64,000 nt of DNA from a virus: positions 18,591-82,590 of the IMG/VR virus record IMGVR_UViG_3300042691_020932; one strand, given 5' to 3'. The position numbers and the translations under genes were made by a program. The notes under the pieces are model-generated. The model ran no database searches. It saw only the letters and a list, made by a program, of their open reading frames with translations, and was not told the origin of the DNA. Numbering within the stretch: position 1 is the stretch's first letter; each line of letters begins with the position of its first letter. This document shows, piece by piece, positions 1-64,000 of this stretch.

Positions 1-1156
1 CATTCATTTGAGATTTAAATCCTTTGATTGGATCTGGTTTAATTACATCCATAACTTCAATGAAAGTTTTCCCATTTAAGTCTTCTATTGTTTGTTCTGG
101 TACACAATTTGGAACTGCTTTTTTACCCTTCTTTTTCATTCCAACTTGCTTATACCCAGACCAACAATCCTCATCAACTTCATGCTCTCCACTATCAAGG
201 TAATCTGCTGCAGTGTCAATATAATCTGCTGCCTTTGTAATCTTTGATTGGACCCATGCCTCAATATTTCCCTCACCCTTTCCAACTTTTGCTTGCAATC
301 TTTTCACAGCATTCGTAATAGTTTGGAGTTCTCCACGAGCCATAGAGTATTCTTCATCCTTAACAGAAACCTTGTCCCATGCCTTCTCTCCATATGAACA
401 CTGAGATCTTGACTCTCTTTTATCGCACAGTGGGCAATATCTTTCTTCTTCTTTCACGATTTCCTCCGATTTGGTTCCCCAGTTTGCAGCACCAACTTTG
501 CGACATTTCACAAGTGCCCCAGATGCATATGCACTAGGCCAGACGGAGTATCTTGACTTTACTTTATTGTAGCAAGCATCCTTTTCGCCACTACCTTTAC
601 CTGGTTTGTCCTTTACTTCTTGTAAGTCCATTTCTTCAGTTCTAACATTTGTTGGTTTTGCCCCACTAGATTTCTGTGGTTGATTTGGGTCTTGAATATT
701 CTTTCTACGTCTTGCTGCTTCTTCCTCACCTGCCGAAAGTGACCTTTTCATTTTAGAACTTCCGCACTTTGGAGTGGAAGTTTGTCCGGGTTGGCGAGCG
801 CATGGTTTACCTGCCCATTTTCCGCCAAGTTGAACCCACCCCTTTTTATTGTCAGATGACTTTGACTTGCCAAACCAATCATGCAAACCTTCATCACCGG
901 ATTTAGTTTCTTCCTTTACATCTTTAAATTTTTTATGATGCTTTTTAGCATCTGCCTCCATTTTTTTCAGACGAGTGTAATAGTCTGGTATTTCATCTAG
1001 ATGTTGAAGAGCAATATCCATTGCAAGTTCATGATCTCTTGTATGTTCATGCTCAATAGGTTCTCCCATATCAAGTTGCTTCTGTATGAAAGAAACATCA
1101 AGACGATGCTTCTTTGCAATTTGTTCAACCGTTTTATAGGACTTCAATTTTGGCAT
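1..1156 (-). CDS. Large uncharacterised cyanophage protein, 3' end cut off (partial)
   Basis: The frame is open from an ATG at 1156 to the left edge (385 codons seen), so the C-terminus is missing. The N-terminus (MPKLKSYKTVEQIAKKH) looks like a small helical, HTH-like segment. It is followed by a HTRDHELAMDIALQHL segment resembling DUF5661, then a LHDWFGKSK / WVQLGGKWAGKPCARQPG segment with cysteines and later a CYNKVKSRYSVWPSAYAS segment, which resemble DUF5872-type modules of phage and marine proteins. A CPLCDK pair of cysteines may bind zinc. It lies just downstream of the small terminase gene, where the large terminase would be expected next, and has its own late promoter motif at 1179-1186. 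The role is unknown; a late, possibly virion-associated protein is an inference. Family names are from memory. Confidence 0.75.
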   Translation of the reverse strand, partial: MPKLKSYKTVEQIAKKHRLDVSFIQKQLDMGEPIEHEHTRDHELAMDIALQHLDEIPDYYTRLKKMEADAKKHHKKFKDVKEETKSGDEGLHDWFGKSKSSDNKKGWVQLGGKWAGKPCARQPGQTSTPKCGSSKMKRSLSAGEEEAARRRKNIQDPNQPQKSSGAKPTNVRTEEMDLQEVKDKPGKGSGEKDACYNKVKSRYSVWPSAYASGALVKCRKVGAANWGTKSEEIVKEEERYCPLCDKRESRSQCSYGEKAWDKVSVKDEEYSMARGELQTITNAVKRLQAKVGKGEGNIEAWVQSKITKAADYIDTAADYLDSGEHEVDEDCWSGYKQVGMKKKGKKAVPNCVPEQTIEDLNGKTFIEVMDVIKPDPIKGFKSQMN

Positions 1157-1178
1157 TTAACTGCAGAACATCTTTTTA

Positions 1179-1186
1179 TATTTATT
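1179..1186 (-). promoter_or_regulatory. T4-type late promoter motif AATAAATA
   Basis: The minus strand reads AATAAATA, 7 of 8 matches to the T4 late consensus TATAAATA, 22 bp before the ATG at 1156. Known in T4-like phages as the site used by gp55/gp33-directed RNA polymerase. Confidence 0.6.
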
Positions 1187-1187
1187 A

Positions 1188-1619
1188 TTATAAATCTCCC
1201 TGAGTCTGCTGCTTCAATAGTTTCGCTAGTTCTGCAGTTGAACCTACAAAAAGAGCATTATTTACTGTAGTTGGACCTTTACCAATCTTTTCCTCTTCAA
1301 TATCTTTAAGTTTCTTTTGAAGATCCATTAACTTATCGGTAGCATCTGCAACATTCTTAATCAACTGACCCGCAACTTCATATGCCCTTGGCATTTCACT
1401 TTCTTGTGCTAATTCTAAAATTCCGTTGATTGCCTCTTGACCTTTTTCTATGATTGAATATAAGTTTCCTCTCGTATATTCATAATCCTTTTTAACATCA
1501 TCCATTGCTGAAGATATTTTTTCAAACTTCTCTACTTCGGATTTATTGTCAATAGGTACTATTTCACTATCAACATTGAAAGCATCGTTCAACTTGTCGA
1601 ATTTTTTTGTCATTTTCAT
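1188..1619 (-). CDS. 16: Terminase small subunit (T4 gp16-like)
   Basis: This 143-residue protein matches the cyanophage gp16 pattern: an acidic N-terminus, then YEYTRGNLYSIIEKGQEAI, a helical middle with PRAYEVAGQLIKNVADAT, and a C-terminal ALFVGSTAELAKLLKQ. T4 gp16 (164 residues) binds DNA and regulates the gp17 packaging motor. The ATG overlaps the stop of the gp15 gene as ATGA, which suggests translational coupling; a second ATG two codons later could also be used. The order gp13-gp14-gp15-gp16 matches T4. The expected gp17 gene is not in the window, because the gene cut off at the left edge comes next. Confidence 0.88.
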   Translation of the reverse strand: MKMTKKFDKLNDAFNVDSEIVPIDNKSEVEKFEKISSAMDDVKKDYEYTRGNLYSIIEKGQEAINGILELAQESEMPRAYEVAGQLIKNVADATDKLMDLQKKLKDIEEEKIGKGPTTVNNALFVGSTAELAKLLKQQTQGDL

Positions 1620-2617
1620 GCTACACTACCACTGAATCCAAAATCATCTCCTTCTTCTACTAGAGCATTATCTGCATCAGTAATTGATTTAATAGGAGCT
1701 CCTGCTAGATGTGAAGTTATAGTTGTATTATCTTTTCCTCTTTCCACCGTTATTGTATTGCCAGATTTTGCTTTGACATACAACTCTTCTCCTTCCAAGT
1801 CAATATAAGTATCGACCGAGATTGAAGATGCATTATTTACTTCAATTACAAAATCTCCAGTTCCAATATCATTAGTTAAGTTTGTTAAAATAGTTCCAGT
1901 ATAATTTCTAATAGCTCTAGGTTCCGCAGAATATACAATATCTCTAGATGGAGTTGTTGTATAATCTCCAGCAATATATCCAACAGAAGACTTTTTGATA
2001 ATATCCTTGGTTGCGGAGGAAAGTGGTCCAAATAGATATGTTTTTGCAGTAAATCTTAGTGTATAAATCAAAACCCTTCTTGTATTAAAATCACCCTCAT
2101 AATCATCCTGCATCGTAATATTCTCAAGAATTACAGGAATATCTCTTTTTTCATTAATCGTATCAACCAGATTAACTGTCATAGTGTATGCTGGTTGAAA
2201 GTATGGTAAAATTTGCTCTACAATTTGAAGTGCATCGTCATTGAGTTTTGACATAATACTTAATTCAAATTGCATATTATATGGGACGGGTAAATATGCC
2301 TTTTTAATTTCAGTCCCATCTTGTGCTGATTTTTCAGTAAAATATTGAGTAGTTGTGGATTTTCTAGTCGAATCATATGTTAATCCAGTAAATTCAAATG
2401 ACATTCTTGGTAATGTAATTTGAACTGGTTTATTGAGATTTGGTGATTGGTTTAATCTTGCAAGGAATTTTTGAGTTGGCCCATATGCCAAAGGAACTTT
2501 AATTACACTAACTACCTGGTCTGAATTATTTGTATGTCTAATTTCTATATTATTAAATAAAGAACCAAAAGAAATTACAGTCCTTCTTAATATTTCGTTG
2601 TAAAAATATTCAAACAT
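1616..2617 (-). CDS. 15: Tail sheath stabiliser / completion protein (T4 gp15-like)
   Basis: The N-terminal two thirds (from MFEYFYNEILRRTVISFGSL through the AYGPTQKFLARL and ITLPRMSFEF segments to about residue 210) reads as the cyanophage gp15 family. In T4, gp15 (272 residues) forms the terminator ring that holds the sheath and joins the tail to the neck. At 333 residues this copy is longer. The extra C-terminal part (about residues 235-333) contains a beta-rich module with DLEGEELYVKAK and TVERGKD that resembles modules in the large baseplate proteins nearby. A late promoter motif lies at 2661-2668. The position by synteny agrees with the sequence reading. Confidence 0.88.
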   Translation of the reverse strand: MFEYFYNEILRRTVISFGSLFNNIEIRHTNNSDQVVSVIKVPLAYGPTQKFLARLNQSPNLNKPVQITLPRMSFEFTGLTYDSTRKSTTTQYFTEKSAQDGTEIKKAYLPVPYNMQFELSIMSKLNDDALQIVEQILPYFQPAYTMTVNLVDTINEKRDIPVILENITMQDDYEGDFNTRRVLIYTLRFTAKTYLFGPLSSATKDIIKKSSVGYIAGDYTTTPSRDIVYSAEPRAIRNYTGTILTNLTNDIGTGDFVIEVNNASSISVDTYIDLEGEELYVKAKSGNTITVERGKDNTTITSHLAGAPIKSITDADNALVEEGDDFGFSGSVA

Positions 2618-2660
2618 GATACTGAGTTGTGGTATTACTATTTAACAATCTGTTGAAGAC

Positions 2661-2668
2661 TATTTATC
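2661..2668 (-). promoter_or_regulatory. T4-type late promoter motif GATAAATA
   Basis: The minus strand reads GATAAATA (7 of 8 to TATAAATA) in the 54-bp gap between the gp14 stop and the gp15 start, about 44 bp before the gp15 ATG. Confidence 0.6.
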
Positions 2669-2671
2669 TCT

Positions 2672-4090
2672 TTATGGCATTCCAAATGGATTAACTTCAC
2701 TGAAGTCTATAATTTGATCTGCCTCGTCCTCAATCTCATTATTTGCAGCATACCCATCATCTGCAATTCTAACATAATCATCAACTGTCTTTAAATAGTA
2801 CGATGCACTAGATGCAGATCCTACTATGTTCTCTCCGACAGTGAACTTACCGGTAATTTGAGATACTTGAAGAACTCTGGTCGTAGAGTTCCAAGATTTT
2901 ACTCTTGCAGTTGTACTACTTGATGAACCAACAACAACTTCATTTAAAACAAAGTTTCCTGTAGACGTTAGGATTGGATTTCCTATCGTGATTGTAGGAG
3001 CAATTGTATATCCTGCACCTGCGTTAGTGATGCGAATGGAAGTAATTGAGCCTCCTGTAGAAACAACTGCTGTCGCTGCCGCAGATACTGTAGAAACTCC
3101 AGTGAACGTAATCGTTGGTGGAGTTATATAACCAGAACCACCATTAGTTACTGTAATTATTCCAACAACACCACTTCCTATGGAAGCGATACCAGTAGCT
3201 CCTTTTCCACCACCACCTATAAATCTTACTCCAGGGGCAACTGTATATCCAAATCCGGGGTTTGTAATCTCTACACTTTGTACCGAAGATGCATTTGGTG
3301 AAACATTTTGGTTACATACAACAATATCATCAATCATTAATGCAACTGCAACTGCAGTTTTTCCTCCTGGCGGTGAGGATGATATTCCAACAGTTGGGGT
3401 AATAGTGTATCCCCCACCTCTATTAGTAACTTGAATATATCTAACTCCACCATTAACTACTGATGCCAATGCGGTTGCAGTGACTCCCGCACCAACCATT
3501 GTTAAATTAAACACATTTCCAATAGGATTTTTATCTCCATCAACTGAATCAGTACCACTAACAAGACCATCTATTTCATCAATATCAGTGTCAATAAGTT
3601 CATCCTCATATCTAAACAGTTCGCACTTAAGTTGATATGTATAAAGACCTTGAAGTTGATAAAATGGTTTTTCGTGCTCTACAAATTTAATTTCAAATAA
3701 TCTATTACCCAATGGAAAATAAATTAAATCACCTTCTTTTGGTCTTGATGATAATTTGATATTTGTTTGGTTTTGAATAAGTGGTGAAATATAGTTTTTA
3801 AATCTTTCTCTTGAAATTATCAAATTGACTTCATTTAAAGCCTGAATTCCAAACTTTGAAAGGATTGTTGTGTTGTCACCATATCCTTCATAGTTGTCTA
3901 TGTAAGCTTCTATTGGATATGCATTATTAAATTCAGATTCAATAACTTCTCTAATAACTGTTTTTTCTGTAATAAAACTTCTTGGAATATAATGCACGTC
4001 AATGCCATACATCCTAAGTTGTTCGTTAATCAAGTCCTGGATAAGCCCTTGTTCTGATTTTGAACCTTGCTGAAAAAATGGATTTAACAT
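2672..4090 (-). CDS. 14: Neck protein (T4 gp14-like) with a large repeat insertion
   Basis: The N-terminus (MLNPFFQQGSKSEQGLIQD, DVHYIPRSF, VIESEFNNAYPIEAYID) and C-terminus (EADQIIDFSEVNPFG) are those of cyanophage gp14, which with gp13 forms the neck that seals the filled head. T4 gp14 has 256 residues and this one has 472. The extra length lies mainly between about residues 195 and 430. It is made of repeats of roughly 45-55 residues around a GxGYTxxPTxxI core (GGGYTITPTVGI, GFGYTVAPGVRF, GSGYITPPTITF, GAGYTIAPTITI). The same core recurs in the 834-residue protein, gp8 and the 4028-residue protein. The inserted repeats probably project from the neck as beta domains; this is an inference. 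Confidence 0.88.
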   Translation of the reverse strand: MLNPFFQQGSKSEQGLIQDLINEQLRMYGIDVHYIPRSFITEKTVIREVIESEFNNAYPIEAYIDNYEGYGDNTTILSKFGIQALNEVNLIISRERFKNYISPLIQNQTNIKLSSRPKEGDLIYFPLGNRLFEIKFVEHEKPFYQLQGLYTYQLKCELFRYEDELIDTDIDEIDGLVSGTDSVDGDKNPIGNVFNLTMVGAGVTATALASVVNGGVRYIQVTNRGGGYTITPTVGISSSPPGGKTAVAVALMIDDIVVCNQNVSPNASSVQSVEITNPGFGYTVAPGVRFIGGGGKGATGIASIGSGVVGIITVTNGGSGYITPPTITFTGVSTVSAAATAVVSTGGSITSIRITNAGAGYTIAPTITIGNPILTSTGNFVLNEVVVGSSSSTTARVKSWNSTTRVLQVSQITGKFTVGENIVGSASSASYYLKTVDDYVRIADDGYAANNEIEDEADQIIDFSEVNPFGMP

Positions 4091-4093
4091 ATC

Positions 4094-4948
4094 TTACCCA
4101 ATCATGTCGAATGGTGGAAGTTCGTATGTATTCGACATCTTTTCCATCAAAATATCAATTTCTTTCTGGGCGTCTTCATACATTTGTCTTCCATTTAATT
4201 CAACTCCACCTGGAAGTTTAACACCAGTAAATTTCATCATATTTTGCCCCCACTGTCTCTTAATTAGTGAGGTTAGATATGGTTTTAAGAAAGAATCGTT
4301 CCAGACCCTTGAATAATCATTTGGGTCTAAAGTTGAGTAACAATCAATGATGATAAACTCACCTTCTCTAACCGAAGACCAATCAATATCCAAATATAGT
4401 CTATCTTGTCTTTTGTTGAATCTGATTTGCTTCTGAGTGTTTAGTAAAAAATCCAAGTCTTCCAAGTAAGTTTTAACCATTGCATAACTTAATAACTCAA
4501 CTGCACCCCAATAGTAAACATCATTCAAAAATAGTTGATATTTTACACTAAACATATTATGTGTTATAGTGTTTGCTCCATCAAAAGTAAAAATTTTATT
4601 AATTCCAATTATATTAGGTGGAACTTGAAGATAGTTACTATTCTCATAGTAATTGAAAGTCGTTGAAGTTCCTGAAATATTTGTTGTTACGCTAGTGCTT
4701 GCTATACCAACACCATTTTCTATTCCACCAGAGTGCCCTGCTCTTCCTCTATCAATATCACTCTGAGTTAGTTTGTACTTATAGAATGTTGGATATACCC
4801 CATCAAAATGCCTTTCTTGAAAAAACTGAATAGCATCATCTACCAAATCTTCAATTTGCTCGTCAGCAACGTTTATTTCTAAAACTGGCGCTCCCAGTTT
4901 TCTTTTACAATAATCTATTAATTCTTGTCTAGTAGATGGTTGCGCCAT
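4094..4948 (-). CDS. 13: Neck protein (T4 gp13-like)
   Basis: The 284-residue sequence begins MAQPSTRQELIDYCKRKLG and contains the helical VADEQIEDLVDDAIQFFQE segment typical of cyanophage gp13 (T4 gp13: 309 residues). The C-terminal half (TLDPNDYSRVWNDSFLKPY, LIKRQWGQNMMKF, LNGRQMYEDAQKEID) is also characteristic. It is a head-completion protein that binds the portal after packaging. It is 3 bp upstream of gp14 and has a late promoter motif 17-25 bp before its ATG. Confidence 0.9.
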   Translation of the reverse strand: MAQPSTRQELIDYCKRKLGAPVLEINVADEQIEDLVDDAIQFFQERHFDGVYPTFYKYKLTQSDIDRGRAGHSGGIENGVGIASTSVTTNISGTSTTFNYYENSNYLQVPPNIIGINKIFTFDGANTITHNMFSVKYQLFLNDVYYWGAVELLSYAMVKTYLEDLDFLLNTQKQIRFNKRQDRLYLDIDWSSVREGEFIIIDCYSTLDPNDYSRVWNDSFLKPYLTSLIKRQWGQNMMKFTGVKLPGGVELNGRQMYEDAQKEIDILMEKMSNTYELPPFDMIG

Positions 4949-4965
4949 TATTCAGTCTTTTTAAA

Positions 4966-4973
4966 TATTTATG
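4966..4973 (-). promoter_or_regulatory. T4-type late promoter motif CATAAATA
   Basis: The minus strand reads CATAAATA (7 of 8) 17 bp before the gp13 ATG, in the gap after the 55-residue gene. Confidence 0.6.
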
Positions 4974-4979
4974 AATATG

Positions 4980-5147
4980 CTAAACCCATTTTGAAACAAC
5001 TTCTTGTTGCTTCAAATATAACTTTATGTACGATTTTGAATATTCTTTAAGAGTTTCTAAATCATTAATACTATCAATATCTCTAGCAAGTTTTTCATAT
5101 TCAAACATTTTATTGATGTCCTCTAAGACTATTTTATTTGGATCCAT
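4980..5147 (-). CDS. Small helical protein of 55 residues, unknown function
   Basis: An ATG at 5147 (MDPNKIVLEDINKMFEYEKL) overlaps the 3' end of the preceding gene by 14 bp and ends with TAG. The product is predicted to be almost all helix, with a mixed-charge KLARDID / LKEYSKSYIKLYLKQQE pattern. Its fixed place between the large virion gene and gp13 suggests a late, structure- or assembly-related role. I recognise no domain. It is real because it is tightly packed, starts with ATG and has a sensible composition. Confidence 0.6.
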   Translation of the reverse strand: MDPNKIVLEDINKMFEYEKLARDIDSINDLETLKEYSKSYIKLYLKQQEVVSKWV

Positions 5148-5361
5148 CAATTAAACTCCTTAGTAAATTTTTAATGTCAGTTAAATCATCTTTCATATCA
5201 CTCACATCAGATTCTAACTTTTTTACGCGATTTGCCTCATTTTCTTTTATCTGTTTCAATTTCATATAATTATTGTATTCTTTCATATCAATGTTTAAAA
5301 TTGCTTGTGTATTTTGATCTCTAACCAAATTATTATAATCTTTTACTTTAAGGTAGTCCAT
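5134..5361 (-). CDS. Small coiled-coil protein, unknown function
   Basis: A 75-residue protein (MDYLKVKDYNNLVRDQNTQA) whose C-terminal half has heptad-like spacing (KKLESDVSDMKDDLTDIKNL), consistent with a short coiled coil. It starts 1 bp after the stop of the 834-residue virion gene and overlaps the next small gene, so all three are probably translated from one late transcript. No known family is recognised. It may be a virion assembly factor or minor structural component. Confidence 0.7.
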   Translation of the reverse strand: MDYLKVKDYNNLVRDQNTQAILNIDMKEYNNYMKLKQIKENEANRVKKLESDVSDMKDDLTDIKNLLRSLIDGSK

Positions 5362-5362
5362 A

Positions 5363-7867
5363 TCATGCTAAACAAATAACTCTCAAATCTTTTACTCTTG
5401 GGGGGAAAGCTTGATTTGTGCCAGCACCTATTAATTTAATGCTAACATATTTAAAAGAAGGTAATTTTGAAATACTGAATTCATGATCTTTAAAAACAAG
5501 TTCATGACTTTCATATCCAAGAACATCTGTTTTTTGAACTTTTTCATCTGAAGTTCCATCACTGGATGCTCTAAAAAGATCGATATCAGAGGCAAATCTG
5601 TTAGAATAACCTGGGAAAGGATAATAAATCAATTCTTCATTAGGATTATTTTTGATAGCATATAAACATCTTAAATCACTGTACTCATTAATATATGCAG
5701 AAACTAGAACTTTTATAGAAGTTGCTGGAATTTCTAGTTGAATAGGATTTGTAGCATATACAAATGATGATGGGTCATCATTTAGATTTGAAACTCTATC
5801 ATCAGCTGCGTAGTTTTGGATAGGGTTATTAATTCTATTAGTCACAAAAATCATTGAAGTTCTATCTAAGTCAATAACAGGAGAAATAAATCTATTTGTT
5901 GTTTCTAAAAATAAATTAACTGTTAATGATTTATTTCCGAAAAAGTCGCTACTCGTTTCTAGGAACTGAGTTTCATTTTCTTTAGAACAAATTAATCTTG
6001 GTGAATCGAAATAATTATTTTTATTCAAGTCAATTTCTTCAAATCCCTGGTCTAAGAATGAAGATTCTAAACCATCCACACTTGTTCCGGATACTGTTCT
6101 AACTCTAGCAGAAACATCAGTTCCATTTAAAGTAAGTGCCTGAATTAGTGGTCTTGCAACTTCAAATTGAATATTTTGAGTTGCTGTTATTTTATTTCCA
6201 CCAGTTAGTTTTGTATCATTAATGAATAATTTTGGAAATGAAACTCCTACGCTTCTATCGACTTGTCCTTGTGGTAACGCTGCCGTTTTTCCTGATGAAG
6301 ATGTGTCAATCTTTATTGTATAATAATCAAAATCTATAGAATCTGTAATCGTAGAATCCTGAAGTGTATGTGTTTTATTGATTCTTCGCAGAGAGATTCC
6401 ATTTAATTCATATTTAAATACTTGAGTTCCTGCAGTATAACTAAAAGCATTAGTTTGATCTATTTCTCTTGTTATTCCTGTTAATCTATTTCCAACTATT
6501 CCTTGATATGCAAGAATTTCCCTACCGATCATCAAATATCCAGGATTTGTGCTACTAATACCAACATTCTCAAATATTCCAAAGTTAGTGGTTGAATCTA
6601 CAATAAGATCTGCTGTAGAAGTTTTATCATAATTTCCTTGCAACTTGACTGGTTTAATGTCTGGCAAAACGTCCCTTATTACTACGTTATTTTCTTCAGC
6701 GTGCATTCCATGATTTCTGTGATTTACTTTTATATGTAAACCATCAGATTCGATTTCAATTCCATCAGTTTGAATAAAGACTCCTCCACTATTTAAGAAG
6801 GTCGTTATTCCTGAACTATTAATATACTGGACCGTATTTCCCACACCAGTTACAAAGTCGCCTTGAACGTTATCTAGGATTAATTCGTTTATTCCCGATA
6901 ACGTTTGAACTGACAAGAGCATATTTACACCAATATCATTTTGTCCGAGTTGTGATATTGTAAGTACATCTCCGTCACTATATCCAGTTCCTCCGTTAGA
7001 TATTGTCGCAGCAACTGCTACTCCATCAGTTATTGTTATATCTACAGTTGCATTTTTTCCTTGTCCGGTGATGCTTGTCAAAGCAATGCCAGTATAAACT
7101 AAACTACCTGCAGATGGAGTGTATCCAATTCCTGGATTAATGATCGTTAAGTTTCCAGAAGCAATACCGGCAGAATCTACATAATTGCCTGACGCATTAC
7201 TCCCCAACTGAATAATAGTATTTCCTAATTTTAAATTATTATCTTGAACTGTGCTTCCCAAACCAACTCTAATTCTTTTTGAGTTGAATTCGAGTGGATT
7301 TGGAATCAAAGTTGCAATTTGACCGTTTGCTCTACTTAAATCTGGATTATAAAAATTAAAATCTCCGAAAGCAGTTGTAAAATTAGCTCTATAAAGAGTA
7401 AATTTTAAATCCTCATATCCACTTTCTGTCCAAGTAGATCCATTTTGAGATTTAAACAATCCGCCGGATAATGGTTGTTTAGTAACTAAAACTTGCTTGG
7501 ATTCTAGACCATTTAAACTAGTAACATCAACTTCATTTAATCTAGAAACCCAAAGACTATAAGTTGGTAGATTCGCTAAAACAACTAGTGCATGAAATTT
7601 TTTTCCAGGCAAATATACTGGAGATGGAAAAGTGACTCTAGTTGGTATAGATGCATCGGCGGAAACTTGAATATTTTTGGGGTTAAGTACAACCTCACTA
7701 AAAGGAAAAACTTTTTGTGTTGGTAGACCAAGTTCCATTGGTCTAAGTTGAACTGTAACTGGAAGTTTTTTATCTTTCTCTGCAAAATACAAGTCTACTG
7801 AAGTAACAAAAACTCCGGCATCGTTATCAACATAAAATGATTGAGCTAATGGATCTACAACTTTCAT
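5363..7867 (-). CDS. Large virion protein of 834 residues (baseplate/fibre module)
   Basis: It begins MKVVDPLAQSFYVDNDAGVF and continues with SVDLYFAEKDKKLPVTVQLR, a beta-rich module I recall from long DUF4815-type virion proteins of T4-like cyanophages. Residues about 225-330 carry GxGYTP / GGTGYSDGDVLTI repeats. About residues 440-490 hold a GREILAYQGIVGNRLTGITR module of the same type as in gp15 and the 4028-residue protein. The C-terminal part (GYESHELVFKDHEFSI, FKYVSIKLIGAGTNQAFPPR) reads as a compact beta domain. In this genome it is separate from the 1531-residue protein, with a polyglycine gene and an S74 remnant between them. A late promoter motif is at 7889-7896. The structural role is confident; the exact position in the virion is not. 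Confidence 0.82.
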   Translation of the reverse strand: MKVVDPLAQSFYVDNDAGVFVTSVDLYFAEKDKKLPVTVQLRPMELGLPTQKVFPFSEVVLNPKNIQVSADASIPTRVTFPSPVYLPGKKFHALVVLANLPTYSLWVSRLNEVDVTSLNGLESKQVLVTKQPLSGGLFKSQNGSTWTESGYEDLKFTLYRANFTTAFGDFNFYNPDLSRANGQIATLIPNPLEFNSKRIRVGLGSTVQDNNLKLGNTIIQLGSNASGNYVDSAGIASGNLTIINPGIGYTPSAGSLVYTGIALTSITGQGKNATVDITITDGVAVAATISNGGTGYSDGDVLTISQLGQNDIGVNMLLSVQTLSGINELILDNVQGDFVTGVGNTVQYINSSGITTFLNSGGVFIQTDGIEIESDGLHIKVNHRNHGMHAEENNVVIRDVLPDIKPVKLQGNYDKTSTADLIVDSTTNFGIFENVGISSTNPGYLMIGREILAYQGIVGNRLTGITREIDQTNAFSYTAGTQVFKYELNGISLRRINKTHTLQDSTITDSIDFDYYTIKIDTSSSGKTAALPQGQVDRSVGVSFPKLFINDTKLTGGNKITATQNIQFEVARPLIQALTLNGTDVSARVRTVSGTSVDGLESSFLDQGFEEIDLNKNNYFDSPRLICSKENETQFLETSSDFFGNKSLTVNLFLETTNRFISPVIDLDRTSMIFVTNRINNPIQNYAADDRVSNLNDDPSSFVYATNPIQLEIPATSIKVLVSAYINEYSDLRCLYAIKNNPNEELIYYPFPGYSNRFASDIDLFRASSDGTSDEKVQKTDVLGYESHELVFKDHEFSISKLPSFKYVSIKLIGAGTNQAFPPRVKDLRVICLA

Positions 7868-7887
7868 TTTCTTGTGATTTTTTTTTA

Positions 7888-8142
7888 TTATTTATTTTGC
7901 TTAAGCAAATCTATTTCCATTTTCAATTCTTTAACCGCCTCTATCAAAACAGGAATCAATTGTTTATAGTCAACTGACAAATATCCACTCTCTTCTACAT
8001 TTACCATCTCAGGAAATTCTTTTTGAAGTTCCTGAGCTATGACACCATATTCAAAACCAGTTTTTCCTGTCAAATCTTTCATTTTGTCGTTCCATTCATA
8101 ATATTTGCCATTGATATTGGATAATTTATTTAAATACTTCAT
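7888..8142 (-). pseudogene. C-terminal part of a peptidase S74 intramolecular chaperone domain, out of frame with the gene upstream
   Basis: The 84 codons contain the second half of an S74 (endosialidase-type) tail-fibre chaperone: NINGKYYEWND, GFEYGVIAQELQKEFPE, SGYLSVDYKQLIPVLIEAVK and a final coiled coil. The first half (SDVRLKQN) sits at the end of the polyglycine gene at 8144, one frame away (+1), next to a run of six T on the coding strand. The pair is therefore a broken gene, a recombination scar, or a case of frameshifting. An ATG at 8142 would allow separate translation, so a stand-alone chaperone fragment cannot be excluded. Confidence 0.72.
7889..7896 (-). promoter_or_regulatory. 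T4-type late promoter motif AATAAATA
   Basis: The minus strand reads AATAAATA (7 of 8) 22 bp before the ATG of the 834-residue virion gene. It overlaps the 3' end of the S74 fragment. Confidence 0.5.
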
Positions 8143-8143
8143 T

Positions 8144-9871
8144 TTAAAAAATAAGATTCATCAACTTACTTAATGCACTATTTATAGAAACAATATTCTG
8201 CTTAAGACGAACATCACTCATACCACCCATTCCACCACCACCACCGCCGCCACCGCCCATTCCACCACCGCCACCGCCACCGCCGCCGCCACCGCCGCCA
8301 CCACCGCCGCCACCGCCCATTCCACCACCGCCACCACCACCGCCGCCGCCACCACCGCCACCGCCGCCGCCACCGCCGCCACCACCGCCGCCACCGCCCA
8401 TTCCACCACCGCCACCACCGCCGCCGCCGCCACCACCGCCGCCGCCACCGCCCATTCCACCACCGCCACCACCGCCGCCGCCACCGCCCATTCCACCACC
8501 GCCACCACCTCCAGATGGTGCTGGACCACCCATCGCACCACCGCCGCCGCCACCGCCCATTCCACCACCGCCAGACGGTGCTCCTCCCATTTGACCAGCA
8601 GTGCCAGTACTGACTCTGCTATCACTATCCCGCACTGCCACTTTATTATCCTTACCTATTACTGTTTTTTCACCATGTTTGATATTGCCGGTACTGACTT
8701 GAATATTTGCATTCTTTGCATACTCACTTTTGTTAATTTGATTAACAACTTTCTGTTGTTGTTTTGCAGTCATATCTGCATCAATTATTTTTCTCAGGTC
8801 TTTGGAAAGACCAGCATCTTTTGCAATTTCTTTTAGTCTGTTTGCACCACCATCATATAGTTGCTTAGTATTATAATTATAATAAACTGTAGTAGGTGGT
8901 GGTGGTGGTGATGGTTGGTTTGGAGAACTTACTGGTGGAGCTGGTGGTTGAGGAATAAACGATCCACCGCCACCACCGCCACCGCCACCACCGCCACCGC
9001 CACCACCGCCGCCATCATCAGATGGTGGAAACCCTGGGTTAAATGGATAATCTGGTTCGTTACCAGGTCCACCTATAACATTAATTACCTGAGTAATATT
9101 AGTTTCAACTCTTACTGGTCTTGTAACAATAACATTCTCCTGAACCATATTAACTTTACCTTCGGCATAATAATTCTCTTCTGCCGCCGTTGTATATGTA
9201 CCAACAACTAGAGAATTATTTCTGCTACTTGTTAATCTAAAAGGTCTAGTTCCTGCTTGGAAAACGGGATTAACATCAACGTTTGGGTTTGGAATAAAAA
9301 ATGAACCAATAACAACACCTTCATCATTAGTTACCAACTTAACATCAGTAACAACAGCCTCTGCTTTACTGGTAGAACCTCTTAATTTCATACCATTGGC
9401 AATGTATCCAAGAAAATCTGATGTTCTGTCGGATAAACTAAAAGTATCTACATTTAAAATAGTTGAGGTTGATGAATAATTTTCGGGAATTATTAAATTG
9501 GAATTATATGGATTTACATCAAAAATATCTTGGGGATTTGTATAATCCCCATACTTATGATTTTGTTTTGCCACTCTAAATCTAATAGTTGGCAAACTTG
9601 GGGAATCAAAAGAACCAATAACAGTTTCTGAAACTTGAAAGACTCCACTCGTCATTCTAATTTCAATTAGTTTTGGGACAACAAATGAATTAACATCAAC
9701 TCCATTAAAAAATGCAAAAACCCTTGTCAAAGGTTTCATTCTTTTTGAAATAAATTCAATATTCCTGGACCTCATATAAGGTAGGATTTTAGTATCTAAA
9801 ACCCTATCTCCAAAAGATACTGTTTTAGATACTGGTTCTTTATTAGGTGTTGGTGGTTTTACTATCGACAT
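8144..9871 (-). CDS. Polyglycine virion protein with truncated S74 tail (candidate adhesin)
   Basis: Residues 1-225 form a beta-rich virion module (SFGDRVLDTKILPYMRSRN, RVFAFFNGVDVNSFVVPKLI) that I recall from long cyanophage structural proteins. A first glycine run lies near residue 290 and is followed by a Pro-rich linker. Residues about 425-550 are almost pure Gly, with single Met residues at intervals (MGGGGG blocks). The last 25 residues (MSDVRLKQNIVS...) begin an S74 chaperone domain with its conserved Ser and Lys, then meet a stop. The missing half follows in another frame. Glycine-rich adhesins of T4-like phages (S16 gp38) fold as polyglycine II bundles that bind receptors, so a host-recognition role is a reasonable inference. 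The late promoter motif is at 9926-9933. Confidence 0.78.
   Translation of the reverse strand: MSIVKPPTPNKEPVSKTVSFGDRVLDTKILPYMRSRNIEFISKRMKPLTRVFAFFNGVDVNSFVVPKLIEIRMTSGVFQVSETVIGSFDSPSLPTIRFRVAKQNHKYGDYTNPQDIFDVNPYNSNLIIPENYSSTSTILNVDTFSLSDRTSDFLGYIANGMKLRGSTSKAEAVVTDVKLVTNDEGVVIGSFFIPNPNVDVNPVFQAGTRPFRLTSSRNNSLVVGTYTTAAEENYYAEGKVNMVQENVIVTRPVRVETNITQVINVIGGPGNEPDYPFNPGFPPSDDGGGGGGGGGGGGGGGGGSFIPQPPAPPVSSPNQPSPPPPPTTVYYNYNTKQLYDGGANRLKEIAKDAGLSKDLRKIIDADMTAKQQQKVVNQINKSEYAKNANIQVSTGNIKHGEKTVIGKDNKVAVRDSDSRVSTGTAGQMGGAPSGGGGMGGGGGGGAMGGPAPSGGGGGGGMGGGGGGGGGGGMGGGGGGGGGGGGGGGGGMGGGGGGGGGGGGGGGGGGGGGGGGGGMGGGGGGGGGGGGGGGGGGGMGGGGGGGGGMGGMSDVRLKQNIVSINSALSKLMNLIF
8222..8600 (-). repeat. GC-rich Gly-codon minisatellite
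   Basis: The stretch is an array of GGN codons. A unit containing CATTCCACCACCGCC (plus strand) recurs about seven times at uneven spacing among CCG/CCA triplets. It encodes the polyglycine part of the candidate adhesin. Such arrays can change length by slippage or unequal recombination. Confidence 0.85.
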
Positions 9872-9925
9872 ATTTTTTATTACCTACAATTTTACTATTA
9901 AGTAAATCGTTTATCTAAGATATTT

Positions 9926-9933
9926 TATTTATG
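9926..9933 (-). promoter_or_regulatory. T4-type late promoter motif CATAAATA
   Basis: The minus strand reads CATAAATA (7 of 8) in the 75-bp gap before the polyglycine gene, 55 bp before its ATG. Confidence 0.55.
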
Positions 9934-9946
9934 ATGGATGAACCTC

Positions 9947-12900
9947 TCAACGAATAGTACCCATTCTTGGACCCTTTATACCAAGTCCCATACCAGCACC
10001 CATGACTGAACCAGTATTGTTTGTTGGTTTACTGAGAATATTTGGATCCTTAATTTGTGGTTTTCCTCTTTCATCCCGTTTATTTCTGCCAGTTAATGGA
10101 TCTTTTGTTCTATCAACCAAACCTTTTTTACCTTTTTCTATTTGTGTCCCAACTGTATTTCTAACTTTAATACCTTTTGCATATTCATATTCAAGAACTT
10201 GTCTATCTTCCTCAGTAAATACCGCTGGTCTCATTACTCCTGGTTTATACTTGCCCTTTAATTCTGCATATTTTGCGTCAGATATTATCGCACTACCCAT
10301 GCTGCCACCGCCACCGAAGCCACCGCCCATTCCACCACCCATATTTCCACCAGTCTTGTCCTTAGATGGCAATATTACTGGGCCAGCTGGTAGAATTCTT
10401 TCTTTGGGAAATGGTTTTGCTGCAAGAGGTGGTGCTGCGGGTTGCTTAACTGGTCTTGGATTCACTGGTGAAGATATCGAATTTGCAGGGGATTGTGTCG
10501 CAGGTGTTGTTTTTGGTGGAGCCCAAGTCTCATGAGAATTCCAAGTAACTGGAGCAAGACCTGTTTGTTGGTCTGACTGTGTACTTTGTGTCTGCAGACT
10601 AGTTTCTGTATATGCGTCACCAATCTCCACAGTGTTTGCTTTCACCCTAACTTGATCTACCCATACGTCAGAAGATGGATATAAATCAATTGTTCCCGTA
10701 TAAAAATCTTCGGCAAAGGGATTTACGCTAACTGCCCTAGTTGCATATGGTTGATTTAATAGTCTAACTTCTGTATAATCCAGAGTTACAAGTTGTCCTG
10801 TTTTTCTTACACCGGAGCCTATGATATTATTATCAACTCTAGCGTCAGCATTTGGTCTTAATGCTGGACTATTTCTATTTAATTTTATTCTAGATGTTGT
10901 TCCTAATTGCAAATCAAGTGAAGTCGTATAGTGAGTTGGTCTTAATTCCAAATTCTTAGTGTCTATGGAATTTTTAACAATTGTTGATTTATTTTGAGCG
11001 ATTGTAGTTGAAAAATTATCAACAAAAAATCCAGATTTAAATCTATTTAAACCATTCTCATCAGTCACTGTAAAATTAGAAGCCTCAATTTCCAAAGCAG
11101 AAAGAGAAGTATAATACTCTAAATTTTCTATCCTACTTTCAAGTCTTCCAATATCTGCCATAGTATATCTTCTATGTTCTTTCAACTCAACTTCTGCAGT
11201 TTCGGCATTGCAAAGATAAGGTGGAAGATATACCGTCGCTAATTCTAGGGCATCGTCATTTGAAGTTGGAACCTGTGGAATTTCTGCAGGAATTCCATAT
11301 TTTACATAAAATAAACCATTTTTATCCAAAAGTATCTTATCAATTCTTGGTAGGTAAAACGAATAAGTTAATAATATTGATTCGTCTGAAGCCAAAACAT
11401 CTGATGCGGAACTACCTAAAGCGGTAATGTCTCTTCCCAAAAACTCAAATGGCGATCTTGTACCTTCTGTTGCTACTATTGATGACACTCTAGGTCTTAT
11501 GTCAATAGTATCTGTACTTCTTATTTCACCATCTACTAGTTCAACCTCACAAAAATCAAACTGATCGTAAGAATTTGCTGTTGTTATATCTCCAGTATCT
11601 GAGAAAGAAAAACTTGCAGACTCAAAGACTACTTTTAATTTTCTTGTCAGTGTTTTTGTTGTATTTTCCCTGACCAATTTGGAATAATCATAAATCGTTG
11701 GTTTTTGATTACTATCAAGACGGAACAGAGTAGTTACATTTCTATCACCAACATCAACTGAAGAAACAGTCGCAGTAATTCCACTTTCTCTGAAAGTTAT
11801 AGTTTCTCCCTCAATAAAAGTGTTTGAGTTTATATAAACAAACCCTAATTTCAAATCATTTATTTTTTCTACATAAATTCCAATTGCTTTGCTTGTACTA
11901 CCTATAAACTCTTCCCCTACTAGTAGATCTCCAACTTTATTTGTTGGGCCATTTAGAGCAGTTAGTACTACGGAAGGTAAATCCGGAGTGTTTGTGTCAT
12001 TTGACTCAAAAATTCCATATACTTTTGTAACATCTGGTTCAAGTAAACAAATTTCATTATCTTGCACTCTAGTTCCATATGGATAATTTCCATACACTAG
12101 TCCATCATTTAAGGTGGTTGATCCAATTCCAGAAGCAGATGAACTTGATTTGTCTATTACTAGAACTTTAGCTCTATTTTTATTTTTAATTTTAGACTTT
12201 ACATTAATTTTTCTAAGGGTTGCAATTAGTTTAGCATTTCCATTTTCAGTAAGTCCTGTTACAACTAAAGACTTTGACCCATTTGAATAAACAAAATTTT
12301 CCTGTCTTAATGATTGTGTAGTACCATTCTCTGTTATTAAAACATATCTTTCCTCATCAAATGGTAAAAATGTTTCGTCCGTGTCTGCAGTTAAAGTCTG
12401 TGTTGACCCCTGGGTTATAAGAACATTAAATTGTTTTCTTATAGTTAAGTTTGTTTCGCTTAAATCGACACTTTCTACATTTTTTTTAGGAAGAACAGTG
12501 TATAAAGTATTATCAATAGAATTTTGAACGTTTGATGATAATACTTTAAAGTCTGATGGATTTATAGCAGTTGTTGGGAGAGCACCATCACATATTCCAA
12601 TAACTGTTGTTACACCAACAATGGTTAGTGTTTTTCCAGAAACCGATTGAACTACAGCTAAAGTAGTTGTAGTTAATCCTGGGTTTGAAAATGCAACTAG
12701 ATTTCCGGTAGTGACTATTCCAGTAAAAAAGTTTTCTGTGGAAGTTACTATTGAAGTTCCTCCGGATCTTGCTGATATGTTTACCTGATCTAGCTGCAGT
12801 GATACGACGGGAAGAGTGTCGCCTGAGAAAGTATATGCACTTCCTACAGTTCCATATACTGACTGAACCTCATTTATGTTATAACTTCTTGTTTTTTTAA

Positions 12901-14542
12901 TTATTCTGTTGTTGTTTTCTCCATTAAAAATTAATTTTTCTCCAATAGAAAAAGTTCCTTTCGTATCATAAACCGTTAAACCCACACCAGCGGCAACAGA
13001 ATATCGCAAAAATCCTGATGCACCACTTTGTCTACCTTTTACATGAACCGGTGCAGTTAGTGTTATGGGCTCATTCAAAGTTAACTCAGTATACATCTGA
13101 GTATCGTATAAAGATATATCCCACCTATTTTCTTGTGGTCTTGATGTAGAATATGAACCAGATTCTAGTGCGAAATCATAGACCCTAGATATGCCAATTT
13201 CTTTTCCTGCAGCGGTTGTTGGTGATACCCCCACCCTAGAATCTCTAAGTGTTATATAATAACTTGTACCAAGACCTATAGAAGGAGATCCATGCACCCT
13301 ATTTAAGGTAAATGTTGCTCCAGTGGTATAATTTATACTCTGATCAGCTAATGTTTTTGTAGTTCTTGGTTTTTCTATATCAAAAAACCCAGGACTTATT
13401 GATTCAATTTCAAATCCTTTAACATAGGCTTTTGTTGGAGAAATTACATATGTCGCAAGACTTTCGCTTGGTTGATTATTTTCATAAGTTAGTTGATTTT
13501 CATTGAAAATACCATCATTACCCTTTAAATTATTTAAACTTTCTTGTAACGTAATTACTGGCGTATTAATATAATAATCGCCAGATTCATCATAAGTTCT
13601 TCTTGCAATTTCTTGTGCTAAGATATTATATTCTGGTTTACGGTTTAATTTGAGAAGTTTTCCATCTTCAATTTCCATTAAAACAATAAAATTACTTAAA
13701 TCGGTACTGTCTGATGGAATTTGCTCTAATTTTACAAAAATTGATAATCTGTCAGCGCCTGGGGCGGCAAAATTGGAAAATCCTTGAGAGTTATCATTTA
13801 AAGTCTCATCATCATACGAATCTAGTATTCTTTCGTATATTCTAAGTCCAACTTTGCAAGTTGGTGTCGTCGTGTAAGGAGATACATATAATATACTCGT
13901 AGGAACTGATACAAAAAATCCTCTAATAAAGTAAATACCTTCTTCTAGGTATACAGCAGATCCCTTAAAAGTGCTTCCACCGGATAATGTTGTTGCAAAT
14001 CCTTGTCCTCTTAATAGATTTAATTCTTCAATATCTTCTTCGTCATCATTTTCTATTGTTTCTGGATTTATTACAATAGTATCATCATCATCTACTAATA
14101 AATTTTCTCCGTCTAGAAATCTAGCTTGACCTACGGTAGATCCTGAAGCAAGGTATTTTACAAATAGTGTAGTATTAACTACGCCGTTTCCTTTTGCAAT
14201 AAATTCCTGAATTACTGCAGTTACTCCACTCGTTTGTCCCTTTATCTGAGTTCCTACAAGGGTATCGAGGTAATAAGTGGAAGGTTTTCCCTGAAAATCA
14301 TCTTCTAAAATTACGGCATTTAAATCATTTTTATATGTTATATTTCCCGGAATAACTACAGAACCTTCTTTGAAAAAATGATTTCCAAATTGTTCGATTT
14401 GATTTTGTAGAATAGACTGTAGAGTAGTTAATTCTCTTGCTTGTACTGGATATCCTGGTTTAAATAATACTCTAAAGAAGTTTTTTTGACTATCATAGTC
14501 ATCATAATATGGTGATATGTTTAAATTAAGCTCTTGTGCCAT
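9947..14542 (-). CDS. Large virion protein of 1531 residues, DUF4815-type N-terminus
   Basis: The N-terminus (MAQELNLNISPYYDDYDSQK, KPGYPVQARELTTLQSILQN, QIEQFGNHFFKEGSVVIPGN) is the signature of DUF4815, a domain of large cyanophage baseplate or fibre proteins. The middle is a long series of beta-rich modules. From about residue 1150 a helical ELKEHRRYTMADIGRLESRI segment introduces the last third. The C-terminus is Pro-rich (about residues 1325-1385), then Gly/Met-rich (GGNMGGGMGGGFGGGG), and ends GMGLGIKGPRMGTIR. It follows gp8 by 6 bp, so it is probably in the same late transcript. A baseplate-proximal structural role is inferred from position and from the family. Confidence 0.83.
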   Translation of the reverse strand: MAQELNLNISPYYDDYDSQKNFFRVLFKPGYPVQARELTTLQSILQNQIEQFGNHFFKEGSVVIPGNITYKNDLNAVILEDDFQGKPSTYYLDTLVGTQIKGQTSGVTAVIQEFIAKGNGVVNTTLFVKYLASGSTVGQARFLDGENLLVDDDDTIVINPETIENDDEEDIEELNLLRGQGFATTLSGGSTFKGSAVYLEEGIYFIRGFFVSVPTSILYVSPYTTTPTCKVGLRIYERILDSYDDETLNDNSQGFSNFAAPGADRLSIFVKLEQIPSDSTDLSNFIVLMEIEDGKLLKLNRKPEYNILAQEIARRTYDESGDYYINTPVITLQESLNNLKGNDGIFNENQLTYENNQPSESLATYVISPTKAYVKGFEIESISPGFFDIEKPRTTKTLADQSINYTTGATFTLNRVHGSPSIGLGTSYYITLRDSRVGVSPTTAAGKEIGISRVYDFALESGSYSTSRPQENRWDISLYDTQMYTELTLNEPITLTAPVHVKGRQSGASGFLRYSVAAGVGLTVYDTKGTFSIGEKLIFNGENNNRIIKKTRSYNINEVQSVYGTVGSAYTFSGDTLPVVSLQLDQVNISARSGGTSIVTSTENFFTGIVTTGNLVAFSNPGLTTTTLAVVQSVSGKTLTIVGVTTVIGICDGALPTTAINPSDFKVLSSNVQNSIDNTLYTVLPKKNVESVDLSETNLTIRKQFNVLITQGSTQTLTADTDETFLPFDEERYVLITENGTTQSLRQENFVYSNGSKSLVVTGLTENGNAKLIATLRKINVKSKIKNKNRAKVLVIDKSSSSASGIGSTTLNDGLVYGNYPYGTRVQDNEICLLEPDVTKVYGIFESNDTNTPDLPSVVLTALNGPTNKVGDLLVGEEFIGSTSKAIGIYVEKINDLKLGFVYINSNTFIEGETITFRESGITATVSSVDVGDRNVTTLFRLDSNQKPTIYDYSKLVRENTTKTLTRKLKVVFESASFSFSDTGDITTANSYDQFDFCEVELVDGEIRSTDTIDIRPRVSSIVATEGTRSPFEFLGRDITALGSSASDVLASDESILLTYSFYLPRIDKILLDKNGLFYVKYGIPAEIPQVPTSNDDALELATVYLPPYLCNAETAEVELKEHRRYTMADIGRLESRIENLEYYTSLSALEIEASNFTVTDENGLNRFKSGFFVDNFSTTIAQNKSTIVKNSIDTKNLELRPTHYTTSLDLQLGTTSRIKLNRNSPALRPNADARVDNNIIGSGVRKTGQLVTLDYTEVRLLNQPYATRAVSVNPFAEDFYTGTIDLYPSSDVWVDQVRVKANTVEIGDAYTETSLQTQSTQSDQQTGLAPVTWNSHETWAPPKTTPATQSPANSISSPVNPRPVKQPAAPPLAAKPFPKERILPAGPVILPSKDKTGGNMGGGMGGGFGGGGSMGSAIISDAKYAELKGKYKPGVMRPAVFTEEDRQVLEYEYAKGIKVRNTVGTQIEKGKKGLVDRTKDPLTGRNKRDERGKPQIKDPNILSKPTNNTGSVMGAGMGLGIKGPRMGTIR

Positions 14543-14548
14543 AATTTT

Positions 14549-16102
14549 TTAAAACTGCAAAACAACTTTAATGTCTTCTCTTTGATTAATCGACCTAGTT
14601 ATTGATGGTCTATTATCAATATAAATTATATCTCCAGAGTATTTCTTTACGTCTGGTTTTGATACACCATTAGTAAATACTTGACCAAGATAATATGTCC
14701 TACTATTTATGACTGTAGATATACCACTAAAACTTGTATCTATTCCCAAAGTAACGGATCCACCATCTATAATTAGTGATCCACCAGATGCGGGTGAAGA
14801 AGTAAATTTATTTAACTTAAACCCATATGTTGAGGAGGAAGTTCGTGAACCATCTGTATTAAATCCAACCAAAGACTTATCTTGCCAATATTTTAATACT
14901 CCAGTGATCTTATCATATGAGACCACTCTTCCAACTGCAGTTGATCCAATACCAATTGTTTGTCTAACTTGAGTATCTGGAAGAAAAACTGCTGTACTAT
15001 ATCCTATTCCAGTTAATCTTAATGCATAAATACCACTTGCTTTATCTGCAGTAAGATTAGAATCCGAATCTATATTTTTTGGATTTCTAACCAAACCAAT
15101 CCTAGCGATTTGATTTCCTGTGGTAAAAACCGTGTTCTGGTCGCTATTCTCTATTCTAGAATGTAACAATACCTGATATGCACCCAATTCTCTATATATA
15201 TCTGCTCCATGACCGCCATCTGGAGGAATGATTACATCAAAAGATGGAGTAATAGTTGCAGTTGGAACACCCCCCGCTACTAAATCTACAGTGCCATAAG
15301 TATATCCAGAACCACCATCTGAAACTGTTACAGAAGAAACTTTGGAATCACCATCAACAACAATAGTTACCTTCGCATCTGAACCATCTCCGTTAATTGG
15401 AATATTTGTATAAACCGCATTAGCAGTTCCAACACCAACACCACGGTTTTTAATCGTTACGATTTTTATTTGCCCACTTGTTGCGGCATTATTTCTTATG
15501 GATGCATTTTCCGTATTTGTTAACCAGTTTCTTGGTACTGGTATAAAATTTGCAGAATCAAATTTTAATATCTCATTTGGTTTTATTGTAAAAAGATATT
15601 TCCATATGTACCCATCTCCACTATCGCCCGCTATTCTTGGTTCTAAGTCGGTAAATGTTGGTTGATCCAAAGAAGGCCTACCAAGAAGATTTTCTGGATC
15701 TGTCCCATTATGTAAACATATATAAACTTTATAATCTTCGTTGACAACATAATAATTTGCGCCGTATAGATGAGTTGCTTCAGATGGTTTTGATGTGTTA
15801 GTTCTACTTATATCATGTCTATACATATCATAAGTTGTTCCAGACGACCAGACATTCTTTTTTACCACCTGTCTAGCGTCTTCACTAAATATTCTCTTCA
15901 ATGCAATTATAGTATCCCAACAATCATCCTCCTGCTCGAAACTATCTTTTGGCGCAGGGGGACTAAAATCCCAGTTTTCGTTATAATTTGTTGGATTTGG
16001 TAGTCCAACAAATGAATAATAACTATTTTCTCCAGAGTCTAAATCTGAGATAAAATTGTTTGCATTTAAAACTCTAAACTGATTTGTTATAATCGCAGCC
16101 AT
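14549..16102 (-). CDS. 8: Baseplate wedge protein (T4 gp8-like)
   Basis: The N-terminal half (MAAIITNQFRVLNANNFISD, YYSFVGLPNPTNY, WDTIIALKRIFSEDARQVVK, TYDMYRHDISRTN, DGYIWKYLFTIKPNEILKF) is the cyanophage gp8 pattern. T4 gp8 (334 residues) is a dimeric baseplate wedge component. This copy has 517 residues; the extra length includes a GGSGYTYGTVDLVAGG repeat near residues 255-275 and a SGIYALRLTGIGYS segment. It lies where gp8 is expected, after the large protein that occupies the gp7 position. The late promoter motif is at 16119-16126. Confidence 0.87.
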   Translation of the reverse strand: MAAIITNQFRVLNANNFISDLDSGENSYYSFVGLPNPTNYNENWDFSPPAPKDSFEQEDDCWDTIIALKRIFSEDARQVVKKNVWSSGTTYDMYRHDISRTNTSKPSEATHLYGANYYVVNEDYKVYICLHNGTDPENLLGRPSLDQPTFTDLEPRIAGDSGDGYIWKYLFTIKPNEILKFDSANFIPVPRNWLTNTENASIRNNAATSGQIKIVTIKNRGVGVGTANAVYTNIPINGDGSDAKVTIVVDGDSKVSSVTVSDGGSGYTYGTVDLVAGGVPTATITPSFDVIIPPDGGHGADIYRELGAYQVLLHSRIENSDQNTVFTTGNQIARIGLVRNPKNIDSDSNLTADKASGIYALRLTGIGYSTAVFLPDTQVRQTIGIGSTAVGRVVSYDKITGVLKYWQDKSLVGFNTDGSRTSSSTYGFKLNKFTSSPASGGSLIIDGGSVTLGIDTSFSGISTVINSRTYYLGQVFTNGVSKPDVKKYSGDIIYIDNRPSITRSINQREDIKVVLQF

Positions 16103-16118
16103 TTTTAAGTTTTTTATT

Positions 16119-16126
16119 TATTTATG
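16119..16126 (-). promoter_or_regulatory. T4-type late promoter motif CATAAATA
   Basis: The minus strand reads CATAAATA (7 of 8) 17 bp before the gp8 ATG. An overlapping AATAAATA lies 4 bp closer. Confidence 0.6.
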
Positions 16127-16128
16127 AG

Positions 16129-18063
16129 TTATACTGCAACCGTACTTAAGGTGCCAGCATCATCTACAATTAAACGGTATTGCGTACCATTGGGCGATGT
16201 AAGAATAATACCCTGAGATGTATTAATACCAACCTTTACATCACCTATAACATCAAGTGTTTTGCTTGGCGATGTTGAATTAATTCCAACTAAACCATTT
16301 GATGTTGTAGTAATTACAGTTCCACCAGTTCCAACATTAAAAGTAGAAGTTGATGTAACTATACCAGAAACATTTAGATTCTGATAAATTTCTACACCTG
16401 CACTATTAAATGTGGAATAATTAATCAATCCAGTTTCATCAGTTATTCTTACTTGCTTAGCACCCACTATGACTGGAAAATTACCAGAAATATCTCTTAC
16501 ATGACTGCTTCTACCACCAACCCATTCATTAGAAGCGTGATAAACTTTAAATGAATTTGAATTACCTAAATTTAATTCTTTGTCATCTATGAAAAATGCG
16601 TGATCGGAAAAATTGACATCATTGTTGAGATATAATGGTTGACTAAAAGTAGAAACCCCAGATACGCTAAGTTGGTTTGCAAAAAATGTAGATCCACTTA
16701 TCGTATTAACAGTAGATAAAGTTGAAACTCCAGAAACATTGAGTTGATCTGAAGATAAATTTGTTACGGTGCAAGCAACTCCAGTGAAATTCGTAATAAT
16801 ACCACTGATAATAGACGCATTTGTAATATTTGAATTGGTTAAAGTACTGATGCCACTTGAGTTTATATTGGAAATTGTTAATTGGTTTGAGGTTAATACT
16901 TCAGTATCACCTATCTTATACGATTTATTCGATGGAATATTTATATTTTCGCTAGATTTTAATGATTCACTGCTGTAGTTCCAAAGGAATGTTTTTCTAA
17001 TGTTAGTTGAACCAATACCAATACCTGAACCATCTAAAAGTAGATCTGTTTCTACAATTGTAGCAATTCCAACTGTAAAATCTCCAATAGTAATCTCTCC
17101 AGTAGAAACACTAAATTGAGATCCATCAACATAAAGATCTCCCTTTATTCTTAGAGATCCTGTATTATTACCAACTCCAGATGGATCAATAATAATTTCA
17201 GAAGGTCCGCTAATTGTGTTTTGGTTTATATTAATTGCAGAACCTTCGGAACCAACTGAAAATTGGGTTGATGTTATAATACCAGAAGAGATAATATTTG
17301 TATTTGAAATTGTTACTAGTGTAGATATGCCACTATAATTTAGATTTGATCCATCTAGATTGGATATAGATGCGTTTGTACTAGTTAAACTAGTTACTAC
17401 TCCACTTCCAACATTTAGTGTGGTTAAAGTAGCCGCTATTCCTATTATATTAGCGATATTTCCATTTGTTATCGTAGCAGCAGACCCTGTTACTGTTAAA
17501 TTTCCAAGAGTGCAATTTATAATATTTGCATCGGTACTATTAAGGGTTGTTATTGTCGCTGCAGTTCCTGTTAAATTCGTTACTGTTCCACTAGAACTAT
17601 TAAGCCTTGTTATAGTACCGGCAGCACTTACTAAATTAGTTACATTATTATTTGTACTGGTTGAATTTGTGACAGTTAAATCCGTTCCAAAATAAGTTGT
17701 AATAGTAGCTGCAGTTCCGGTTAAATTGGTAATGGTGCTATTTGTATTAATAATATTTGCAATTGTACCAAAACCAGAGTTAACTTGACCGTTAAAAGTT
17801 ACTGATGTCACAACACCAGTAAAACTTCCATCACCAGATACAGTCAAAGAACTGCTTGCATTTGTAGTTCCAATACCAACACTTAGTGTGGTGTTAATTC
17901 CGGTGGAATTTTTATTCCAAATACCAACGTTTAAAGTTGCACCATTTCCAAGAAAACTATACAACTCATTAAAATTACTATTAATTTTAATAGCACCAAC
18001 TAATAGTGTATCACCATCACCAACATTGGGAGCAGAACCAGTATTTATCCCTAATTTTGCCAT
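16129..18063 (-). CDS. Fibre-like virion protein with Asn/Thr-rich beta repeats
   Basis: The N-terminus (MAKLGINTGSAPNVGDGDTL, INSNFNELYSFLG) is a start shared by many cyanophage tail-fibre and virion proteins. Residues about 80-460 are Ser/Thr/Asn/Ile-rich repeats such as TNLTGTAATITTLN, which suggest a beta-helical or triple-stranded fibre. The end (KTLDVIGDVKVGINTSQGII, LTSPNGTQYRLIVDDAGTL) is a typical C-terminal cap in these phages. It sits between the giant baseplate protein and gp8. A fibre or baseplate decoration role is inferred. The late promoter motif is at 18086-18093. Confidence 0.82.
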   Translation of the reverse strand: MAKLGINTGSAPNVGDGDTLLVGAIKINSNFNELYSFLGNGATLNVGIWNKNSTGINTTLSVGIGTTNASSSLTVSGDGSFTGVVTSVTFNGQVNSGFGTIANIINTNSTITNLTGTAATITTYFGTDLTVTNSTSTNNNVTNLVSAAGTITRLNSSSGTVTNLTGTAATITTLNSTDANIINCTLGNLTVTGSAATITNGNIANIIGIAATLTTLNVGSGVVTSLTSTNASISNLDGSNLNYSGISTLVTISNTNIISSGIITSTQFSVGSEGSAININQNTISGPSEIIIDPSGVGNNTGSLRIKGDLYVDGSQFSVSTGEITIGDFTVGIATIVETDLLLDGSGIGIGSTNIRKTFLWNYSSESLKSSENINIPSNKSYKIGDTEVLTSNQLTISNINSSGISTLTNSNITNASIISGIITNFTGVACTVTNLSSDQLNVSGVSTLSTVNTISGSTFFANQLSVSGVSTFSQPLYLNNDVNFSDHAFFIDDKELNLGNSNSFKVYHASNEWVGGRSSHVRDISGNFPVIVGAKQVRITDETGLINYSTFNSAGVEIYQNLNVSGIVTSTSTFNVGTGGTVITTTSNGLVGINSTSPSKTLDVIGDVKVGINTSQGIILTSPNGTQYRLIVDDAGTLSTVAV

Positions 18064-18085
18064 TGATAGATATACCTTTTTTAGA

Positions 18086-18093
18086 TATTTATG
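18086..18093 (-). promoter_or_regulatory. T4-type late promoter motif CATAAATA
   Basis: The minus strand reads CATAAATA (7 of 8) 23 bp before the ATG of the 644-residue fibre-like gene, in the 32-bp gap after the giant gene. Confidence 0.6.
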
Positions 18094-18095
18094 AG

Positions 18096-21000
18096 TTAAT
18101 TGTAGTCATTATATTTCAATGGATTAAATCTAATAACAGATGCGGAAGTGCTAATTCCACCAATTCCATAAGAGTTAAATTCATTTGGCGATGTTCGATT
18201 AAGATTGGAAATTTTTCCCCATGTAAAATTACCACCATAGTAAACAGTATTGTATGGAATTAGTGAAGATGTGTCGAAATAATCAAAAGTATAACTAGTA
18301 GAGTCAAAAGTGATTGCAGGAGATCCGAATCCAATAGTGCTAAGTCCGACAGATGAATCGTCATCAGATTTTGTAACTACTCTTTTAACAGAAGTTGTTC
18401 CAATTCCAACTATTTCAGAAGTAATAGTTTGTATATTACTTACTTGATATATTCCATCAATGTATTGTGTAGAAACTCCAATTACTGAGTCATCATTTCT
18501 ATAATTTGTATAAGTTTCTGTTGTTAGACTTACATTTGAATTTTGTATGACAAAATAATCTCCAATTTCTATCTGACTAATTGTGACGGCAGTTCCAACA
18601 ATATCCTCATCTCTTAGTATAGAATTATTTGGAATATGGAAATCGAATATTTTATATTTACTAATACCAATCATAGTTTTTCCATATCCAACCACAGCTC
18701 CAAAATCACCAGAATAACTAATATTATCAATTACTTCAGACTTGGGTGTTGGTGGTTCAACTAAAACAACAGGAGAACTCAACGTTGTATATCCAGACCC
18801 TACAAAATCTATATTAATTGATGAGACTGTACCTGCAACAGAAACATTTGTTGTCGCTCTTGCTGCATACTCGCTTCCAAATCCTATTGGATTTTGAATG
18901 GTAATTGAAGGTGGGTTTATTGGATCATATCCAATACCACCATCAGTAATTAATATCGAAGAAACAATGCCCGCAGAAGAAATAATTGCTGTTACTGATG
19001 CCGAAACAATCACATCTTGAGATGCGACCAATATCTTATTTTGGGGTTCTTGTGCTACAAGATATTCTTTTTTGCTGTCAAAAAATGTCTTTACACTTTC
19101 AACGTATATTTCAGTAGAACCAACACTAACACTTTGAATTATATTTGTTGTTGGTTGAATAATTGGTTCATTTATAATTCTATCTTTTGTGAATAATTTA
19201 TTGTCAATAAACAAATCATCTGTCTGTCGATATAAATTAATAGTTCTTAACAGCGATTGATTCTGTGATATTCCTGGACCTGGATAATTATTGGTATTAA
19301 CTGAGTCAACAGAGTTTATTCTAGTTATTATTCTATCATTTTGACTTAAAGCGGGAGATTCATTCGTTATTCTTACAAAATCTCCAATCTTAATTTTTTG
19401 TTGTGGAGTTACATTTGCAATATCAACACTCGATGTTCCTTGATAGAAAATAATTCTGCAAGTATCTCCATACTTTGGAGCCTCAGTGAATAGTATTGTA
19501 CTTCCTCCATCAAATATGTAACTTCTATTTGGAACTTGTAAGATGTCATTTAAAAATACTAACAATGTTGCCTGAACTTCAATCAACGATCCGAGTCTTG
19601 ATTTTATGGAAACAGCAGATTCGTTATACGTTAATGGGAATAAAGTTCTAATTCCATCAAACAAATCATCTAGAGGATCGAAAATTTGTAAGTCACCAAA
19701 GAACAATCCTGAGAATGTGTCGGATGTTGTTCTATCAATTTCTAAAGAAAACTCTGAGAAAGTTAAACTATTATCTGTTGGTATACCGACAATTCCACCA
19801 ATATCAACTGTCAATACTTCCCCTTGTCCGTATCCATATCCAAAGTTTTTAATATCAAAGTTAATTACACTTGATCCGTTGCCGACAACAATATCAACTT
19901 TTGCACCAGTTCCAAATCCAGTTGAAGATGATTGGCTATAAACTAATGGAATATTTGAATATGGTAGAGGATTATCAAAGACAACTTTTGGTGGATTTGA
20001 TCTTGTATATCCAATACCAGGATTAGTGACAGCAACACTTACAATTCTTCCATTACTTACTGCAGCTGTTCCAATGAATTGAATATTCGGAGTACCAGTT
20101 GATGAAGTATAAACTCCAACATTGACAAAAGTTTGAATTCCTGCTCTATATCCAGAACCGCTATTTCCAATACTAATCGAAGATATTGTACCTGCAGCAG
20201 AAACTATCGCAGTTCCACCTGCAGCAACCAGAGGTTGATATCCAAATCCACCTGTTGAAGCAACCGATACAATTATTCCACCTTTAGGAACATTTGTTGA
20301 ATTGATGTCATAAGATGAAGTTGGAGTAGATCCTGTAAATGTTATTGTTGTAATTCCCGCACTTTCTTCAAGTAAATAATCTCCAATAATTGTTTTAGGT
20401 ATAGTTAATCTCTGTGGACTTTGTGCTACCTGATTGATTAATAAAATTCCATTGCTAGTAACAATTCCTGATAGATTATTTTTATTTGATTTTAAGATAA
20501 AATCTGTTTTAATACCATTGAAAGAATCTGAAATATCATCGAGAATGTAATTTGTAGAATATGCTTCACTTGCAGTATTTTTAAATCCGGATCTTAAAAA
20601 GATTCTTCCACTAAAAGTAGAATGAGTTGTTATTCCAGTCCAATCAGTTTCATTATTTGCTGATGTCGGAACTGGTGTTGGTCCATATGGTGGATTAATA
20701 AAGTTGATCTTGTTATTTGTTATGTTATAAGATCCAAAAAGTTTTGTAACCAAAGAGTTCTGGGAGTGTGTTGATATACCAGTACCCATCCAGGATCTAT
20801 CAACCAAAATTGAGTTTGTTTGGCCGTATCCAACACTCCTAACCTTCATTATTTCGTCATCAATCTTCAGAAGATCACCACCAAAAATAGAAGTTATTCC
20901 GGATAGACGAACAACGTCGTCAGATATTAATAACGGTGCTGCAAGAGTTGAAGTGACCGCTGTAGAAACAATAGGAGATTGGATAACATTGTCAATTGTT

Positions 21001-24000
21001 ATCAATGATTTTGAATTTTGATTTGTAGATGTTAATTTGTGTATAGAACCTATTCCAACTGATGTAATATTTAAAACTTGAGGGACTTCTTTTAGAGCAT
21101 TCTGAGCCGTAGAAGCAAGTTTAATTGTCGAATCGTTTATTTTAACAACGTATAAATTAGAATGTAACTTATCAGTAACTCCAATTCCAGCAAAAGAAGT
21201 TTCTGCAATTCCTATTGGACGGGCAAGTTCCCCTTCATAACTATAGGTTACTCTTTCTCCAGTGACAAAGAAATGATTTGGTAGTCTGATGGTGCTATCT
21301 GTTATATTAACAATACTTGGATTGTTTCCATCAAATGTTCTTTGGAATATCGGAAGTTGTTTATATAGTAGATCAAATTCTCTCCTAACTTCGGATGAAG
21401 TAGAATTATAAATTGCATTCCCAGTTTCAACTGAACCACTAAGTAAATCTATTCTAGAAGCGCCTGGATCTGTTATTCCAACTCCTAAAATATTTTCAAA
21501 TACTCTAACTTCCAATTCAGTATTTTGAATTGGAATAAAGCAAAGTTGAACATTATCTCCAGTAATTTTTGCACTAACTTCACCGAGATTTAAATCTGTA
21601 TAAATTTTTCCAAACTCCAGTATGTTTGCATCCACATTTGTGCTTGCAACAACAACTTCAGACATTTGATGTCTATTGTTTACTTTATCGGAAATAGAAA
21701 TAATATAATATGAAGAATTAAAGTCTCTCTTATCGTATTCGCAAATTACATTTTCTCCAGGAATTGCAGTTGCTCCTACTGATACATAATTAGACTTTAA
21801 TCTATTTGTAGATACATTCAAATAACCGGAATTAATAGAGGTAGAGTCATTTGCTAATGAATATACGACAGAATTGACGGTGCATGAAGTGTTAAACCCT
21901 ACATTTGGGGTAAAACTTATATTTAAGGTAGATCCAGAAAGATAAGCTCCATAAGTTCCAAAACCTGATGAAGATGATGTTATATTGTTATTAAAAGATC
22001 CATATTCTAAAAACACAACATCTGTTCCATCATGAATGACACTTATTTCATTATATTCATAGAATGTATTATTATCTGAAGAAATTTGTACTAAAATTTT
22101 TGATGCTCGATAAGATGATGCAATAGAAACTATATTAGTCGCATTTGTATCATTTTCTGAAATTGTATAATTTGAGGTTTTAATCTCAACAATATTACCT
22201 AAGAAAATAGTTGATATTCCAGATGCATCATTCTCTAAATCATATGAAATATAATTTATGTTGAAATTATTTGTTTTATATTGGTTTGGATAAAATAGGA
22301 GATTAGCTTCGTTTCCAATGAAAGATACATCAAATGACCCCAAATCTCCAACAGTTTCTACCCTAGCATATTGGTTTATATGAGCGTAATTGCCATCATG
22401 TAATATAGTTACCAAAGAGATTTGTTTCTCGCTAGAAAATCTTCTATCAAAAACATCAATAATATATTTTTTACTTCTATTAGTATTTCTCTTGAAACTA
22501 TTAACTGCCACAGATCTTGAAGATCTCTCTTCACTATTAAATTGATTGCTTATATCATCAACAATTAATACTCTATTGTTTAAAACTTGTGTATAATTGG
22601 ATACTTCAGTATTTTGGAATATAATTTCGTTAGATAAAATTTCGGAATCTATAGTTATTGTTTTTTCTTTTACAAAATCAAAATCATTAACACAATTGAA
22701 TCCAACAACTTGGGGAGAAAATGACTCTACATCAATTTCGCCAAAGTCTTGTGTGGTAGATATTCCAGTGAAACTATCAATTCCGGACTCAACAACTAAA
22801 TCGCCAAATTTTTTAAATCCTAAAGTATGATTTTGTGAAGTAACTACTTCATCCCATTTATTATACTCTACTTTCGATTTAATAGAGTACGAGAAGAACT
22901 GATAATAATCACTATCATGAATTTTTTGATAATCATTATTTAAAAATCCACTTTGAGTTTGAAATCCCTTTTTAACTATTGAATTTGATGATACTGAATA
23001 GTCTGCCTCATATTTTTCTACAGACAATATAATTGCATGAGTATTTGATGAAGAACCTCTTATTGTTTCTCCAACAATGAAAGTTTCATCGCTAAAAATT
23101 TTTAATGATTTTGAAATAGAATCCCACTCATCAACAATTCCTATAGAATTTTTAGATTTTACTTCTTCTTTGTTGAAAAAGTTATTATATAGTAGATCCG
23201 CTTCAAATATTGGGAAAAACTTTTTGGGAACTATTTTTGCCGATAAATTTTGATTTACAAAAACTCCTGGATTTTCATTGCCATTTAAATATTCTGATAA
23301 ATTATAAGTTACGTATGGATATCCTCCAATATTAACATTTGCAGAGGTTAGGGAGAATAAACTATATCCGTAAGATGATGAATTGTATCCTCTAAGAGTA
23401 GTTCCAATCCCAACACTTGTTCCTTCAATTAAAACCTCATCTCCGACAGAAAATGGAAAATCTTCAGAATTTGAGTATGTACTAGCTAATGAAACGATTA
23501 CATCTTTAGTTGCTGGATTAAAAGTGATTGAATTAATTCCTATTCCATTAGAATTATTAATTGGGAGAATTATTGGTTGTTGGTCGCTTAGTTTTGCAGT
23601 GTCTCTTATGACAGTAACTACCCTATCACCCAAATCGAAAGTTAAATCAACATCATCAATAACTTCATTTCTAGTGGAGTCTATTAGTATTAAGTCTGGT
23701 GCTATGTTATAATTCTTTCCTACAGATGTTATTCCAATTCTGTTGATAGAAAGTAAAGGATCTACTCTTACAATATACGGTAGTTTGATAGTTGGTCTTA
23801 TAGTATTATCTGCAGAATACTCAAAACCAATGTCTTCAATCTCCGTTGCAACAATTTTACCAACACTTGATGATTTCGGAACTACTAAAGCAAATTTACC
23901 TTCGGATGATGCAATTGATGTGATCTTAGGTAAAAACTTATATTGATTTCCGCCCGAAATAAATTTAAAGTTATCAATCTCACCATCAGCGAAGAATGAA

Positions 24001-27000
24001 TCTGTTGTGTATGATAATTTAGCTTCAGATGACAAATATGAAACTCTTTCTGGTTTATCCTTTGTATTATATGAGAAAGTTGTTGATGTAATTCCAGAAA
24101 TTAAATGACTTCCAGAATAAACACTATCTTTGATCTCTATTTTATTATTTTCTATAATATCTTCAAAGTCTCTGATTATTTCATTATTTTCTGCATAGTT
24201 TGTATTTGTATTAATTGGTTCTAATCCATAATACAGAACTTTTGGTAAAGTATTGGAGACAGATAAAGTAACTTTAGCATCTGTAGTTATACCAACAGTT
24301 CCTGATTTTACAATCTCAAATGAATTTTGAACTCCAGATGATTCGATAGTGTTTTTTAATTTTTGATCTGTATATAATTTAAAATCAAAAGATGGATATG
24401 GAATGGAATTTATAAGATGACTCAAAGAACTATCTGATAAATCAAAAATAACACTTTGATTTCTGAATACTTCAATTTTTGGATTTATTAATGATAGAGT
24501 ACCGTTTCCAGTACTAGTTAAATTTATGTAATTTGGTTCTGATAGTGTAGTTTCATGGTATGTCGTTGTTAGTTTAATTTTATTTTCATCGATAACTAAA
24601 ATGAAATATATTTGGTTGTTTTCTAGCCCACCAACTGGAGAATTTGATGTGTAAATTGCCTTTTGCCCCGTTTTATATCCATGAGAAACTATGGTAATAG
24701 TATCCTTAATTGTGTCAACATCTGATGTAAGAAAATCTTTTGGATTGACTACCATCCTACGATGGTAACCATTATATTTGATAGCGTAATTTACACTCAA
24801 TTGGGAAAGGGTCAGCATTGTAACTCTATCATTCACCTGAAGACCATGAGAAGATGCTGTAGATACAGTAACTAAGTTTTTGTCAACTTTTCCTACAATT
24901 ATATCTTTATAATCGGTTTTAAAACTATGTACGACTCCGGTGCCAATACCAGTAAAGAATAAAGTATTTGTAAATATTTCGGTGTTTATTCCTACAAAAT
25001 TTCCAGCAGAACCAATTCCAATAGGATTCGTTGCAATTCCGATTAAATTATTTTTTGTTACGGCTGCATAAACTATTTGGTTATTTAATAATTCAAAAGA
25101 TGATTGTCCGTCAGTTGATACTGAAATTGATGTTCCACCATTATTTGAATAGATTAAAGAATCTCCTGTGAGTAAATTATGATCTGGTAAGAAAATTGAT
25201 TTAGTTGGAATAAACAAAGTTGTTCTTCCGAATCCAGGATTGGAAAAAACTAAAGTGTGTCCTATACCAATTCCATTTATAGTTCCGAGACCAACAGAAT
25301 CTGATGGATTAAAGTAAATTTCTTGATTTAAAGATCTACTGTATATTGATGTGATTACTCCTGAAGTAATTTCAAATTTTCTAGATCTTTGCGATAGCAG
25401 TGAAGATATTGAATGGGATGACCCAACAGTATTTTCATAACCTCTAACAACTCTTATTCTTTTTAGTTCTGGTTCAATATTTAAAACTTTTACTTTTTCC
25501 GTTTCAATTTCTAAAATATCATTTTCCCTTATATAAGGATATCCTAAAAATCCAGCAACTTCAAAATAAGTAACAATACCAGTTGATGTTATTGAATCTG
25601 CTGCAGAAACTAAAACTAAAGTATCAGTTCTTACACCAACTCTGTATGATCCATTTAAACCACTTCCAAATGTACTTATCCCACTGACATTTATTATGTC
25701 AAAATCTGAAAGATTGTGTGGAGAATAAGAAAAACCTATGAATGTATTGCCTCCAAAGTTACTTGGATAAAATTCTACATTTAAAATGGAGGTTGTGCTC
25801 GAAGAAACTTGATTTACGACTTTGCCCTTTAATTGAGAAACTTCAAATGATGCTTCTTGTCCTCCAGTTCCTTGATTATTGAAGATAATACGATCTCCAA
25901 TTTTATAATTTTTTCCAGAAGAAGTTATTCCAACAGAGTCAATAAAACCAACACTAGTTTTTTTAACTATTGAATTTTGCGATTTTATTTTTTCTGGTTG
26001 AGTTAAGAAGTAATAACCACTTCTATTATTTTGTAATTTGTAAGGTTTTGTATTTCTAAAAAATTCCGTTTTATTTAAATCTACCTCATCTTGATTTGAG
26101 GTAAGTTTAAAATTATAATCTATAGGGATAGATTTAAATTTATTACCTATTAAATATGGAAATACTGGTTTTCTATAATTTCTAAATGATCCAGATTGTT
26201 CGTTATTATTTGTATCTATTGTTGCAAAGTATGCATAAGTTCCTTTTGGATATTCTGGAGTAACTCCAAATCTACCATTAAACTCATCAAGATCTCCAGA
26301 ATTTGTATATTCGTAATCTTCAACAAAAAATCCTGCTGAATACGTAGATGTACTTGGTCTCTCAGATTTTAAAGATAATGTATATCCAGACTTTAAGAGT
26401 TTTATTGGTCCTCCACTAGAGGTTGAGTGTCCATATGGACCATAAATTGGATTACCATCATAAGCCCACCCAATTATTGGAGAATGTGTGTTTGAAAGTA
26501 ATTCTACACCAGCATCTAATCTAAGATCTGGAGTGAAAATTTCGGTATCGTTAAGATTTGATATTCTACCCAGTATCCTTCTTAGATATCTTGGAGCATA
26601 TGCATGAGTATATGCTAATCCATACTTAGAACCAATCTCTGGGTGAATAATACCATCATCATCGGAAATTATATTATCTGTAAGATTTTTTTGTACTAAA
26701 TTAATTTTCCAAGTCTTTGGAACAGATTGGAATGCTGCCCCAGACCCAGATGGAATAACATTAATCGCAGTGGTTGCAGTTGTAAATCCTTGTCCCCCAT
26801 TAATTACTTTAATTTCTGAGATAGAACCATTAGAAATAACAGGAGATAATATCGCACCAAAACCTTTACCAACAATTTCTAAAGATGGTGGAGAATTGTA
26901 CTCAGAACCACCCTTAATGATTATTACTTGGGATATTTTATCTCCAGAAACAATTGGCAATAGTTGTGCATTTTTTCCAGTTTTTAATGTAAATGTTGCT

Positions 27001-30000
27001 TGTCTGTTGAAATTTAATATATCTTCAGAACCATACCCAAATCCTCCAGTTTCTATGAATACTGATTTAATTTCTCCACGCACAATTGGTTGAACAATTG
27101 CGTTAAAATTTTGATTTGTTCTTGAAGATACCCCTATTATTCCATCTAATTTTACTGTAATTGGTTCATAATTGAAATTGTGAATTCCAGATCCTTTTGT
27201 TTTGAAATTTACAAATTGTTTTGTTTTATAATAAAAATCTTGCGTAGTAGTTACACCGACAACAGCAGAACCAATACCAACTGTTAATGCAGTACCGACC
27301 CTAGATAATTTAAAATAATTTTCATCGATTGATGTTACGTAATAAGATTTTCCTGAAGATAAACCAACTATTTCTTGTCCCGTTGTTGAATATACTACAA
27401 TTTCGCCTGTCTTATAATTATGATTTGGTGCAAAAACTGAATTAGAACTAGTGCTAATTCCTGATGGAAATACAGAAATTTTTCTATTTCGGTATCCTTT
27501 TCCAGGATTTGTAATTTTAATTGAACTTACTTTCTTTTTTATTATTTGTGAAGAAAAGTTGTGTATTCCCACACCATAAGAAGTTAAGTCCACGGTGTTA
27601 ATACCAACAAGAGCATCTTCATATGTCTTATGAAGTGTTATTGTATTTGAATCAATTACATAAGTATAATAAGTAGAATCTGTTGATAATCCACCAATAG
27701 ATTGCTGACCCTTTGTTTTATAAATAATGCCTTCAGCATCTCTAAATTTATGATACGTTGTGAACCCTATAGTATTATTTGCTAGATTTACAAGTCCAAT
27801 CGATTCAGTAGAGTTAAAAGAAACTGTATGTTCGACTGGGAATAAATCTACTTCTGCTATTGCACCACTTCCACTTCCGCCTGTTATAGAAACAGTTGGA
27901 GGTTTTAAATAATCAAAACCGCCATCTATGACAACAATATTTTCAAATAAACCTTCAACTTCACAATATGCACTAGCGCCAGTGCCTACAGAATCTGATA
28001 TTGAAAGAACTGGTGGTGTGATTACATCATAATCCTCCCCAGAAGCTAAAACATTTATCTTTTCTAATGGACCATAAAAAACAGTGTCATCTGATTTATA
28101 ATTTAAAATTTCTACACCGTTTGCAAGTATGCCAATAGTTCCCGTTTTAGTTTCATTTACTTCAGATACTTCTTGTGGTTTTTTTAATTTTTTTACTAAT
28201 TTTTGAGACTGCAAGTACTTATTTGCCTGATCTGACATAACAATCTCATTATCCGTTACAGTCCCTGTAAGAGATATGTAAATATTTTTATATAAATTTT
28301 CTCTACTTCTAGATAATTTTATAGTAGATGAGTCAACTTTTTTTACAAAATAAATTCCTTCTGATATATTCAGTGAATTTTCTGTGGATTTTGGTTTATA
28401 AAAGATGGAATCTCCCGTTAAAAAGTTGTGCTGCCCTACATTGATATTTTCAGAATAGTCAAAAGTTCCACTAAAAGTTACTGATCTTTTTTTAGTTTCT
28501 AGTTGAGAATTGAAATAATTAGGTATCGATGAAGATGTTACGAGATAATTTCCTAAATTATCAACGTAAACATTCTGAACATTTGCAGTATAAACACTTG
28601 CTTCGGGAAAATTTTGAAATTTTCCTTTTGATAAAACCCTATGAACCCAATCTTTCTTAGTCGTATCTATTTCGCCCTGACCACTTATATTAAATGATTT
28701 TGGATTCGAAATTGATATTATGGTAGACTCAATTTTTGTACCATCTGTCAAAAATACTGAGATCCTATCTCCAATATGAAAATCGTTAGCATCAAAGGTC
28801 TTTACTTGATACGTGAAATTCTGAGTATCAATCAAAACTAAAGAATCTATCTGATATCTTGTTGCAACGTTAAACATCCAATTGTTTGCAACAATATCTT
28901 CACTATATTTTCCTAGCGTCTTAATTTTTATATTATTTCCTTCAGAAAAAAGTTTTGTATCAGAACCTAGATTAATATCAGATAAAACACCAGTAACTCT
29001 AACTTTTACGATATTATTTGTTCCTATTCCAGAATATGCATAAGCATAAGAGTCAATTCTAATGTCTTGAGTCTGTGGAATAACTTGTGAAATTCCAGAG
29101 CATTCATAAAATTGAGTATATGATTTTGATTTATAACTTATGGAAATGGAAGTTCCGTTATTCAAATCTGCAATTAAAGTTCCTGAATTTGGAAATCCTA
29201 GTGTGGAATCAACATCTATAACACTAGAACCAATTGAAACTGGGGTAATAGTTTTTGTGATTGGATGTATAGAAAATTCTCCGGAATTACTATTACTTTC
29301 ATTTGGATTATAATCTAGACTAAGAACATAATATTCTTTTTCTCCTCTAATAATTCTTTCAACATTGTTTATAGAACCAAATGCTTTTTGAAAAAAGTCA
29401 GTTTTGTCTTGGAATAAAGTTCTATTTACAATTTTTTCAGGATCTCCCTCAATAGCTTCAACGACTAAATCTTTTACAATCCGATATTGAGCATTTGATG
29501 GGATTAGTAAATAATCGCGAGGTTTAATTACCTCAATCTCATCTCCATATAATGCTTTGAATAAAATTTTAAAAGATTGATCTGTACCTTTAGATGAATA
29601 AAAATCCTTTGACTGCTTAATAAATATATCCTGATTTAAATCAGAATAGAGTTTTCTATCCTCAAAACCAGGAGCAAACTGTTTTTTTATTTTTATAAAA
29701 AATTCTTTTAAAAATAAAATGCTAAGGTTAGTAACTGTTGAGCCTTCAAGATGTTCGTTAATTTGCGATGTAGAAAATACTAAATGATCTTTGCGACTTG
29801 GATTTTCATACGAGGTTACTCCACTAAAGCCTCTTACACAACCATTAAAAGATGTATTTGTCTTTGATGTATATGTGATAATTTCATTATCAATCTGGAT
29901 AAGTCCATAAGAATTGGGAAATCCTCCGGTAGATACTACATTAATAGTATCATCTGTTAAAGAAATACTAGATGTAGTTTTTGTCGAACTAGTTAATTTA

Positions 30001-30182
30001 GTTAAGTTATCTATTTTTACATACTCATCAATATTATTGAGAATATCTAAAGCACCACTTTGATATTCCAGTGATGAATAATATGTAGATAAAAATTCTT
30101 CAACTAATGGAAATTCTTCCTTTACAAAATCTGGAAGTTGATTTTCAATAACTGAACTAATTTTAACTCGTGTGTTTCCCAT
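18096..30182 (-). CDS. Giant baseplate/fibre protein of 4028 residues with YHYH-like module (gp7 position)
   Basis: One uninterrupted 12-kb frame. The first 270 residues (VIENQLPDFVKEEFPLVEEF, FLKEFFIKIKKQFAPGFEDR, SSKGTDQSFKILFKALYGDE) are the conserved start of the large protein that follows gp6 in cyanophages, where T4 has gp7 (1032 residues). The rest is a mosaic of beta modules: IDNEIITYTSKTNTSFNGC near residue 95 and IDDEIMKVRS near 3110; many GG-x-GY repeats (GGFDYLKPPTVSITGG, GGSEYNSPPSLEI, NPGIGYTRSNPPKVVF, GGIGYDPINPPSITI); and near residue 1240 a GWAYDGNPIYGPYG motif like the YHYH domain. It lies 3 bp after gp6 and so is co-expressed with it. Baseplate wedge or fibre scaffold is inferred from synteny. 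Confidence 0.87.
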   Translation of the reverse strand: MGNTRVKISSVIENQLPDFVKEEFPLVEEFLSTYYSSLEYQSGALDILNNIDEYVKIDNLTKLTSSTKTTSSISLTDDTINVVSTGGFPNSYGLIQIDNEIITYTSKTNTSFNGCVRGFSGVTSYENPSRKDHLVFSTSQINEHLEGSTVTNLSILFLKEFFIKIKKQFAPGFEDRKLYSDLNQDIFIKQSKDFYSSKGTDQSFKILFKALYGDEIEVIKPRDYLLIPSNAQYRIVKDLVVEAIEGDPEKIVNRTLFQDKTDFFQKAFGSINNVERIIRGEKEYYVLSLDYNPNESNSNSGEFSIHPITKTITPVSIGSSVIDVDSTLGFPNSGTLIADLNNGTSISISYKSKSYTQFYECSGISQVIPQTQDIRIDSYAYAYSGIGTNNIVKVRVTGVLSDINLGSDTKLFSEGNNIKIKTLGKYSEDIVANNWMFNVATRYQIDSLVLIDTQNFTYQVKTFDANDFHIGDRISVFLTDGTKIESTIISISNPKSFNISGQGEIDTTKKDWVHRVLSKGKFQNFPEASVYTANVQNVYVDNLGNYLVTSSSIPNYFNSQLETKKRSVTFSGTFDYSENINVGQHNFLTGDSIFYKPKSTENSLNISEGIYFVKKVDSSTIKLSRSRENLYKNIYISLTGTVTDNEIVMSDQANKYLQSQKLVKKLKKPQEVSEVNETKTGTIGILANGVEILNYKSDDTVFYGPLEKINVLASGEDYDVITPPVLSISDSVGTGASAYCEVEGLFENIVVIDGGFDYLKPPTVSITGGSGSGAIAEVDLFPVEHTVSFNSTESIGLVNLANNTIGFTTYHKFRDAEGIIYKTKGQQSIGGLSTDSTYYTYVIDSNTITLHKTYEDALVGINTVDLTSYGVGIHNFSSQIIKKKVSSIKITNPGKGYRNRKISVFPSGISTSSNSVFAPNHNYKTGEIVVYSTTGQEIVGLSSGKSYYVTSIDENYFKLSRVGTALTVGIGSAVVGVTTTQDFYYKTKQFVNFKTKGSGIHNFNYEPITVKLDGIIGVSSRTNQNFNAIVQPIVRGEIKSVFIETGGFGYGSEDILNFNRQATFTLKTGKNAQLLPIVSGDKISQVIIIKGGSEYNSPPSLEIVGKGFGAILSPVISNGSISEIKVINGGQGFTTATTAINVIPSGSGAAFQSVPKTWKINLVQKNLTDNIISDDDGIIHPEIGSKYGLAYTHAYAPRYLRRILGRISNLNDTEIFTPDLRLDAGVELLSNTHSPIIGWAYDGNPIYGPYGHSTSSGGPIKLLKSGYTLSLKSERPSTSTYSAGFFVEDYEYTNSGDLDEFNGRFGVTPEYPKGTYAYFATIDTNNNEQSGSFRNYRKPVFPYLIGNKFKSIPIDYNFKLTSNQDEVDLNKTEFFRNTKPYKLQNNRSGYYFLTQPEKIKSQNSIVKKTSVGFIDSVGITSSGKNYKIGDRIIFNNQGTGGQEASFEVSQLKGKVVNQVSSSTTSILNVEFYPSNFGGNTFIGFSYSPHNLSDFDIINVSGISTFGSGLNGSYRVGVRTDTLVLVSAADSITSTGIVTYFEVAGFLGYPYIRENDILEIETEKVKVLNIEPELKRIRVVRGYENTVGSSHSISSLLSQRSRKFEITSGVITSIYSRSLNQEIYFNPSDSVGLGTINGIGIGHTLVFSNPGFGRTTLFIPTKSIFLPDHNLLTGDSLIYSNNGGTSISVSTDGQSSFELLNNQIVYAAVTKNNLIGIATNPIGIGSAGNFVGINTEIFTNTLFFTGIGTGVVHSFKTDYKDIIVGKVDKNLVTVSTASSHGLQVNDRVTMLTLSQLSVNYAIKYNGYHRRMVVNPKDFLTSDVDTIKDTITIVSHGYKTGQKAIYTSNSPVGGLENNQIYFILVIDENKIKLTTTYHETTLSEPNYINLTSTGNGTLSLINPKIEVFRNQSVIFDLSDSSLSHLINSIPYPSFDFKLYTDQKLKNTIESSGVQNSFEIVKSGTVGITTDAKVTLSVSNTLPKVLYYGLEPINTNTNYAENNEIIRDFEDIIENNKIEIKDSVYSGSHLISGITSTTFSYNTKDKPERVSYLSSEAKLSYTTDSFFADGEIDNFKFISGGNQYKFLPKITSIASSEGKFALVVPKSSSVGKIVATEIEDIGFEYSADNTIRPTIKLPYIVRVDPLLSINRIGITSVGKNYNIAPDLILIDSTRNEVIDDVDLTFDLGDRVVTVIRDTAKLSDQQPIILPINNSNGIGINSITFNPATKDVIVSLASTYSNSEDFPFSVGDEVLIEGTSVGIGTTLRGYNSSSYGYSLFSLTSANVNIGGYPYVTYNLSEYLNGNENPGVFVNQNLSAKIVPKKFFPIFEADLLYNNFFNKEEVKSKNSIGIVDEWDSISKSLKIFSDETFIVGETIRGSSSNTHAIILSVEKYEADYSVSSNSIVKKGFQTQSGFLNNDYQKIHDSDYYQFFSYSIKSKVEYNKWDEVVTSQNHTLGFKKFGDLVVESGIDSFTGISTTQDFGEIDVESFSPQVVGFNCVNDFDFVKEKTITIDSEILSNEIIFQNTEVSNYTQVLNNRVLIVDDISNQFNSEERSSRSVAVNSFKRNTNRSKKYIIDVFDRRFSSEKQISLVTILHDGNYAHINQYARVETVGDLGSFDVSFIGNEANLLFYPNQYKTNNFNINYISYDLENDASGISTIFLGNIVEIKTSNYTISENDTNATNIVSIASSYRASKILVQISSDNNTFYEYNEISVIHDGTDVVFLEYGSFNNNITSSSSGFGTYGAYLSGSTLNISFTPNVGFNTSCTVNSVVYSLANDSTSINSGYLNVSTNRLKSNYVSVGATAIPGENVICEYDKRDFNSSYYIISISDKVNNRHQMSEVVVASTNVDANILEFGKIYTDLNLGEVSAKITGDNVQLCFIPIQNTELEVRVFENILGVGITDPGASRIDLLSGSVETGNAIYNSTSSEVRREFDLLYKQLPIFQRTFDGNNPSIVNITDSTIRLPNHFFVTGERVTYSYEGELARPIGIAETSFAGIGVTDKLHSNLYVVKINDSTIKLASTAQNALKEVPQVLNITSVGIGSIHKLTSTNQNSKSLITIDNVIQSPIVSTAVTSTLAAPLLISDDVVRLSGITSIFGGDLLKIDDEIMKVRSVGYGQTNSILVDRSWMGTGISTHSQNSLVTKLFGSYNITNNKINFINPPYGPTPVPTSANNETDWTGITTHSTFSGRIFLRSGFKNTASEAYSTNYILDDISDSFNGIKTDFILKSNKNNLSGIVTSNGILLINQVAQSPQRLTIPKTIIGDYLLEESAGITTITFTGSTPTSSYDINSTNVPKGGIIVSVASTGGFGYQPLVAAGGTAIVSAAGTISSISIGNSGSGYRAGIQTFVNVGVYTSSTGTPNIQFIGTAAVSNGRIVSVAVTNPGIGYTRSNPPKVVFDNPLPYSNIPLVYSQSSSTGFGTGAKVDIVVGNGSSVINFDIKNFGYGYGQGEVLTVDIGGIVGIPTDNSLTFSEFSLEIDRTTSDTFSGLFFGDLQIFDPLDDLFDGIRTLFPLTYNESAVSIKSRLGSLIEVQATLLVFLNDILQVPNRSYIFDGGSTILFTEAPKYGDTCRIIFYQGTSSVDIANVTPQQKIKIGDFVRITNESPALSQNDRIITRINSVDSVNTNNYPGPGISQNQSLLRTINLYRQTDDLFIDNKLFTKDRIINEPIIQPTTNIIQSVSVGSTEIYVESVKTFFDSKKEYLVAQEPQNKILVASQDVIVSASVTAIISSAGIVSSILITDGGIGYDPINPPSITIQNPIGFGSEYAARATTNVSVAGTVSSINIDFVGSGYTTLSSPVVLVEPPTPKSEVIDNISYSGDFGAVVGYGKTMIGISKYKIFDFHIPNNSILRDEDIVGTAVTISQIEIGDYFVIQNSNVSLTTETYTNYRNDDSVIGVSTQYIDGIYQVSNIQTITSEIVGIGTTSVKRVVTKSDDDSSVGLSTIGFGSPAITFDSTSYTFDYFDTSSLIPYNTVYYGGNFTWGKISNLNRTSPNEFNSYGIGGISTSASVIRFNPLKYNDYN

Positions 30183-30185
30183 TTT

Positions 30186-32093
30186 TTACTTTCTTATAAG
30201 ACTTCCGTTTGTGTAACTTGTAGTTGCCGTATAGAATGAAGCAGAACTGTCATAACCAGTTTCAATTTCATCCAACTTCATTTTTAAATCACTGCTATTA
30301 ATATCTAGTTGCAAATAAAGATCCTGTTTTCCAATGACATCATTCGAAAGTGGTATTGCAGAAATTTCAATTATTGAATTTCCATTAGATTTTTTAACTG
30401 TTGAAGCTATATTGATAGGAGACAAATTAATTTCTCCCTTAACATAATCAATGACACCTACAGACTGTTTAACAATTATGGCATCACTGCCTGTTCTTGT
30501 TGCAAAAATAAAAAGAGTTCCTGTTTGCTTATCGGCGTTTGGTATATCTCCAAGATAAACGGTGTCTTGTATGCCGACAATATTAAATCCGGAAGATTTA
30601 ATATTGTATCCACTGGCACTTTTTACATAAAAACTATTTCCATAGCAAATTTCGTATTCTGCTAACTGGTTTACCAAAACATTCAAATCCCTTCTTATAT
30701 TGACTAATGTAATATTTGAAGTTATTGATTGATGACTATCATCAATAATTTTCTGAAATTTGCTATACTTAAATTTAGCTCCGTACTTATTAATCTCAGT
30801 GGAGTTTGCATAAGTATTAATATTATTGTAGATGATAGATCTTATAGAATCTGCATCTGGAGCTAAGTTTCCATTATAGTTTGCAGTAACATCAACTTCA
30901 ACGTATATGTACTTCAGATCTATAAAGTCTACAACTATCCCAGCAACGCTATAATCTCTCAGTTTAACTTTTAGGTTTTCTTTTATAGTTTGTGGAATAA
31001 AAGTACCATTATATGGTTTTACGCTAACGAAGATTCTCCCAAATTCGGGTGGATCTAGAGTTTCTCCTCCATAAACAGAAACTGATTGAGCTTCTGGATA
31101 AATTCTGGGTATAATAACCTCATAGTCTGAGGCAGTAACTGCTCTGTTTTGGGTCGAATAAAATCTTGGAGCGTACTTTTTAATTGAATTGATTGATTCA
31201 ATTTCTTGCCCGCCACTTGATGTAATATTAGTTGTCAGTAAAGAAATGCCAGAAGTTATTGATAACCCAGAATTATCTAATATTCTTCCATTAAAAACAA
31301 ATGAATTAACGCCATTTGCTGATTCTCCATTTGTCACCAAATAAGATGCCTCAATATAATTCAGAGAATCTAATTTTTCTCCAAATACACCATCTCCAAA
31401 AATAAGTTCATATCTTTCATCTTCAACTTCTTGGAGGAAAAAAATCTTTGAAGATGATGTTATAGAAAATAAATTATTTGACTGTACGAACTTTCTTGAT
31501 ACTGAACTTGATTGATTATCTCTTACCGTAACAGTAATAAGTGAACTATCAATATTTGGGTTTGATAGAATAAATCTTTGATTTGCAATTTCTGAAGAAA
31601 CTGTAAAATTGTCGGTTACATAGTTTCCTTCATAAATGGCAATATCTTCAAACAATGCAATTCCATTTACAACAGGAACTGTCACATCACTTAAAATAGC
31701 AAAAGAATATCCTTGATCTCCTATTGTTGGTGTCGTAGCCACTACACCTTTCTTTAATGTTAAAGTGAGGGGATTTGTTGCGAGATCTGTTGTGTCTACA
31801 AAGAATGAGATATTTGCTCTAGATGCGGTTCTAGACTTAGGAATATAACCAATATTTCTTGCAAGAGAAACCACATTTTCTCTTAGGGTTGCACTATCAA
31901 TAAAAACCTCATTGCTAAGCATGTTAGCATTATATGAGGAAATATATGTGTTATACGCTAAGGTATCAATTAAAACTGATAGATTTGATCCTTCGAAGTC
32001 ATAATCAGTAAAATTTGAATTCGATCTAAGGTACTCCTTAATCGAACTTTTTATTTGGTCGAAATCTAGATTTGTAAAATTAACTAATGGCAT
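30186..32093 (-). CDS. 6: Baseplate wedge protein (T4 gp6-like, baseplate J family)
   Basis: The 635 residues (T4 gp6: 660) start MPLVNFTNLDFDQIKSSIKE and carry FTDYDFEGSNLSVLIDTLAY, SNEVFIDSATLRENVVSLAR and RAVTASDYEVIIPRIYPEAQ, which are hallmarks of gp6/baseplate J proteins. gp6 dimers form the continuous inner ring of the baseplate that reorganises on contraction. The start codon overlaps the gp25 stop by 1 bp. The order gp25-gp6-large protein-gp8 agrees with T4-like cyanophages. Confidence 0.92.
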   Translation of the reverse strand: MPLVNFTNLDFDQIKSSIKEYLRSNSNFTDYDFEGSNLSVLIDTLAYNTYISSYNANMLSNEVFIDSATLRENVVSLARNIGYIPKSRTASRANISFFVDTTDLATNPLTLTLKKGVVATTPTIGDQGYSFAILSDVTVPVVNGIALFEDIAIYEGNYVTDNFTVSSEIANQRFILSNPNIDSSLITVTVRDNQSSSVSRKFVQSNNLFSITSSSKIFFLQEVEDERYELIFGDGVFGEKLDSLNYIEASYLVTNGESANGVNSFVFNGRILDNSGLSITSGISLLTTNITSSGGQEIESINSIKKYAPRFYSTQNRAVTASDYEVIIPRIYPEAQSVSVYGGETLDPPEFGRIFVSVKPYNGTFIPQTIKENLKVKLRDYSVAGIVVDFIDLKYIYVEVDVTANYNGNLAPDADSIRSIIYNNINTYANSTEINKYGAKFKYSKFQKIIDDSHQSITSNITLVNIRRDLNVLVNQLAEYEICYGNSFYVKSASGYNIKSSGFNIVGIQDTVYLGDIPNADKQTGTLFIFATRTGSDAIIVKQSVGVIDYVKGEINLSPINIASTVKKSNGNSIIEISAIPLSNDVIGKQDLYLQLDINSSDLKMKLDEIETGYDSSASFYTATTSYTNGSLIRK

Positions 32094-32494
32094 TATCGTG
32101 TTGGTTCTAATGCGAACGAGAGTTGTTGTGCGGGAACATCGATCCCAACAATGTTATAAATGACAGTAACGTTAAACTCATTACTGTCATAATTTGGTAC
32201 TACATTTACTTCAATTAAATCAACTCTTGGTTCATAGTTTACAATTGTAAATTCAATCTCATCTTTAATAGCAATTGCAGTATTATCATCTAAGTTTTCA
32301 AATAAAAATCTAGAAATCCTTGATCCAATATTTTCATTAAAAAATCTTTCTCCAGGAGAAGTAAATACAAGATTTCTAATTGAACGAGATATAGCCGTTT
32401 CATTTTTAAGTGCGATTAAGTCATAATTTAAAGGGCTGACCAAAAAGGACATACTTAAGTCTTTAAATCCTATGCTTGTCCTTTCTAAAGGCAT
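32093..32494 (-). CDS. 25: Baseplate wedge protein (T4 gp25-like)
   Basis: The 133 residues (T4 gp25: 132) contain the diagnostic segments FTSPGERFFNENIGSRISRF, LFENLDDNTAIAIKDEIEF and NYEPRVDLIEVNV. gp25 is a small wedge protein that helps nucleate the sheath. A late promoter motif lies 23 bp upstream. It begins the run of baseplate genes that continues to the left. Confidence 0.93.
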   Translation of the reverse strand: MPLERTSIGFKDLSMSFLVSPLNYDLIALKNETAISRSIRNLVFTSPGERFFNENIGSRISRFLFENLDDNTAIAIKDEIEFTIVNYEPRVDLIEVNVVPNYDSNEFNVTVIYNIVGIDVPAQQLSFALEPTR

Positions 32495-32516
32495 GAAATC
32501 GCACTTAAATCTATCT

Positions 32517-32524
32517 TATTTATT
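32517..32524 (-). promoter_or_regulatory. T4-type late promoter motif AATAAATA
   Basis: The minus strand reads AATAAATA (7 of 8) 23 bp before the gp25 ATG and touches the stop codon of the preceding 83-residue gene. Confidence 0.6.
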
Positions 32525-32774
32525 AGGGTTTTACCTCATATAGGGGTTCCGTACCATAACCCCAGTCATCATAATCCTCATCATTTCTGATTTTAGAGTG
32601 AATTTCATTTTGATGAAAAAAATCGTGTTTTTTGGGAGTTATTTCATCATTTGCAATCTCACGAAGCATCTTTTGCTTCTGAATTTGTTGCTCCCAACCA
32701 TATTCTGAAGACAAATATTGGGTCCCCCACTGGTTTTTCATAAAATTTTGGTCTTTATCAACTTGTTTTGTCAT
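32523..32774 (-). CDS. Unknown protein of 83 residues upstream of gp25
   Basis: A polar, charged protein (MTKQVDKDQNFMKNQWGTQY) with acidic and aromatic residues towards the end (DEDYDDWGYGTEPLY). It overlaps the preceding 230-residue gene by 17 bp and ends just before the gp25 late promoter. Its place at the head of the baseplate block suggests an assembly or minor structural role, but nothing in the sequence identifies it. Confidence 0.7.
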   Translation of the reverse strand: MTKQVDKDQNFMKNQWGTQYLSSEYGWEQQIQKQKMLREIANDEITPKKHDFFHQNEIHSKIRNDEDYDDWGYGTEPLYEVKP

Positions 32775-33450
32775 TTTTTGCTCCTGATTCGTTAAAATCA
32801 GAACTTTTTACGGGGTTGCTATCCCGAATTTTTGTAATTTCGTACATAAAATCGTCAGATGTTTCAATTTTTCTACGATTTTCGACAGAATATTCGGTTA
32901 AATCAATTTCATACCCTGGATTTTTGGTAATTCTGTTCTTAGTCCATGCATCATCGTACCATAAAATCTTATTATTTGGGTATGCATAGAAATTTCCATT
33001 ATCCATCTTAAAAAAGTGAGCACATTTATGCTCAGGAGTTTCACTAAAGTTAGTATTCAGTGTAGATTTTGATTCCCACGACCAATCAAGAGTAAAAAGA
33101 TAAGTTCCTTCATTCTTTTCTCCGCGATAATTGATTAATTCGGCCCGTAAGTTAGCAAGTCTCGAACGAATTTGAATGTCAATATAGGGAGAAAAACAAT
33201 CCCACCACATACACTCTTCTAATTCGGGTGCTGGTGCATTTGGTTTCCAACAAAATGCATGAATTGGTCTACGAGTCCAGTTGACTCCATTCTCTAGAAA
33301 CGCCTCAAAGAGGGGTACATGCTTCTCTAAGGACGCTACGGAGTGTACGTCACATAAAGTTACCTCACCATGACCTTTTTTGTGATTGTAGAGGAACTCA
33401 TTACGAATATAACAGGTAATCGTTGGAAGATTATGATTTAGATATGCCAT
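32758..33450 (-). CDS. Conserved cyanophage protein of 230 residues, unknown function
   Basis: The sequence MAYLNHNLPTITCYIRNEFL, with an aromatic and Cys-containing middle (RPIHAFCWKPN, LEECMWWDCFSPYID), is one I associate with T4-like cyanophages, next to gp25. There is no transmembrane segment or clear catalytic motif. An in-frame ATG four codons upstream (33462) is possible, but MAYLNHN looks like the natural start. It is separated from upstream genes by a terminator at 33461-33485. Function unknown. Confidence 0.78.
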   Translation of the reverse strand: MAYLNHNLPTITCYIRNEFLYNHKKGHGEVTLCDVHSVASLEKHVPLFEAFLENGVNWTRRPIHAFCWKPNAPAPELEECMWWDCFSPYIDIQIRSRLANLRAELINYRGEKNEGTYLFTLDWSWESKSTLNTNFSETPEHKCAHFFKMDNGNFYAYPNNKILWYDDAWTKNRITKNPGYEIDLTEYSVENRRKIETSDDFMYEITKIRDSNPVKSSDFNESGAKNDKTS

Positions 33451-33460
33451 ATTATGATAC

Positions 33461-33485
33461 AAAAAAAGCAGGAGTAAATCCTGCT
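33461..33485 (-). terminator. Intrinsic terminator, 7-bp stem with U run
   Basis: On the minus strand AGCAGGA, a 5-nt loop and TCCTGCT are followed by TTTTTT. It ends the transcript of the glycosyltransferase/small-gene group just before the 230-residue gene. Confidence 0.8.
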
Positions 33486-33497
33486 CTATCTATAATA

Positions 33498-33641
33498 TTA
33501 ACCTCTACCTTGACCGCGATACCTTTTCTTACGCCCATTACGAGAGGTTGCACTGAGTAGTGTGCGAGCAGAACGTCCTTGACGAGTCTTCTTCGGTGCT
33601 CCGGGTTCGAACACAGTCTTATTACTTCCACCTTTAGCCAT
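33498..33641 (-). CDS. Small basic protein of 47 residues
   Basis: MAKGGSNKTVFEPGAPKKTR starts a very basic protein that ends GRKKRYRGQGRG. The composition suggests nucleic-acid binding. The ATG lies 8 bp inside the end of the preceding gene, and an intrinsic terminator follows. I recall similar short proteins in cyanophages but no function is known. Confidence 0.75.
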   Translation of the reverse strand: MAKGGSNKTVFEPGAPKKTRQGRSARTLLSATSRNGRKKRYRGQGRG

Positions 33642-33789
33642 CGTTAATTTCCTCCAGTTCAATTAAATTAGGATCAACATCTTCATCCGAGTAAAAACGC
33701 TCAGCGAAGTCTTGAAGAACCTCACTACATTCTTCGGCAGTGAGGTTCATATAAATTTTACGTCCTTTATAAAGTACGTTATAACTCAT
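33634..33789 (-). CDS. Small acidic protein of 51 residues
   Basis: MSYNVLYKGRKIYMNLTAEE begins a short protein with an acidic C-terminus (SDEDVDPNLIELEE). Start and stop overlap both neighbours (the start shares a base with the glycosyltransferase stop), which indicates coupled translation. The N-terminal VLYKG-KIY-NLT pattern resembles a small conserved cyanophage family of unknown function. Confidence 0.75.
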   Translation of the reverse strand: MSYNVLYKGRKIYMNLTAEECSEVLQDFAERFYSDEDVDPNLIELEEINDG

Positions 33790-34556
33790 TAGATTACGCG
33801 AGTTTTTTCATGTCCGACTCTAATACGAGGATCGCACCAGATTTCGAAGCCCTCTTCCTTTGCATCAAGACAGAATGAAACATCTTCTCCACACATATCT
33901 TGAACTGCTCCAGACTCAAAGACTTGCATCTTAGGCGCAAACCAAGGATATTCAAGTCTCTCAAAAACTCCATTCTTAATCATAACCCATCCAAAACCTG
34001 TATAATCTACAGTGAATGGCTTACGACGCTTTGAAATTGATTCCACAGTTTCATGATTCATCACTCCACCATTCTTACGGAAATCATCCTCTTCTAACCA
34101 GTGTGCGACAGAAGTTGTGTGACCGTCCTCAGTTGCATACCAACCTGCAACGATCTCTTTTTCCTCACCCTCTTCATTGAGAGCAACATCACAGAGTTGC
34201 CAGAACTTTTCACTTGTAAAAACAATATCACTATCAATCCATAGTTGATAATCATATTGTAGTTTTCCATCCCAAGGAACCTGCTTTGGTCCCCTTAGAA
34301 CATTTGCTCCGAGTACTTTACAACGTGCAAAGTTAACCATTGATGAGTAATCTTGCGAAATCTGAATACTCATTCCATTCTGTACTAGATCAAAACAAAG
34401 TTGTACGAATGCTTTGAGAAAAATAAAAGAACATCCTCTACCAGGAAGACAGAAGACAATTGATTTACCTTTCATTCGTTCTTTAATTGCATCATAATCC
34501 CATTCTTGTTCTTTGGGTTTAGGTGCAGTAGCTTTAACAGTGAATCCTTTTGCCAT
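33789..34556 (-). CDS. Glycosyltransferase, GT-A fold (family 2-like)
   Basis: The 255 residues contain SIVFCLPGRGCSFIFLKAF near residue 32, a DSD motif at 108-110 (LWIDSDIVF) that fits the metal- and sugar-nucleotide-binding DxD of GT-A enzymes, and GEDVSFCLDAKEEGFEIWCD near the C-terminus, where the catalytic acid region is expected. There is no signal peptide, so it acts in the cytoplasm. Such enzymes in cyanophages may modify phage DNA, virion proteins or host glycans; the substrate cannot be told from sequence. A strong early promoter lies just upstream (34581-34609). Confidence 0.8.
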   Translation of the reverse strand: MAKGFTVKATAPKPKEQEWDYDAIKERMKGKSIVFCLPGRGCSFIFLKAFVQLCFDLVQNGMSIQISQDYSSMVNFARCKVLGANVLRGPKQVPWDGKLQYDYQLWIDSDIVFTSEKFWQLCDVALNEEGEEKEIVAGWYATEDGHTTSVAHWLEEDDFRKNGGVMNHETVESISKRRKPFTVDYTGFGWVMIKNGVFERLEYPWFAPKMQVFESGAVQDMCGEDVSFCLDAKEEGFEIWCDPRIRVGHEKTRVI

Positions 34557-34580
34557 AAGTTAAAATAACCTTCAACATCA

Positions 34581-34609
34581 ATTTTAACAGTCTATATATG
34601 CGTTGTCAA
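34581..34609 (-). promoter_or_regulatory. Early sigma70-type promoter TTGACA-N17-TAAAAT
   Basis: The minus strand has a perfect -35 box (TTGACA), 17-bp spacing and a 5-of-6 -10 box (TAAAAT), with the start point about 20 bp before the glycosyltransferase ATG. A GAAGG sequence in the leader may be the ribosome-binding site. Confidence 0.8.
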
Positions 34610-34614
34610 TTTTT

Positions 34615-34815
34615 CTAGTGTGATGAATTTAGAACCACTTCCTTATTCATAACTAACTCCTCATACTGCAAATCCTCCTTCTGAATATTCATATCAAGAA
34701 ACTCAATCATTCTGTGTAACATCTCCCATGTTTCAGAAAATTTATCCTCTGAAAGGCTGTGATATATGCACCTGTCCTTTGCGTATATGTGATATATCTT
34801 CTCTTCTTTTCTCAT
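34615..34815 (-). CDS. Unknown protein of 66 residues
   Basis: MRKEEKIYHIYAKDRCIYHS begins a short mixed-charge protein with an EMLHRMIEFLDMN helix. I recall a similar YHIYAKD / CIYHSLSE pattern in other cyanophages. It ends just before the early promoter of the glycosyltransferase gene. Function unknown. Confidence 0.72.
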   Translation of the reverse strand: MRKEEKIYHIYAKDRCIYHSLSEDKFSETWEMLHRMIEFLDMNIQKEDLQYEELVMNKEVVLNSSH

Positions 34816-34837
34816 AAAAAATTTTTTCGGAATTTTT

Positions 34838-35002
34838 TTATCTAGTCATTGCATTATATATCATGACTATCAGTATTCCAAGGGGCACTCCAATAATTCG
34901 GAATACCTTCCCTGGATACCGTATTAACCATCCTGCAAAGACAACCTTCCAGAATCCCCAGTGGGGACCCCTATTCCAATATGGGGTTTTTGCTCTTCTC
35001 AT
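34838..35002 (-). CDS. Small single-span membrane protein of 54 residues
   Basis: MRRAKTPYWNRGPHWGFWKV begins a basic, aromatic N-terminus followed by a C-terminal hydrophobic stretch (IIGVPLGILIVMIYNAM) that is a likely membrane helix. A GGAAGG ribosome-binding site lies 1-2 bp before the ATG region. An opposite-strand frame over the same bases is poorer in composition. Function unknown. Confidence 0.65.
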   Translation of the reverse strand: MRRAKTPYWNRGPHWGFWKVVFAGWLIRYPGKVFRIIGVPLGILIVMIYNAMTR

Positions 35003-35114
35003 ACCTTCCGGAAAATTTTTAAGAGATTGATATAACTTGGTCGATTTGTCACCTCTGTAGGTTAGGGTAGTTTGGGTTTTTTATAACCGCAACGCCGCCG
35101 CGACGATATAAACA

Positions 35115-35136
35115 ATCGGCGCAAAACGCTGCCGAT
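35115..35136 (-). other. GC-rich stem-loop in the leader downstream of the 35151 promoter
   Basis: ATCGGC-GC, an AAAAC loop (plus strand) and GC-T-GCCGAT form an 8-bp stem with one bulge. On the minus strand it is followed by TTGTTTAT. It could act as an attenuator or terminator about 10 nt into the transcript. Confidence 0.5.
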
Positions 35137-35150
35137 CACTGTTATCACCA

Positions 35151-35179
35151 AGCATAACATAAGTGCCCCTCAGTGTCAA
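35151..35179 (-). promoter_or_regulatory. Early sigma70-type promoter TTGACA-N17-TATGCT, overlapping a stem-loop
   Basis: The perfect -35 box lies in the loop of the hairpin at 35163-35190. The spacing is 17 bp and the -10 box matches at 4 of 6 positions. It would drive the 54- and 66-residue genes to the left. Confidence 0.6.
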
Positions 35180-35190
35180 CCAAGGGGCAC
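35163..35190 (-). terminator. 8-bp stem-loop, probable terminator or PeSL-type element
   Basis: GTGCCCCT and AGGGGCAC form a perfect 8-bp stem with a 12-nt loop, followed on the minus strand by TTATGTTAT. It lies 12 bp after the stop of the 46-residue gene and contains the -35 box of a promoter in its loop. Confidence 0.55.
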
Positions 35191-35201
35191 ACAGTAGACT
35201 A

Positions 35202-35342
35202 TCAGAACTCGATCGTATTCAGTGTCCCCAGACTATCAGTATCCTCAGCAACATTGTCACTGGTGAGATAGTCAAGAATCGACAGAATCTCAGTGCCGTT
35301 ATCACATTCAGCCAGCATCGAGATCATCACAGACTTAGACAT
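35202..35342 (-). CDS. Small protein of 46 residues (MSKSVM family, copy 1)
   Basis: MSKSVMISMLAECDNGTEIL SILD-type sequence with an acidic tail. It is clearly related to the next gene at 35436 (MSKTVILSMLAQGNTGDEIL), so the two are tandem paralogues. An upstream in-frame ATG at 35402 would add 20 residues of unrelated sequence and is less likely. Function unknown. Confidence 0.72.
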   Translation of the reverse strand: MSKSVMISMLAECDNGTEILSILDYLTSDNVAEDTDSLGTLNTIEF

Positions 35343-35435
35343 GTTGAGTGTTTGAGTGTTAGTTAGTGTGTGGTGAGTTGGGTATATTTTATGACCCCCC
35401 AATTCATAGGGTCACTGATGCTAACTGTACTGTAC

Positions 35436-35573
35436 TCAGTTAACTGCGAAGACTTCAGCGCAACTATCAATGCCCTCTTGCTCAATGTCAGAGACGATAA
35501 CATCGAGGATGGAGAGAATCTCATCACCAGTGTTACCTTGTGCCAGCATCGAAAGGATAACGGTCTTGGACAT
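35436..35573 (-). CDS. Small protein of 45 residues (MSKSVM family, copy 2)
   Basis: MSKTVILSMLAQGNTGDEIL followed by SILDVIVSDIEQEG. About half of the residues match the paralogue 94 bp downstream. The N-terminal part looks like one amphipathic helix. Function unknown; duplication of a small early gene is the simplest reading. Confidence 0.72.
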   Translation of the reverse strand: MSKTVILSMLAQGNTGDEILSILDVIVSDIEQEGIDSCAEVFAVN

Positions 35574-35642
35574 AATAACGAAGAAAAGTGTAGTGAACTG
35601 TGAGTGCCTAGTTTATACTCATGCGACAGGAGTTGGTGTTAC

Positions 35643-35888
35643 TTAGAAGTCGAACACGTCGCTATTCAGTTGGATCACATTCACCCTAGGGTCAGAGAAC
35701 TTAACACCGTCAGGAGTAGAGTATCCAACACCGATCTCTTTTACGAAGGTTTGGTAATCACCACACTCACGAGCGAGGTTATACAAACCCTCATCATTGT
35801 TGATCCAGAGAGCAACATTCCAGGTCTCATAATTCTCCCAACCGTTATAGGAAATGTCGAGAGCATTGCGTTGGAAAGTGTTAGTCAT
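35643..35888 (-). CDS. DUF7249-type protein of 81 residues
   Basis: It carries YNGWENYETWNVALWINNDE, a strongly conserved motif of a phage and bacterial family of unknown function (DUF7249, as I recall). The first ATG is at 35888, 46 bp after the end of repeat copy 1. No catalytic motif is known for the family. Confidence 0.8.
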   Translation of the reverse strand: MTNTFQRNALDISYNGWENYETWNVALWINNDEGLYNLARECGDYQTFVKEIGVGYSTPDGVKFSDPRVNVIQLNSDVFDF

Positions 35889-35933
35889 TTGGTAAGTCTT
35901 GAGTGTTAGCGGGGCGGTGAACTTGTGCCCCTC

Positions 35934-35961
35934 ATACTATTAGGACACTTTACGGGGCCCA
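35934..35961 (-). repeat. Intergenic 28-bp repeat, copy 1
   Basis: On the coding strand the consensus is TGGGCC-N4-AAAGTGTCC followed by TARTARTAT. Copy 1 has a CCGT core. It starts 3 bp after the stop of the 48-residue gene. All sixteen copies have the same orientation and length. Confidence 0.9.
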
Positions 35962-35964
35962 GTA

Positions 35965-36111
35965 TTAGTCACTCACCCTACTTTGAATATCACTGAGAAT
36001 CTCAGCTATCACCTCTACGCTATCCCTATCGTTCTGCTCTAGTTGTTGCATAACGTCTTGCAGTTGTGGTAGGATACTGATGACTAGTTGCGGCACCCTG
36101 ATAATACTCAT
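35965..36111 (-). CDS. Small helical protein of 48 residues
   Basis: MSIIRVPQLVISILPQLQDV begins a short, acidic, helix-rich protein (NDRDSVEVIAEILSDIQSRV). The stop codon lies next to repeat copy 1, and a perfect inverted repeat (36145-36196) lies upstream. Function unknown. Confidence 0.65.
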   Translation of the reverse strand: MSIIRVPQLVISILPQLQDVMQQLEQNDRDSVEVIAEILSDIQSRVSD

Positions 36112-36144
36112 TTCACCCAAATTCTTATACTTTAGTGGTCTCAT

Positions 36145-36196
36145 AGTTTTGTTAACATAACTGGGGGTATTTAGGGGGGGTTATGTTAACAAAACT
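36145..36196. repeat. Perfect 17-bp inverted repeat with G-rich loop
   Basis: AGTTTTGTTAACATAAC and its exact complement flank an 18-nt loop of G runs around TATTTA. Outside it, TTTAGTG and CACTAAA (7 bp) extend the symmetry after internal loops. It lies between two small genes. It may be a terminator, a cruciform or a protein-binding site; there is no U run directly after the stem on either strand. Confidence 0.85.
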
Positions 36197-36208
36197 CACA
36201 TCACTAAA

Positions 36209-36382
36209 TCACCACTTATCAGGACGGCTGAGGTCTTCCACGTATGCCGAAACCTTCTCAGCTGGTTCCAATTTGAATACCTTCTCCCACTCTAATTGAT
36301 GAGGGTCGAAGTCCTCAAAGACTTCAAGTTCCAGAGTGACCCTATAACGCTGCTTCTGGGCTTGACGATATGCAACCGACAT
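36209..36382 (-). CDS. Unknown acidic protein of 57 residues
   Basis: MSVAYRQAQKQRYRVTLELE with EDFDPHQLEWEKVFKLEPAE. The beta-then-acidic pattern (VTLELEVFEDFDP) is one I recall from small cyanophage proteins. It is the first gene after the strong promoter at 36412-36440, so it is expected to be expressed early, and possibly late too. Function unknown. Confidence 0.75.
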   Translation of the reverse strand: MSVAYRQAQKQRYRVTLELEVFEDFDPHQLEWEKVFKLEPAEKVSAYVEDLSRPDKW

Positions 36383-36411
36383 AAGTGTGCTCCGTGAGTG
36401 TTACTGAGGAC

Positions 36412-36440
36412 AGTATAAGATGCTGAGGGCATTGTGTCAA
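36412..36440 (-). promoter_or_regulatory. Early sigma70-type promoter TTGACA-N17-TATACT
   Basis: A perfect -35 box, 17-bp spacing and a 5-of-6 -10 box, with a start point expected near 36405, about 23 bp before the ATG at 36382. It is one of the two strongest host-type promoters in the window. Confidence 0.85.
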
Positions 36441-36450
36441 GGTCTGGGGG

Positions 36451-36458
36451 TATTTATG
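36451..36458 (-). promoter_or_regulatory. T4-type late promoter motif CATAAATA next to an early promoter
   Basis: The minus strand reads CATAAATA (7 of 8) 11 bp upstream of the -35 box at 36435-36440, flanked by C runs. It may give the same small genes late expression. Confidence 0.45.
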
Positions 36459-36730
36459 AGGGGGTTTATATGTGGCGGAGGATGTGTGGGGATTTGATGA
36501 CGCGGGGGTGCTTGACATTTCTGGGAGTTTGTGATAGCTTGCGCGCAAAGATAACAAGACTCTGAGGCATTTAAAGGGCATTAAAAGGGTCTCTAATTGA
36601 TACGAATTCTTATCATTATCACCTCTTAATAACAATAATTATCGCACAAATAAATCACTCAGCTATAATTAAAAAAGGCTTTTTCAAACGTTTTAATACA
36701 TTTTTGACACTAAATCACGTTTTTAGGCAT

Positions 36731-36757
36731 AAAAAAAGACCTCACGAATGAGGTCTC
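36731..36757 (-). terminator. Intrinsic terminator with UUCG tetraloop
   Basis: On the minus strand AGACCTCA-TTCG-TGAGGTCT is followed by seven T. It ends the transcript of the gene whose stop is at 36767. Confidence 0.92.
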
Positions 36758-36766
36758 TATGTATAT

Positions 36767-37003
36767 TCAATCAAGTGCTAATCGGTAACGAGCATAATCC
36801 TCTGCATCGCTACGTTTGCGGAATCGTGCTTCTTCTCCTTCAAATCGTAGAGGCAAATACCTATACTTCTTACCTTCCTTAGTCATAACAATTCGGGAGA
36901 ATAGGTGCAGTGAGTAACTACCATCCTCACTTCTTTCCTTCTCTTTCTTGACAATGAAAGGGAGAACTTGTTGATCGTTGAATGACTGTTTAGAGAGTAA
37001 CAT
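36767..37003 (-). CDS. Unknown basic protein of 78 residues
   Basis: MLLSKQSFNDQQVLPFIVKK, then a charged stretch with SLHLFSRIVMTKEGKKYRYL and a basic end (RFRKRSDAEDYARYRLALD). It has no recognised domain. It is the last gene before the UUCG terminator, in a close series with the genes to its right. Confidence 0.68.
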   Translation of the reverse strand: MLLSKQSFNDQQVLPFIVKKEKERSEDGSYSLHLFSRIVMTKEGKKYRYLPLRFEGEEARFRKRSDAEDYARYRLALD

Positions 37004-37017
37004 GACGGAATTGATTA

Positions 37018-37203
37018 TCAGAAACGAATGATAAGTTGATCTAGACCAAAGACATCAGAATCATATGGAGCAGACACTAACTCTACACCTGACTGATAAT
37101 ACATTGGCAAATCATCAAATCCAGAATCACAAATGACGACATCTTGATTGAGTTGATCTTCGGTGAGAGATTGCAGTTGTGAGAGAAGTTCTTTGTAAGT
37201 CAT
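37018..37203 (-). CDS. Unknown acidic protein of 61 residues
   Basis: MTYKELLSQLQSLTEDQLNQ begins with a helix, followed by DVVICDSGFDDLPMY and a beta-rich end. The start overlaps the preceding stop as ATGA-type coupling (4 bp). The helix plus acidic-turn pattern is common in small cyanophage and cyanobacterial proteins of unknown role. Confidence 0.72.
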   Translation of the reverse strand: MTYKELLSQLQSLTEDQLNQDVVICDSGFDDLPMYYQSGVELVSAPYDSDVFGLDQLIIRF

Positions 37204-37382
37204 TTGGTATAATCAATAATGAGTTGTTCGAGTGTATGAAGCGTCTTTACATTCCAGTTCTTAATATCACCATGAGGAGCATACAGTTTGCTATACCATC
37301 GACCATAAAGTTCAGGATTTAGATGTTGAACTTTCTCTAGAGTGTCAGCAATGAGAAAGTCAATTTGTTCTTGGTAATTCAC
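37200..37382 (-). CDS. Unknown protein of 60 residues
   Basis: MNYQEQIDFLIADTLEKVQH, then LYGRWYSKLYAPHGDIKNWN and a C-terminal helix. It overlaps its neighbours on both sides by 4 bp. The LYAPH segment also occurs in the small protein at 56446, which may be chance. Function unknown. Confidence 0.7.
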   Translation of the reverse strand: MNYQEQIDFLIADTLEKVQHLNPELYGRWYSKLYAPHGDIKNWNVKTLHTLEQLIIDYTK

Positions 37383-37510
37383 TGTACTAATTCAGCAGGA
37401 CTTCCACAGGAGAGATAGAATTGAACCATCCTTTGTGCTTCATCAAGTGTAGGAAAGCTTTGCGTTCTCCATTGTTGTTGATAAGGCGTAAAGTATCGGA
37501 TTGTGAACAT
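37379..37510 (-). CDS. Unknown protein of 43 residues
   Basis: MFTIRYFTPYQQQWRTQSFP followed by TLDEAQRMVQFYLSCGSP, a beta strand plus one helix. The stop overlaps the next start by 4 bp. Too short for a family call, but position and overlap support it as a gene. Confidence 0.6.
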   Translation of the reverse strand: MFTIRYFTPYQQQWRTQSFPTLDEAQRMVQFYLSCGSPAELVQ

Positions 37511-37511
37511 T

Positions 37512-37688
37512 TTAGTTTTGATTGTTGGAATAAAGAATGTCTAGCATTTGTTGGTAGTAGTTATCTGCTTCTACCTCACATTGATGAGACTGAGTTGCAT
37601 CTTCAATCTCATATTGTTTCATATTAAGAGAGTGAATCACGTTGTCTAGAAGATTAGTCAGTGCTTCAATCTTTTGTTCGTTAGTCAT
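37512..37688 (-). CDS. Unknown helical protein of 58 residues
   Basis: MTNEQKIEALTNLLDNVIHS begins a protein that is probably one long helix or coiled coil rich in Gln, Glu and His. The start at 37688 is chosen because it overlaps the upstream stop by 1-3 bp; an ATG four codons earlier is possible. Function unknown. Confidence 0.68.
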   Translation of the reverse strand: MTNEQKIEALTNLLDNVIHSLNMKQYEIEDATQSHQCEVEADNYYQQMLDILYSNNQN

Positions 37689-37843
37689 TACAAACACCAA
37701 TCAGCTCCTTCGGGATCGAATAACGTCCAGTTGCTAATATCTTGTGGGATGATATTATCTCGGGCAAAATCTCTTGCTTCTTGTTCAGTCTCAAACTCGT
37801 GAAAGTCGAGAATGTCATCATCGTTTTGGAGAAGATAAGACAT
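37688..37843 (-). CDS. Unknown acidic protein of 51 residues
   Basis: MSYLLQNDDDILDFHEFETE with EQEARDFARDNIIPQ and a WTLFDPEGADWCL end. Both ends overlap neighbouring genes. The DFHEFETEQEARDFA pattern is typical of small phage proteins with a beta-alpha arrangement. Function unknown. Confidence 0.68.
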   Translation of the reverse strand: MSYLLQNDDDILDFHEFETEQEARDFARDNIIPQDISNWTLFDPEGADWCL

Positions 37844-38160
37844 CACTTAAGCACCATACCTTCAGTGAAAGGAATTGTGTTGTCATTATCTACAACAAAC
37901 CATTCAAAGTCACGTTGAAAGATACGGGCATCATTTCCGTGAACTTTCAGAATAGCATTGAGACGTGATTTGGTGGTAGGAGTCTTATACCCACAGGTGT
38001 AAAGTTCAAGGAAGGTATCACCAATCGTTGCAATATGATTGCCATGAAGCATAACATATGAAGCATCACGTTCGGGCGAATAAGTTACCTCCGTGTTGTC
38101 ATTTTTCCAGTCAGTGCAATCACAGATTGCTTTGTTCATTTGGGATTCGATCTTTCTCAT
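37843..38160 (-). CDS. Conserved cyanophage protein of 105 residues, unknown function
   Basis: From MRKIESQMNKAICDCTDWKN, with NTEVTYSPERDASYVMLHGN, IATIGDTFLELYTCGYKTPT and KSRLNAILKVHG, a pattern I recall from many cyanophages. The start at 38160 lies 20 bp after repeat copy 2. A longer frame through the repeat is rejected because its extra residues only translate the repeat. It is mostly beta with one helix. Function unknown. Confidence 0.8.
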   Translation of the reverse strand: MRKIESQMNKAICDCTDWKNDNTEVTYSPERDASYVMLHGNHIATIGDTFLELYTCGYKTPTTKSRLNAILKVHGNDARIFQRDFEWFVVDNDNTIPFTEGMVLK

Positions 38161-38179
38161 GGTAGGAAGTGTTGTGGTT

Positions 38180-38207
38180 ATACTACTAGGACACTTTGGG
38201 TGGCCCA
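38180..38207 (-). repeat. Intergenic 28-bp repeat, copy 2
   Basis: Core ACCC variant (TGGGCCACCCAAAGTGTCC on the coding strand). It lies between the stop at 38219 and the start at 38160. Confidence 0.9.
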
Positions 38208-38218
38208 CTATTTGTTAC

Positions 38219-38473
38219 TCAGAACTTTTCGATCCATTGTTGAATCTTTTGCAGTGCAGTTTGTTGATCGTTACACTTACACTTGCGGAACTTGGTAGTG
38301 TTTAATCCCTTGGAAATTAGTTCCAGTTTGCCATCAGCAAGACAGAAGATTCCATAGCGTGAGTTATGAAAAATGTTGTTAATCCATGACTCTTGACTAT
38401 CAGCACTGACCTTAATAAAAGTGGAATTGCGCCCACTTAAAGTGCTATTGTCGATGTGAAGATAAGGGAACAT
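38219..38473 (-). CDS. Conserved cyanophage protein of 84 residues, unknown function
   Basis: MFPYLHIDNSTLSGRNSTFI, then KVSADSQESWINNIFHNSRY and GKLELISKGLNTTKFRKCK. This STFIKVSADSxESW / FHNSRY pattern recurs in cyanophages, as I recall. It is alpha/beta, has no membrane segment, and ends in a short basic helix. Function unknown. Confidence 0.78.
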   Translation of the reverse strand: MFPYLHIDNSTLSGRNSTFIKVSADSQESWINNIFHNSRYGIFCLADGKLELISKGLNTTKFRKCKCNDQQTALQKIQQWIEKF

Positions 38474-38477
38474 AATT

Positions 38478-38660
38478 TCAGAGAGAGAATACTTTATATG
38501 TCACAAGTTGGGAATCTCGATCATACTTTTCATAGGACCAAGTACCTTCGGTTTGTTCAACATAAGAGTGAACATTGTCATTGGAATCTTCTTTCCAAAA
38601 GGCACCAGTTTCAGGTTGGAAGAAATAACCAGAAGCGATAAGTGCGTCAGTGAATGTCAT
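38478..38660 (-). CDS. MTFTDALIASGY-type protein of 60 residues (paralogue 1)
   Basis: MTFTDALIASGYFFQPETGA, with a middle rich in acidic and aromatic residues (WSYEKYDRDSQLVTY). The N-terminus matches the gene at 40612 (MTFTEALIASGYVF), so these are paralogues two kilobases apart. The start at 38660 is supported by that alignment, not the longer upstream frame. Function unknown. Confidence 0.75.
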   Translation of the reverse strand: MTFTDALIASGYFFQPETGAFWKEDSNDNVHSYVEQTEGTWSYEKYDRDSQLVTYKVFSL

Positions 38661-38687
38661 TGTGATTTCAGTGTTAAGTAACAATAA

Positions 38688-38870
38688 TCAGGCAGCGATT
38701 GCAGACTCTAGACATACCTCACGGGTTTCCATGATAGCATAATCAAAACCCTCAACTTCTTCTAGGTGCTTTTGATAAGCAACAGCAGCAGAGAAACAAT
38801 CAAACAAGCGGAGAGATTTGAAGTTTTCACCTTCATAATCATAACCACCGATTACAGCGTAGACTTTCAT
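38688..38870 (-). CDS. Unknown protein of 60 residues
   Basis: MKVYAVIGGYDYEGENFKSL begins a small alpha/beta protein (LFDCFSAAVAYQKHLEEVEG, YAIMETREVCLE). I recall similar MKV-GG-DYEG proteins in cyanophages. Two further in-frame ATGs (38879, 38894) lie closer to repeat copy 3; 38870 is preferred by the family-like start. Function unknown. Confidence 0.72.
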   Translation of the reverse strand: MKVYAVIGGYDYEGENFKSLRLFDCFSAAVAYQKHLEEVEGFDYAIMETREVCLESAIAA

Positions 38871-38892
38871 TTCGGACATTTGGGAAGCGTTC

Positions 38893-38920
38893 ATACTACT
38901 AGGACACTTTGGGTGGCCCA
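38893..38920 (-). repeat. Intergenic 28-bp repeat, copy 3
   Basis: ACCC-core copy followed upstream by ACAAATA-like flank TGATAAACAC. It occupies the gap before the 60-residue gene. Confidence 0.9.
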
Positions 38921-38939
38921 GTGTTTATCATCATCAATA

Positions 38940-39095
38940 TCAAGACTTTTTATAATCTCGATTCATTGCAGCAACTTGATAGGATGAACGTGCCACAATT
39001 TCATTCCTAGAAGTGTGTTGAGATTGTGCGCGATGATTATATCCTACCCACACAAAACCTTGTGTTTTAAGGTCACATGCAACATTGTAAATCAT
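38940..39095 (-). CDS. Unknown protein of 51 residues
   Basis: MIYNVACDLKTQGFVWVGYN, then a Ser/Arg-rich stretch (SQHTSRNEIVARSSYQVAAM). The start at 39095 lies 5 bp after the upstream stop; a start 11 codons earlier (39128) would overlap that gene by 29 bp. Function unknown. Confidence 0.6.
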   Translation of the reverse strand: MIYNVACDLKTQGFVWVGYNHRAQSQHTSRNEIVARSSYQVAAMNRDYKKS

Positions 39096-39099
39096 GAGA

Positions 39100-39327
39100 T
39101 CAAGAATAGTAAAGATTTGCAATTTCATTGCGAAGACGATTCAGAGTCTCCCAGTTTGAAATATATCCAACCTCGGAAGAGATGCTATCATCGAAGGTCG
39201 CATATCCAAGGACATCGACAATATCGTTCACATACAATCCTTGGTGAGCATTGAGTTCTTCATCATCAAACTGGTTGAAGTAACGAACCAGAAAGTTGAG
39301 TGCTTCAGTGTAAAGTTCTTGAGTCAT
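39100..39327 (-). CDS. Unknown acidic protein of 75 residues
   Basis: MTQELYTEALNFLVRYFNQF, with DDEELNAHQGLYVNDIVDVL and a C-terminal helix. It is acidic and helical, with no metal or catalytic motif seen. An ATG two codons upstream is possible. Function unknown. Confidence 0.7.
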   Translation of the reverse strand: MTQELYTEALNFLVRYFNQFDDEELNAHQGLYVNDIVDVLGYATFDDSISSEVGYISNWETLNRLRNEIANLYYS

Positions 39328-39351
39328 TTGCATTTGATAGTATTTGGCAAT

Positions 39352-39519
39352 TCAGCGAAGTGTCAGAGAGCGAGTATCAATCCAAACACCTTTATCAGTA
39401 CCCATTCGGAAACTATGATCCCACACAAAGTGTGTCGCTTCCTGATTGGTAAGAATAAACTGTTTGCAGAGAATCTCTACTGCTTCAAAGATATTTGAGA
39501 ATCGGAGAGTTGTAGACAT
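39352..39519 (-). CDS. Unknown protein of 55 residues
   Basis: MSTTLRFSNIFEAVEILCKQ, then FILTNQEATHFVWDHSFRMG. It is mixed alpha/beta. The start at 39519 follows repeat copy 4 by 22 bp; the longer frame through the repeat is not accepted. Function unknown. Confidence 0.65.
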   Translation of the reverse strand: MSTTLRFSNIFEAVEILCKQFILTNQEATHFVWDHSFRMGTDKGVWIDTRSLTLR

Positions 39520-39541
39520 TTTGGGAAGTCTGTAAGGGGTT

Positions 39542-39569
39542 ATACTACTAGGACACTTTGGGTGGCCCA
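39542..39569 (-). repeat. Intergenic 28-bp repeat, copy 4
   Basis: ACCC-core copy. The upstream flank TTTCAAATGATTAG is identical to that of copy 7, so these two copies share about 14 additional bases that include the end of the preceding gene. Confidence 0.9.
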
Positions 39570-39716
39570 CTAATCATTTGAAACTAAAATCGTCGGACCT
39601 TCAACTTGACAAAACTCCAACAGATAGTAATCAATAGTGATTCCAAGTTGTGATGCTTCAGTATAAAACTGTTGATATTGTTGACCGTCAAGAATAAAGA
39701 AATCAGTTTCAATCAT
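39570..39716 (-). CDS. Unknown protein of 48 residues
   Basis: MIETDFFILDGQQYQQFYTE, then ASQLGITIDYYLLEFCQVEG. The TDFF-LDGQQY and DYYLLEFC pattern recurs in cyanophages, as I recall. The start overlaps the preceding membrane-protein gene by 8 bp. Function unknown. Confidence 0.7.
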   Translation of the reverse strand: MIETDFFILDGQQYQQFYTEASQLGITIDYYLLEFCQVEGPTILVSND

Positions 39717-39861
39717 GGGGTGCGATAATGTCAGCGACAGTGTGTAATGTGGTTGAAGTTGTGTTACGAACTGCAGGAGAAAGTATAAACGCAACAGCAA
39801 AGATCAGGAGAATTGTCTTCACTTTGTCGGGTGACTTGAATGTTAGACTTTTGCGTGACAT
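39709..39861 (-). CDS. Small membrane or secreted protein of 50 residues
   Basis: MSRKSLTFKSPDKVKTILLI starts with a basic segment followed by a hydrophobic stretch (ILLIFAVAFILSPAV) that is a membrane anchor or signal sequence. The rest is Thr-rich and short. The ATG lies 5 bp after the preceding stop; a GTG at 39822 is an alternative start. Function unknown. Confidence 0.55.
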   Translation of the reverse strand: MSRKSLTFKSPDKVKTILLIFAVAFILSPAVRNTTSTTLHTVADIIAPHD

Positions 39862-39866
39862 TCAAA

Positions 39867-40082
39867 CTAAGATCCACCGTACACATATTCGATTACACCT
39901 GCCTCATCAAGTCCTACAGATTCGATGACAGTGAATCGTGCATAGTTATCAAACTCATCTGCATAGTAATCTCCAACCTCTTTGATAAACAACTCGCGGC
40001 ATTGTTCTTTGTTCTCAGCAGCAATAACTACCATTCCAGAGGTATAATCAGAGAGGACATTGTTAATGATAAACAGTTTCAT
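39867..40082 (-). CDS. Conserved cyanophage protein of 71 residues, unknown function
   Basis: MKLFIINNVLSDYTSGMVVI, then AAENKEQCRELFIKEVGDYY and a GVIEYVYGGS end. The INNVL-DYT-GMV start and C-terminal YVYGGS resemble a family seen repeatedly in cyanophages. It is small alpha/beta. Function unknown. Confidence 0.78.
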   Translation of the reverse strand: MKLFIINNVLSDYTSGMVVIAAENKEQCRELFIKEVGDYYADEFDNYARFTVIESVGLDEAGVIEYVYGGS

Positions 40083-40097
40083 GGTTTTAGTTAAGTT

Positions 40098-40325
40098 TCA
40101 GTCGAAGCGAGAGGATACATCAGGACCAGGATTCTCAAGGTGTGCAACACTATCAGCAACACCTTCAGCAGTTAGTGCAAATTGTACTTTTTTGCCTTCG
40201 TGATAGATGTCAAAGACAGATTGGACGTAAGGTGTTAGGTTGCCTTGCGAATCCCAGGCATTTCGTGTATGCGAAGTCTCAACGATTTCGTAGACTTTAG
40301 AGGTGAGAGGTGAAGTGTAGGTCAT
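40098..40325 (-). CDS. Unknown protein of 75 residues
   Basis: MTYTSPLTSKVYEIVETSHT, with RNAWDSQGNLTPYVQSVFDI and FALTAEGVADSVAHLENPGP. It is beta-rich with a C-terminal helix. The start is placed directly after repeat copy 5 (ATG at 40325 or 40328). I recall similar proteins in cyanophages. Function unknown. Confidence 0.75.
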   Translation of the reverse strand: MTYTSPLTSKVYEIVETSHTRNAWDSQGNLTPYVQSVFDIYHEGKKVQFALTAEGVADSVAHLENPGPDVSSRFD

Positions 40326-40326
40326 C

Positions 40327-40354
40327 ATACTACTAGGACACTTTGGGGGGCCCA
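40327..40354 (-). repeat. Intergenic 28-bp repeat, copy 5
   Basis: CCCC-core copy. It fills the gap between the stop at 40355 and the start at 40325-40328 completely. Confidence 0.9.
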
Positions 40355-40585
40355 CTATTTGTTTCGGGTGGATTCAGTTGTTACACTCTCCACCAATTCT
40401 TGCAGTTCATCGTCATCATAATAGTGCGACAGTTCTTCCATCAATTCACTCTCTTTATAGTCAATCATACTATCACAAATTGTGTCAATCGCAAATGCAC
40501 ACAAATCGCGCACATCCATATTGTCAACAACTCGCTCAGCATAGAGTTGAACGATCTTGGAAAGTTGGTCTTGAGAAAGTGTCAT
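40355..40585 (-). CDS. Unknown acidic protein of 76 residues
   Basis: MTLSQDQLSKIVQLYAERVV, with DLCAFAIDTICDSMIDYKES and an acidic helical tail. It is helical throughout and resembles small acidic cyanophage proteins I have seen. An earlier in-frame ATG (40615) overlaps the upstream gene and is less likely. Its stop codon abuts repeat copy 5. Confidence 0.75.
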   Translation of the reverse strand: MTLSQDQLSKIVQLYAERVVDNMDVRDLCAFAIDTICDSMIDYKESELMEELSHYYDDDELQELVESVTTESTRNK

Positions 40586-40611
40586 TTTGTTTGTAGGATT
40601 AGGAAGGGAAA

Positions 40612-40833
40612 TCATTGAATAACAGTGCTAGTATCAGGATTGAAAGTAACTTCGGAGATCACATCAAAATCATCACTCATCTTGACATAATTCCAGAGAG
40701 TGTCAGTCTCATCATCCACATTTTCCTGATAAAGGTGAATGAAACCGTCATCACCTTGTTTTACATAACAACCATCATAATTCTCATCATCAAATACATA
40801 ACCAGATGCAATCAGTGCTTCAGTAAATGTCAT
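40612..40833 (-). CDS. MTFTEALIASGY-type protein of 73 residues (paralogue 2)
   Basis: MTFTEALIASGYVFDDENYD, then an acidic stretch (DDGFIHLYQENVDDETDTLW). It is paralogous to the gene at 38478 over the first dozen residues and in general layout. The start overlaps the stop of the signal-peptide gene upstream. Function unknown. Confidence 0.75.
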   Translation of the reverse strand: MTFTEALIASGYVFDDENYDGCYVKQGDDGFIHLYQENVDDETDTLWNYVKMSDDFDVISEVTFNPDTSTVIQ

Positions 40834-40967
40834 CATTTGCAGTAGTTAGGGTTAATTTGGCAGAACTGATCTGCTTGGCGTTCTTGATACTCACTGGTCG
40901 TTGCGTGTGCTATCAAACCAAAGCGAAGACCGAGTGCTAGAGTAGCAATCAAAAAAGCAATTCGCAT
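40833..40967 (-). CDS. Small exported protein of 44 residues
   Basis: MRIAFLIATLALGLRFGLIA is a signal-peptide-like start (basic n-region, hydrophobic core, then AHA). The remaining 20 residues contain two Cys (QFCQINPNYCK) that could form a disulphide in the periplasm. Both ends overlap neighbours by 1-4 bp. Function unknown. Confidence 0.6.
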   Translation of the reverse strand: MRIAFLIATLALGLRFGLIAHATTSEYQERQADQFCQINPNYCK

Positions 40968-41113
40968 CAGACTTCATCCCTCATTTCGGTGAGTTTGTCA
41001 TACAGAGCAGGAATATCTGTCTCTGTAAGTTCAGTCAAATAGCACCAATCGCTAGACTCAAGAACTGCAAGAAGAGTATCAATCTCTTCAAAAGTGAGAG
41101 TGGTTTGTGTCAT
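40967..41113 (-). CDS. Unknown acidic protein of 48 residues
   Basis: MTQTTLTFEEIDTLLAVLES, then SDWCYLTELTETDIPALYDK. A short acidic helical protein, coupled to the exported protein downstream by a 1-bp overlap and 2 bp after the preceding gene. Function unknown. Confidence 0.65.
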   Translation of the reverse strand: MTQTTLTFEEIDTLLAVLESSDWCYLTELTETDIPALYDKLTEMRDEV

Positions 41114-41115
41114 AT

Positions 41116-41286
41116 TCAATCAACGACAGAGTAACAAGCAACCCAGGAAGGAATCCCAGAGAGTGATAACGAACCATTGCGGGCATCGCAATAGTCTTGT
41201 GCGTCATCTTCAGTGTAGAAAGGTCCAATATACTCGGGAGAATTGAGTGCATTGGAATCGAAGCGAACTGTGAATGTTTCAGTCAT
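41116..41286 (-). CDS. Unknown protein of 56 residues
   Basis: MTETFTVRFDSNALNSPEYI, then GPFYTEDDAQDYCDARNGSL. The TEDDAQDYCDARNG segment is typical of small alpha/beta phage proteins. The start at 41286 is preferred over one directly at the repeat (41301). Function unknown. Confidence 0.7.
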   Translation of the reverse strand: MTETFTVRFDSNALNSPEYIGPFYTEDDAQDYCDARNGSLSLSGIPSWVACYSVVD

Positions 41287-41299
41287 TGTGGTTTGTCTC

Positions 41300-41327
41300 A
41301 TACTACTAGGACACTTTGCAGGGCCCA
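41300..41327 (-). repeat. Intergenic 28-bp repeat, copy 6
   Basis: CTGC-core copy with upstream flank TGATAAACAC, the same flank as copy 3. Confidence 0.9.
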
Positions 41328-41334
41328 GTGTTTA

Positions 41335-41661
41335 TCAGTTACGCATCAGGGAAAGATAACCATCCTCGGAGAGAGTATCCTCAGACAGGTTGACATTGCG
41401 AGCACAAGAGATTGCATCAGCAAAGTTATCGAAAGTACCAAAGTTTTTCTGATTACCACACCAGCAACCTTTGTACTCATAAATCATTGCTTCCACAGTA
41501 AATACATCGTTTTTGAAGTTACGATCTACACTGTGCTTGATATAAACTTTCCCGTCATTTCGGGTGTACTTATCGAAGATGGAAGACTTGAAAGTAAGAG
41601 TGAAATCAGTGATGAAATCACCAGTGAGATTGATGCTTTTTTGGAAGAGAGTTTCAGTCAT
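41335..41661 (-). CDS. Unknown protein of 108 residues
   Basis: MTETLFQKSINLTGDFITDF, then beta-rich sequence (TLTFKSSIFDKYTRND, VYIKHSVDRNFKNDVFTVEA) and a CWCGNQKNFGTF turn. The stop is 7 bp before repeat copy 6, with repeat copy 7 upstream, so the gene is a cassette bounded by two copies. Function unknown. Confidence 0.75.
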   Translation of the reverse strand: MTETLFQKSINLTGDFITDFTLTFKSSIFDKYTRNDGKVYIKHSVDRNFKNDVFTVEAMIYEYKGCWCGNQKNFGTFDNFADAISCARNVNLSEDTLSEDGYLSLMRN

Positions 41662-41686
41662 TTAGTGGTTTTTCGTTTGAGTCCTT

Positions 41687-41714
41687 ATACTACTAGGACA
41701 CTTTAGGTGGCCCA
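41687..41714 (-). repeat. Intergenic 28-bp repeat, copy 7
   Basis: ACCT-core copy. It shares the flank TTTCAAATGATTAG with copy 4. Confidence 0.9.
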
Positions 41715-41718
41715 CTAA

Positions 41719-41862
41719 TCATTTGAAACTCACATTCACTCCAACAATTCTAGCAGTAGGATTGCGTACTTTTGCTGTCTCGCGTGCATCTTTTGGAGAG
41801 TTAGCATATACTTCCTCCTTAAAGACTTTGCCACCAACGTAGAGATCAACGATGTACTTCAT
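41719..41862 (-). CDS. Unknown protein of 47 residues
   Basis: MKYIVDLYVGGKVFKEEVYA, then NSPKDARETAKVRNPTARIV. A small beta-alpha-beta protein of a type I recall from cyanophages (YVGGKVFKEEVYA). It follows the longer intergenic element and a possible terminator. Function unknown. Confidence 0.73.
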   Translation of the reverse strand: MKYIVDLYVGGKVFKEEVYANSPKDARETAKVRNPTARIVGVNVSFK

Positions 41863-41876
41863 GTGCTTGTTTGTAT

Positions 41877-41999
41877 TTTAGAAAAAATTGATGATTTCAC
41901 TGCAGTGGATGACCTTTGACCCGTGTGCAGTGAAATTGCAGAAAAATCAGGTTTTTGGTTGAGTGGTGGACTGGGTTCTCGGTGAGACTCAAGTGAGAA
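41877..41999 (-). repeat. Second intergenic element, copy A (about 120 bp)
   Basis: Shares with 48101-48212 a 26-bp identical core containing CAGTGAAATTGCAGAAAA (plus strand), plus matching ends (TTTTAGAAAAAAT on one side, GGTGAGACTCA on the other). It fills the space from the stop at 42000 nearly to the start at 41862. Confidence 0.85.
41882..41936 (-). terminator. 11-bp stem-loop followed by T run inside the second intergenic element
   Basis: ATTTCACTGCA and TGCAGTGAAAT form a perfect 11-bp stem with a 21-nt loop. On the minus strand it is followed after CATCAA by TTTTTT. The stem is not preserved in the other copy of the element. Confidence 0.6.
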
Positions 42000-42191
42000 T
42001 CACAGGGTCTGCCAGTCTTGTGCCTCTTTCAAGTTAGAGTTAAAGAACTTTTGCAAGATAGACTCAATTACAGGTTGCCACTGTTTGTCTTTAATTGAGT
42101 CACGATTCTGTGCTTCGACAAGAAACTTAAGGATGCAAGTCTCTTCGTTTGGAGTGAAGTCAACGCGAGTGAAAGTGTAACCGTCAGTCAT
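42000..42191 (-). CDS. Unknown protein of 63 residues
   Basis: MTDGYTFTRVDFTPNEETCI, then LKFLVEAQNRDSIKDKQWQP and a C-terminal helix. The start overlaps the preceding stop. Its stop touches the second intergenic element. Function unknown. Confidence 0.7.
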   Translation of the reverse strand: MTDGYTFTRVDFTPNEETCILKFLVEAQNRDSIKDKQWQPVIESILQKFFNSNLKEAQDWQTL

Positions 42192-42418
42192 CATTTAATC
42201 CAGCAACTTTTGTTTGATTTGTTTTGTGCTCTTGCAAAAGAACCAGCATCGTGGCATAATTTAGAGAGTTTAATTAGAACCTCACGATCTTTCACTGGAC
42301 GCTCAAATGCAAGATCATTGTTCATACTTAGAGAGACCAAATCTCTCAACAATCTTTCACATCGAAGTGCCTCATTGATTGTAAAGTTTTCGTTGATAAT
42401 TGGGCGAAAGTTCTTCAT
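42191..42418 (-). CDS. Unknown helical protein of 75 residues
   Basis: MKNFRPIINENFTINEALRC, then LLRDLVSLSMNNDLAFERPV and a basic end (RAQNKSNKSCWIK). Mostly helical. An ATG two codons upstream is also possible. Function unknown. Confidence 0.7.
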   Translation of the reverse strand: MKNFRPIINENFTINEALRCERLLRDLVSLSMNNDLAFERPVKDREVLIKLSKLCHDAGSFARAQNKSNKSCWIK

Positions 42419-42420
42419 AA

Positions 42421-42588
42421 TCAAACAGGAAAAACTTCTACAGAACGAATAAGATTTGTGCGATCTTGTGCTAGGTAATCATCAGCGATTTTACCACACG
42501 ATGAACGAGATTGAATAATCTTTTCCTCATAAAGATTCTCATCTTCATCAGGAACCCAATACTCAATCAGCATACGATAGGTTTTCAT
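42421..42588 (-). CDS. Unknown acidic protein of 55 residues
   Basis: MKTYRMLIEYWVPDEDENLY, then EEKIIQSRSSCGKIADDYLA. Beta-then-helix layout. The start shares a base with the stop of the gene upstream, indicating coupling. Function unknown. Confidence 0.68.
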   Translation of the reverse strand: MKTYRMLIEYWVPDEDENLYEEKIIQSRSSCGKIADDYLAQDRTNLIRSVEVFPV

Positions 42589-42836
42589 CAGTAGTGTGCC
42601 TCAGAGTAGTCAAGAACTTCGCTGTACTTAGCGATACCATCATAGCAACGCTTTGCCATTTCAGAATCACCTTCAGCGATGTAACCTTTCAGAAACTCAA
42701 AGCAGTATTTGATACGCTGCTCTGGAGTAACTTTAGCGAGTTGTTGTTGCTTACGCTCATAGGCAGCGTTGTAGGCAAACATCTCACGATCTTCGAGGGA
42801 GATGTTGTGAAACTTGCGGTCGGTAGTGTTATTCAT
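42588..42836 (-). CDS. Unknown helical protein of 82 residues
   Basis: MNNTTDRKFHNISLEDREMF, then YNAAYERKQQQLAKVTPEQR and KYCFEFLKGYIAEGDSEMAK. Probably all helical, possibly a TPR-like hairpin. The ATG at 42836 is the end of repeat copy 8 itself, so the repeat directly abuts the start. Function unknown. Confidence 0.75.
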   Translation of the reverse strand: MNNTTDRKFHNISLEDREMFAYNAAYERKQQQLAKVTPEQRIKYCFEFLKGYIAEGDSEMAKRCYDGIAKYSEVLDYSEAHY

Positions 42837-42862
42837 ACTACTAGGACACTTTGCAGGGCCCA
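42835..42862 (-). repeat. Intergenic 28-bp repeat, copy 8
   Basis: CTGC-core copy with upstream flank TAACAAATAG. It lies between the stop at 42870 and the ATG at 42836. Confidence 0.9.
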
Positions 42863-42869
42863 CTATTTG

Positions 42870-43124
42870 TTACCAGCGGCCTTGTTGTATGAGAATCTTT
42901 TTGATTTCAGTATAAATGAACTGACGAAGTTTAGTGTCGGCAGTGTTATCAAAAGCATAATAAAGACGATTCAAATACTCATTCTGTGTCAGTCCAATGT
43001 TACCATCACCACCGATTTCATTGAGTGATGAACCTGCCTGCACACGATTCTTTCCAAAGTTGCCAGACACACGCCCAGTTGTTCTCAGTTTGGGCTTTAT
43101 CTTTGAGAGATTAGAGTATGTCAT
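42870..43124 (-). CDS. Unknown protein of 84 residues
   Basis: MTYSNLSKIKPKLRTTGRVS, with a basic, Gly-containing N-terminus (GNFGKNRVQAGSSLNEIGGD) and a helical C-terminus (LRQFIYTEIKKILIQQGRW). The layout suggests nucleic-acid or protein binding, but no family is recognised. It overlaps the upstream gene by 4 bp. Confidence 0.72.
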   Translation of the reverse strand: MTYSNLSKIKPKLRTTGRVSGNFGKNRVQAGSSLNEIGGDGNIGLTQNEYLNRLYYAFDNTADTKLRQFIYTEIKKILIQQGRW

Positions 43125-43306
43125 TTGAATTGTTCTAGAACATCAATAAAGTGTTGGATACAATCTTTGGGGATGTGGATGGTTTGGTATCCAGGACCAT
43201 TACCATCTTCCACACTCACAGTGCCATACTCATCAGCAGTAAAATCAAAACTCCAACCATCTTCTTCGTGTTCGATTTTGATGTGTTTGGTGATAGTGTA
43301 AGTCAT
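43121..43306 (-). CDS. Unknown protein of 61 residues
   Basis: MTYTITKHIKIEHEEDGWSF, then DFTADEYGTVSVEDGNGPGY and a C-terminal helix. A beta sheet plus one helix. Both ends overlap neighbours by 4 bp. Function unknown. Confidence 0.72.
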   Translation of the reverse strand: MTYTITKHIKIEHEEDGWSFDFTADEYGTVSVEDGNGPGYQTIHIPKDCIQHFIDVLEQFK

Positions 43307-43476
43307 TCATCCTCCTCATAAGGAAACATTTCGTCGTATTCTTCGTCAGTTAGAGTGAGATACTGAACATCAGCATTTTTGTGCTCTTCAGCATACACTA
43401 ATTGATAGTGTGCGAAAGAAGATGGGTCACTGCTAGCATACTCTACCAGACCATCAACAATACAAAGGTAGTTCAT
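43303..43476 (-). CDS. Unknown acidic protein of 57 residues
   Basis: MNYLCIVDGLVEYASSDPSS, then LVYAEEHKNADVQYLTLTDE and an acidic end (MFPYEEDE). Both ends overlap neighbours by 4 bp, which places it in a coupled four-gene run (43697 to 42870). Function unknown. Confidence 0.7.
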   Translation of the reverse strand: MNYLCIVDGLVEYASSDPSSFAHYQLVYAEEHKNADVQYLTLTDEEYDEMFPYEEDE

Positions 43477-43697
43477 CGTGCCAAAGATAAGTTGTATTTG
43501 ATAATCAAAAGGTCTCGCACTTGTTCTCGGTCGATACTATCACCACAGAACGGCACTTCTTTAATCTTTGCAATCCTGATAATGTCGTTGGTTGCTTTAC
43601 GAACTAGAGTACGATTTGCACCCATCGGATATAATCCATCAGGACCATAGAACGACATCACATAATCAATGAAATCGTTAATAAACTCTTTAGACAT
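43473..43697 (-). CDS. Conserved cyanophage protein of 74 residues
   Basis: MSKEFINDFIDYVMSFYGPD, then GLYPMGANRTLVRKATNDII and VPFCGDSIDREQVRDLLIIK. The FINDFIDYVMSFYG and DSIDREQVRD pattern recurs in cyanophages. Helical. Function unknown. Confidence 0.78.
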   Translation of the reverse strand: MSKEFINDFIDYVMSFYGPDGLYPMGANRTLVRKATNDIIRIAKIKEVPFCGDSIDREQVRDLLIIKYNLSLAR

Positions 43698-43699
43698 AA

Positions 43700-44134
43700 T
43701 CACTTAGCGTAGAGATAACCACCAGACCAATCGGCATTCTCCAGCAGATATTCACGATCTTTGATCAATCGCAGATCATAACGAACACCTTTGGCAGGAG
43801 ATTTCCAAGTCGCAGACTTATATACTTCGCCAGTGTTCTTGTCAATGAAGCAATGAACGGAGCGGGAACCGCCACCACTCACAAAGATGACTTTGTGATA
43901 CTTTTTACCAGTCTCAACAGTATAATCAATGTCACACTTGCCAGACTTGAGTTCATCAACCTTGCGAATGTGATACTCTACATTCTCACCACGCTCAGCA
44001 GAAGTCTGATGACCGCGAATAGAATACTGACGATAGTTGTCTTTCAGTGCTTCAATCAGCAGGAGAGTGTGCTTATACACATTCTCTGCGATGGTTTGTT
44101 TTGCTTGTGCTTGCATTTCAGTGGTTGTACTCAT
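43700..44134 (-). CDS. Conserved protein of 144 residues, unknown function
   Basis: MSTTTEMQAQAKQTIAENVY, a helical N-terminal half, then a beta half with KVIFVSGGGSRSVHCFIDKN, TGEVYKSATWKSPAKGVRYD and LLENADWSGGYLYAK. The C-terminal pattern (CFID-GEVYKSA-WKSPAKGVRYDLR) recurs in cyanophages and resembles small DNA-metabolism-associated proteins of unknown role. The ATG at 44134 is formed by the end of repeat copy 9; MQAQAK (44116) is an alternative start. Confidence 0.78.
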   Translation of the reverse strand: MSTTTEMQAQAKQTIAENVYKHTLLLIEALKDNYRQYSIRGHQTSAERGENVEYHIRKVDELKSGKCDIDYTVETGKKYHKVIFVSGGGSRSVHCFIDKNTGEVYKSATWKSPAKGVRYDLRLIKDREYLLENADWSGGYLYAK

Positions 44135-44160
44135 ACTACTAGGACACTTTGCAGGGCCCA
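44133..44160 (-). repeat. Intergenic 28-bp repeat, copy 9
   Basis: CTGC-core copy. It begins 1 bp after the stop at 44162 and ends in the ATG at 44134, so it is the whole intergenic region. Confidence 0.92.
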
Positions 44161-44161
44161 A

Positions 44162-45076
44162 TTACCAACTCTTTGCCATTGTGAAGTTTGCGTGAGAGAA
44201 TGTCTCGCGATCCACTACTTTGAAGATGCCGTAATCGTTTTTGATTACATAACCCTCGTGGAAACTTGCCACATCCCACAGGAAACATTCGATGTCGTCT
44301 TCTTCGTGAATGAAGAGGAACAAATCATCCTTGATTGTCTTCACCAACTTCCAAAGCCGGATGAGGTTCTTGTCACAATCACATTTTTCTGCAATTTCAT
44401 CCTCACAGATGATACGTTGCTCCCTGATGCAAGCATTGATCTCTTTTTTGATTTGTGATGCCTTGCGATCACTCACAAACTCACACAGAGTTGACATTTG
44501 CTTGGCAAACTTACACACATCTGCCAAATCCTCACGATAAGGATTCAGGGACACTGCAGGTTGCACGAATAAGCATTTCTTAGTGCTTGCAAACTTGCTG
44601 GTGATAGGGTGTGCTACCATTTCAGGCAGACGCTCACCAGTGTAGTAAGTATGGGGAGCAACGATAATCTCTTGACGAACAACCTCAGGAAACTTATAGG
44701 TAATGGTGTTGGGTTTGAATGTATCAAGACCCTTACCGAAACCAATCCAATCTCCCTGATACACATTGTTAGTGCGAGGCAGGAAATCCAAGCAATAGAT
44801 GAGGATTTGCGTTACGCGAGGTTGACCGCCAAAATGGGTAAAGATGTCGTCCTCGTTATAGCACAGGCGAATCTTTTGCTTATTAAATGCTGCTTTGGTG
44901 CAGACAAAAAACTTACCATTCTCAGGATTAGTGCCCCAAACAATAGCAGGAGCGCCATCCATCTTGACACTGATAGTAGAATCAGCACTGAACCAATCGA
45001 GCACCGAAAGATCACCATTTAGGATAGAATCTTCGGGATGTTCGATATGTTTGTTTTGCATTGGTTGCTTACTCAT
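44162..45076 (-). CDS. Ligase-superfamily nucleotidyltransferase-like protein (DUF6267-like)
   Basis: The 304 residues contain SVKMDGAPAIVWGTN (K38, D40, G41), which fits motif I (KxDG) of the ATP-dependent DNA/RNA ligase and capping-enzyme superfamily; VYQGDWIGFGKG in the place of motif III; and HEGYVIKNDYGIFKV (E274 to K279) as motif IV with a following motif V lysine. A helical, Cys-rich insert (about residues 195-245) is unusual. The family resembles phage proteins called DUF6267, as I recall. The lysine would form an AMP or GMP adduct; substrate unknown. The gene lies between repeat copies 9 and 10, with its start at the repeat end. Confidence 0.72.
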   Translation of the reverse strand: MSKQPMQNKHIEHPEDSILNGDLSVLDWFSADSTISVKMDGAPAIVWGTNPENGKFFVCTKAAFNKQKIRLCYNEDDIFTHFGGQPRVTQILIYCLDFLPRTNNVYQGDWIGFGKGLDTFKPNTITYKFPEVVRQEIIVAPHTYYTGERLPEMVAHPITSKFASTKKCLFVQPAVSLNPYREDLADVCKFAKQMSTLCEFVSDRKASQIKKEINACIREQRIICEDEIAEKCDCDKNLIRLWKLVKTIKDDLFLFIHEEDDIECFLWDVASFHEGYVIKNDYGIFKVVDRETFSHANFTMAKSW

Positions 45077-45102
45077 ACTACTAGGACACTTTGCAGGGCC
45101 CA
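45075..45102 (-). repeat. Intergenic 28-bp repeat, copy 10
   Basis: CTGC-core copy. It lies between the stop at 45106 and the ATG at 45076. Confidence 0.92.
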
Positions 45103-45105
45103 GAA

Positions 45106-45309
45106 TCAAACCTCTGCCAGTTTCTGTAGACGATTGCGAATATCAAAGAGTTCCATATCATCCATATCTACAGCATCCAAATCTACAGGAGCAAACTCCT
45201 CCAGATTTACACTACCATCAGAATAAATGGGGGCATAGTACAACTCATCGCCATCTTCTTGCGATAGAGTATAAACGCAACCGTGATTAGTGGAAGTAAC
45301 GAAAATCAT
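45106..45309 (-). CDS. Unknown acidic protein of 67 residues
   Basis: MIFVTSTNHGCVYTLSQEDG, then DELYYAPIYSDGSVNLEEFA and an acidic C-terminal helix. I recall a similar short family (YTLS-DGDEL-APIY) in cyanophages. The start at 45309 is just after a stem-loop. Function unknown. Confidence 0.75.
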   Translation of the reverse strand: MIFVTSTNHGCVYTLSQEDGDELYYAPIYSDGSVNLEEFAPVDLDAVDMDDMELFDIRNRLQKLAEV

Positions 45310-45337
45310 TGGAGTTTCAAGAACAAAGGTACAATAA

Positions 45338-45367
45338 AGGAGCACCTGCTAAATTACAAGTGCTCCT
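45338..45367 (-). terminator. 8-bp stem-loop, probable terminator
   Basis: AGGAGCAC and GTGCTCCT flank a 14-nt loop. On the minus strand TTTATTGT follows. It lies between the stop at 45378 and the start at 45309. Confidence 0.65.
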
Positions 45368-45377
45368 GTGCTAATTA

Positions 45378-45620
45378 TCAAACTGCTACACGACGTGCAG
45401 ACAGTTGTTGATTCACAAAGTTCAATACTTGCTTCACATAAGGAGAAACAGTTTGAGTGAACTTAACCACATCTTCACGAAGTTTGTTGACTTCATACTG
45501 ATGGATTTGCCAGCGAACCTGAATGTCTTGGAAGTATTGATCGCGAGTAATCAGTACCTGAGGGACGGACACTTCGGGAGCAACAACAACATTAGTGGTT
45601 TGCTTGCGAGCGCGAGGCAT
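45378..45620 (-). CDS. Unknown protein of 80 residues
   Basis: MPRARKQTTNVVVAPEVSVP, a basic start and Val-rich linker, then long helices (YFQDIQVRWQIHQYEVNKLR, VKFTQTVSPYVKQVLNFVNQ). A coiled-coil or DNA-associated role is possible but not shown. The ATG at 45620 is preferred over a frame through repeat copy 11. Confidence 0.7.
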   Translation of the reverse strand: MPRARKQTTNVVVAPEVSVPQVLITRDQYFQDIQVRWQIHQYEVNKLREDVVKFTQTVSPYVKQVLNFVNQQLSARRVAV

Positions 45621-45636
45621 GAAATGAATGCGTCTT

Positions 45637-45664
45637 ACATTACTAGGACACTTTACAGGGCCCA
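45637..45664 (-). repeat. Intergenic 28-bp repeat, copy 11
   Basis: CTGT-core copy with AATGTAAG in place of AGTATGAG. It begins 2 bp after the methyltransferase stop. Confidence 0.9.
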
Positions 45665-45666
45665 CT

Positions 45667-46743
45667 CTATGCAAAGAATGATTTTAGTGGATTTTGATTG
45701 ATCCTATGCTGTTCTGGTAGTGCTTGCCAGATAGTTTTCTCAATAATATCAAATCTGAGGTTATATGCACCATTTGTGGATGCAAAAGATACTTCAGACC
45801 AGTTAATTGATTGCATCACACTATCAAGAATCTTCTTGTCAGTAAGTGCTACAATTCCATAACCTCTACGATGTGGCAAATCCTCAAAATGTGTGTAATA
45901 CTTCATTGCTTCTGCACCAAAACATGTAGAAGGTAGATAATAGTCACATGCGTAGAGATGTTTCTTATTTCTTGTGCTTCCTGGAGTTCCACCATCAGAC
46001 AAAGAATACAATTTCACAATGTTACTCAGATCAACCTTTTCTTCCTCAATTTTGTGATGTTTGGCCCAAATCTGAAAGACAACATTAACGCTAACATCTT
46101 TGCCACCAGGATAATGAAACTCAGAATCTACAACCTCACTATGAATGAGATTCATATCTTTGACTCTTGATTTGCAACTACCCTTTCCGTTGCTATCAAA
46201 TAGTTGTGGCAAAATAAAGCACACAAAATCAGAGAACTGTGCGGCATGATTGATAAACTTAAGTGCCAAATGTCCTCGCAATCCGAATGGTGGATTACCG
46301 ATACATACGTTCTTCTCAGTGGTAGGTTTCCAGCGTAAAAAGTCCTGTTTCTCTACACCTTCACAGCGAGGTTCAATGTCTACACCAACGCGCTGATAGA
46401 TGGGTAGAACCTTATAGAAACTACCATCGCCAGCTGAGGGTTCAATGAACGTATATTCACGCAAATCTACACCAAGATCACCCAGAACTTTGAGAGTTTG
46501 CTTGTAGCAATACTCTGCAGTATCTGGGTGAGTAAAGAACTGATCTTTCTCTTTATCAGTGAAATTGGAGTAGAGAATTGGAACACCTGCTAACCGACAC
46601 AAATCAAAGTAGTATTGTGGCGGAACCTCTTTCTTCTCCATCCACCGATTTACTGTACCTTTGTGTAGATACAACTCCTCGCAGACAGCATCAATGCCAA
46701 ACTTTTGGTAGATGGGAAGAAAGAAGTCGTAGATGTTTTTCAT
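45667..46743 (-). CDS. N6-adenine DNA methyltransferase with N-terminal helix-turn-helix
   Basis: The 358 residues hold an N-terminal helix-turn-helix-like segment (about 15-55, with LHKGTVNRWMEKKEVP), then FTHPDTAEYCYKQTL as motif X, FIEPSAGDGSFY (100-110) as the AdoMet-binding motif I, VGVDIEP as motif II, and IGNPPFG (148-154) as the catalytic NPPF motif IV. This order fits gamma-type amino-methyltransferases of type II restriction-modification systems. The C-terminal 150 residues would be the target-recognition part. The start overlaps the stop of the putative nuclease gene upstream (ATGA). The HTH could make it autoregulatory, as in some MTases. Confidence 0.85.
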   Translation of the reverse strand: MKNIYDFFLPIYQKFGIDAVCEELYLHKGTVNRWMEKKEVPPQYYFDLCRLAGVPILYSNFTDKEKDQFFTHPDTAEYCYKQTLKVLGDLGVDLREYTFIEPSAGDGSFYKVLPIYQRVGVDIEPRCEGVEKQDFLRWKPTTEKNVCIGNPPFGLRGHLALKFINHAAQFSDFVCFILPQLFDSNGKGSCKSRVKDMNLIHSEVVDSEFHYPGGKDVSVNVVFQIWAKHHKIEEEKVDLSNIVKLYSLSDGGTPGSTRNKKHLYACDYYLPSTCFGAEAMKYYTHFEDLPHRRGYGIVALTDKKILDSVMQSINWSEVSFASTNGAYNLRFDIIEKTIWQALPEQHRINQNPLKSFFA

Positions 46744-47345
46744 GCAAGTTTGTTTGTCAGGAACTCCGATAGTGCTTCATCATCTGGATTTTCTACATCA
46801 TAGCAGAAAGTATAACCATTAGCAACACCCAGATGAACTTGCTTGTCGCGAAAATCCCACTTGTATTTGTCATTTTGATCGTTACGGAGAGTTGGTTTTG
46901 TGCCAAAGATTCCGTGACGAGCATCAAAAGTCACCTCAGAATAATCAAGAATAGTGAACCAAATCGTAGAATACTCAAAGTCAATGAAGACCAGTTTATC
47001 CCACTTCTCAGAGGCATAAAGATTCTCATGTTGCCATGCAGATTTCTTACCAGTTCCACGGCTAGCAGTCTTTACTTCGATGCGGAGTTTTGTACTATCA
47101 GGACGGTTAATCCAAATGTCATAAACACCGTCAGAGTTGTTGATGTTTTGATCCTCATCCCATTCTACATTGTAGGGAGTCAGTGCTTTGATAAACTTAT
47201 AGAGAGTTTGTTCTCCCCACTTACCACGTTCGTCGTTGCTAAGTTGTACGATCTCTTCAAAGTAAGATCCTTTCCAATAGTTACGCTCACGCAGTTTCTT
47301 GACAGCATCGCTGACAGTTTCGTTAAGAATGGTGCGGGATGACAT
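46740..47345 (-). CDS. Putative PD-(D/E)XK restriction endonuclease
   Basis: From MSSRTILNETVSDAVKKLRE (201 residues), an early helix contains ERGKWGEQTLYKF (E45). It is followed by GVYDIWIN (D76), then KLRIEVKTA (E90, K92), which is the D-Xn-ExK spacing of the PD-(D/E)XK nuclease fold. WDKLVFIDFEYSTIWFTIL adds the usual strands after the active site. Overlap with the methyltransferase gene by 4 bp makes a type II restriction partner the best reading. Other PD-(D/E)XK roles (repair or resolvase nuclease) remain possible. The start follows repeat copy 12; a longer frame through the repeat is rejected. Confidence 0.7.
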   Translation of the reverse strand: MSSRTILNETVSDAVKKLRERNYWKGSYFEEIVQLSNDERGKWGEQTLYKFIKALTPYNVEWDEDQNINNSDGVYDIWINRPDSTKLRIEVKTASRGTGKKSAWQHENLYASEKWDKLVFIDFEYSTIWFTILDYSEVTFDARHGIFGTKPTLRNDQNDKYKWDFRDKQVHLGVANGYTFCYDVENPDDEALSEFLTNKLA

Positions 47346-47361
47346 GAATTGAGTTGTGCTT

Positions 47362-47389
47362 ATATTATTGGGACAATTTAAAGGGCCCA
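47362..47389 (-). repeat. Intergenic 28-bp repeat, copy 12 (diverged)
   Basis: CTTT core, with AAATTGTCCCAATAATAT in place of the consensus. It is the most diverged copy and lies just upstream of the nuclease-methyltransferase pair. Confidence 0.85.
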
Positions 47390-47392
47390 CTA

Positions 47393-47572
47393 TCAGTCAA
47401 TGGGAAGTTTTGCCACACTTTTACCATTCTTGTGATCTGTGATATACTTTCGTGCAGAACTTTCAGTCCTACAAAGTTTCTCAAGTTGCTGACCGTTGTG
47501 GATAATAAGATACTGCTTCCCATAAGGAATAGCAGCATATGTATCCTTAAACATCGTAAATCCTTCTTTCAT
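47393..47572 (-). CDS. Unknown basic protein of 59 residues
   Basis: MKEGFTMFKDTYAAIPYGKQ, then YLIIHNGQQLEKLCRTESSA and a basic end. A small beta-alpha protein. The start overlaps the stop of the 176-residue gene (ATGA); MFKDTY six codons on is an alternative. Function unknown. Confidence 0.68.
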   Translation of the reverse strand: MKEGFTMFKDTYAAIPYGKQYLIIHNGQQLEKLCRTESSARKYITDHKNGKSVAKLPID

Positions 47573-48099
47573 ACAAGAAACCTCTTTTCATATTCCAGCA
47601 AATCAGATGGTGCAGGAATAATGTTGTCATCACATTCTACAGCATTTTCCCATCTTGCACCACTCTTTTGATATAGTTTGATATTAAGATGCTGGTACTT
47701 TAGGTTAGTTGGAACGTGTACTTTATAGTCAATTCCATCATTCTCAGTCAGCAAGCTAAGTTGCTTATTCTCACTCTTAGTCACTGTAATTGTGGAGCAA
47801 GATAACCAGAACAGATTCTCAAAAACATCATAATCTGATAGGTATTTGTCTGGGTTATCCATAATCATTCGACCAATGAATTGAGGTGACAAACAATGGT
47901 CGTGAGTGCGCTCTTTTGGATTATTCTTTGCTTCCTCACTTATCAATCCAAGATGATTCACTTGAGCGCAATCAAATACACCAATGTAGTAAATGCGTGT
48001 GATAGGTCGGAAGAAATCAGGGTCGCCCCAGTTGTCTACATTAGCACTCAAAGAGTTGAATGTAGTCTGACAGTAGGCTTTCCAGTTCTTGGAGTTCAT
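47569..48099 (-). CDS. Unknown protein of 176 residues next to the nuclease-methyltransferase pair
   Basis: MNSKNWKAYCQTTFNSLSAN, then YYIGVFDCAQVNHLGLISEE, KERTHDHCLSPQFIGRMIMD and NLFWLSCSTITVTKSENKQL. The THDHCLSPQ segment has a His-rich metal-site look, reminiscent of but not matching HNH nucleases. It starts directly after the second intergenic element and precedes the nuclease-methyltransferase pair by one small gene. It may be an accessory part of that module, but nothing proves it. Confidence 0.72.
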   Translation of the reverse strand: MNSKNWKAYCQTTFNSLSANVDNWGDPDFFRPITRIYYIGVFDCAQVNHLGLISEEAKNNPKERTHDHCLSPQFIGRMIMDNPDKYLSDYDVFENLFWLSCSTITVTKSENKQLSLLTENDGIDYKVHVPTNLKYQHLNIKLYQKSGARWENAVECDDNIIPAPSDLLEYEKRFLV

Positions 48100-48100
48100 T

Positions 48101-48212
48101 TTAGAAAAAATCGGTGTTTTTGTTGCAGTGGATGGGTTCTAGGTCGGTTGCAGTGAAATTGCAGAAAAATCAGGGTTTTGGTCTAGGTGGCCACTGGATT
48201 CTTGGGTGAGAC
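48101..48212 (-). repeat. Second intergenic element, copy B (about 112 bp)
   Basis: Shares with 41877-41999 the identical core CAGTGAAATTGCAGAAAA (plus strand) and both ends. It fills the gap between the helicase stop (48213) and the next start (48099). The stem of copy A is not conserved here. Confidence 0.85.
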
Positions 48213-49445
48213 TCACCGCCTCACCACCGATACGGCAGGTTCTCCCTTCTCGAAGATGGTATCAACCACAGACTGAACTGCGCGAGCGGTGCTGATACCA
48301 ACCTTGCTGTAGACAGGAATGCAAACCAGACCGAACGATTTGCTATACTGACTCAGGTTGCCAGGTTCGATACGTCCTTCGCGCATAGCTTTGGCATCAT
48401 CGTGATGCAAACGGATGCAACGTCCGATGGTCTGACTGATGCCAATGAAGTCCATATTACGCAGGAACAGCACTGCTTCCAGACCGCTCACATTGATACC
48501 CTCAGCAAGGATACTGTGGTGAAGAACAACAAACTTCTTATCGTTATCCTTACCCCATGCAGATAGAGTGTCGAAGAATACCTCACGGTTGACCTTCTGA
48601 CCGTCAATAACTGCGCCAGTCTTGGCAGTAATATACATCCAAGAGTATCCGCGACATTCCAGTTGGAAACAGAAATCAGTTTCAGTCACCAGCGATACGA
48701 TTTGCTTGGTTGCCTTAGCACAAATCAGAATCTTGCCGACCTTGTTCTCATCAATCGTTTCCAGCAGATTCTCAGAATCGCGGTCGAAGTTGGTCTGCTT
48801 ACCAGTTACCATAGCCAGTTGCTTGACGATGACTTTGGGGGGCACAATGTAACCACCTTCAACCAACTCAGGAGCAGGAACTTTGCAGATTACCTGACCG
48901 TAAACATCAGCATCATTCATCCCAGGTTTGCCAGTAGCAAGGGAATGTTTGGGAGTTGCAGTGAAGAAATAGCAGCGGCGAGCAGTAGCAGCAAAGTGCT
49001 CTGTTGCAGGGAAAAAGTGACGCTGAACGCTGTTATGTGCCTCATCAAAGTAAATAGTATCCACATCAACTTCTGCCACTTGCAGACGCGACAGAGAGTT
49101 GTAGGTAGTTACAATCAAGCGATGGCTATCAGCATTGGCATCAACCCAGTTACGAATCTCACGGGGGCGAGTAGAGGATTCGTGATGAGTTTCGCCACTG
49201 TGAACGTGCAAAACTTTAGCGTTGGTGATGAACTCCAGGAACTCGCTAGAGAGTTGCTCTGCCAACAAAATACGAGGAGCAACAACAACAATGGTCTGGG
49301 GAGTTTCAGACTGCAACTCACGCAGAGCATCATAGATCATCTTGAGAGTCTTGCCACCGCCAGTAGGAACAATGATCTGACCTTTATCATGCTGTTGCAT
49401 AGCAGCAACACCACGTTCTTGATGCGGACGAAGTTGGATTTGCAT
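48213..49445 (-). CDS. Superfamily 2 DNA/RNA helicase
   Basis: The 410 residues show IVPTGGGKT (Walker A, about 25-33), VVVAPRILLAEQL (motif Ia), FDEAH (133-137, DEAH motif II), FTATP (161-165, motif III) and ISQTIGRCIRLH (motif VI with the arginine finger). It fits the ResIII/UvsW-type SF2 helicases conserved in T4-like cyanophages, used in recombination-dependent replication and fork remodelling. It is shorter than T4 UvsW (about 500 residues) and may be a second helicase besides a UvsW elsewhere. The start MQIQLRPHQE (49445) is preferred over ATGs at 49457/49454, which lie at repeat copy 13. Confidence 0.88.
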   Translation of the reverse strand: MQIQLRPHQERGVAAMQQHDKGQIIVPTGGGKTLKMIYDALRELQSETPQTIVVVAPRILLAEQLSSEFLEFITNAKVLHVHSGETHHESSTRPREIRNWVDANADSHRLIVTTYNSLSRLQVAEVDVDTIYFDEAHNSVQRHFFPATEHFAATARRCYFFTATPKHSLATGKPGMNDADVYGQVICKVPAPELVEGGYIVPPKVIVKQLAMVTGKQTNFDRDSENLLETIDENKVGKILICAKATKQIVSLVTETDFCFQLECRGYSWMYITAKTGAVIDGQKVNREVFFDTLSAWGKDNDKKFVVLHHSILAEGINVSGLEAVLFLRNMDFIGISQTIGRCIRLHHDDAKAMREGRIEPGNLSQYSKSFGLVCIPVYSKVGISTARAVQSVVDTIFEKGEPAVSVVRR

Positions 49446-49456
49446 TGGTTTCATCA

Positions 49457-49484
49457 TCTAGTATTAGGACACTTTGCAGGGCCC
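49457..49484 (-). repeat. Intergenic 28-bp repeat, copy 13
   Basis: CTGC-core copy with upstream flank TAACTGATAC, just upstream of the helicase gene. Confidence 0.9.
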
Positions 49485-49488
49485 AGTA

Positions 49489-49689
49489 TCAGTTACAAAC
49501 TTTTTTATAGCAGTTCAGTCTATCAATTACACCTTGCATTGTAGCACGATTGTAACCATTTGCAAAGGGTAGACTTCTCTCAGTTTCAGGATTAGAACCA
49601 AAATCAACATTTTGGGAGACATTAACACCCTCTTGAAGAAGGCGAATGACATCATCAAAGACAAAATCAGGGATTTGAATGTAATTCAT
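49489..49689 (-). CDS. Unknown protein of 66 residues
   Basis: MNYIQIPDFVFDDVIRLLQE, then GVNVSQNVDFGSNPETERSL and YNRATMQGVIDRLNCYKKV. Helical with a Gly/Asn-rich loop. It has a terminator just upstream (49718-49753), so its transcript probably begins locally. Function unknown. Confidence 0.7.
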   Translation of the reverse strand: MNYIQIPDFVFDDVIRLLQEGVNVSQNVDFGSNPETERSLPFANGYNRATMQGVIDRLNCYKKVCN

Positions 49690-49717
49690 TGTTCTCAGTG
49701 GTTTGGTATCTAAAGAC

Positions 49718-49753
49718 AAAAATAGCACGCTTAGAGGTCAATCTGAGCGTGCT
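49718..49753 (-). terminator. Intrinsic terminator, 8-bp GC-rich stem with T run
   Basis: On the minus strand AGCACGCT, a 14-nt loop and AGCGTGCT are followed by ATTTTTG. It ends the transcript of the 51-residue gene. Confidence 0.82.
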
Positions 49754-49765
49754 GGTGGGGTTTAA

Positions 49766-49921
49766 TCAACCTCCAAACATTTCATCAAACAACCAATCAC
49801 CAGAACGCTCTTTTTCTTCCCAGACTTTGTTAGCGTTTGCTTCAATCATTGCTCGTTCAATCTTAATGTCAAGGGCAGATTTAGTGCTGAACCAGTTACC
49901 GTTGCGGTCTTGCCAGAGCAT
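49766..49921 (-). CDS. Unknown protein of 51 residues
   Basis: MLWQDRNGNWFSTKSALDIK, then ERAMIEANANKVWEEKERSG and an aromatic end. Helical and acidic. It lies between repeat copy 14 and an intrinsic terminator, so it may form its own small transcription unit. Function unknown. Confidence 0.65.
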   Translation of the reverse strand: MLWQDRNGNWFSTKSALDIKIERAMIEANANKVWEEKERSGDWLFDEMFGG

Positions 49922-49944
49922 AATGTCGTTTGAGTGTTGTCCTT

Positions 49945-49972
49945 ATACTACTAGGACACTTTAGAGGGCCCA
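49945..49972 (-). repeat. Intergenic 28-bp repeat, copy 14
   Basis: CTCT-core copy with upstream flank TAACAAATAC. Here TACT-GGGC pairs well with GTCC-T-AGTA (8 bp with one bulge). Confidence 0.9.
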
Positions 49973-49982
49973 GTATTTGTTA

Positions 49983-50561
49983 TCAGGGTTGATATTTGGA
50001 AGCGGGAAGATCTCTACCTTTGATGATGTCTGAATGTAAACGCTTACCAGCTCTTACCATCTTCTTCTTCTCATCTCTAGTATATTCGTGCTTGGTTGTT
50101 CTTTCAATCTTCTCACCTTTTGGCGCTTCTTCTTTCTTCTTGGTGAGAAGTTTTGATGCTTGCTTTACTAAATCTTTTGATTTAGGTTTTGCTGCTGGAG
50201 TTTCACCACCAGACTTTGCTGCTCTTCTAGCAAGTGCTGCCTTTCTTCTTTCTTCCTTTGCTGCTGCTAGTTGTCTCTCTCTAGCAGATCCACGCTCTTG
50301 TTCTGGTGCTTGAGTTCTAGTTTCAGAACTACGCTGAGTTCCAATATCTTTGCGTGGTTTGTATTCTTTTGCAGGTACAGTTGTGCCACCTGGACCTCTC
50401 TTAGTTCTGCGTCTTTCAGCTTCAGTCTTCTTGCGTTCTTTACCTATTCTTCCACCCGCACCCTGGCGGGTGATGGATGCACCACCACCCCAACCAAGTT
50501 GTTTAGCGGCATCGGCATCAGATGCTTCGCAAAGAGACATAAACTGTGAAAAGGTACGCAT
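49983..50561 (-). CDS. Basic Lys/Arg/Ala-rich protein with T4-like capsid-targeting N-terminus (candidate internal head protein)
   Basis: MRTFSQFMSLCEASDADAAK starts like the capsid-targeting sequences of T4 internal proteins (MKTYQEF...). LCE followed by Ala fits the gp21 protease rule (Leu/Ile-x-Glu, then cut). The remaining 180 residues are highly basic and low-complexity (KERKKTEAERRRTKRG, KEERRKAALARRAAKSGG, KEEAPKGEKIERTTK), suited to binding packaged DNA. A late-like motif (TCTAAATA) lies 27-34 bp upstream, unlike its early-type neighbours. Packaging in the head and injection into the host are inferences. Confidence 0.72.
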   Translation of the reverse strand: MRTFSQFMSLCEASDADAAKQLGWGGGASITRQGAGGRIGKERKKTEAERRRTKRGPGGTTVPAKEYKPRKDIGTQRSSETRTQAPEQERGSARERQLAAAKEERRKAALARRAAKSGGETPAAKPKSKDLVKQASKLLTKKKEEAPKGEKIERTTKHEYTRDEKKKMVRAGKRLHSDIIKGRDLPASKYQP

Positions 50562-50587
50562 TGGACTATCTAAACACTACTTTTTAG

Positions 50588-50595
50588 TATTTAGA
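50588..50595 (-). promoter_or_regulatory. Late promoter-like motif TCTAAATA
   Basis: 7 of 8 matches to TATAAATA on the minus strand, 27 bp before the ATG of the basic 192-residue gene. Confidence 0.4.
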
Positions 50596-50791
50596 AGTCC
50601 TCTTCCTTTGCTTTATATGAACCCTTGAAGACACGTCCTTCAGCATAAAATTGCTTCACACGTTCGCGGCGAGTAGCAATCAAAAGATCATACTCTTCTT
50701 GCTGTTGTTTGGTGAAGTTGAAATCTTGACGCCTCCAAGCATCTTTCAGTTCTTGAATGTGGGGGAGCACGTTAGGGATTTGTTCGATCAT
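50591..50791 (-). CDS. Conserved cyanophage protein of 66 residues, unknown function
   Basis: MIEQIPNVLPHIQELKDAWR, then DFNFTKQQQEEYDLLIATRR and an end with KGSYKAKEEDF. This IPNV-ALKDAWR-QDF-FT-QQ pattern is familiar from cyanophages. All helical. Function unknown. Confidence 0.77.
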   Translation of the reverse strand: MIEQIPNVLPHIQELKDAWRRQDFNFTKQQQEEYDLLIATRRERVKQFYAEGRVFKGSYKAKEEDF

Positions 50792-50851
50792 TTTAGAATA
50801 ATAAAGGATCAGGAGTCAGTGTGGGGGATTTGGTAGACAGTTTGAGAACTG

Positions 50852-50986
50852 TCAGTAGTCGATGTTTGATTTAAGATATTCATTCATATTGAAATCTTTT
50901 ACATCTTCAACAAGATCAGAAAGATCTTCGTCAATGAAGTCGAAGTTTTCAAGTTCCTCAATTTGAATGTCGTCGAACCAGTCCAT
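50852..50986 (-). CDS. Very acidic protein of 44 residues
   Basis: MDWFDDIQIEELENFDFIDE, then DLSDLVEDVKDFNMNEYLKS. Almost every third residue is Asp or Glu. Such small acidic phage proteins can mimic DNA or inhibit host enzymes, but this is only a possibility. A GACAGTT/AACTGTC stem (50836-50853) overlaps its stop codon. It follows repeat copy 15. Confidence 0.62.
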   Translation of the reverse strand: MDWFDDIQIEELENFDFIDEDLSDLVEDVKDFNMNEYLKSNIDY

Positions 50987-51001
50987 AGTGTGTGGGTGAT
51001 T

Positions 51002-51029
51002 ACATTATTAGGACACTTTACAGGGCCCA
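51002..51029 (-). repeat. Intergenic 28-bp repeat, copy 15
   Basis: CTGT-core copy with AATAATGTAA in place of AGTAGTATGA. It lies 6 bp after the stop of the 215-residue gene. Confidence 0.9.
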
Positions 51030-51035
51030 ATAATA

Positions 51036-51683
51036 TTAAAGTGGAGAGTTGCTAGTGTTTTGAATCATTCTCTTCATAAATCCACTAGAAGGTTGTGTTT
51101 TTTGTGGTTGCTTCACTTTCATTGGAGGAGGTCCAGATGGCTTCATAGCAGAACGAAGATTTTGTTGTGATGTTGTGTCAAGTGGAATTACATTTTCTGG
51201 TTTGATTGCATCACCCACAGCTTCTCTAGCAATTTCTCTTTTTATCTCTGATTTTAGTTGTTCTTTTTCTCTTCTTTTTGCAAGTCTTTTTCTATTTGCA
51301 TTTACTCGCGCAGATATTCTTTCCTTAAACTGACTAACACCTTCTCTTTGTCTTTGCATTAGTTGCTTTCTTCTTTGCTCCAAATCTTCAAATAGATCAT
51401 GATCTAGATGATTTGGATCCATTGAAGGACTTTGTTCTTCAATCTTCTTGACTGATTTTGCCAACTTCTTCAGTCTTTGTTTTACTGCCTTTCCACCACT
51501 ACGCTTTACAACTAGCTTATCAATTTCTTTCTTTTTTGGTTTACCCAATGGTCCATCATAACTCTGAAGAGTATATGAAATAGTTCCTTCACTGTCTCTC
51601 TTATAAGTTCCTGGAACTGCGTGTGGAGCAGTATCGGGTTTTTTACCTTCGCAGATTTCGTAGAACTCTCTAAATGTTAGCAT
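51036..51683 (-). CDS. Basic protein with T4-like capsid-targeting N-terminus (candidate internal head protein)
   Basis: MLTFREFYEICEGKKPDTAP begins like the gene at 49983. ICE followed by Gly fits the Leu/Ile-x-Glu cleavage rule of the T4 gp21 head protease. The body is basic and helical (KLVVKRSGGKAVKQRLKKLA, KERISARVNANRKRLAKRRE, KEQLKSEIKREIAREAV) and ends with a Pro/Ser/Gln-rich tail. A late promoter motif (AATAAATA) lies 20-27 bp upstream of the ATG, although neighbouring genes look early. The combination points to a late, head-packaged protein; function after injection unknown. Confidence 0.74.
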   Translation of the reverse strand: MLTFREFYEICEGKKPDTAPHAVPGTYKRDSEGTISYTLQSYDGPLGKPKKKEIDKLVVKRSGGKAVKQRLKKLAKSVKKIEEQSPSMDPNHLDHDLFEDLEQRRKQLMQRQREGVSQFKERISARVNANRKRLAKRREKEQLKSEIKREIAREAVGDAIKPENVIPLDTTSQQNLRSAMKPSGPPPMKVKQPQKTQPSSGFMKRMIQNTSNSPL

Positions 51684-51702
51684 CTTACTTATACTTTTTG
51701 AT

Positions 51703-51710
51703 TATTTATT
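51703..51710 (-). promoter_or_regulatory. T4-type late promoter motif AATAAATA
   Basis: 7 of 8 matches on the minus strand, 20 bp before the ATG of the 215-residue basic gene, in the 28-bp gap after the preceding stop. Confidence 0.55.
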
Positions 51711-51711
51711 T

Positions 51712-51978
51712 TTACTCAAACTCAAGAGTTCTATTTGATACTTTCATAGGTGGAGTTTTATATTCTGGAAGTGTAGAAGTTTCAACGTATACTTCTATCT
51801 TAGTCTCATCATTCCAATGACGGATTGCATTTGCCACAATGAAACAGTTGGTAATGAGAATGGATAGAAACATCAAAAGGCGGATAAGAGCAATCTTATC
51901 CGCTTCTTTATCACATTTACTTGCTTTTTCACCCAATGCTTTAGCAAGCAGTCGCCAGACAGTTTTGTTCTTCTTCAT
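51712..51978 (-). CDS. Membrane protein of 88 residues
   Basis: MKKNKTVWRLLAKALGEKAS, a basic cytoplasmic N-terminus, then one hydrophobic span (IRLLMFLSILITNCFIVANA) and a polar tail. I recall DK-A-IR-...-FIVANxIRHW proteins in cyanophages. It overlaps the preceding gene by 38 bp. Function unknown. Confidence 0.72.
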   Translation of the reverse strand: MKKNKTVWRLLAKALGEKASKCDKEADKIALIRLLMFLSILITNCFIVANAIRHWNDETKIEVYVETSTLPEYKTPPMKVSNRTLEFE

Positions 51979-52204
51979 AGACCGATTCTCTTGATTTAAC
52001 ATACTCCAACTGTTTCCATTGATTATTATAGCAAATTACAAGCAATCTTTCATTTGCGTGAATAGAGCAGGCGCGATAATTGAGTTCATCTTTAGGCCGA
52101 ACACTATATTCAATAGTAATGTATTCTTCGCACTTGAAATAAACCCAGCCCTCAACACCTTTAGTCCATTTTACATAGTCGTTGACTCTTGGAGTGTAAT
52201 CCAT
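51941..52204 (-). CDS. Conserved protein of 87 residues, unknown function
   Basis: MDYTPRVNDYVKWTKGVEGW, then VYFKCEEYITIEYSVRPKDE and RLLVICYNNQWKQLEYVKSR. The beta-rich NDYVxWxKGVEGWVYFK pattern is well conserved in cyanophages, as I recall. Possibly a small barrel. It overlaps the next gene by 38 bp, which is long for this region. Confidence 0.77.
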   Translation of the reverse strand: MDYTPRVNDYVKWTKGVEGWVYFKCEEYITIEYSVRPKDELNYRACSIHANERLLVICYNNQWKQLEYVKSRESVYEEEQNCLATAC

Positions 52205-52206
52205 AT

Positions 52207-52497
52207 CTAAACAAAAAACGCATCCAATGGAGATTGCTTAAGTGGCATCGCAGTATAATTCCGCGTATCCTTGATATTTACACGAGCACCGATGGACTTA
52301 CTATTGATGGGGGAGAAGTATTCTCTGGTTTTGGTATTGTAGAAGGAGTGTATAGTCCTGGTTGGAGCACCGCCATTATAGACAAACTTGCGAGTGTTGC
52401 ATAACCAAATACTGACAACATTTCGCTTGAAGTCTTCACATTCATAATAGTATCCTTCTGGAGGAGAATATGGAAGAGGTGGAACTTCAACAGTCAT
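52207..52497 (-). CDS. Conserved protein of 96 residues, unknown function
   Basis: MTVEVPPLPYSPPEGYYYEC, then NVVSIWLCNTRKFVYNGGAP, HSFYNTKTREYFSPINSKSI and DTRNYTAMPLKQSPLDAFF. It is beta-rich, of a type I recall from cyanophages (IWLCH-FxYN, FYNTKxxEYYxPVNSK). The start at 52497 overlaps the upstream gene by 11 bp. Confidence 0.76.
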   Translation of the reverse strand: MTVEVPPLPYSPPEGYYYECEDFKRNVVSIWLCNTRKFVYNGGAPTRTIHSFYNTKTREYFSPINSKSIGARVNIKDTRNYTAMPLKQSPLDAFFV

Positions 52498-52654
52498 AGA
52501 ACTTATCTTGCGACATATACTCAATTTGTTTTTGTAGTTGTGAGATTTCTTGTTCCTGTTCTTTAATTTTCTTTTCCAAATGATCTATTCGTTTCTGATA
52601 CTGTTCCTTGAGATCAAACAACATTTTATTTGTGTGAGAAACGTGGTTAGTCAT
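52487..52654 (-). CDS. Coiled-coil protein of 55 residues
   Basis: MTNHVSHTNKMLFDLKEQYQ, then a clear heptad stretch (RIDHLEKKIKEQEQEISQLQ) to the end. It probably forms a parallel dimer. It starts 2 bp after the preceding stop. Function unknown. Confidence 0.68.
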   Translation of the reverse strand: MTNHVSHTNKMLFDLKEQYQKRIDHLEKKIKEQEQEISQLQKQIEYMSQDKFYDC

Positions 52655-52656
52655 AA

Positions 52657-52887
52657 TCAAGTCGTGAAATGTTCAACAATACGGGATTCTTCGTCATCCA
52701 CAAGTGCAAAACGAGGAGCAGCAACTACACGCTCCATAATTTTACTTTCGTATCGGTCATCATAATCATCTGAGTCTCGTAGAATATCGTGGCACTCAAT
52801 ATCATTTTCAGCAATAACATTGATTACTCCACCATACTCAGAAGAAGGAAAAGGAACCCAGTAGTCAACAATATACAGATACTTCAT
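52657..52887 (-). CDS. Conserved cyanophage protein of 76 residues
   Basis: MKYLYIVDYWVPFPSSEYGG, then VINVIAENDIECHDILRDSD and MERVVAAPRFALVDDEESRI. A strongly recognisable cyanophage small protein (YIVDYWVPFP-SEYGGV), alpha/beta. A sigma70-type promoter lies just upstream at 52911-52939, so it begins a short early transcript. Function unknown. Confidence 0.8.
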   Translation of the reverse strand: MKYLYIVDYWVPFPSSEYGGVINVIAENDIECHDILRDSDDYDDRYESKIMERVVAAPRFALVDDEESRIVEHFTT

Positions 52888-52910
52888 TTGTTTTTGTAAA
52901 TTACCTCTTG

Positions 52911-52939
52911 AGTTTAGAACTGTTTGTTTTCTTTGTCAA
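52911..52939 (-). promoter_or_regulatory. Sigma70-type promoter TTGACA-N17-TAAACT
   Basis: A perfect -35 box, 17-bp spacing and a 4-of-6 -10 box inside the 3' end of the 32-residue gene. The start point is expected about 17 bp before the ATG at 52887. Confidence 0.55.
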
Positions 52940-53012
52940 TATCATTGGCAACTATAAGAGAAACTCCTACAGTCAAAAGGATACCAACTCCCATACCAAG
53001 AATAAAAGTCAT
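52914..53012 (-). CDS. Very small membrane protein of 32 residues
   Basis: MTFILGMGVGILLTVGVSLI is one hydrophobic span with a short charged tail (DIDKENKQF). The start overlaps the preceding stop. Its size makes it less certain, but it belongs to a run of small membrane genes. Confidence 0.55.
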   Translation of the reverse strand: MTFILGMGVGILLTVGVSLIVANDIDKENKQF

Positions 53013-53149
53013 CAATAAAATTCAGCAAGATAGTAGTCAACAGGAACTTCAAGTTTAGCCGCTTCGCGCTCAACTTCTTTCCAGAACTCTTCTGCTACTT
53101 TGCACATTTCTGCCCGTTTAATGAGGTCTCGGATGTTTTTAGGAATCAT
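53012..53149 (-). CDS. Unknown helical protein of 45 residues
   Basis: MIPKNIRDLIKRAEMCKVAE, then EFWKEVEREAAKLEVPVDYY. Two helices, no membrane span. Both ends overlap neighbours by 1-4 bp. I recall a similar LEVPVDYYLAEFY end in cyanophages. Confidence 0.68.
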   Translation of the reverse strand: MIPKNIRDLIKRAEMCKVAEEFWKEVEREAAKLEVPVDYYLAEFY

Positions 53150-53271
53150 TTAGACTTCTCCTTGAGTTGATTTTCTTCGCGTGGATACATTACCTTATAG
53201 TAATATATCATAATGGACGATACAAATGCAACAAGTGCAGTGTAAATTGTAAACGCAAGTCCGATACTCAT
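53146..53271 (-). CDS. Small membrane protein of 41 residues
   Basis: MSIGLAFTIYTALVAFVSSI, followed by MIYYYKVMYPREENQLKEK. One membrane span, then a charged cytoplasmic tail. It overlaps both neighbours by 4 bp. Confidence 0.62.
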   Translation of the reverse strand: MSIGLAFTIYTALVAFVSSIMIYYYKVMYPREENQLKEKSK

Positions 53272-53402
53272 TTCATTTGTTGAGTTGCTTGTTGGCGATA
53301 GTGCGATTTATAGAGAACACTATCGCGTTGAATTAGAAACACATTCCAACCAAGAATGACTGCAAAACCAATCAATCCCGTGACAATGTACTTTTTATTC
53401 AT
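53268..53402 (-). CDS. Small membrane protein of 44 residues
   Basis: MNKKYIVTGLIGFAVILGWN is a basic start plus one span; the tail is Gln-rich and polar (HYRQQATQQMK). The start overlaps the stop of the prohibitin-like gene by 4 bp. Confidence 0.62.
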   Translation of the reverse strand: MNKKYIVTGLIGFAVILGWNVFLIQRDSVLYKSHYRQQATQQMK

Positions 53403-53806
53403 TTATTCATTTGAAGTGTAGGAACAGGCATACCACCTTCGGTAGGAACATAGATGGTAACATTACCATTCTTTGCGCCATCTTCGATACCAGTGATATA
53501 CAGGTACTGCAGATACTCACGGTTATCTTTCAGTGAATCACCAATAATCTGGTTTGCTTTGGCAACACCACCAGCGCGAATAATCTCTGCTTCAGCAAGT
53601 TGTTGTGCAGAATCTTTCTTTGCTTGTGCTTCAAGCACTGCTACCTGGCGAGTGTATTCTGCTTTTTGCAATTCTGCTTTACCAGCAAGAGATTGTTGCC
53701 ACACATTGTATTGGGGACCACCAATAAAGATGATACCACCAATCACAACGACACCGATAGCAAGGAGAGCAACACCAGGGTCAATAAATCCGTTTTGTTG
53801 TTTCAT
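53399..53806 (-). CDS. Prohibitin/SPFH-like membrane protein with coiled coil
   Basis: An N-terminal membrane span (GVALLAIGVVVIGGIIFIGG, about residues 11-30) is followed by a coiled coil rich in Ala, Glu and Gln (KAEYTRQVAVLEAQAKKDSA, EAEIIRAGGVAKANQIIGDS) and LKDNREYLQYLYITGIEDGA. That resembles the C-terminal part of prohibitin/stomatin proteins without their SPFH core. At 135 residues it is a truncated version, of a kind I recall from cyanophages. It may organise the host membrane during infection; this is an inference. Confidence 0.75.
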   Translation of the reverse strand: MKQQNGFIDPGVALLAIGVVVIGGIIFIGGPQYNVWQQSLAGKAELQKAEYTRQVAVLEAQAKKDSAQQLAEAEIIRAGGVAKANQIIGDSLKDNREYLQYLYITGIEDGAKNGNVTIYVPTEGGMPVPTLQMNK

Positions 53807-53916
53807 TTTTGTTCAAACTCCTTTACAATTTCATTAATTCGTTTGTTGGACTGATAATTACGGATAATATCCATAATACAATATCCAAAGGCAAATCCTG
53901 CCATAATTTCAATCAT
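53803..53916 (-). CDS. Small membrane-associated protein of 37 residues
   Basis: MIEIMAGFAFGYCIMDIIRN, then a charged helix (QSNKRINEIVKEFEQK). A short hydrophobic start that may lie in the membrane. It overlaps both neighbours by 4 bp. Confidence 0.6.
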   Translation of the reverse strand: MIEIMAGFAFGYCIMDIIRNYQSNKRINEIVKEFEQK

Positions 53917-54104
53917 TTAGAAGAAACTCCAGTATCTTTAAAAATCAGATTAGCAAGAGCAATGATAGCAAAGTTCTGCCAGAAGGTCAAAGACACGTTG
54001 AACCAAGACAGAATGAGTCCAAGTAACCACGCTTCAAAGAAAAGTCCAGCAGTAGCAAGGACAATAACAACAAAGACAGCAGCAAGAGTAGTAGAAGTTT
54101 TCAT
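53913..54104 (-). CDS. Membrane protein of 63 residues
   Basis: MKTSTTLAAVFVVIVLATAG, then FFEAWLLGLILSWFNVSLTF and FAIIALANLIFKD. Two or three hydrophobic spans. It is the first gene of the membrane cluster in transcription order. Function unknown. Confidence 0.72.
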   Translation of the reverse strand: MKTSTTLAAVFVVIVLATAGLFFEAWLLGLILSWFNVSLTFWQNFAIIALANLIFKDTGVSSK

Positions 54105-54107
54105 AGG

Positions 54108-54548
54108 TCAAACGTGAAGAGCAGCAGAGGGGATTTCAACAACTTCGGGAAGTTTGCTTTCTACATAACAGTTCATATTATAGCACACCCATTCACCATT
54201 GCGGAAGACATAGTGATACTCTTCACCATTAGCAGGAAGAAGATACTCACAAAGGTCAGCATCAAGGCGAGGAGGGCAATTTTCACCGCGCTGAGAGTAG
54301 TATTGGGGCCCATATTTTTGAGAACCAACTCCTTTCACACCAGGAATAATTTCTTCATTAGTCCAACATTCTTCGGACCAGCAAGAACTCATATCACCAC
54401 CATCAATCAGTTCGGCAACTTGTTGACGAGTGTTGTAATGAGTCTTCAGAATACGACCCAACCATTCGGGATACGAATCCCAATGGTGGTACACAGAGAG
54501 AATAGAACCGTTTTTGAGTTCAAGACCGATGCGACCCCGAGTTGACAT
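54108..54548 (-). CDS. Conserved phage protein of 146 residues, unknown function
   Basis: MSTRGRIGLELKNGSILSVY, then HHWDSYPEWLGRILKTHYNT, LIDGGDMSSCW and YSQRGENCPPRLDADLCEYL. The RIGLEL-DGSILSVYHHWDGYPEWLG pattern is widespread in phages and some bacteria, with no assigned function. The mixed His, Asp and Cys content could bind a metal. It lies just downstream of repeat copy 16. Confidence 0.8.
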   Translation of the reverse strand: MSTRGRIGLELKNGSILSVYHHWDSYPEWLGRILKTHYNTRQQVAELIDGGDMSSCWSEECWTNEEIIPGVKGVGSQKYGPQYYSQRGENCPPRLDADLCEYLLPANGEEYHYVFRNGEWVCYNMNCYVESKLPEVVEIPSAALHV

Positions 54549-54563
54549 TTAAGTGATGTGCTT

Positions 54564-54591
54564 ACATTACTAGGACACTTTCAGGGGCCCA
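54564..54591 (-). repeat. Intergenic 28-bp repeat, copy 16
   Basis: CCTG-core copy, the last one to the right. In this copy the frame through the repeat has a stop codon, so the repeat is not conserved as coding sequence. Confidence 0.9.
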
Positions 54592-54598
54592 ATAAGAA

Positions 54599-54763
54599 TC
54601 AACCACCACGCTCTCGCAAACTGCGTACAAGATACTCGGTAAATTGCTCCATCTTCTCAGGAACCACAGCAGCAGGGAGTTGATTGATTACATTTTTAAG
54701 TGCGGTCATTTCATTGAACTCTTCATCTGTCAATTTTTGGTTCCCTTTTGAAGAAAGTGTCAT
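54599..54763 (-). CDS. Conserved cyanophage protein of 54 residues
   Basis: MTLSSKGNQKLTDEEFNEMT, then ALKNVINQLPAAVVPEKMEQ and LVRSLRERGG. A helical protein of a type I have seen in cyanophages (LTDEEFNEMTALKN). Function unknown. It starts after an untranslated gap of about 90 bp. Confidence 0.75.
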   Translation of the reverse strand: MTLSSKGNQKLTDEEFNEMTALKNVINQLPAAVVPEKMEQFTEYLVRSLRERGG

Positions 54764-54855
54764 ACTTTTGCTCCCGCGATTATGTTCGTATCCTAACAGT
54801 ATTTAAGGGAGATATGAGGTTTCTTAATATTCTCTTTGGGATTGGTTAATTGTTC

Positions 54856-55086
54856 TTAACTAAAGAACGTTCCGAAAGATCCTTTATCTTCACCAAATCC
54901 TTTCATACGATCTTCCAATTTATCCAAAAGTTGATCTGTCTTAATTAGACTATCAATCCTACAAATCATCTCTGAAATCTGACGCGAAACAAAAGGTTTC
55001 TCTTGTCGTGCAGAGTATGCCAGAGCATTTCTTAGATTTGCTTCTGCTTCTTTTAGACTTTGTTCTACTGATTCACTCAGGGCCAT
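54856..55086 (-). CDS. Unknown helical protein of 76 residues
   Basis: MALSESVEQSLKEAEANLRN, then ALAYSARQEKPFVSRQISEM and a second helix. Helical hairpin layout, with similar small proteins known in cyanophages. It overlaps the AbrB-like gene by 14 bp. Confidence 0.76.
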   Translation of the reverse strand: MALSESVEQSLKEAEANLRNALAYSARQEKPFVSRQISEMICRIDSLIKTDQLLDKLEDRMKGFGEDKGSFGTFFS

Positions 55087-55600
55087 TTACTTTCCTCAAT
55101 TCAAAACTACCGTCTCCACGGTCAATCCATTCTACCATATCTCCCTCTTTTAGATTTGCTGCTTCCAGAAGGTCATCTGGAAAAGTTACAAAATATTCAC
55201 CACTTGCTCCATCAACTTCAACAGGAAGTTGCCACTTTACTACTTTATCTTTTACTGGATAAATGTCTCCATCTTCAGTTATATGAAGTTTGGATTCTTC
55301 TGGATAATACTGTTCTTCCCAAAAATCACTCCAAGCACCTTTACATTCGGGTGATGAGTCATCTTTATCACAACTCAAGACTTCATTTAGATAATCCTGA
55401 TATTTGTTATTGTCAACACCACTATTCAAAAGAGCAAGAAGTTCATATGCTTGAGATGTTTGATGCTTGTAAGTGTAATAGTTTTCTTTTACTACACCGA
55501 CAATCACATCATAAATCTCCTGAGGTGTTGCTTCACCAACAGACATTGCATCGTGCATCCAATTCTCAAGATTTTCAAGAGAATATTTTTTATAATCCAT
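55073..55600 (-). CDS. AbrB-like domain protein of 175 residues
   Basis: The N-terminal 75 residues are helical (MDYKKYSLENLENWMHDAMS, TPQEIYDVIVGVVKENYYTY, AYELLALLNSG). The C-terminal 50 residues (KWQLPVEVDGASGEYFVTFP, DDLLEAANLKEGDMVEWIDR) read as an AbrB/SpoVT/MazE swapped-hairpin DNA-binding fold. In cyanobacteria AbrB-type regulators act on carbon and nitrogen genes. A phage version may act on host or phage transcription; the target is unknown. The start MDYKKY (55600) is preferred over an ATG two codons earlier. Confidence 0.78.
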   Translation of the reverse strand: MDYKKYSLENLENWMHDAMSVGEATPQEIYDVIVGVVKENYYTYKHQTSQAYELLALLNSGVDNNKYQDYLNEVLSCDKDDSSPECKGAWSDFWEEQYYPEESKLHITEDGDIYPVKDKVVKWQLPVEVDGASGEYFVTFPDDLLEAANLKEGDMVEWIDRGDGSFELRKVNGPE

Positions 55601-55602
55601 AA

Positions 55603-55806
55603 TCAATCTTTGGGTTTGGGTTTAGAGCAGTCGTGGCAGTAGTAAGAGAAACCATCACGAAAGTATTTTACAACCTGATAGTGGTCCTTGTCAAGTGGTT
55701 TTTCCACTCCACATTTATCACAAATCCTTGTCTTTCTTGATGGACTTTCGTACTCGTTTGAGTTCTTTGAGTTCCATTTTAATATTTTTGTAAGCAGCGT
55801 CAGCAT
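55603..55806 (-). CDS. Small zinc-ribbon protein
   Basis: TRICDKCGVEKPLDKDHYQV and SYYCHDCSKPKPKD give two CxxC pairs about 30 residues apart, a zinc ribbon. The N-terminal part overlaps the upstream gene for 89 bp in another frame, so the true start is uncertain and the protein may be shorter than the 67 residues counted from the ATG at 55806. Function unknown. Confidence 0.6.
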   Translation of the reverse strand: MLTLLTKILKWNSKNSNEYESPSRKTRICDKCGVEKPLDKDHYQVVKYFRDGFSYYCHDCSKPKPKD

Positions 55807-55897
55807 CTAATTTGCCTCCAATCTCCATTGCAATAATAATATCTACTCGTGTACCAAAGTGTGCTAATGCGCGTTCGAATGAATCCAATTCATACAT
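55718..55897 (-). CDS. Conserved cyanophage protein of 59 residues
   Basis: MYELDSFERALAHFGTRVDI, then IAMEIGGKLDADAAYKNIKM and a basic helical end. The LDSFExALAHFGTRVDIIVAMEIGGK pattern is familiar from cyanophages. The start overlaps the upstream stop by 8 bp. Function unknown. Confidence 0.76.
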   Translation of the reverse strand: MYELDSFERALAHFGTRVDIIIAMEIGGKLDADAAYKNIKMELKELKRVRKSIKKDKDL

Positions 55898-56141
55898 CTT
55901 TTTTGTTCCAATTTTCAAGAGTTAGAATATCTATACGAGCATCAACTGCATCAATGGAATTAGATAGTTCATATAAACAATTTGATGTTTCTATATTTTC
56001 TTCCTCAAGTCTTTTTACATCCATTAGAAGACATAAATATCTTTCCTCTAATTCTGCCAACCTACAAGAAATACTGCTGACAGTAGTTGATAGTGGTTTT
56101 TCATTCGGAGAAATAAACCATTTAATAAACTTTCTAATCAT
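55890..56141 (-). CDS. Coiled-coil protein of 83 residues
   Basis: MIRKFIKWFISPNEKPLSTT, then long heptad stretches (LAELEERYLCLLMDVKRLEE, CLYELSNSIDAVDARIDILT). The N-terminus is amphipathic or membrane-proximal. The start at 56141 overlaps the previous stop; an ATG five codons earlier is possible. Confidence 0.7.
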   Translation of the reverse strand: MIRKFIKWFISPNEKPLSTTVSSISCRLAELEERYLCLLMDVKRLEEENIETSNCLYELSNSIDAVDARIDILTLENWNKKDV

Positions 56142-56313
56142 TATCAAGTAATCCAACAGATTTCAAATAACGTCTATATGACATAAAACGCCCCAGAGAT
56201 GGTTGTCCTGGAGCATTTAGTTGATGACAAATTTCACAATAACATAACCACTCATACCAAGGAGTAGTTTTATCAAGAACGTGATAAGGATATTCTACAG
56301 TAGTTCTTTCCAA
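56134..56313 (-). CDS. Small Cys-pair protein with TTG start
   Basis: Translation from TTG at 56313 gives LERTTVEYPYHVLDKTTPWY, then EWLCYCEICHQLNAPGQPSL (59 residues). AAAGGAGAG lies 6-7 bp before the TTG, the clearest Shine-Dalgarno sequence I saw here, and no ATG is available until near the end. The CYCEIC cluster may bind metal. It overlaps both neighbours. Confidence 0.65.
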   Translation of the reverse strand: MERTTVEYPYHVLDKTTPWYEWLCYCEICHQLNAPGQPSLGRFMSYRRYLKSVGLLDND

Positions 56314-56462
56314 AATTGCTCTCCTTTTTGTAGTGCCAATACAACAGTTGTGTGCTCTCGTGCGTGTCTATCAAGGTCTTTATCTTGAAAGTAAATGTTA
56401 GACCTTTCTACAGCACACTTAAAGATGTTAGCCCAAAATTGTTGATTAGGTGTTAGACGCAT
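56295..56462 (-). CDS. Unknown protein of 55 residues
   Basis: MRLTPNQQFWANIFKCAVER, then NIYFQDKDLDRHAREHTTVV and a helical end. The 3' end contains the ribosome-binding site of the next gene. It overlaps the gene upstream by 17 bp. Function unknown. Confidence 0.66.
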   Translation of the reverse strand: MRLTPNQQFWANIFKCAVERSNIYFQDKDLDRHAREHTTVVLALQKGEQFWKELL

Positions 56463-56640
56463 TATCATTCTTCAGGTCAGGATGTGGAGCATAAAGGGGT
56501 CCAGGATAATTACCAGCAAACTTTCGTTCATTCACACTTTTTACAGTTTCGTGAAGTTGTTTGAGTGCCTCAATAGTTTCTGGTGTTTCAATCCATTCCC
56601 AAGAATTTCCGTTTTTATCTACAAAATTACGTTCAGTCAT
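56446..56640 (-). CDS. Unknown protein of 64 residues
   Basis: MTERNFVDKNGNSWEWIETP, then ETIEALKQLHETVKSVNERK and YPGPLYAPHPDLKNDNASN. A short strand, a helix and a Pro-rich end. It overlaps its neighbours. Function unknown. Confidence 0.7.
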   Translation of the reverse strand: MTERNFVDKNGNSWEWIETPETIEALKQLHETVKSVNERKFAGNYPGPLYAPHPDLKNDNASNT

Positions 56641-56855
56641 AGTTTTCCTCCAACTTCTCCAGAATAACTCTTTTCAGGTGATTTGTCAAACTCACCTTCT
56701 TGTTTTGCTTTCAAATACCAACGAGTAGCAGTTACGCATTGGTCTTCAGTTAGTGATGTGATAATACCACTACCATCGGGATAGTGCGATTGCCAAGTTC
56801 CCCAACTTTTCTTCTCCACATAGAAAGCATCGTCGTCATAAAATTGTTTATCCAT
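56637..56855 (-). CDS. Unknown protein of 72 residues
   Basis: MDKQFYDDDAFYVEKKSWGT, then QSHYPDGSGIITSLTEDQCV and TRWYLKAKQEGEF. Beta-rich N-terminal half and one helix. The stop overlaps the next start by 4 bp. Similar small proteins occur in cyanophages. Confidence 0.72.
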   Translation of the reverse strand: MDKQFYDDDAFYVEKKSWGTWQSHYPDGSGIITSLTEDQCVTATRWYLKAKQEGEFDKSPEKSYSGEVGGKL

Positions 56856-57003
56856 AATGACTCAATTGCCTCTTTAGTTCTACTTGTGTTGAAATCAATT
56901 TACTGTATAGAAACTCTTGATACTCATTACCTTCCAAGAGTTTTGTAAGATTATCAATCTGCATTAGAGCAAGAATGAGTTTGGTTTTATCATTCATTGT
57001 CAT
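56848..57003 (-). CDS. Unknown helical protein of 51 residues
   Basis: MTMNDKTKLILALMQIDNLT, then LLEGNEYQEFLYSKLISTQV and a basic end. An amphipathic helical hairpin. The first three residues allow two start codons (57003 or 56997). Function unknown. Confidence 0.7.
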   Translation of the reverse strand: MTMNDKTKLILALMQIDNLTKLLEGNEYQEFLYSKLISTQVELKRQLSHYG

Positions 57004-57139
57004 TTAGTTTTTGAAGATGTTCCATAATGACTTTGATGAAGTCTTCTTCAGTCCAGGTGTTGAGAATACTTTCCGTAGGAGAAGTCTCGTCCCAACTGAT
57101 AGTGAATGATTTGTCTTCATTTTCAATTACTTGTATCAT
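56990..57139 (-). CDS. Unknown acidic protein of 49 residues
   Basis: MIQVIENEDKSFTISWDETS, then PTESILNTWTEEDFIKVIME. The WDE-P-ESxLNTWTEEDFI pattern is one I recall from cyanophages. It overlaps both neighbours. Function unknown. Confidence 0.7.
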   Translation of the reverse strand: MIQVIENEDKSFTISWDETSPTESILNTWTEEDFIKVIMEHLQKLNDNE

Positions 57140-57374
57140 TTTTCATCGCTGATTGAGTGTTATTACAATGTAAGAAGTATTTGTATTCGGCAAGTGCTCC
57201 ATAATGCCATTGAATTATATCACATCCTTTATATGTACCAACCACTTTTGTTTCTTGCGAATGTTCTGTTGGGCTATCACCCCAAGAGATAAAACCAATA
57301 ATAATAATAGCAACTACAACAGCACCAACTACTCCAAGAAACTCTTTCCGTGCTTGTTTATCATCTTCAGTCAT
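57123..57374 (-). CDS. Membrane protein of 83 residues with periplasmic tail
   Basis: MTEDDKQARKEFLGVVGAVV starts with a charged segment, then a span (VVGAVVVAIIIIGFISWG), then a polar tail with two Cys (YKGCDIIQWHYG, YFLHCNN). The Cys pair and CDIIQ-Y-YFL-C layout match a small cyanophage type I recall. Function unknown. Confidence 0.72.
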   Translation of the reverse strand: MTEDDKQARKEFLGVVGAVVVAIIIIGFISWGDSPTEHSQETKVVGTYKGCDIIQWHYGALAEYKYFLHCNNTQSAMKNDTSN

Positions 57375-57597
57375 TTTCTGTCTCCCAAAGTTCATCCCAA
57401 GGTGCTTTTTTATTCATAATTTTCCTGAGTCTTTCTACTTTCTCAGGGTCTGGTGGTGCATTAATTGCAGCAATCAGAGCATCATATGCTTCTTGACTCA
57501 CATACATCTTTTGTGGTTTCATACCAAGATGCTTGATACATTTGCGTTCGTATCTCCACTCTTTATACCTATACCATAATGACCGTAGAAAGTTCAT
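57367..57597 (-). CDS. Unknown basic protein of 76 residues
   Basis: MNFLRSLWYRYKEWRYERKC, then MYVSQEAYDALIAAINAPPD and EKVERLRKIMNKKAPWDELW. The VSQEAYDAL-x-PPDPEKVERLRKIMNKxAPWD part is like the antitoxin-type C-termini of DUF1778/RHH proteins and small cyanophage proteins. No toxin partner is visible. The role is unknown. Confidence 0.7.
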   Translation of the reverse strand: MNFLRSLWYRYKEWRYERKCIKHLGMKPQKMYVSQEAYDALIAAINAPPDPEKVERLRKIMNKKAPWDELWETEND

Positions 57598-57869
57598 TTA
57601 TTTCTCATTACATAAGAATAGTATGGGTCTCTGCCCGATAGATTGTATGGGTCAAATCCTGGTCGAGTCATAATCCATTCATCTTCCATTTGCATATAAC
57701 CCCATGAAAGTTCTTCAAAAAATGCAAGTCTATCAATATTATCTTCTAATTGCAAACGAAAGTCAATGCAGTTTCTCCAAGACCACCAACACTCTTCAAA
57801 CCAATAAGTAATCAACATAAGAACTGATATTACAAATAATGTTATCCAACTCTTTTTAATTTTTTCCAT
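57594..57869 (-). CDS. Membrane protein of 91 residues
   Basis: MEKIKKSWITLFVISVLMLI (basic start, one span), then a Trp-rich region (WFEECWWSWRNCIDF) and a polar, Tyr-rich end. Anchored with the C-terminus outside, if the positive-inside rule applies. It overlaps both neighbours by 4-14 bp. Confidence 0.7.
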   Translation of the reverse strand: MEKIKKSWITLFVISVLMLITYWFEECWWSWRNCIDFRLQLEDNIDRLAFFEELSWGYMQMEDEWIMTRPGFDPYNLSGRDPYYSYVMRNK

Positions 57870-58017
57870 TGATACTCCACCAGAAATCTTGTGCTCTTAT
57901 ATAATCATCCAACCGATAATCGGAATGGTTGATGAGACGATACCAATACCAGAATGGAGTATGTTTAATCGGAAAAAATCCGATTATCCACTTATTTAAG
58001 AACACAGGAAAGTCCAT
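57856..58017 (-). CDS. Unknown protein of 53 residues
   Basis: MDFPVFLNKWIIGFFPIKHT, then WYWYRLINHSDYRLDDYIRA and a FWWSINGKN end. Aromatic-rich, with a hydrophobic N-terminus that may associate with membrane. The start shares a base with the previous stop. I recall similar IGFFP-KHT proteins in cyanophages. Confidence 0.68.
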   Translation of the reverse strand: MDFPVFLNKWIIGFFPIKHTPFWYWYRLINHSDYRLDDYIRAQDFWWSINGKN

Positions 58018-58202
58018 CAGCAGGTTTCATCACTCCAAAAATAATTTAGTTGATTATCTTTTGCTACGATGTTTAGGTGATAAATTTTATTGTCTTGTGT
58101 ATAGCACCCAACCCAGAGAGCATTAGAATCCATACTCTCTAAGTGAAACATTTTGAGATTCTCCAGTACAATTTCATCTGGATTCTTTACCCACTTACTC
58201 AT
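58017..58202 (-). CDS. Unknown protein of 61 residues
   Basis: MSKWVKNPDEIVLENLKMFH, then LWVGCYTQDNKIYHLNIVAK. Alpha then beta layout. It overlaps the neighbours by 1-4 bp. Function unknown. Confidence 0.68.
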   Translation of the reverse strand: MSKWVKNPDEIVLENLKMFHLESMDSNALWVGCYTQDNKIYHLNIVAKDNQLNYFWSDETC

Positions 58203-58312
58203 TTTGCTTTCTGTTCTACATTAGAAGTTGCATAGTGTTTGTCAATATGAACGGCTGATACTACAATTACCAGACCACAAATTGCAGCGAGCATTACATC
58301 TCCAAGTTTCAT
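58199..58312 (-). CDS. Small membrane protein of 37 residues
   Basis: MKLGDVMLAAICGLVIVVSA is a hydrophobic segment, followed by HIDKHYATSNVEQKAK. A strong AAGGAG ribosome-binding site lies 7 bp before the ATG, which supports this very short gene. Confidence 0.65.
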   Translation of the reverse strand: MKLGDVMLAAICGLVIVVSAVHIDKHYATSNVEQKAK

Positions 58313-58375
58313 TGTTTTCTCCTTAGTTTTCATTTCTACGTAGTTGTCAATAAATGAACTTTGTATTAAATGTTA

Positions 58376-58687
58376 TTATTTCAGCAACTCATCAACATCA
58401 ACTTGATAAAAGTCCATTGGTTTGTTTTTACCCAACAATCCTAGCACATATCCCTCAAAATCCGTAGAATCCGACTCGTAGATGACATGGCCGTGATTAT
58501 TGTCACTCTCAGTATAGTTGGCAAGATAATCAGAGAATGTGACAAAGATTGCCATAGCTCGTGCTTTATCGTGCTCCGTAAGTGTTTTATGTGGATGTGC
58601 CACAATACACATAATGGTGTTGAATAGTTCCTCTGGCGTATAAGAAAACGCTGGCGCTTCTTCGTTGAGTTTCAATGGATTAGTCAT
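58376..58687 (-). CDS. Unknown protein of 103 residues
   Basis: MTNPLKLNEEAPAFSYTPEE, then LFNTIMCIVAHPHKTLTEHD and ARAMAIFVTFSDYLANYTES. Helical first half, acidic mixed second half. It overlaps the gene upstream by 4 bp. Function unknown. Confidence 0.72.
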   Translation of the reverse strand: MTNPLKLNEEAPAFSYTPEELFNTIMCIVAHPHKTLTEHDKARAMAIFVTFSDYLANYTESDNNHGHVIYESDSTDFEGYVLGLLGKNKPMDFYQVDVDELLK

Positions 58688-59001
58688 TTTTTAGATTTTG
58701 GAGTGCGAGTAGTGTTTCTAGTGGAATCCACGCTGGATTTTCGTTTGCGAACTGGACTTTTACTTCCGTCACTTTTTGGTTGAGACTTTTGCTCCACACT
58801 TCTCTTGTGTTTTTTACTGGTGTCAATGGGTTTTCCATCACGATAATCAATCTTTGTTTTCTTAGTATCTAGTTTATACCTTTCTAGGTATTTGTCAAGG
58901 TGTTCTTGACACTCAAACCAACAAATTGTAGGGTTCTTTCCGTCACCAAACTCTAGTCTAAATCCAAACTTATCATATGGAAACAGTTCAGTGGAAATCA
59001 T
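58684..59001 (-). CDS. Unknown protein of 105 residues with basic tail
   Basis: MISTELFPYDKFGFRLEFGD, then ICWFECQEHLDKYLERYKLD, followed by a disordered Lys/Arg/Ser-rich tail (about residues 58-105, ending TRTPKSKK). The folded half (FECxEHLxKYL) recalls small cyanophage proteins. The basic tail may bind nucleic acid. Confidence 0.72.
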   Translation of the reverse strand: MISTELFPYDKFGFRLEFGDGKNPTICWFECQEHLDKYLERYKLDTKKTKIDYRDGKPIDTSKKHKRSVEQKSQPKSDGSKSPVRKRKSSVDSTRNTTRTPKSKK

Positions 59002-59378
59002 CGGGTGATGTGTTCGTACTCAACTAATCTACCATACTTGAAGTGGATTCTGCAACGGGGCCAGTCTTCCCACTGTCCATCCCAAGTTGCAGGATAAACC
59101 TCAACATAATCGGTGATGTAGCAGGGTTCTACTTTACCGTGTTTCCCTGTTGGTATCCATTCAAAGTTTAAAAATCCTCTTTTTGGATCATAACGATCAT
59201 CATCTTCCTTAATATCTTCAAATGTATGAGTTTCCCTGTAAGTAAGTTCATATAAAGATCCATCAGGTGCAATCCAATAATGGCACATTGCACAAGCAAG
59301 TCCTTTAGTTTGCATTGGTACATTAGTGAATTGTTCTCCCAAATCATAAGAAGAACGAATGTCGTCATATAGTCCCAT
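58998..59378 (-). CDS. Conserved protein of 126 residues, unknown function
   Basis: MGLYDDIRSSYDLGEQFTNV, then MQTKGLACAMCHYWIAPDGS, a tyrosine-rich middle and IHFKYGRLVEYEHITR. The MGxYDxIR-x-FQTKxLxC pattern is common in phages and bacteria (a small beta-sandwich-like family of unknown role). It overlaps the next gene by 4 bp. Confidence 0.76.
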   Translation of the reverse strand: MGLYDDIRSSYDLGEQFTNVPMQTKGLACAMCHYWIAPDGSLYELTYRETHTFEDIKEDDDRYDPKRGFLNFEWIPTGKHGKVEPCYITDYVEVYPATWDGQWEDWPRCRIHFKYGRLVEYEHITR

Positions 59379-59536
59379 TATTTTTCTCCAAGTTTAACAG
59401 GAAACTCCTCATCACTCAAGTCATTATACAACAGTTTTGCAAAGATTTCATATGCAGGTTGTCTGGTTTCAATCGCAGATGAGGTTGCAACAGACCACAT
59501 AATCCTCAACTGAAACTTATCAGGCAAAGTCTTCAT
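59378..59536 (-). CDS. Unknown protein of 52 residues
   Basis: MKTLPDKFQLRIMWSVATSS, then ETRQPAYEIFAKLLYNDLSD. Helical. The start lies 17 bp inside the preceding gene and the stop shares a base with the next start. Function unknown. Confidence 0.66.
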   Translation of the reverse strand: MKTLPDKFQLRIMWSVATSSAIETRQPAYEIFAKLLYNDLSDEEFPVKLGEK

Positions 59537-59900
59537 CATTCAACTCCACATCTTTTACAAGGTCTTTGACTCTATCAAAAAAGTCTTCATCAAGCGGAAC
59601 AACTTTTTCCTTACCACTATCAATATCATCAACCATTTGAAGCAAACTATCCAAGAAGTGTTTAGGATAAATTTCATCTTCAAGACTATCCCAGAAGTAA
59701 AGAATACACTGCTCCAATGGGTCATCAGTTTTGAGAAGTGCATAGTCTTGATAGTTATTTCCCATCAAGTCAGCCCAATTCTTAAAGGCATACCAGCAAT
59801 TATACCAACCCTGAATAATACAAGATTGCCAATAGTATTCAATCCAGGATAGTTTAACTTTCTTTGTATTAGTCCCTAGAAGTGGTCTTGAGAATATCAT
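59520..59900 (-). CDS. Unknown protein of 126 residues
   Basis: MIFSRPLLGTNTKKVKLSWI, then a Trp/Tyr-rich helical half (YYWQSCIIQGWYNCWYAF, WADLMGNNY) and an acidic half (DSLEDEIYPKHFLDSLLQMV). Soluble, helical. Function unknown. Confidence 0.72.
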   Translation of the reverse strand: MIFSRPLLGTNTKKVKLSWIEYYWQSCIIQGWYNCWYAFKNWADLMGNNYQDYALLKTDDPLEQCILYFWDSLEDEIYPKHFLDSLLQMVDDIDSGKEKVVPLDEDFFDRVKDLVKDVELNDEDFA

Positions 59901-60073
59901 TGTAAGTATCGCGGTTTTTCTGTGTCAAACTGGTAGAACTTCACGTCTTTCATATCAAGGCACATTCGCACAGTTTCGTGCTCTCTGTGTTCCCTATCTG
60001 TTCCTCTATATAGTCCCCTGCGTTGATAAGCACAGCACCAAACATTATAGTAAATTTTAGATTTCTCGTTCAT
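59897..60073 (-). CDS. Unknown protein of 58 residues
   Basis: MNEKSKIYYNVWCCAYQRRG, then GTDREHREHETVRMCLDMKD. A basic/acidic mixed protein with a Cys pair. The stop overlaps the next start by 4 bp, and it starts 1-2 bp after the secreted-protein gene. Function unknown. Confidence 0.68.
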   Translation of the reverse strand: MNEKSKIYYNVWCCAYQRRGLYRGTDREHREHETVRMCLDMKDVKFYQFDTEKPRYLQ

Positions 60074-60074
60074 T

Positions 60075-60446
60075 TCAATCCCAACTTACGTTCTGAATTA
60101 GGAATCCAGGCATTACATAAGTCCACGAACCAAGTTCTTGATTTCCACCAACCTTATATTCCCATTTGTATTCATATTTGTTATGAGAATCCCAGGTCAT
60201 ATATCCTTTCTCTTTATCAAATCGACCCTTAATAGTGAGGCCAAACTTATTGGAAAAGATGTTACGAGTGCGAAGTGCTCCACCAGTTTCGCGAGTTTCA
60301 ATCACCACACAGGTATCAGGATAGGTTTGACTACCTGCCTCCAAAATGCAAGGAGTTTCATAACGAAATGGACGATAAGTTTTTACATCCTGTGCGAAAG
60401 CAGGGGAAGAGAAGAGAATAAAGGCAAGAGCAAATAGTTTTTTCAT
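60075..60446 (-). CDS. Exported protein of 123 residues
   Basis: MKKLFALAFILFSSPAFAQD is a textbook signal peptide with a likely cut after AFA. The mature part has two Cys (ETPCILEAG, YPDTCVVIETRE) and is beta-rich, ending FLIQNVSWD. It overlaps the RlpA-like gene by 4 bp, so both may act in the periplasm, perhaps on the host envelope. The fold is not recognised. The start at 60446 is chosen over one six codons upstream because it begins the signal peptide. Confidence 0.78.
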   Translation of the reverse strand: MKKLFALAFILFSSPAFAQDVKTYRPFRYETPCILEAGSQTYPDTCVVIETRETGGALRTRNIFSNKFGLTIKGRFDKEKGYMTWDSHNKYEYKWEYKVGGNQELGSWTYVMPGFLIQNVSWD

Positions 60447-60757
60447 CCGATTACACGATAACAAACAGTAGCATTACCCTTACGGGTTGATTGAATGTGA
60501 GCGAATGCAGCATAACTTAAGTCAATGTCTGCATGAGAATATGGACCTCTATCATTTACACGAACAATTACCTGTTTTCCATTGTCTTGATTTGTGACCC
60601 TAATTCTACTTCCCATTGGGAGATATGGGTGAGCGGCAGTCCAACGATAAGCGTCAAATCTTTCACCATTTGCAGTAATTTGGCCGTGAAATCCATCACC
60701 AATTCCATAAAAAGTTGCAATTCCACAGGTAAGTCCAGCAATTAAAGATTCTACCAT
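60443..60757 (-). CDS. RlpA-like double-psi beta-barrel cell-wall protein
   Basis: The 104 residues contain ATFYGIGDGFHGQITANGER, TAAHPYLPMGSRIRVTNQDN and VRVNDRGPYSHADIDLSYAA, the core of RlpA (septal lytic transglycosylase) and related expansin/barwin-type barrels. It includes the conserved HP-PxGxxxxVT and NDRGP-x-DLS motifs. The N-terminus (VESLIAGLTCGIATF) is hydrophobic and may serve for export. In phages such proteins may cut or remodel peptidoglycan in lysis. Next to it is an exported protein, which supports a periplasmic function. Confidence 0.82.
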   Translation of the reverse strand: MVESLIAGLTCGIATFYGIGDGFHGQITANGERFDAYRWTAAHPYLPMGSRIRVTNQDNGKQVIVRVNDRGPYSHADIDLSYAAFAHIQSTRKGNATVCYRVIG

Positions 60758-60758
60758 A

Positions 60759-61286
60759 TTATGAGAAGTTGTAATGAACTCGGGTGTAGAAATCTTTGAA
60801 GCAACTCTTATTAGACAGCTTCATCATCACAGGGGGGATGTAATATGAACATTCAGCAAAGAAATCTTCTTTGGAAAGGAATTTGAGACCATGAAGATAC
60901 CAAGTGCCAAACTGTTTGTGAAACTCTCTCACAGCACGATACTGTTTGGAATTGATGGGCACATACCGATTATCTTCTGTAAAGTCATCACCATATGGTG
61001 TTGCCTGTGTCATCATAATACAAGTGGTTTGACCTTCACCTGTGCCGAAGTATTCAGAAATCATATACACCCAGTATTCATCACATGGGAATACATCACG
61101 CTGATACTTCTGCTCATATTCTACCATACAAGCATCAGCAACCAATTGAAAGTTTTCTTTCTTCTTTGCTTGCAGTTCTTCAATCAGTTCTTCGTGTTCA
61201 ATCTTACGAAGTTCTTTGAGAGCATCAGAATACTTACCGATACCAGCAATAGCAGTTCTGATTGTTTCGTTGTAATCTTCAGTCAC
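60759..61286 (-). CDS. Unknown protein of 175 residues
   Basis: MTEDYNETIRTAIAGIGKYS begins a helical first third (ELRKIEHEELIEELQAKKKE), followed by a mixed second part with YWVYMISEYFGTGEGQTTCI, SKQYRAVREFHKQFGTWYLH and SYYIPPVMMKLSNKSCF. Soluble. No active-site motif is seen. It ends 1 bp before the RlpA-like gene starts and overlaps the upstream gene by 4 bp. Confidence 0.74.
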   Translation of the reverse strand: MTEDYNETIRTAIAGIGKYSDALKELRKIEHEELIEELQAKKKENFQLVADACMVEYEQKYQRDVFPCDEYWVYMISEYFGTGEGQTTCIMMTQATPYGDDFTEDNRYVPINSKQYRAVREFHKQFGTWYLHGLKFLSKEDFFAECSYYIPPVMMKLSNKSCFKDFYTRVHYNFS

Positions 61287-61561
61287 GATAGAAATACCTT
61301 AAGTGTGCGTCCATTGTCTTGTTCTGATATTTGAACATTAGAGCAGTCATATTGAACAAACTCTCGTCCATTCTTACCAATCACTTCTACACGATTGATA
61401 AGTGGATAAGACTTAATGTAATCACCATTCGGTGCTTCATAGTCTACATCGTCTTCACCTTGGAAATCACCATATTCAATTCCAAGTGATTCTAATGCTT
61501 TGTTTTCTGCTTCTCTTCGTGCTGCTTCTTCAAGCATTTCTTCGTGTGTTGGGTCAGTCAT
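61283..61561 (-). CDS. Unknown acidic protein of 92 residues
   Basis: MTDPTHEEMLEEAARREAEN, an acidic helical start, then YEAPNGDYIKSYPLINRVEV and a beta-rich end. It overlaps both neighbours by 4-8 bp. Function unknown. Confidence 0.72.
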   Translation of the reverse strand: MTDPTHEEMLEEAARREAENKALESLGIEYGDFQGEDDVDYEAPNGDYIKSYPLINRVEVIGKNGREFVQYDCSNVQISEQDNGRTLKVFLS

Positions 61562-61760
61562 TTTTAATCACCTCAAATGTATCATCCGTAAGTTTTCGGT
61601 TTAGAATCTTGACTTCAGATTCAAGTGATTCAATTCTATCACAAAACTCTGCGATAATGCCAATCAGACAATCATAATCAATATTCTCAATATCCTCTCC
61701 ATATTCTGGGTCATTATAGGAATAATGGTTGAGTTCTTTTTTGAAGTTGCGGTCAGTCAT
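61554..61760 (-). CDS. Unknown protein of 68 residues
   Basis: MTDRNFKKELNHYSYNDPEY, then IENIDYDCLIGIIAEFCDRI and a coiled coil (SLESEVKILNRKLTDD). The start at 61760 overlaps the preceding stop by 4 bp, so the longer 80-residue frame is not used. Function unknown. Confidence 0.72.
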   Translation of the reverse strand: MTDRNFKKELNHYSYNDPEYGEDIENIDYDCLIGIIAEFCDRIESLESEVKILNRKLTDDTFEVIKND

Positions 61761-61951
61761 ACACTCCACTCCCTTGCTTCCCAATCCATCAGGCACATAT
61801 CAGTTTGTTGCTTGTCTGTGTAATTTTCATAAGCATATTGACGACACTCTTCTTCAGTGCCCTCAAATAGCATTTCATACATCTTGTGGTCTCCATCGTA
61901 GGTAATCTTATAAAGACCCCACTCATCATAGCAGTCAGGAAAGAATGGCAT
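61757..61951 (-). CDS. Unknown acidic protein of 64 residues
   Basis: MPFFPDCYDEWGLYKITYDG, then KMYEMLFEGTEEECRQYAYE. A small alpha/beta protein with an EGTEEECRQYAYENY helix. The start shares one base with the preceding stop. Function unknown. Confidence 0.7.
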   Translation of the reverse strand: MPFFPDCYDEWGLYKITYDGDHKMYEMLFEGTEEECRQYAYENYTDKQQTDMCLMDWEAREWSV

Positions 61952-62682
61952 TATCGTAGTTTACTCTTGATTTTGTTGAGACAATCGTTGAAACCTTCTA
62001 CTGTACATTCAACATAAACATTTTGAGAACCAGAAGCAGATTGTTCTTTCGGCAACCACAACTGAATTTGGTCTACCAAATCTTCAATAGAAGTTTCCAT
62101 ATCCCAATCACTATGAGTTGTGAATACATCTTCCCACCAATCATAAATCAAATCAGTAAGATTTTGTGGTTTATTTTTTTCTCTCCATTCTTTGATAATG
62201 TCAAGAGAGTTCTTGAAATTCTTATCATTATCCTCTTCATCAATTTTCTTTTGAATTTCTTTCCAGTTTTCTGTTTGTTGTGCTTTTACAAATGCCTCTT
62301 TGAGTGATTGTGATGTTTGCTCTGGTGTCTGTGGTTTCAACCAATCTAATGGGTCTTTATCGGGATTTTCTTCACACCATTCCAGATTCTCCTTCACAAC
62401 TCTTTCTACATCCTTATGAAGTCGTTCTCCCCGTTCTTGTGCGGTTTCTTTCACCTTCTCTTCATAAGCAGCATCATAACCCTTCTGGAAAGCATCCCAA
62501 GAAATTACATTCCAATTATCTAGTGGAGTAAGGTCTTCACTAACATCTTTCACAGGATACTTACCATAAACTCTTTTATATGCTTCTTCTACTGGTGTTT
62601 TTGTTTTTTCCAGTTCTTCAAGGAATGAGAGTTTCTTTTCAAGCACTTTGATTTGTGCTTTTACTTCTTCAAGTTCAGTCAT
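61951..62682 (-). CDS. Long coiled-coil protein of 243 residues
   Basis: MTELEEVKAQIKVLEKKLSF is a coiled coil. It is followed by WDAFQKGYDAAYEEKVKETA, more charged helices (about 80-170) and a C-terminal domain with YDWWEDVFTTHSDWDMETSI and ECTVEGFNDCLNKIK. FQKGYDAA-type segments occur in many small cyanophage proteins of this region, including GYNDAIRKM in the next gene upstream. Function unknown; a scaffold or host-interaction protein is possible. Confidence 0.74.
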   Translation of the reverse strand: MTELEEVKAQIKVLEKKLSFLEELEKTKTPVEEAYKRVYGKYPVKDVSEDLTPLDNWNVISWDAFQKGYDAAYEEKVKETAQERGERLHKDVERVVKENLEWCEENPDKDPLDWLKPQTPEQTSQSLKEAFVKAQQTENWKEIQKKIDEEDNDKNFKNSLDIIKEWREKNKPQNLTDLIYDWWEDVFTTHSDWDMETSIEDLVDQIQLWLPKEQSASGSQNVYVECTVEGFNDCLNKIKSKLR

Positions 62683-63005
62683 TTCAATTTTTCCTCCATT
62701 TTCCTGATTGCATCATTATAACCCAAAAAATACTCTGAAAGACCAACACCTTCATAAGTATCAGGCATAAACTCCTTCACAATATTCAGTATCTCAATTA
62801 CCAACAAATCTTTATGTTCTTTGGATTGTGTGAAGTTTAGTGTTTCAATCCATCCTTCCAGTTTATTGGAAAGAGTTGGAGGTTCTTCAATCCTCTTATA
62901 TTTCACACCACCAATCTCAATAGTGTCTGGTGGTTGTTTATCTTTGTTAAGTGGTCCATAAACTTGTTCCATTAGTTTTTGAAAGTCCTTTTCAATACCA
63001 AACAT
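62679..63005 (-). CDS. Unknown protein of 108 residues
   Basis: MFGIEKDFQKLMEQVYGPLN, then IEIGGVKYKRIEEPP and a helical second half ending LSEYFLGYNDAIRKMEEKLK. IGGVKYKRIEE is a small beta motif seen in other phage proteins. It overlaps its neighbours by 1-4 bp. Function unknown. Confidence 0.72.
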   Translation of the reverse strand: MFGIEKDFQKLMEQVYGPLNKDKQPPDTIEIGGVKYKRIEEPPTLSNKLEGWIETLNFTQSKEHKDLLVIEILNIVKEFMPDTYEGVGLSEYFLGYNDAIRKMEEKLK

Positions 63006-63205
63006 TACAGGTTCTCCAACTCATCACATACATCAAGAATATCACGAGCATCAAGTACCATATCTTCTACACCTTCATCTCCACAACACTGATAGTATTG
63101 AAGTTCAAATACTAACTCACGGAGAGCAGCAACTAAACCACTTCCAGTATATGAGGTTTCGTATGCTTCATTAACTGCTTGTGCTACTTCTTTTTTGTTA
63201 GTCAT
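63005..63205 (-). CDS. Unknown acidic protein of 66 residues
   Basis: MTNKKEVAQAVNEAYETSYT, then GLVAALRELVFELQYYQCCG and a tail ending DVCDELENL. The last codons and stop-start junction match those of the gene upstream (63202) in about 20 bases. Helical. Function unknown. Confidence 0.72.
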   Translation of the reverse strand: MTNKKEVAQAVNEAYETSYTGSGLVAALRELVFELQYYQCCGDEGVEDMVLDARDILDVCDELENL

Positions 63206-63426
63206 AGGTTCTCTAACTCATCACTCCAAGGATAATGATAATCTACCTCAATACATTCTAAAAGTGTGCGGGCAAACATAATCTCACCATAATCAGAACC
63301 ATCTTCAAAAATATCCCAGTTATGGTGTGGATATTCATAATCAGGATTTAGATTATAACAAGTTGGTTGTTCTGCGTAATTTTTGAGAACCTTGAGAAGA
63401 TGGGTGAGTTTTTCGGTGTCAGTCAT
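63202..63426 (-). CDS. Unknown protein of 74 residues
   Basis: MTDTEKLTHLLKVLKNYAEQ, then YPHHNWDIFEDGSDYGEIMF and YHYPWSDELENL. The helix plus FEDGSDYGEI turn layout resembles small cyanophage proteins. It ends with the same DELENL as the next gene. Function unknown. Confidence 0.72.
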   Translation of the reverse strand: MTDTEKLTHLLKVLKNYAEQPTCYNLNPDYEYPHHNWDIFEDGSDYGEIMFARTLLECIEVDYHYPWSDELENL

Positions 63427-63428
63427 AA

Positions 63429-63602
63429 TCAATAGTTTTCATCAACATACAGTTCTGCCTCATCATCTCTTCCTTTATTATACATTACTCGGGCAAACTC
63501 AAGAATAAGAGAAGGGGTTACTTTCCAATCTCTAATATCGTCTTCATCGTGACGGCAGAATTTGAAATTTTCAGCAAGTTGTAGGATTTGTTCGTTAGTC
63601 AT
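63429..63602 (-). CDS. Unknown protein of 57 residues
   Basis: MTNEQILQLAENFKFCRHDE, then DDIRDWKVTPSLILEFARVM and an acidic end. Helical. It overlaps the gene upstream by 8 bp. Function unknown. Confidence 0.7.
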   Translation of the reverse strand: MTNEQILQLAENFKFCRHDEDDIRDWKVTPSLILEFARVMYNKGRDDEAELYVDENY

Positions 63603-63906
63603 CACCAAACTCCTTTTTCAGTTTCTCATACTCTTTGCGTCTGCGTTCTTTTGCTTTGAGTTTTTCTGTTTTTTCTTTTTCCAGCAACTTCATTCGTTTC
63701 TCATACTCTTTGTCGTTTTCTTCACGATGCTTGTAAAGATAAGGAACTTCGTGTTCACAGCCTTCATAATCCAGTTCATACTTTGTTTCAATACCTTCCC
63801 AACCAGCATCTAATTCAGATTGAAGTGAAGAAATGATACTTTCAAGGGAACCTTCAAAGTCCCCATAATACTTTTCAGTTTCTTTTACTTGAATTCGGTT
63901 AGTCAT
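63595..63906 (-). CDS. Charged coiled-coil protein of 103 residues
   Basis: MTNRIQVKETEKYYGDFEGS, then SIISSLQSELDAGWEGIETK and, in the last 45 residues, a Lys/Glu/Arg-only helix (RMKLLEKEKTEKLKAKERRR). The C-terminal helix is a single alpha helix or coiled coil. It overlaps the partial gene upstream by 4 bp. Confidence 0.73.
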   Translation of the reverse strand: MTNRIQVKETEKYYGDFEGSLESIISSLQSELDAGWEGIETKYELDYEGCEHEVPYLYKHREENDKEYEKRMKLLEKEKTEKLKAKERRRKEYEKLKKEFGDD

Positions 63907-64000
63907 TCTTCATCCTCATCAAATCCACCAACACCAATATCTACAAAGGTAGAACCATTTACCTCCTCAAAGAGTTGGAATTCAAAATCACCTTGATAAA
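63903..64000 (-). CDS. 3' end of an unknown gene (partial at right edge)
   Basis: The last 32 codons are visible: YQGDFEFQLFEEVNGSTFVD, then IGVGGFDEDEE and a stop. Its start is outside the window. The acidic end and overlap with the next gene fit the pattern of the region. Confidence 0.6.
   Translation of the reverse strand, partial: YQGDFEFQLFEEVNGSTFVDIGVGGFDEDEE

Follow-up and report, generated by a model that had tools for sequence, protein, structure and literature searches.

Several virus-encoded systems bear on the locus considered here. The restriction enzymes of chloroviruses reportedly do not cause mutual exclusion and are held responsible for the rapid degradation of host DNA (PMC7019647). 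In Aureococcus anophagefferens virus (AaV), a study from 2025 reported 6mA at TGNNCA, a modification assigned to a gamma-class methyltransferase (MTase) of an Hpy178III-like clade, and identified no adjacent restriction enzyme (PMC12700378). As for cyanomyoviruses, these phages are reported to lack denA, ndd, and denB, and a review has raised the possibility that they rely on an undescribed method of dealing with host DNA (PMC2984593). The present analysis addresses a predicted restriction-modification pair, comprising a nuclease (R) and an MTase (M), encoded in a 64-kb stretch of DNA, here termed the window, taken from an 82.6-kb IMG/VR virus record. Its gene content, together with best matches to SynMITS9220M01, S-SM2, and further Synechococcus phages, puts the window among the T4-like cyanophages.

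Organization of the R-M locus

The initial annotation had described R and M as neighboring genes overlapping by an ATGA sequence. Re-examination of the window showed the coordinates, the reading frames, and the 4-nt overlap to be exact in each case (Table 1). The residues that had been assigned to a PD-(D/E)XK active site in R, namely, D76, E90, and K92, were likewise present, with E45 now being added, as were motif X (FFTHPDTAEYCY), motif I (residues 99–109), and motif IV (residues 150–153) of M. In dozens of further viral contigs, the two genes are likewise found side by side, with intact and conserved products; the pair is therefore not a chance arrangement, and its existence in the window is confirmed. 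Between R and the upstream helicase gene lies an ORF encoding a 176-aa protein (window 47569–48099) for which no family match was obtained; a likely homolog, SynMITS9220M01_056, is found at the same position in SynMITS9220M01, a cyanophage without the R-M pair.

Table 1. Features of the R-M locus and its surroundings (window positions).
Feature	Position	Strand	Basis
R, predicted type II restriction endonuclease, PD-(D/E)XK fold, 201 aa	46740..47345	-	ORF, alignments, Foldseek
R active-site helix Glu45	47211..47213	-	alignments
R catalytic Asp76	47118..47120	-	alignments
R catalytic Glu90-x-Lys92	47070..47078	-	alignments
ATGA overlap, R stop/M start, 4 nt; also R-exchange breakpoint in relatives	46740..46743	-	
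M, predicted gamma-class N6-adenine DNA methyltransferase, 358 aa	45667..46743	-	PADLOC, profile match, motifs
M N-terminal helix-turn-helix-like domain, residues 16–51	46591..46698	-	conserved GT-x-x-RW segment, model
M motif X	46498..46539	-	alignment
M motif I FIEPSAGDGSF	46417..46449	-	alignment
M motif IV NPPF	46285..46296	-	alignment
Repeat copy 12, upstream of R	47353..47411	-	
Repeat copy 11, downstream of M, upstream of gene 45378–45620	45628..45686	-	
Gene downstream of the repeat copy 3' of M	45378–45620		
UvsW-like helicase (Pfam ResIII/DEAD), upstream flank, conserved neighbor of R-M pair	48213..49457	-	
DUF6267 protein, downstream flank, conserved neighbor of R-M pair	44162..45070	-	

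Predicted properties of R and M

In alignment A1 of phage R sequences, E45, D76, E90, and K92 are invariant. Across 62 aligned R sequences, of which 30 were from phages and 32 from bacteria, D76, E90, and K92 were identical throughout, with the position equivalent to Glu45 being occupied by E in 28 of the 32 bacterial proteins. Comparison of R with Pfam and NCBIfam revealed no family above cut-off, only weak similarity to RmuC and NOV_C (Pfam), and a sequence search against the PDB returned nothing useful. The predicted structure of R (mean pLDDT 71) was next compared to known structures using Foldseek. The top PDB matches, all with E >0.001, were mostly PD-(D/E)XK nucleases, with SPARDA nucleases, NhoI, MepB, I-Ssp6803I, EcoRV, and a DNA-bound restriction enzyme (3ndh) being among the proteins matched. 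The best matches in the viral models of BFVD were to three proteins of 189–471 aa, one of them the AaV protein A0A076FFB8 (E 7e-7). R is predicted to be a nuclease with an intact PD-(D/E)XK active site, for which support at the level of the modelled fold is weak but consistent.

M matched the PADLOC type II MTase model PDLC03280 across nearly the whole of its catalytic part (E 2.1e-51). No Pfam or NCBIfam family scored above cut-off, and the sole yield of a sequence search against the PDB was a weak profile match to the motif region of M.TaqI (E 0.0064). Motifs X, I, and IV are conserved and appear in the gamma order X-I-IV, followed by a C-terminal target domain. Since the AlphaFold model of M, for which 9 sequences served as input, was of low quality (pLDDT 49), structural matches to M were excluded as evidence. 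In that model, the N-terminal helix-turn-helix-like domain comprises three helices of better confidence than the remainder of the protein; no Pfam match to this domain was found. It is possible that the domain allows for autoregulation.

R and M are linked in viruses and in bacteria

In IMG/VR, R was detected at 46 loci and M at 24, with some contigs being common to both. In every locus able to show both genes, R immediately precedes M, mostly with an overlap or a gap of a few bases, the one exception being L027, an 8.9-kb contig that contains R of class 2 and from which M is absent. No match was obtained when two R proteins were compared to cultured phages by tblastn, nor did an R profile match any of 84,980 bacterial and archaeal genomes through the patterns of R itself. 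Bacterial R homologs were instead found because a profile of M, which detected 52 loci in bacterial and archaeal genomes (41–57% identity), led to the neighbors of M. In this manner, an R homolog was found near M in 33 of the 52 loci, usually in the order M-R; 32 of these were identified by profile search, usually directly downstream of M, and one (L081), convergent with M, by tblastn. The bacterial R proteins gave weak matches to PADLOC type II restriction endonucleases.

The bacterial pairs, found in Helicobacter, Rickettsiales, Bacilli, Mollicutes, and others, thus resemble the phage pair in that homologous M and R are neighbors, with M mostly sharing 41–50% identity over nearly its full length and R sharing about 23–33%. 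They differ in their usual gene order and in their specificity, which apparently either is another one or leaves no trace in site avoidance. A single genome, that of Candidatus Phytoplasma australiense, contains the M homolog several times, in complete or broken form (L117, L122, L127, and L130), with no R being found beside the copies examined.

R is exchanged beside a nearly constant M

Among 26 phage pairs, the identity of R hardly predicts that of M (r = 0.25). For instance, L033 and L036 share 93% identity in M and 37% in R, while window M is 84% identical to M of L015 and L016, the R proteins of which are 43–44% identical to window R. At the DNA level, identity of approximately 0.5 in R climbs to 0.8–0.95 where M begins, with a second rise being seen upstream, within the helicase gene. 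The jump in identity at the R/M junction, together with the decoupled identities of R and M, argues for three R classes having moved between M lineages. Judging from these alignments, it is R alone that is exchanged, M remaining almost the same and the breakpoint falling at the junction of the two genes.

TGNNCA sites are depleted in several lineages carrying the pair

An initial, hypothesis-free scan of motifs, for which a small number of unrelated cyanophages served as comparison, gave no clear answer, since these phages avoid several palindromes. The point was resolved by a flank-matched comparison of contigs from the same phage group, all containing both the helicase and the DUF6267 genes yet differing in the R-M pair. 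In the flank-matched R-M contigs, the observed/expected ratio of TGNNCA was 0.03–0.21 (L311, counted as an R-M contig by the script, encodes only a distant M of 35% identity and no R, and gave 0.61). By contrast, the ratio in the 95 flank-matched contigs lacking the pair had a median of 0.68 and a range of 0.32–0.91, these controls including overlapping contigs of the same phages, such that contig counts overstate independence. Inspection of the records of those control contigs with the smallest ratios (e.g., L189, 0.32) revealed no hidden R-M pair. When 557 gapped palindromes were compared, TGNNCA reached z = -17.5, with its own sub-motif as runner-up; the motif lists tested overlap between scans, and z values here serve to rank motifs and are not probabilities.

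Three independent R-M cyanophage lineages were then each compared to their nearest relatives without the pair, a contrast unaffected by the overlap among the control contigs. Of 1423 motifs, TGNNCA was by far the most depleted, with 65 vs. 330, 13 vs. 100, and 8 vs. 151 sites in the R-M lineage and in its pair-less relatives, respectively, as assessed by raw density at about 75–90% DNA identity. In the orthologous helicase gene, the three lineages contain 0, 1, and 0 TGNNCA sites, as compared to an average of 5.0 across 81 relatives. Depletion extends to additional R-M lineages (G008, 0.09; L028, 0.06; L060, 0.15; L071, 0.18; and G005, 0.25), and each of the three R classes occurs among the depleted contigs. 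Five other R-M lineages are at the cyanophage baseline (G004, 0.53; G006, 0.55; G007, 0.72; L034, 0.61; and L055, 0.60). The R-only contig L027 contains a single TGNNCA where 53 are expected.

In phages, it is TGNNCA that is tied to the pair and not the TCNNGA palindrome of Hpy178III-like enzymes. In bacterial genomes with homologous pairs, TGNNCA was not singled out, and no clear signal was seen for either TGNNCA or TCNNGA. In Helicobacter bilis and H. apodemus (L318–L320 and L328–L329), which encode a homologous M-R pair, GTNNAC is present at 0.03–0.05 of expectation, and this sequence is possibly the site of bacterial M-R members. In the phages, the loss of TGNNCA is tied to the R-M pair, although whether it is R or M that reads the site cannot be distinguished from genomes; TGNNCA would be the site common to both. 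The near-loss of this site in carriers, and not in close relatives without the pair, suggests that R works in nature.

The earlier proposal of a restriction-modification pair, here predicted to be of type II, is well supported, given the conserved linkage of R and M, the homologous bacterial pairs, the invariant catalytic residues, and the lineage-specific loss of TGNNCA. R and M are separate adjacent genes (L027 excepted), M presents adenine MTase motifs in the gamma order, and the R active site is intact.

A parallel loss of CTAG in cultured cyanophages

In cyanophage S-SM2, an R of the MjaI family, which recognizes CTAG, is encoded without an adjacent methylase (L134:5978–6505; GU071095.1 50147–50674). 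Not one CTAG is present in about 187 of the 190.8 kb of this genome, where 295 are expected. In S-RIM32, S-CAM3, and S-H9-2, where an MjaI-family R precedes an adjacent M, CTAG occurs at 0.07–0.19 of expectation, as compared to 0.76–0.80 in two cyanophages without an MjaI-family enzyme. While the annotation of these genes as restriction enzyme and methylase is that of GenBank, the loss of CTAG was computed in the present analysis. Like the window pair, the three MjaI-family pairs present R before M with a 4-nt overlap, belong to T4-like cyanophages, and are accompanied by strong loss of the matching site; they differ in that R is of an unrelated family (PF09568), M is of the N6_N4_Mtase type, and the site is CTAG. 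In the 50–55 kb examined from S-RIM32, S-CAM3, and S-H9-2 (L158, L159, and L160), CCGG is present at 0.00 of expectation. In S-CAM3, a further methyltransferase, of the D12 class, is encoded close to the R-M pair.

Proposed role of the pair

It is quite probable that R and M form a functional type II pair in which M methylates and R cuts TGNNCA, that the host chromosome is mainly targeted, and that imperfect protection has led to site loss. In such a scheme, M would methylate the adenine in TGNNCA on phage DNA, while R would cut unmethylated TGNNCA. An infecting genome, having been methylated in the previous cell, would be safe at once. Because the incoming genome is already methylated, R could be made first, with R preceding M in the operon. 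R would then cut unmethylated DNA, mainly the host chromosome, with M keeping progeny DNA methylated. Were such protection imperfect, selection would also have cleared the phage genome of most TGNNCA sites. The pair probably serves to shred host DNA, the host chromosome being favored as the main target in light of the chlorovirus precedent (PMC7019647) and because cyanomyoviruses are reported to lack denA, ndd, and denB (PMC2984593).

A broader proposal, for and against which we find the balance to be even, is that T4-like cyanophages use interchangeable restriction enzymes for host DNA destruction, with self-protection by methylation or by site erasure and with the nuclease being swapped beside a constant M. 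Methylation would then be represented by the TGNNCA pair and the MjaI-type pairs, and erasure by S-SM2 (CTAG) and the R-only contig L027 (TGNNCA).

Alternative explanations

The main rival explanation for the role of the pair retains the same enzymes and site yet holds the main target to be competing phages entering the same cell, such that the pair would provide defense or superinfection exclusion. The majority of related phages do not encode the pair and contain many TGNNCA sites, and so would be cut upon co-entry. Still, the chlorovirus enzymes, the closest functional precedent, reportedly degrade host DNA without mutual exclusion (PMC7019647), and a well-conserved M common to all R-M relatives would preclude exclusion among them, rendering this explanation rather unlikely. 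Less probable again is that TGNNCA restriction by the host drove both site loss and the acquisition of M as protection, with R being a passenger or serving another function. Although several other palindromes are also avoided, as expected from host restriction pressure, and M relatives are widespread in bacteria, three contrasts between close relatives of the same group tie TGNNCA loss to the pair. Moreover, the catalytic residues of R are kept in 30 of 30 phage sequences, R is replaced rather than lost, and the most depleted contig is the R-only L027, with R-only S-SM2 behaving alike for CTAG. Very little likelihood can be assigned to R being a structure-specific repair, recombination, or homing nuclease found by chance beside an orphan methyltransferase. 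The weak similarities of R to RmuC and NOV_C in Pfam and to I-Ssp6803I in Foldseek, as well as the exchange of R while M stays, could be so understood, yet R and M homologs are neighbors in diverse bacteria in the opposite gene order, and a nuclease that recognizes DNA structure would not be expected to bring about the loss of a single sequence-specific palindrome.

The initial annotation had also noted that copies 11 and 12 of an intergenic repeat flank the R-M pair, as is indeed the case (45631–45675 and 47356–47400, respectively), and had accordingly viewed the pair as a mobile cassette. This repeat (TGGGCCC...AAAGTGTCCTAGTAGTAT, minus strand) is, however, found in 16 copies of one orientation between most genes or operons from window position 35943 to 54590, such that its flanking of the pair is nothing special. 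In nearly all relatives, the repeat, itself found in few of them, is absent around the pair, and in several of those without the repeat, the pair lies at the same place between the same two flanking genes. Hence, despite the exact flanking by two copies and the patchy distribution of the pair among relatives, a selfish cassette moved by the repeats is highly improbable, and the proposal was abandoned. A reading of the repeat as a PeSL cassette was also rejected. Like the PeSL of T4-like phages, the repeat is an intergenic element recurring amid variable small genes; unlike PeSL, its copies fold no better than shuffled sequence, and it shows no association with the pair in relatives. Sigma-70-like matches over the repeat region are near chance, and the succession of an early promoter and a stem-loop terminator was not found in the repeat. 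The repeat is probably part of the expression control of the region.

Comparison with known systems

As a candidate for host DNA destruction, the R-M pair can be compared to the DenA, DenB, and Ndd proteins of T4 acting together with hydroxymethylcytosine. The proposed outcome is the same, with host DNA being destroyed and phage DNA spared by modification, whereas the proteins and chemistry are unrelated and the T4 genes are reported missing from cyanomyoviruses (PMC2984593). The pair offers a concrete candidate for how cyanomyoviruses dismantle host DNA, with TGNNCA as the predicted site. As a restriction enzyme of a phage leaves a readable footprint in its own genome, the sites of phage nucleases can be inferred from close relatives with and without the gene.

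The Hpy178III-like gamma MTases (TCNNGA) and the algal giant virus clade IIIA that includes AaV provide a further parallel to the predicted activity of M, in that an enzyme of the gamma class methylates the adenine of a gapped four-base palindrome (PMC12700378). M is likened to the AaV MTases by class and site, and R-like proteins of AaV and other viruses match window R by fold; the difference is that the AaV authors reported no adjacent restriction enzyme (PMC12700378). The CviAI and CviAII systems of chlorovirus PBCV-1 differ from the window pair in their eukaryotic algal host, in their GATC and CATG sites, and in that a virion-packaged R is known for chlorovirus. In arrangement and in the function predicted for the window pair, however, they are alike, with adjacent R and adenine M genes being encoded by the virus, and with virus DNA being protected by methylation while unprotected host DNA is degraded (PMC7019647, PMC12700378), as is proposed here for the window pair.
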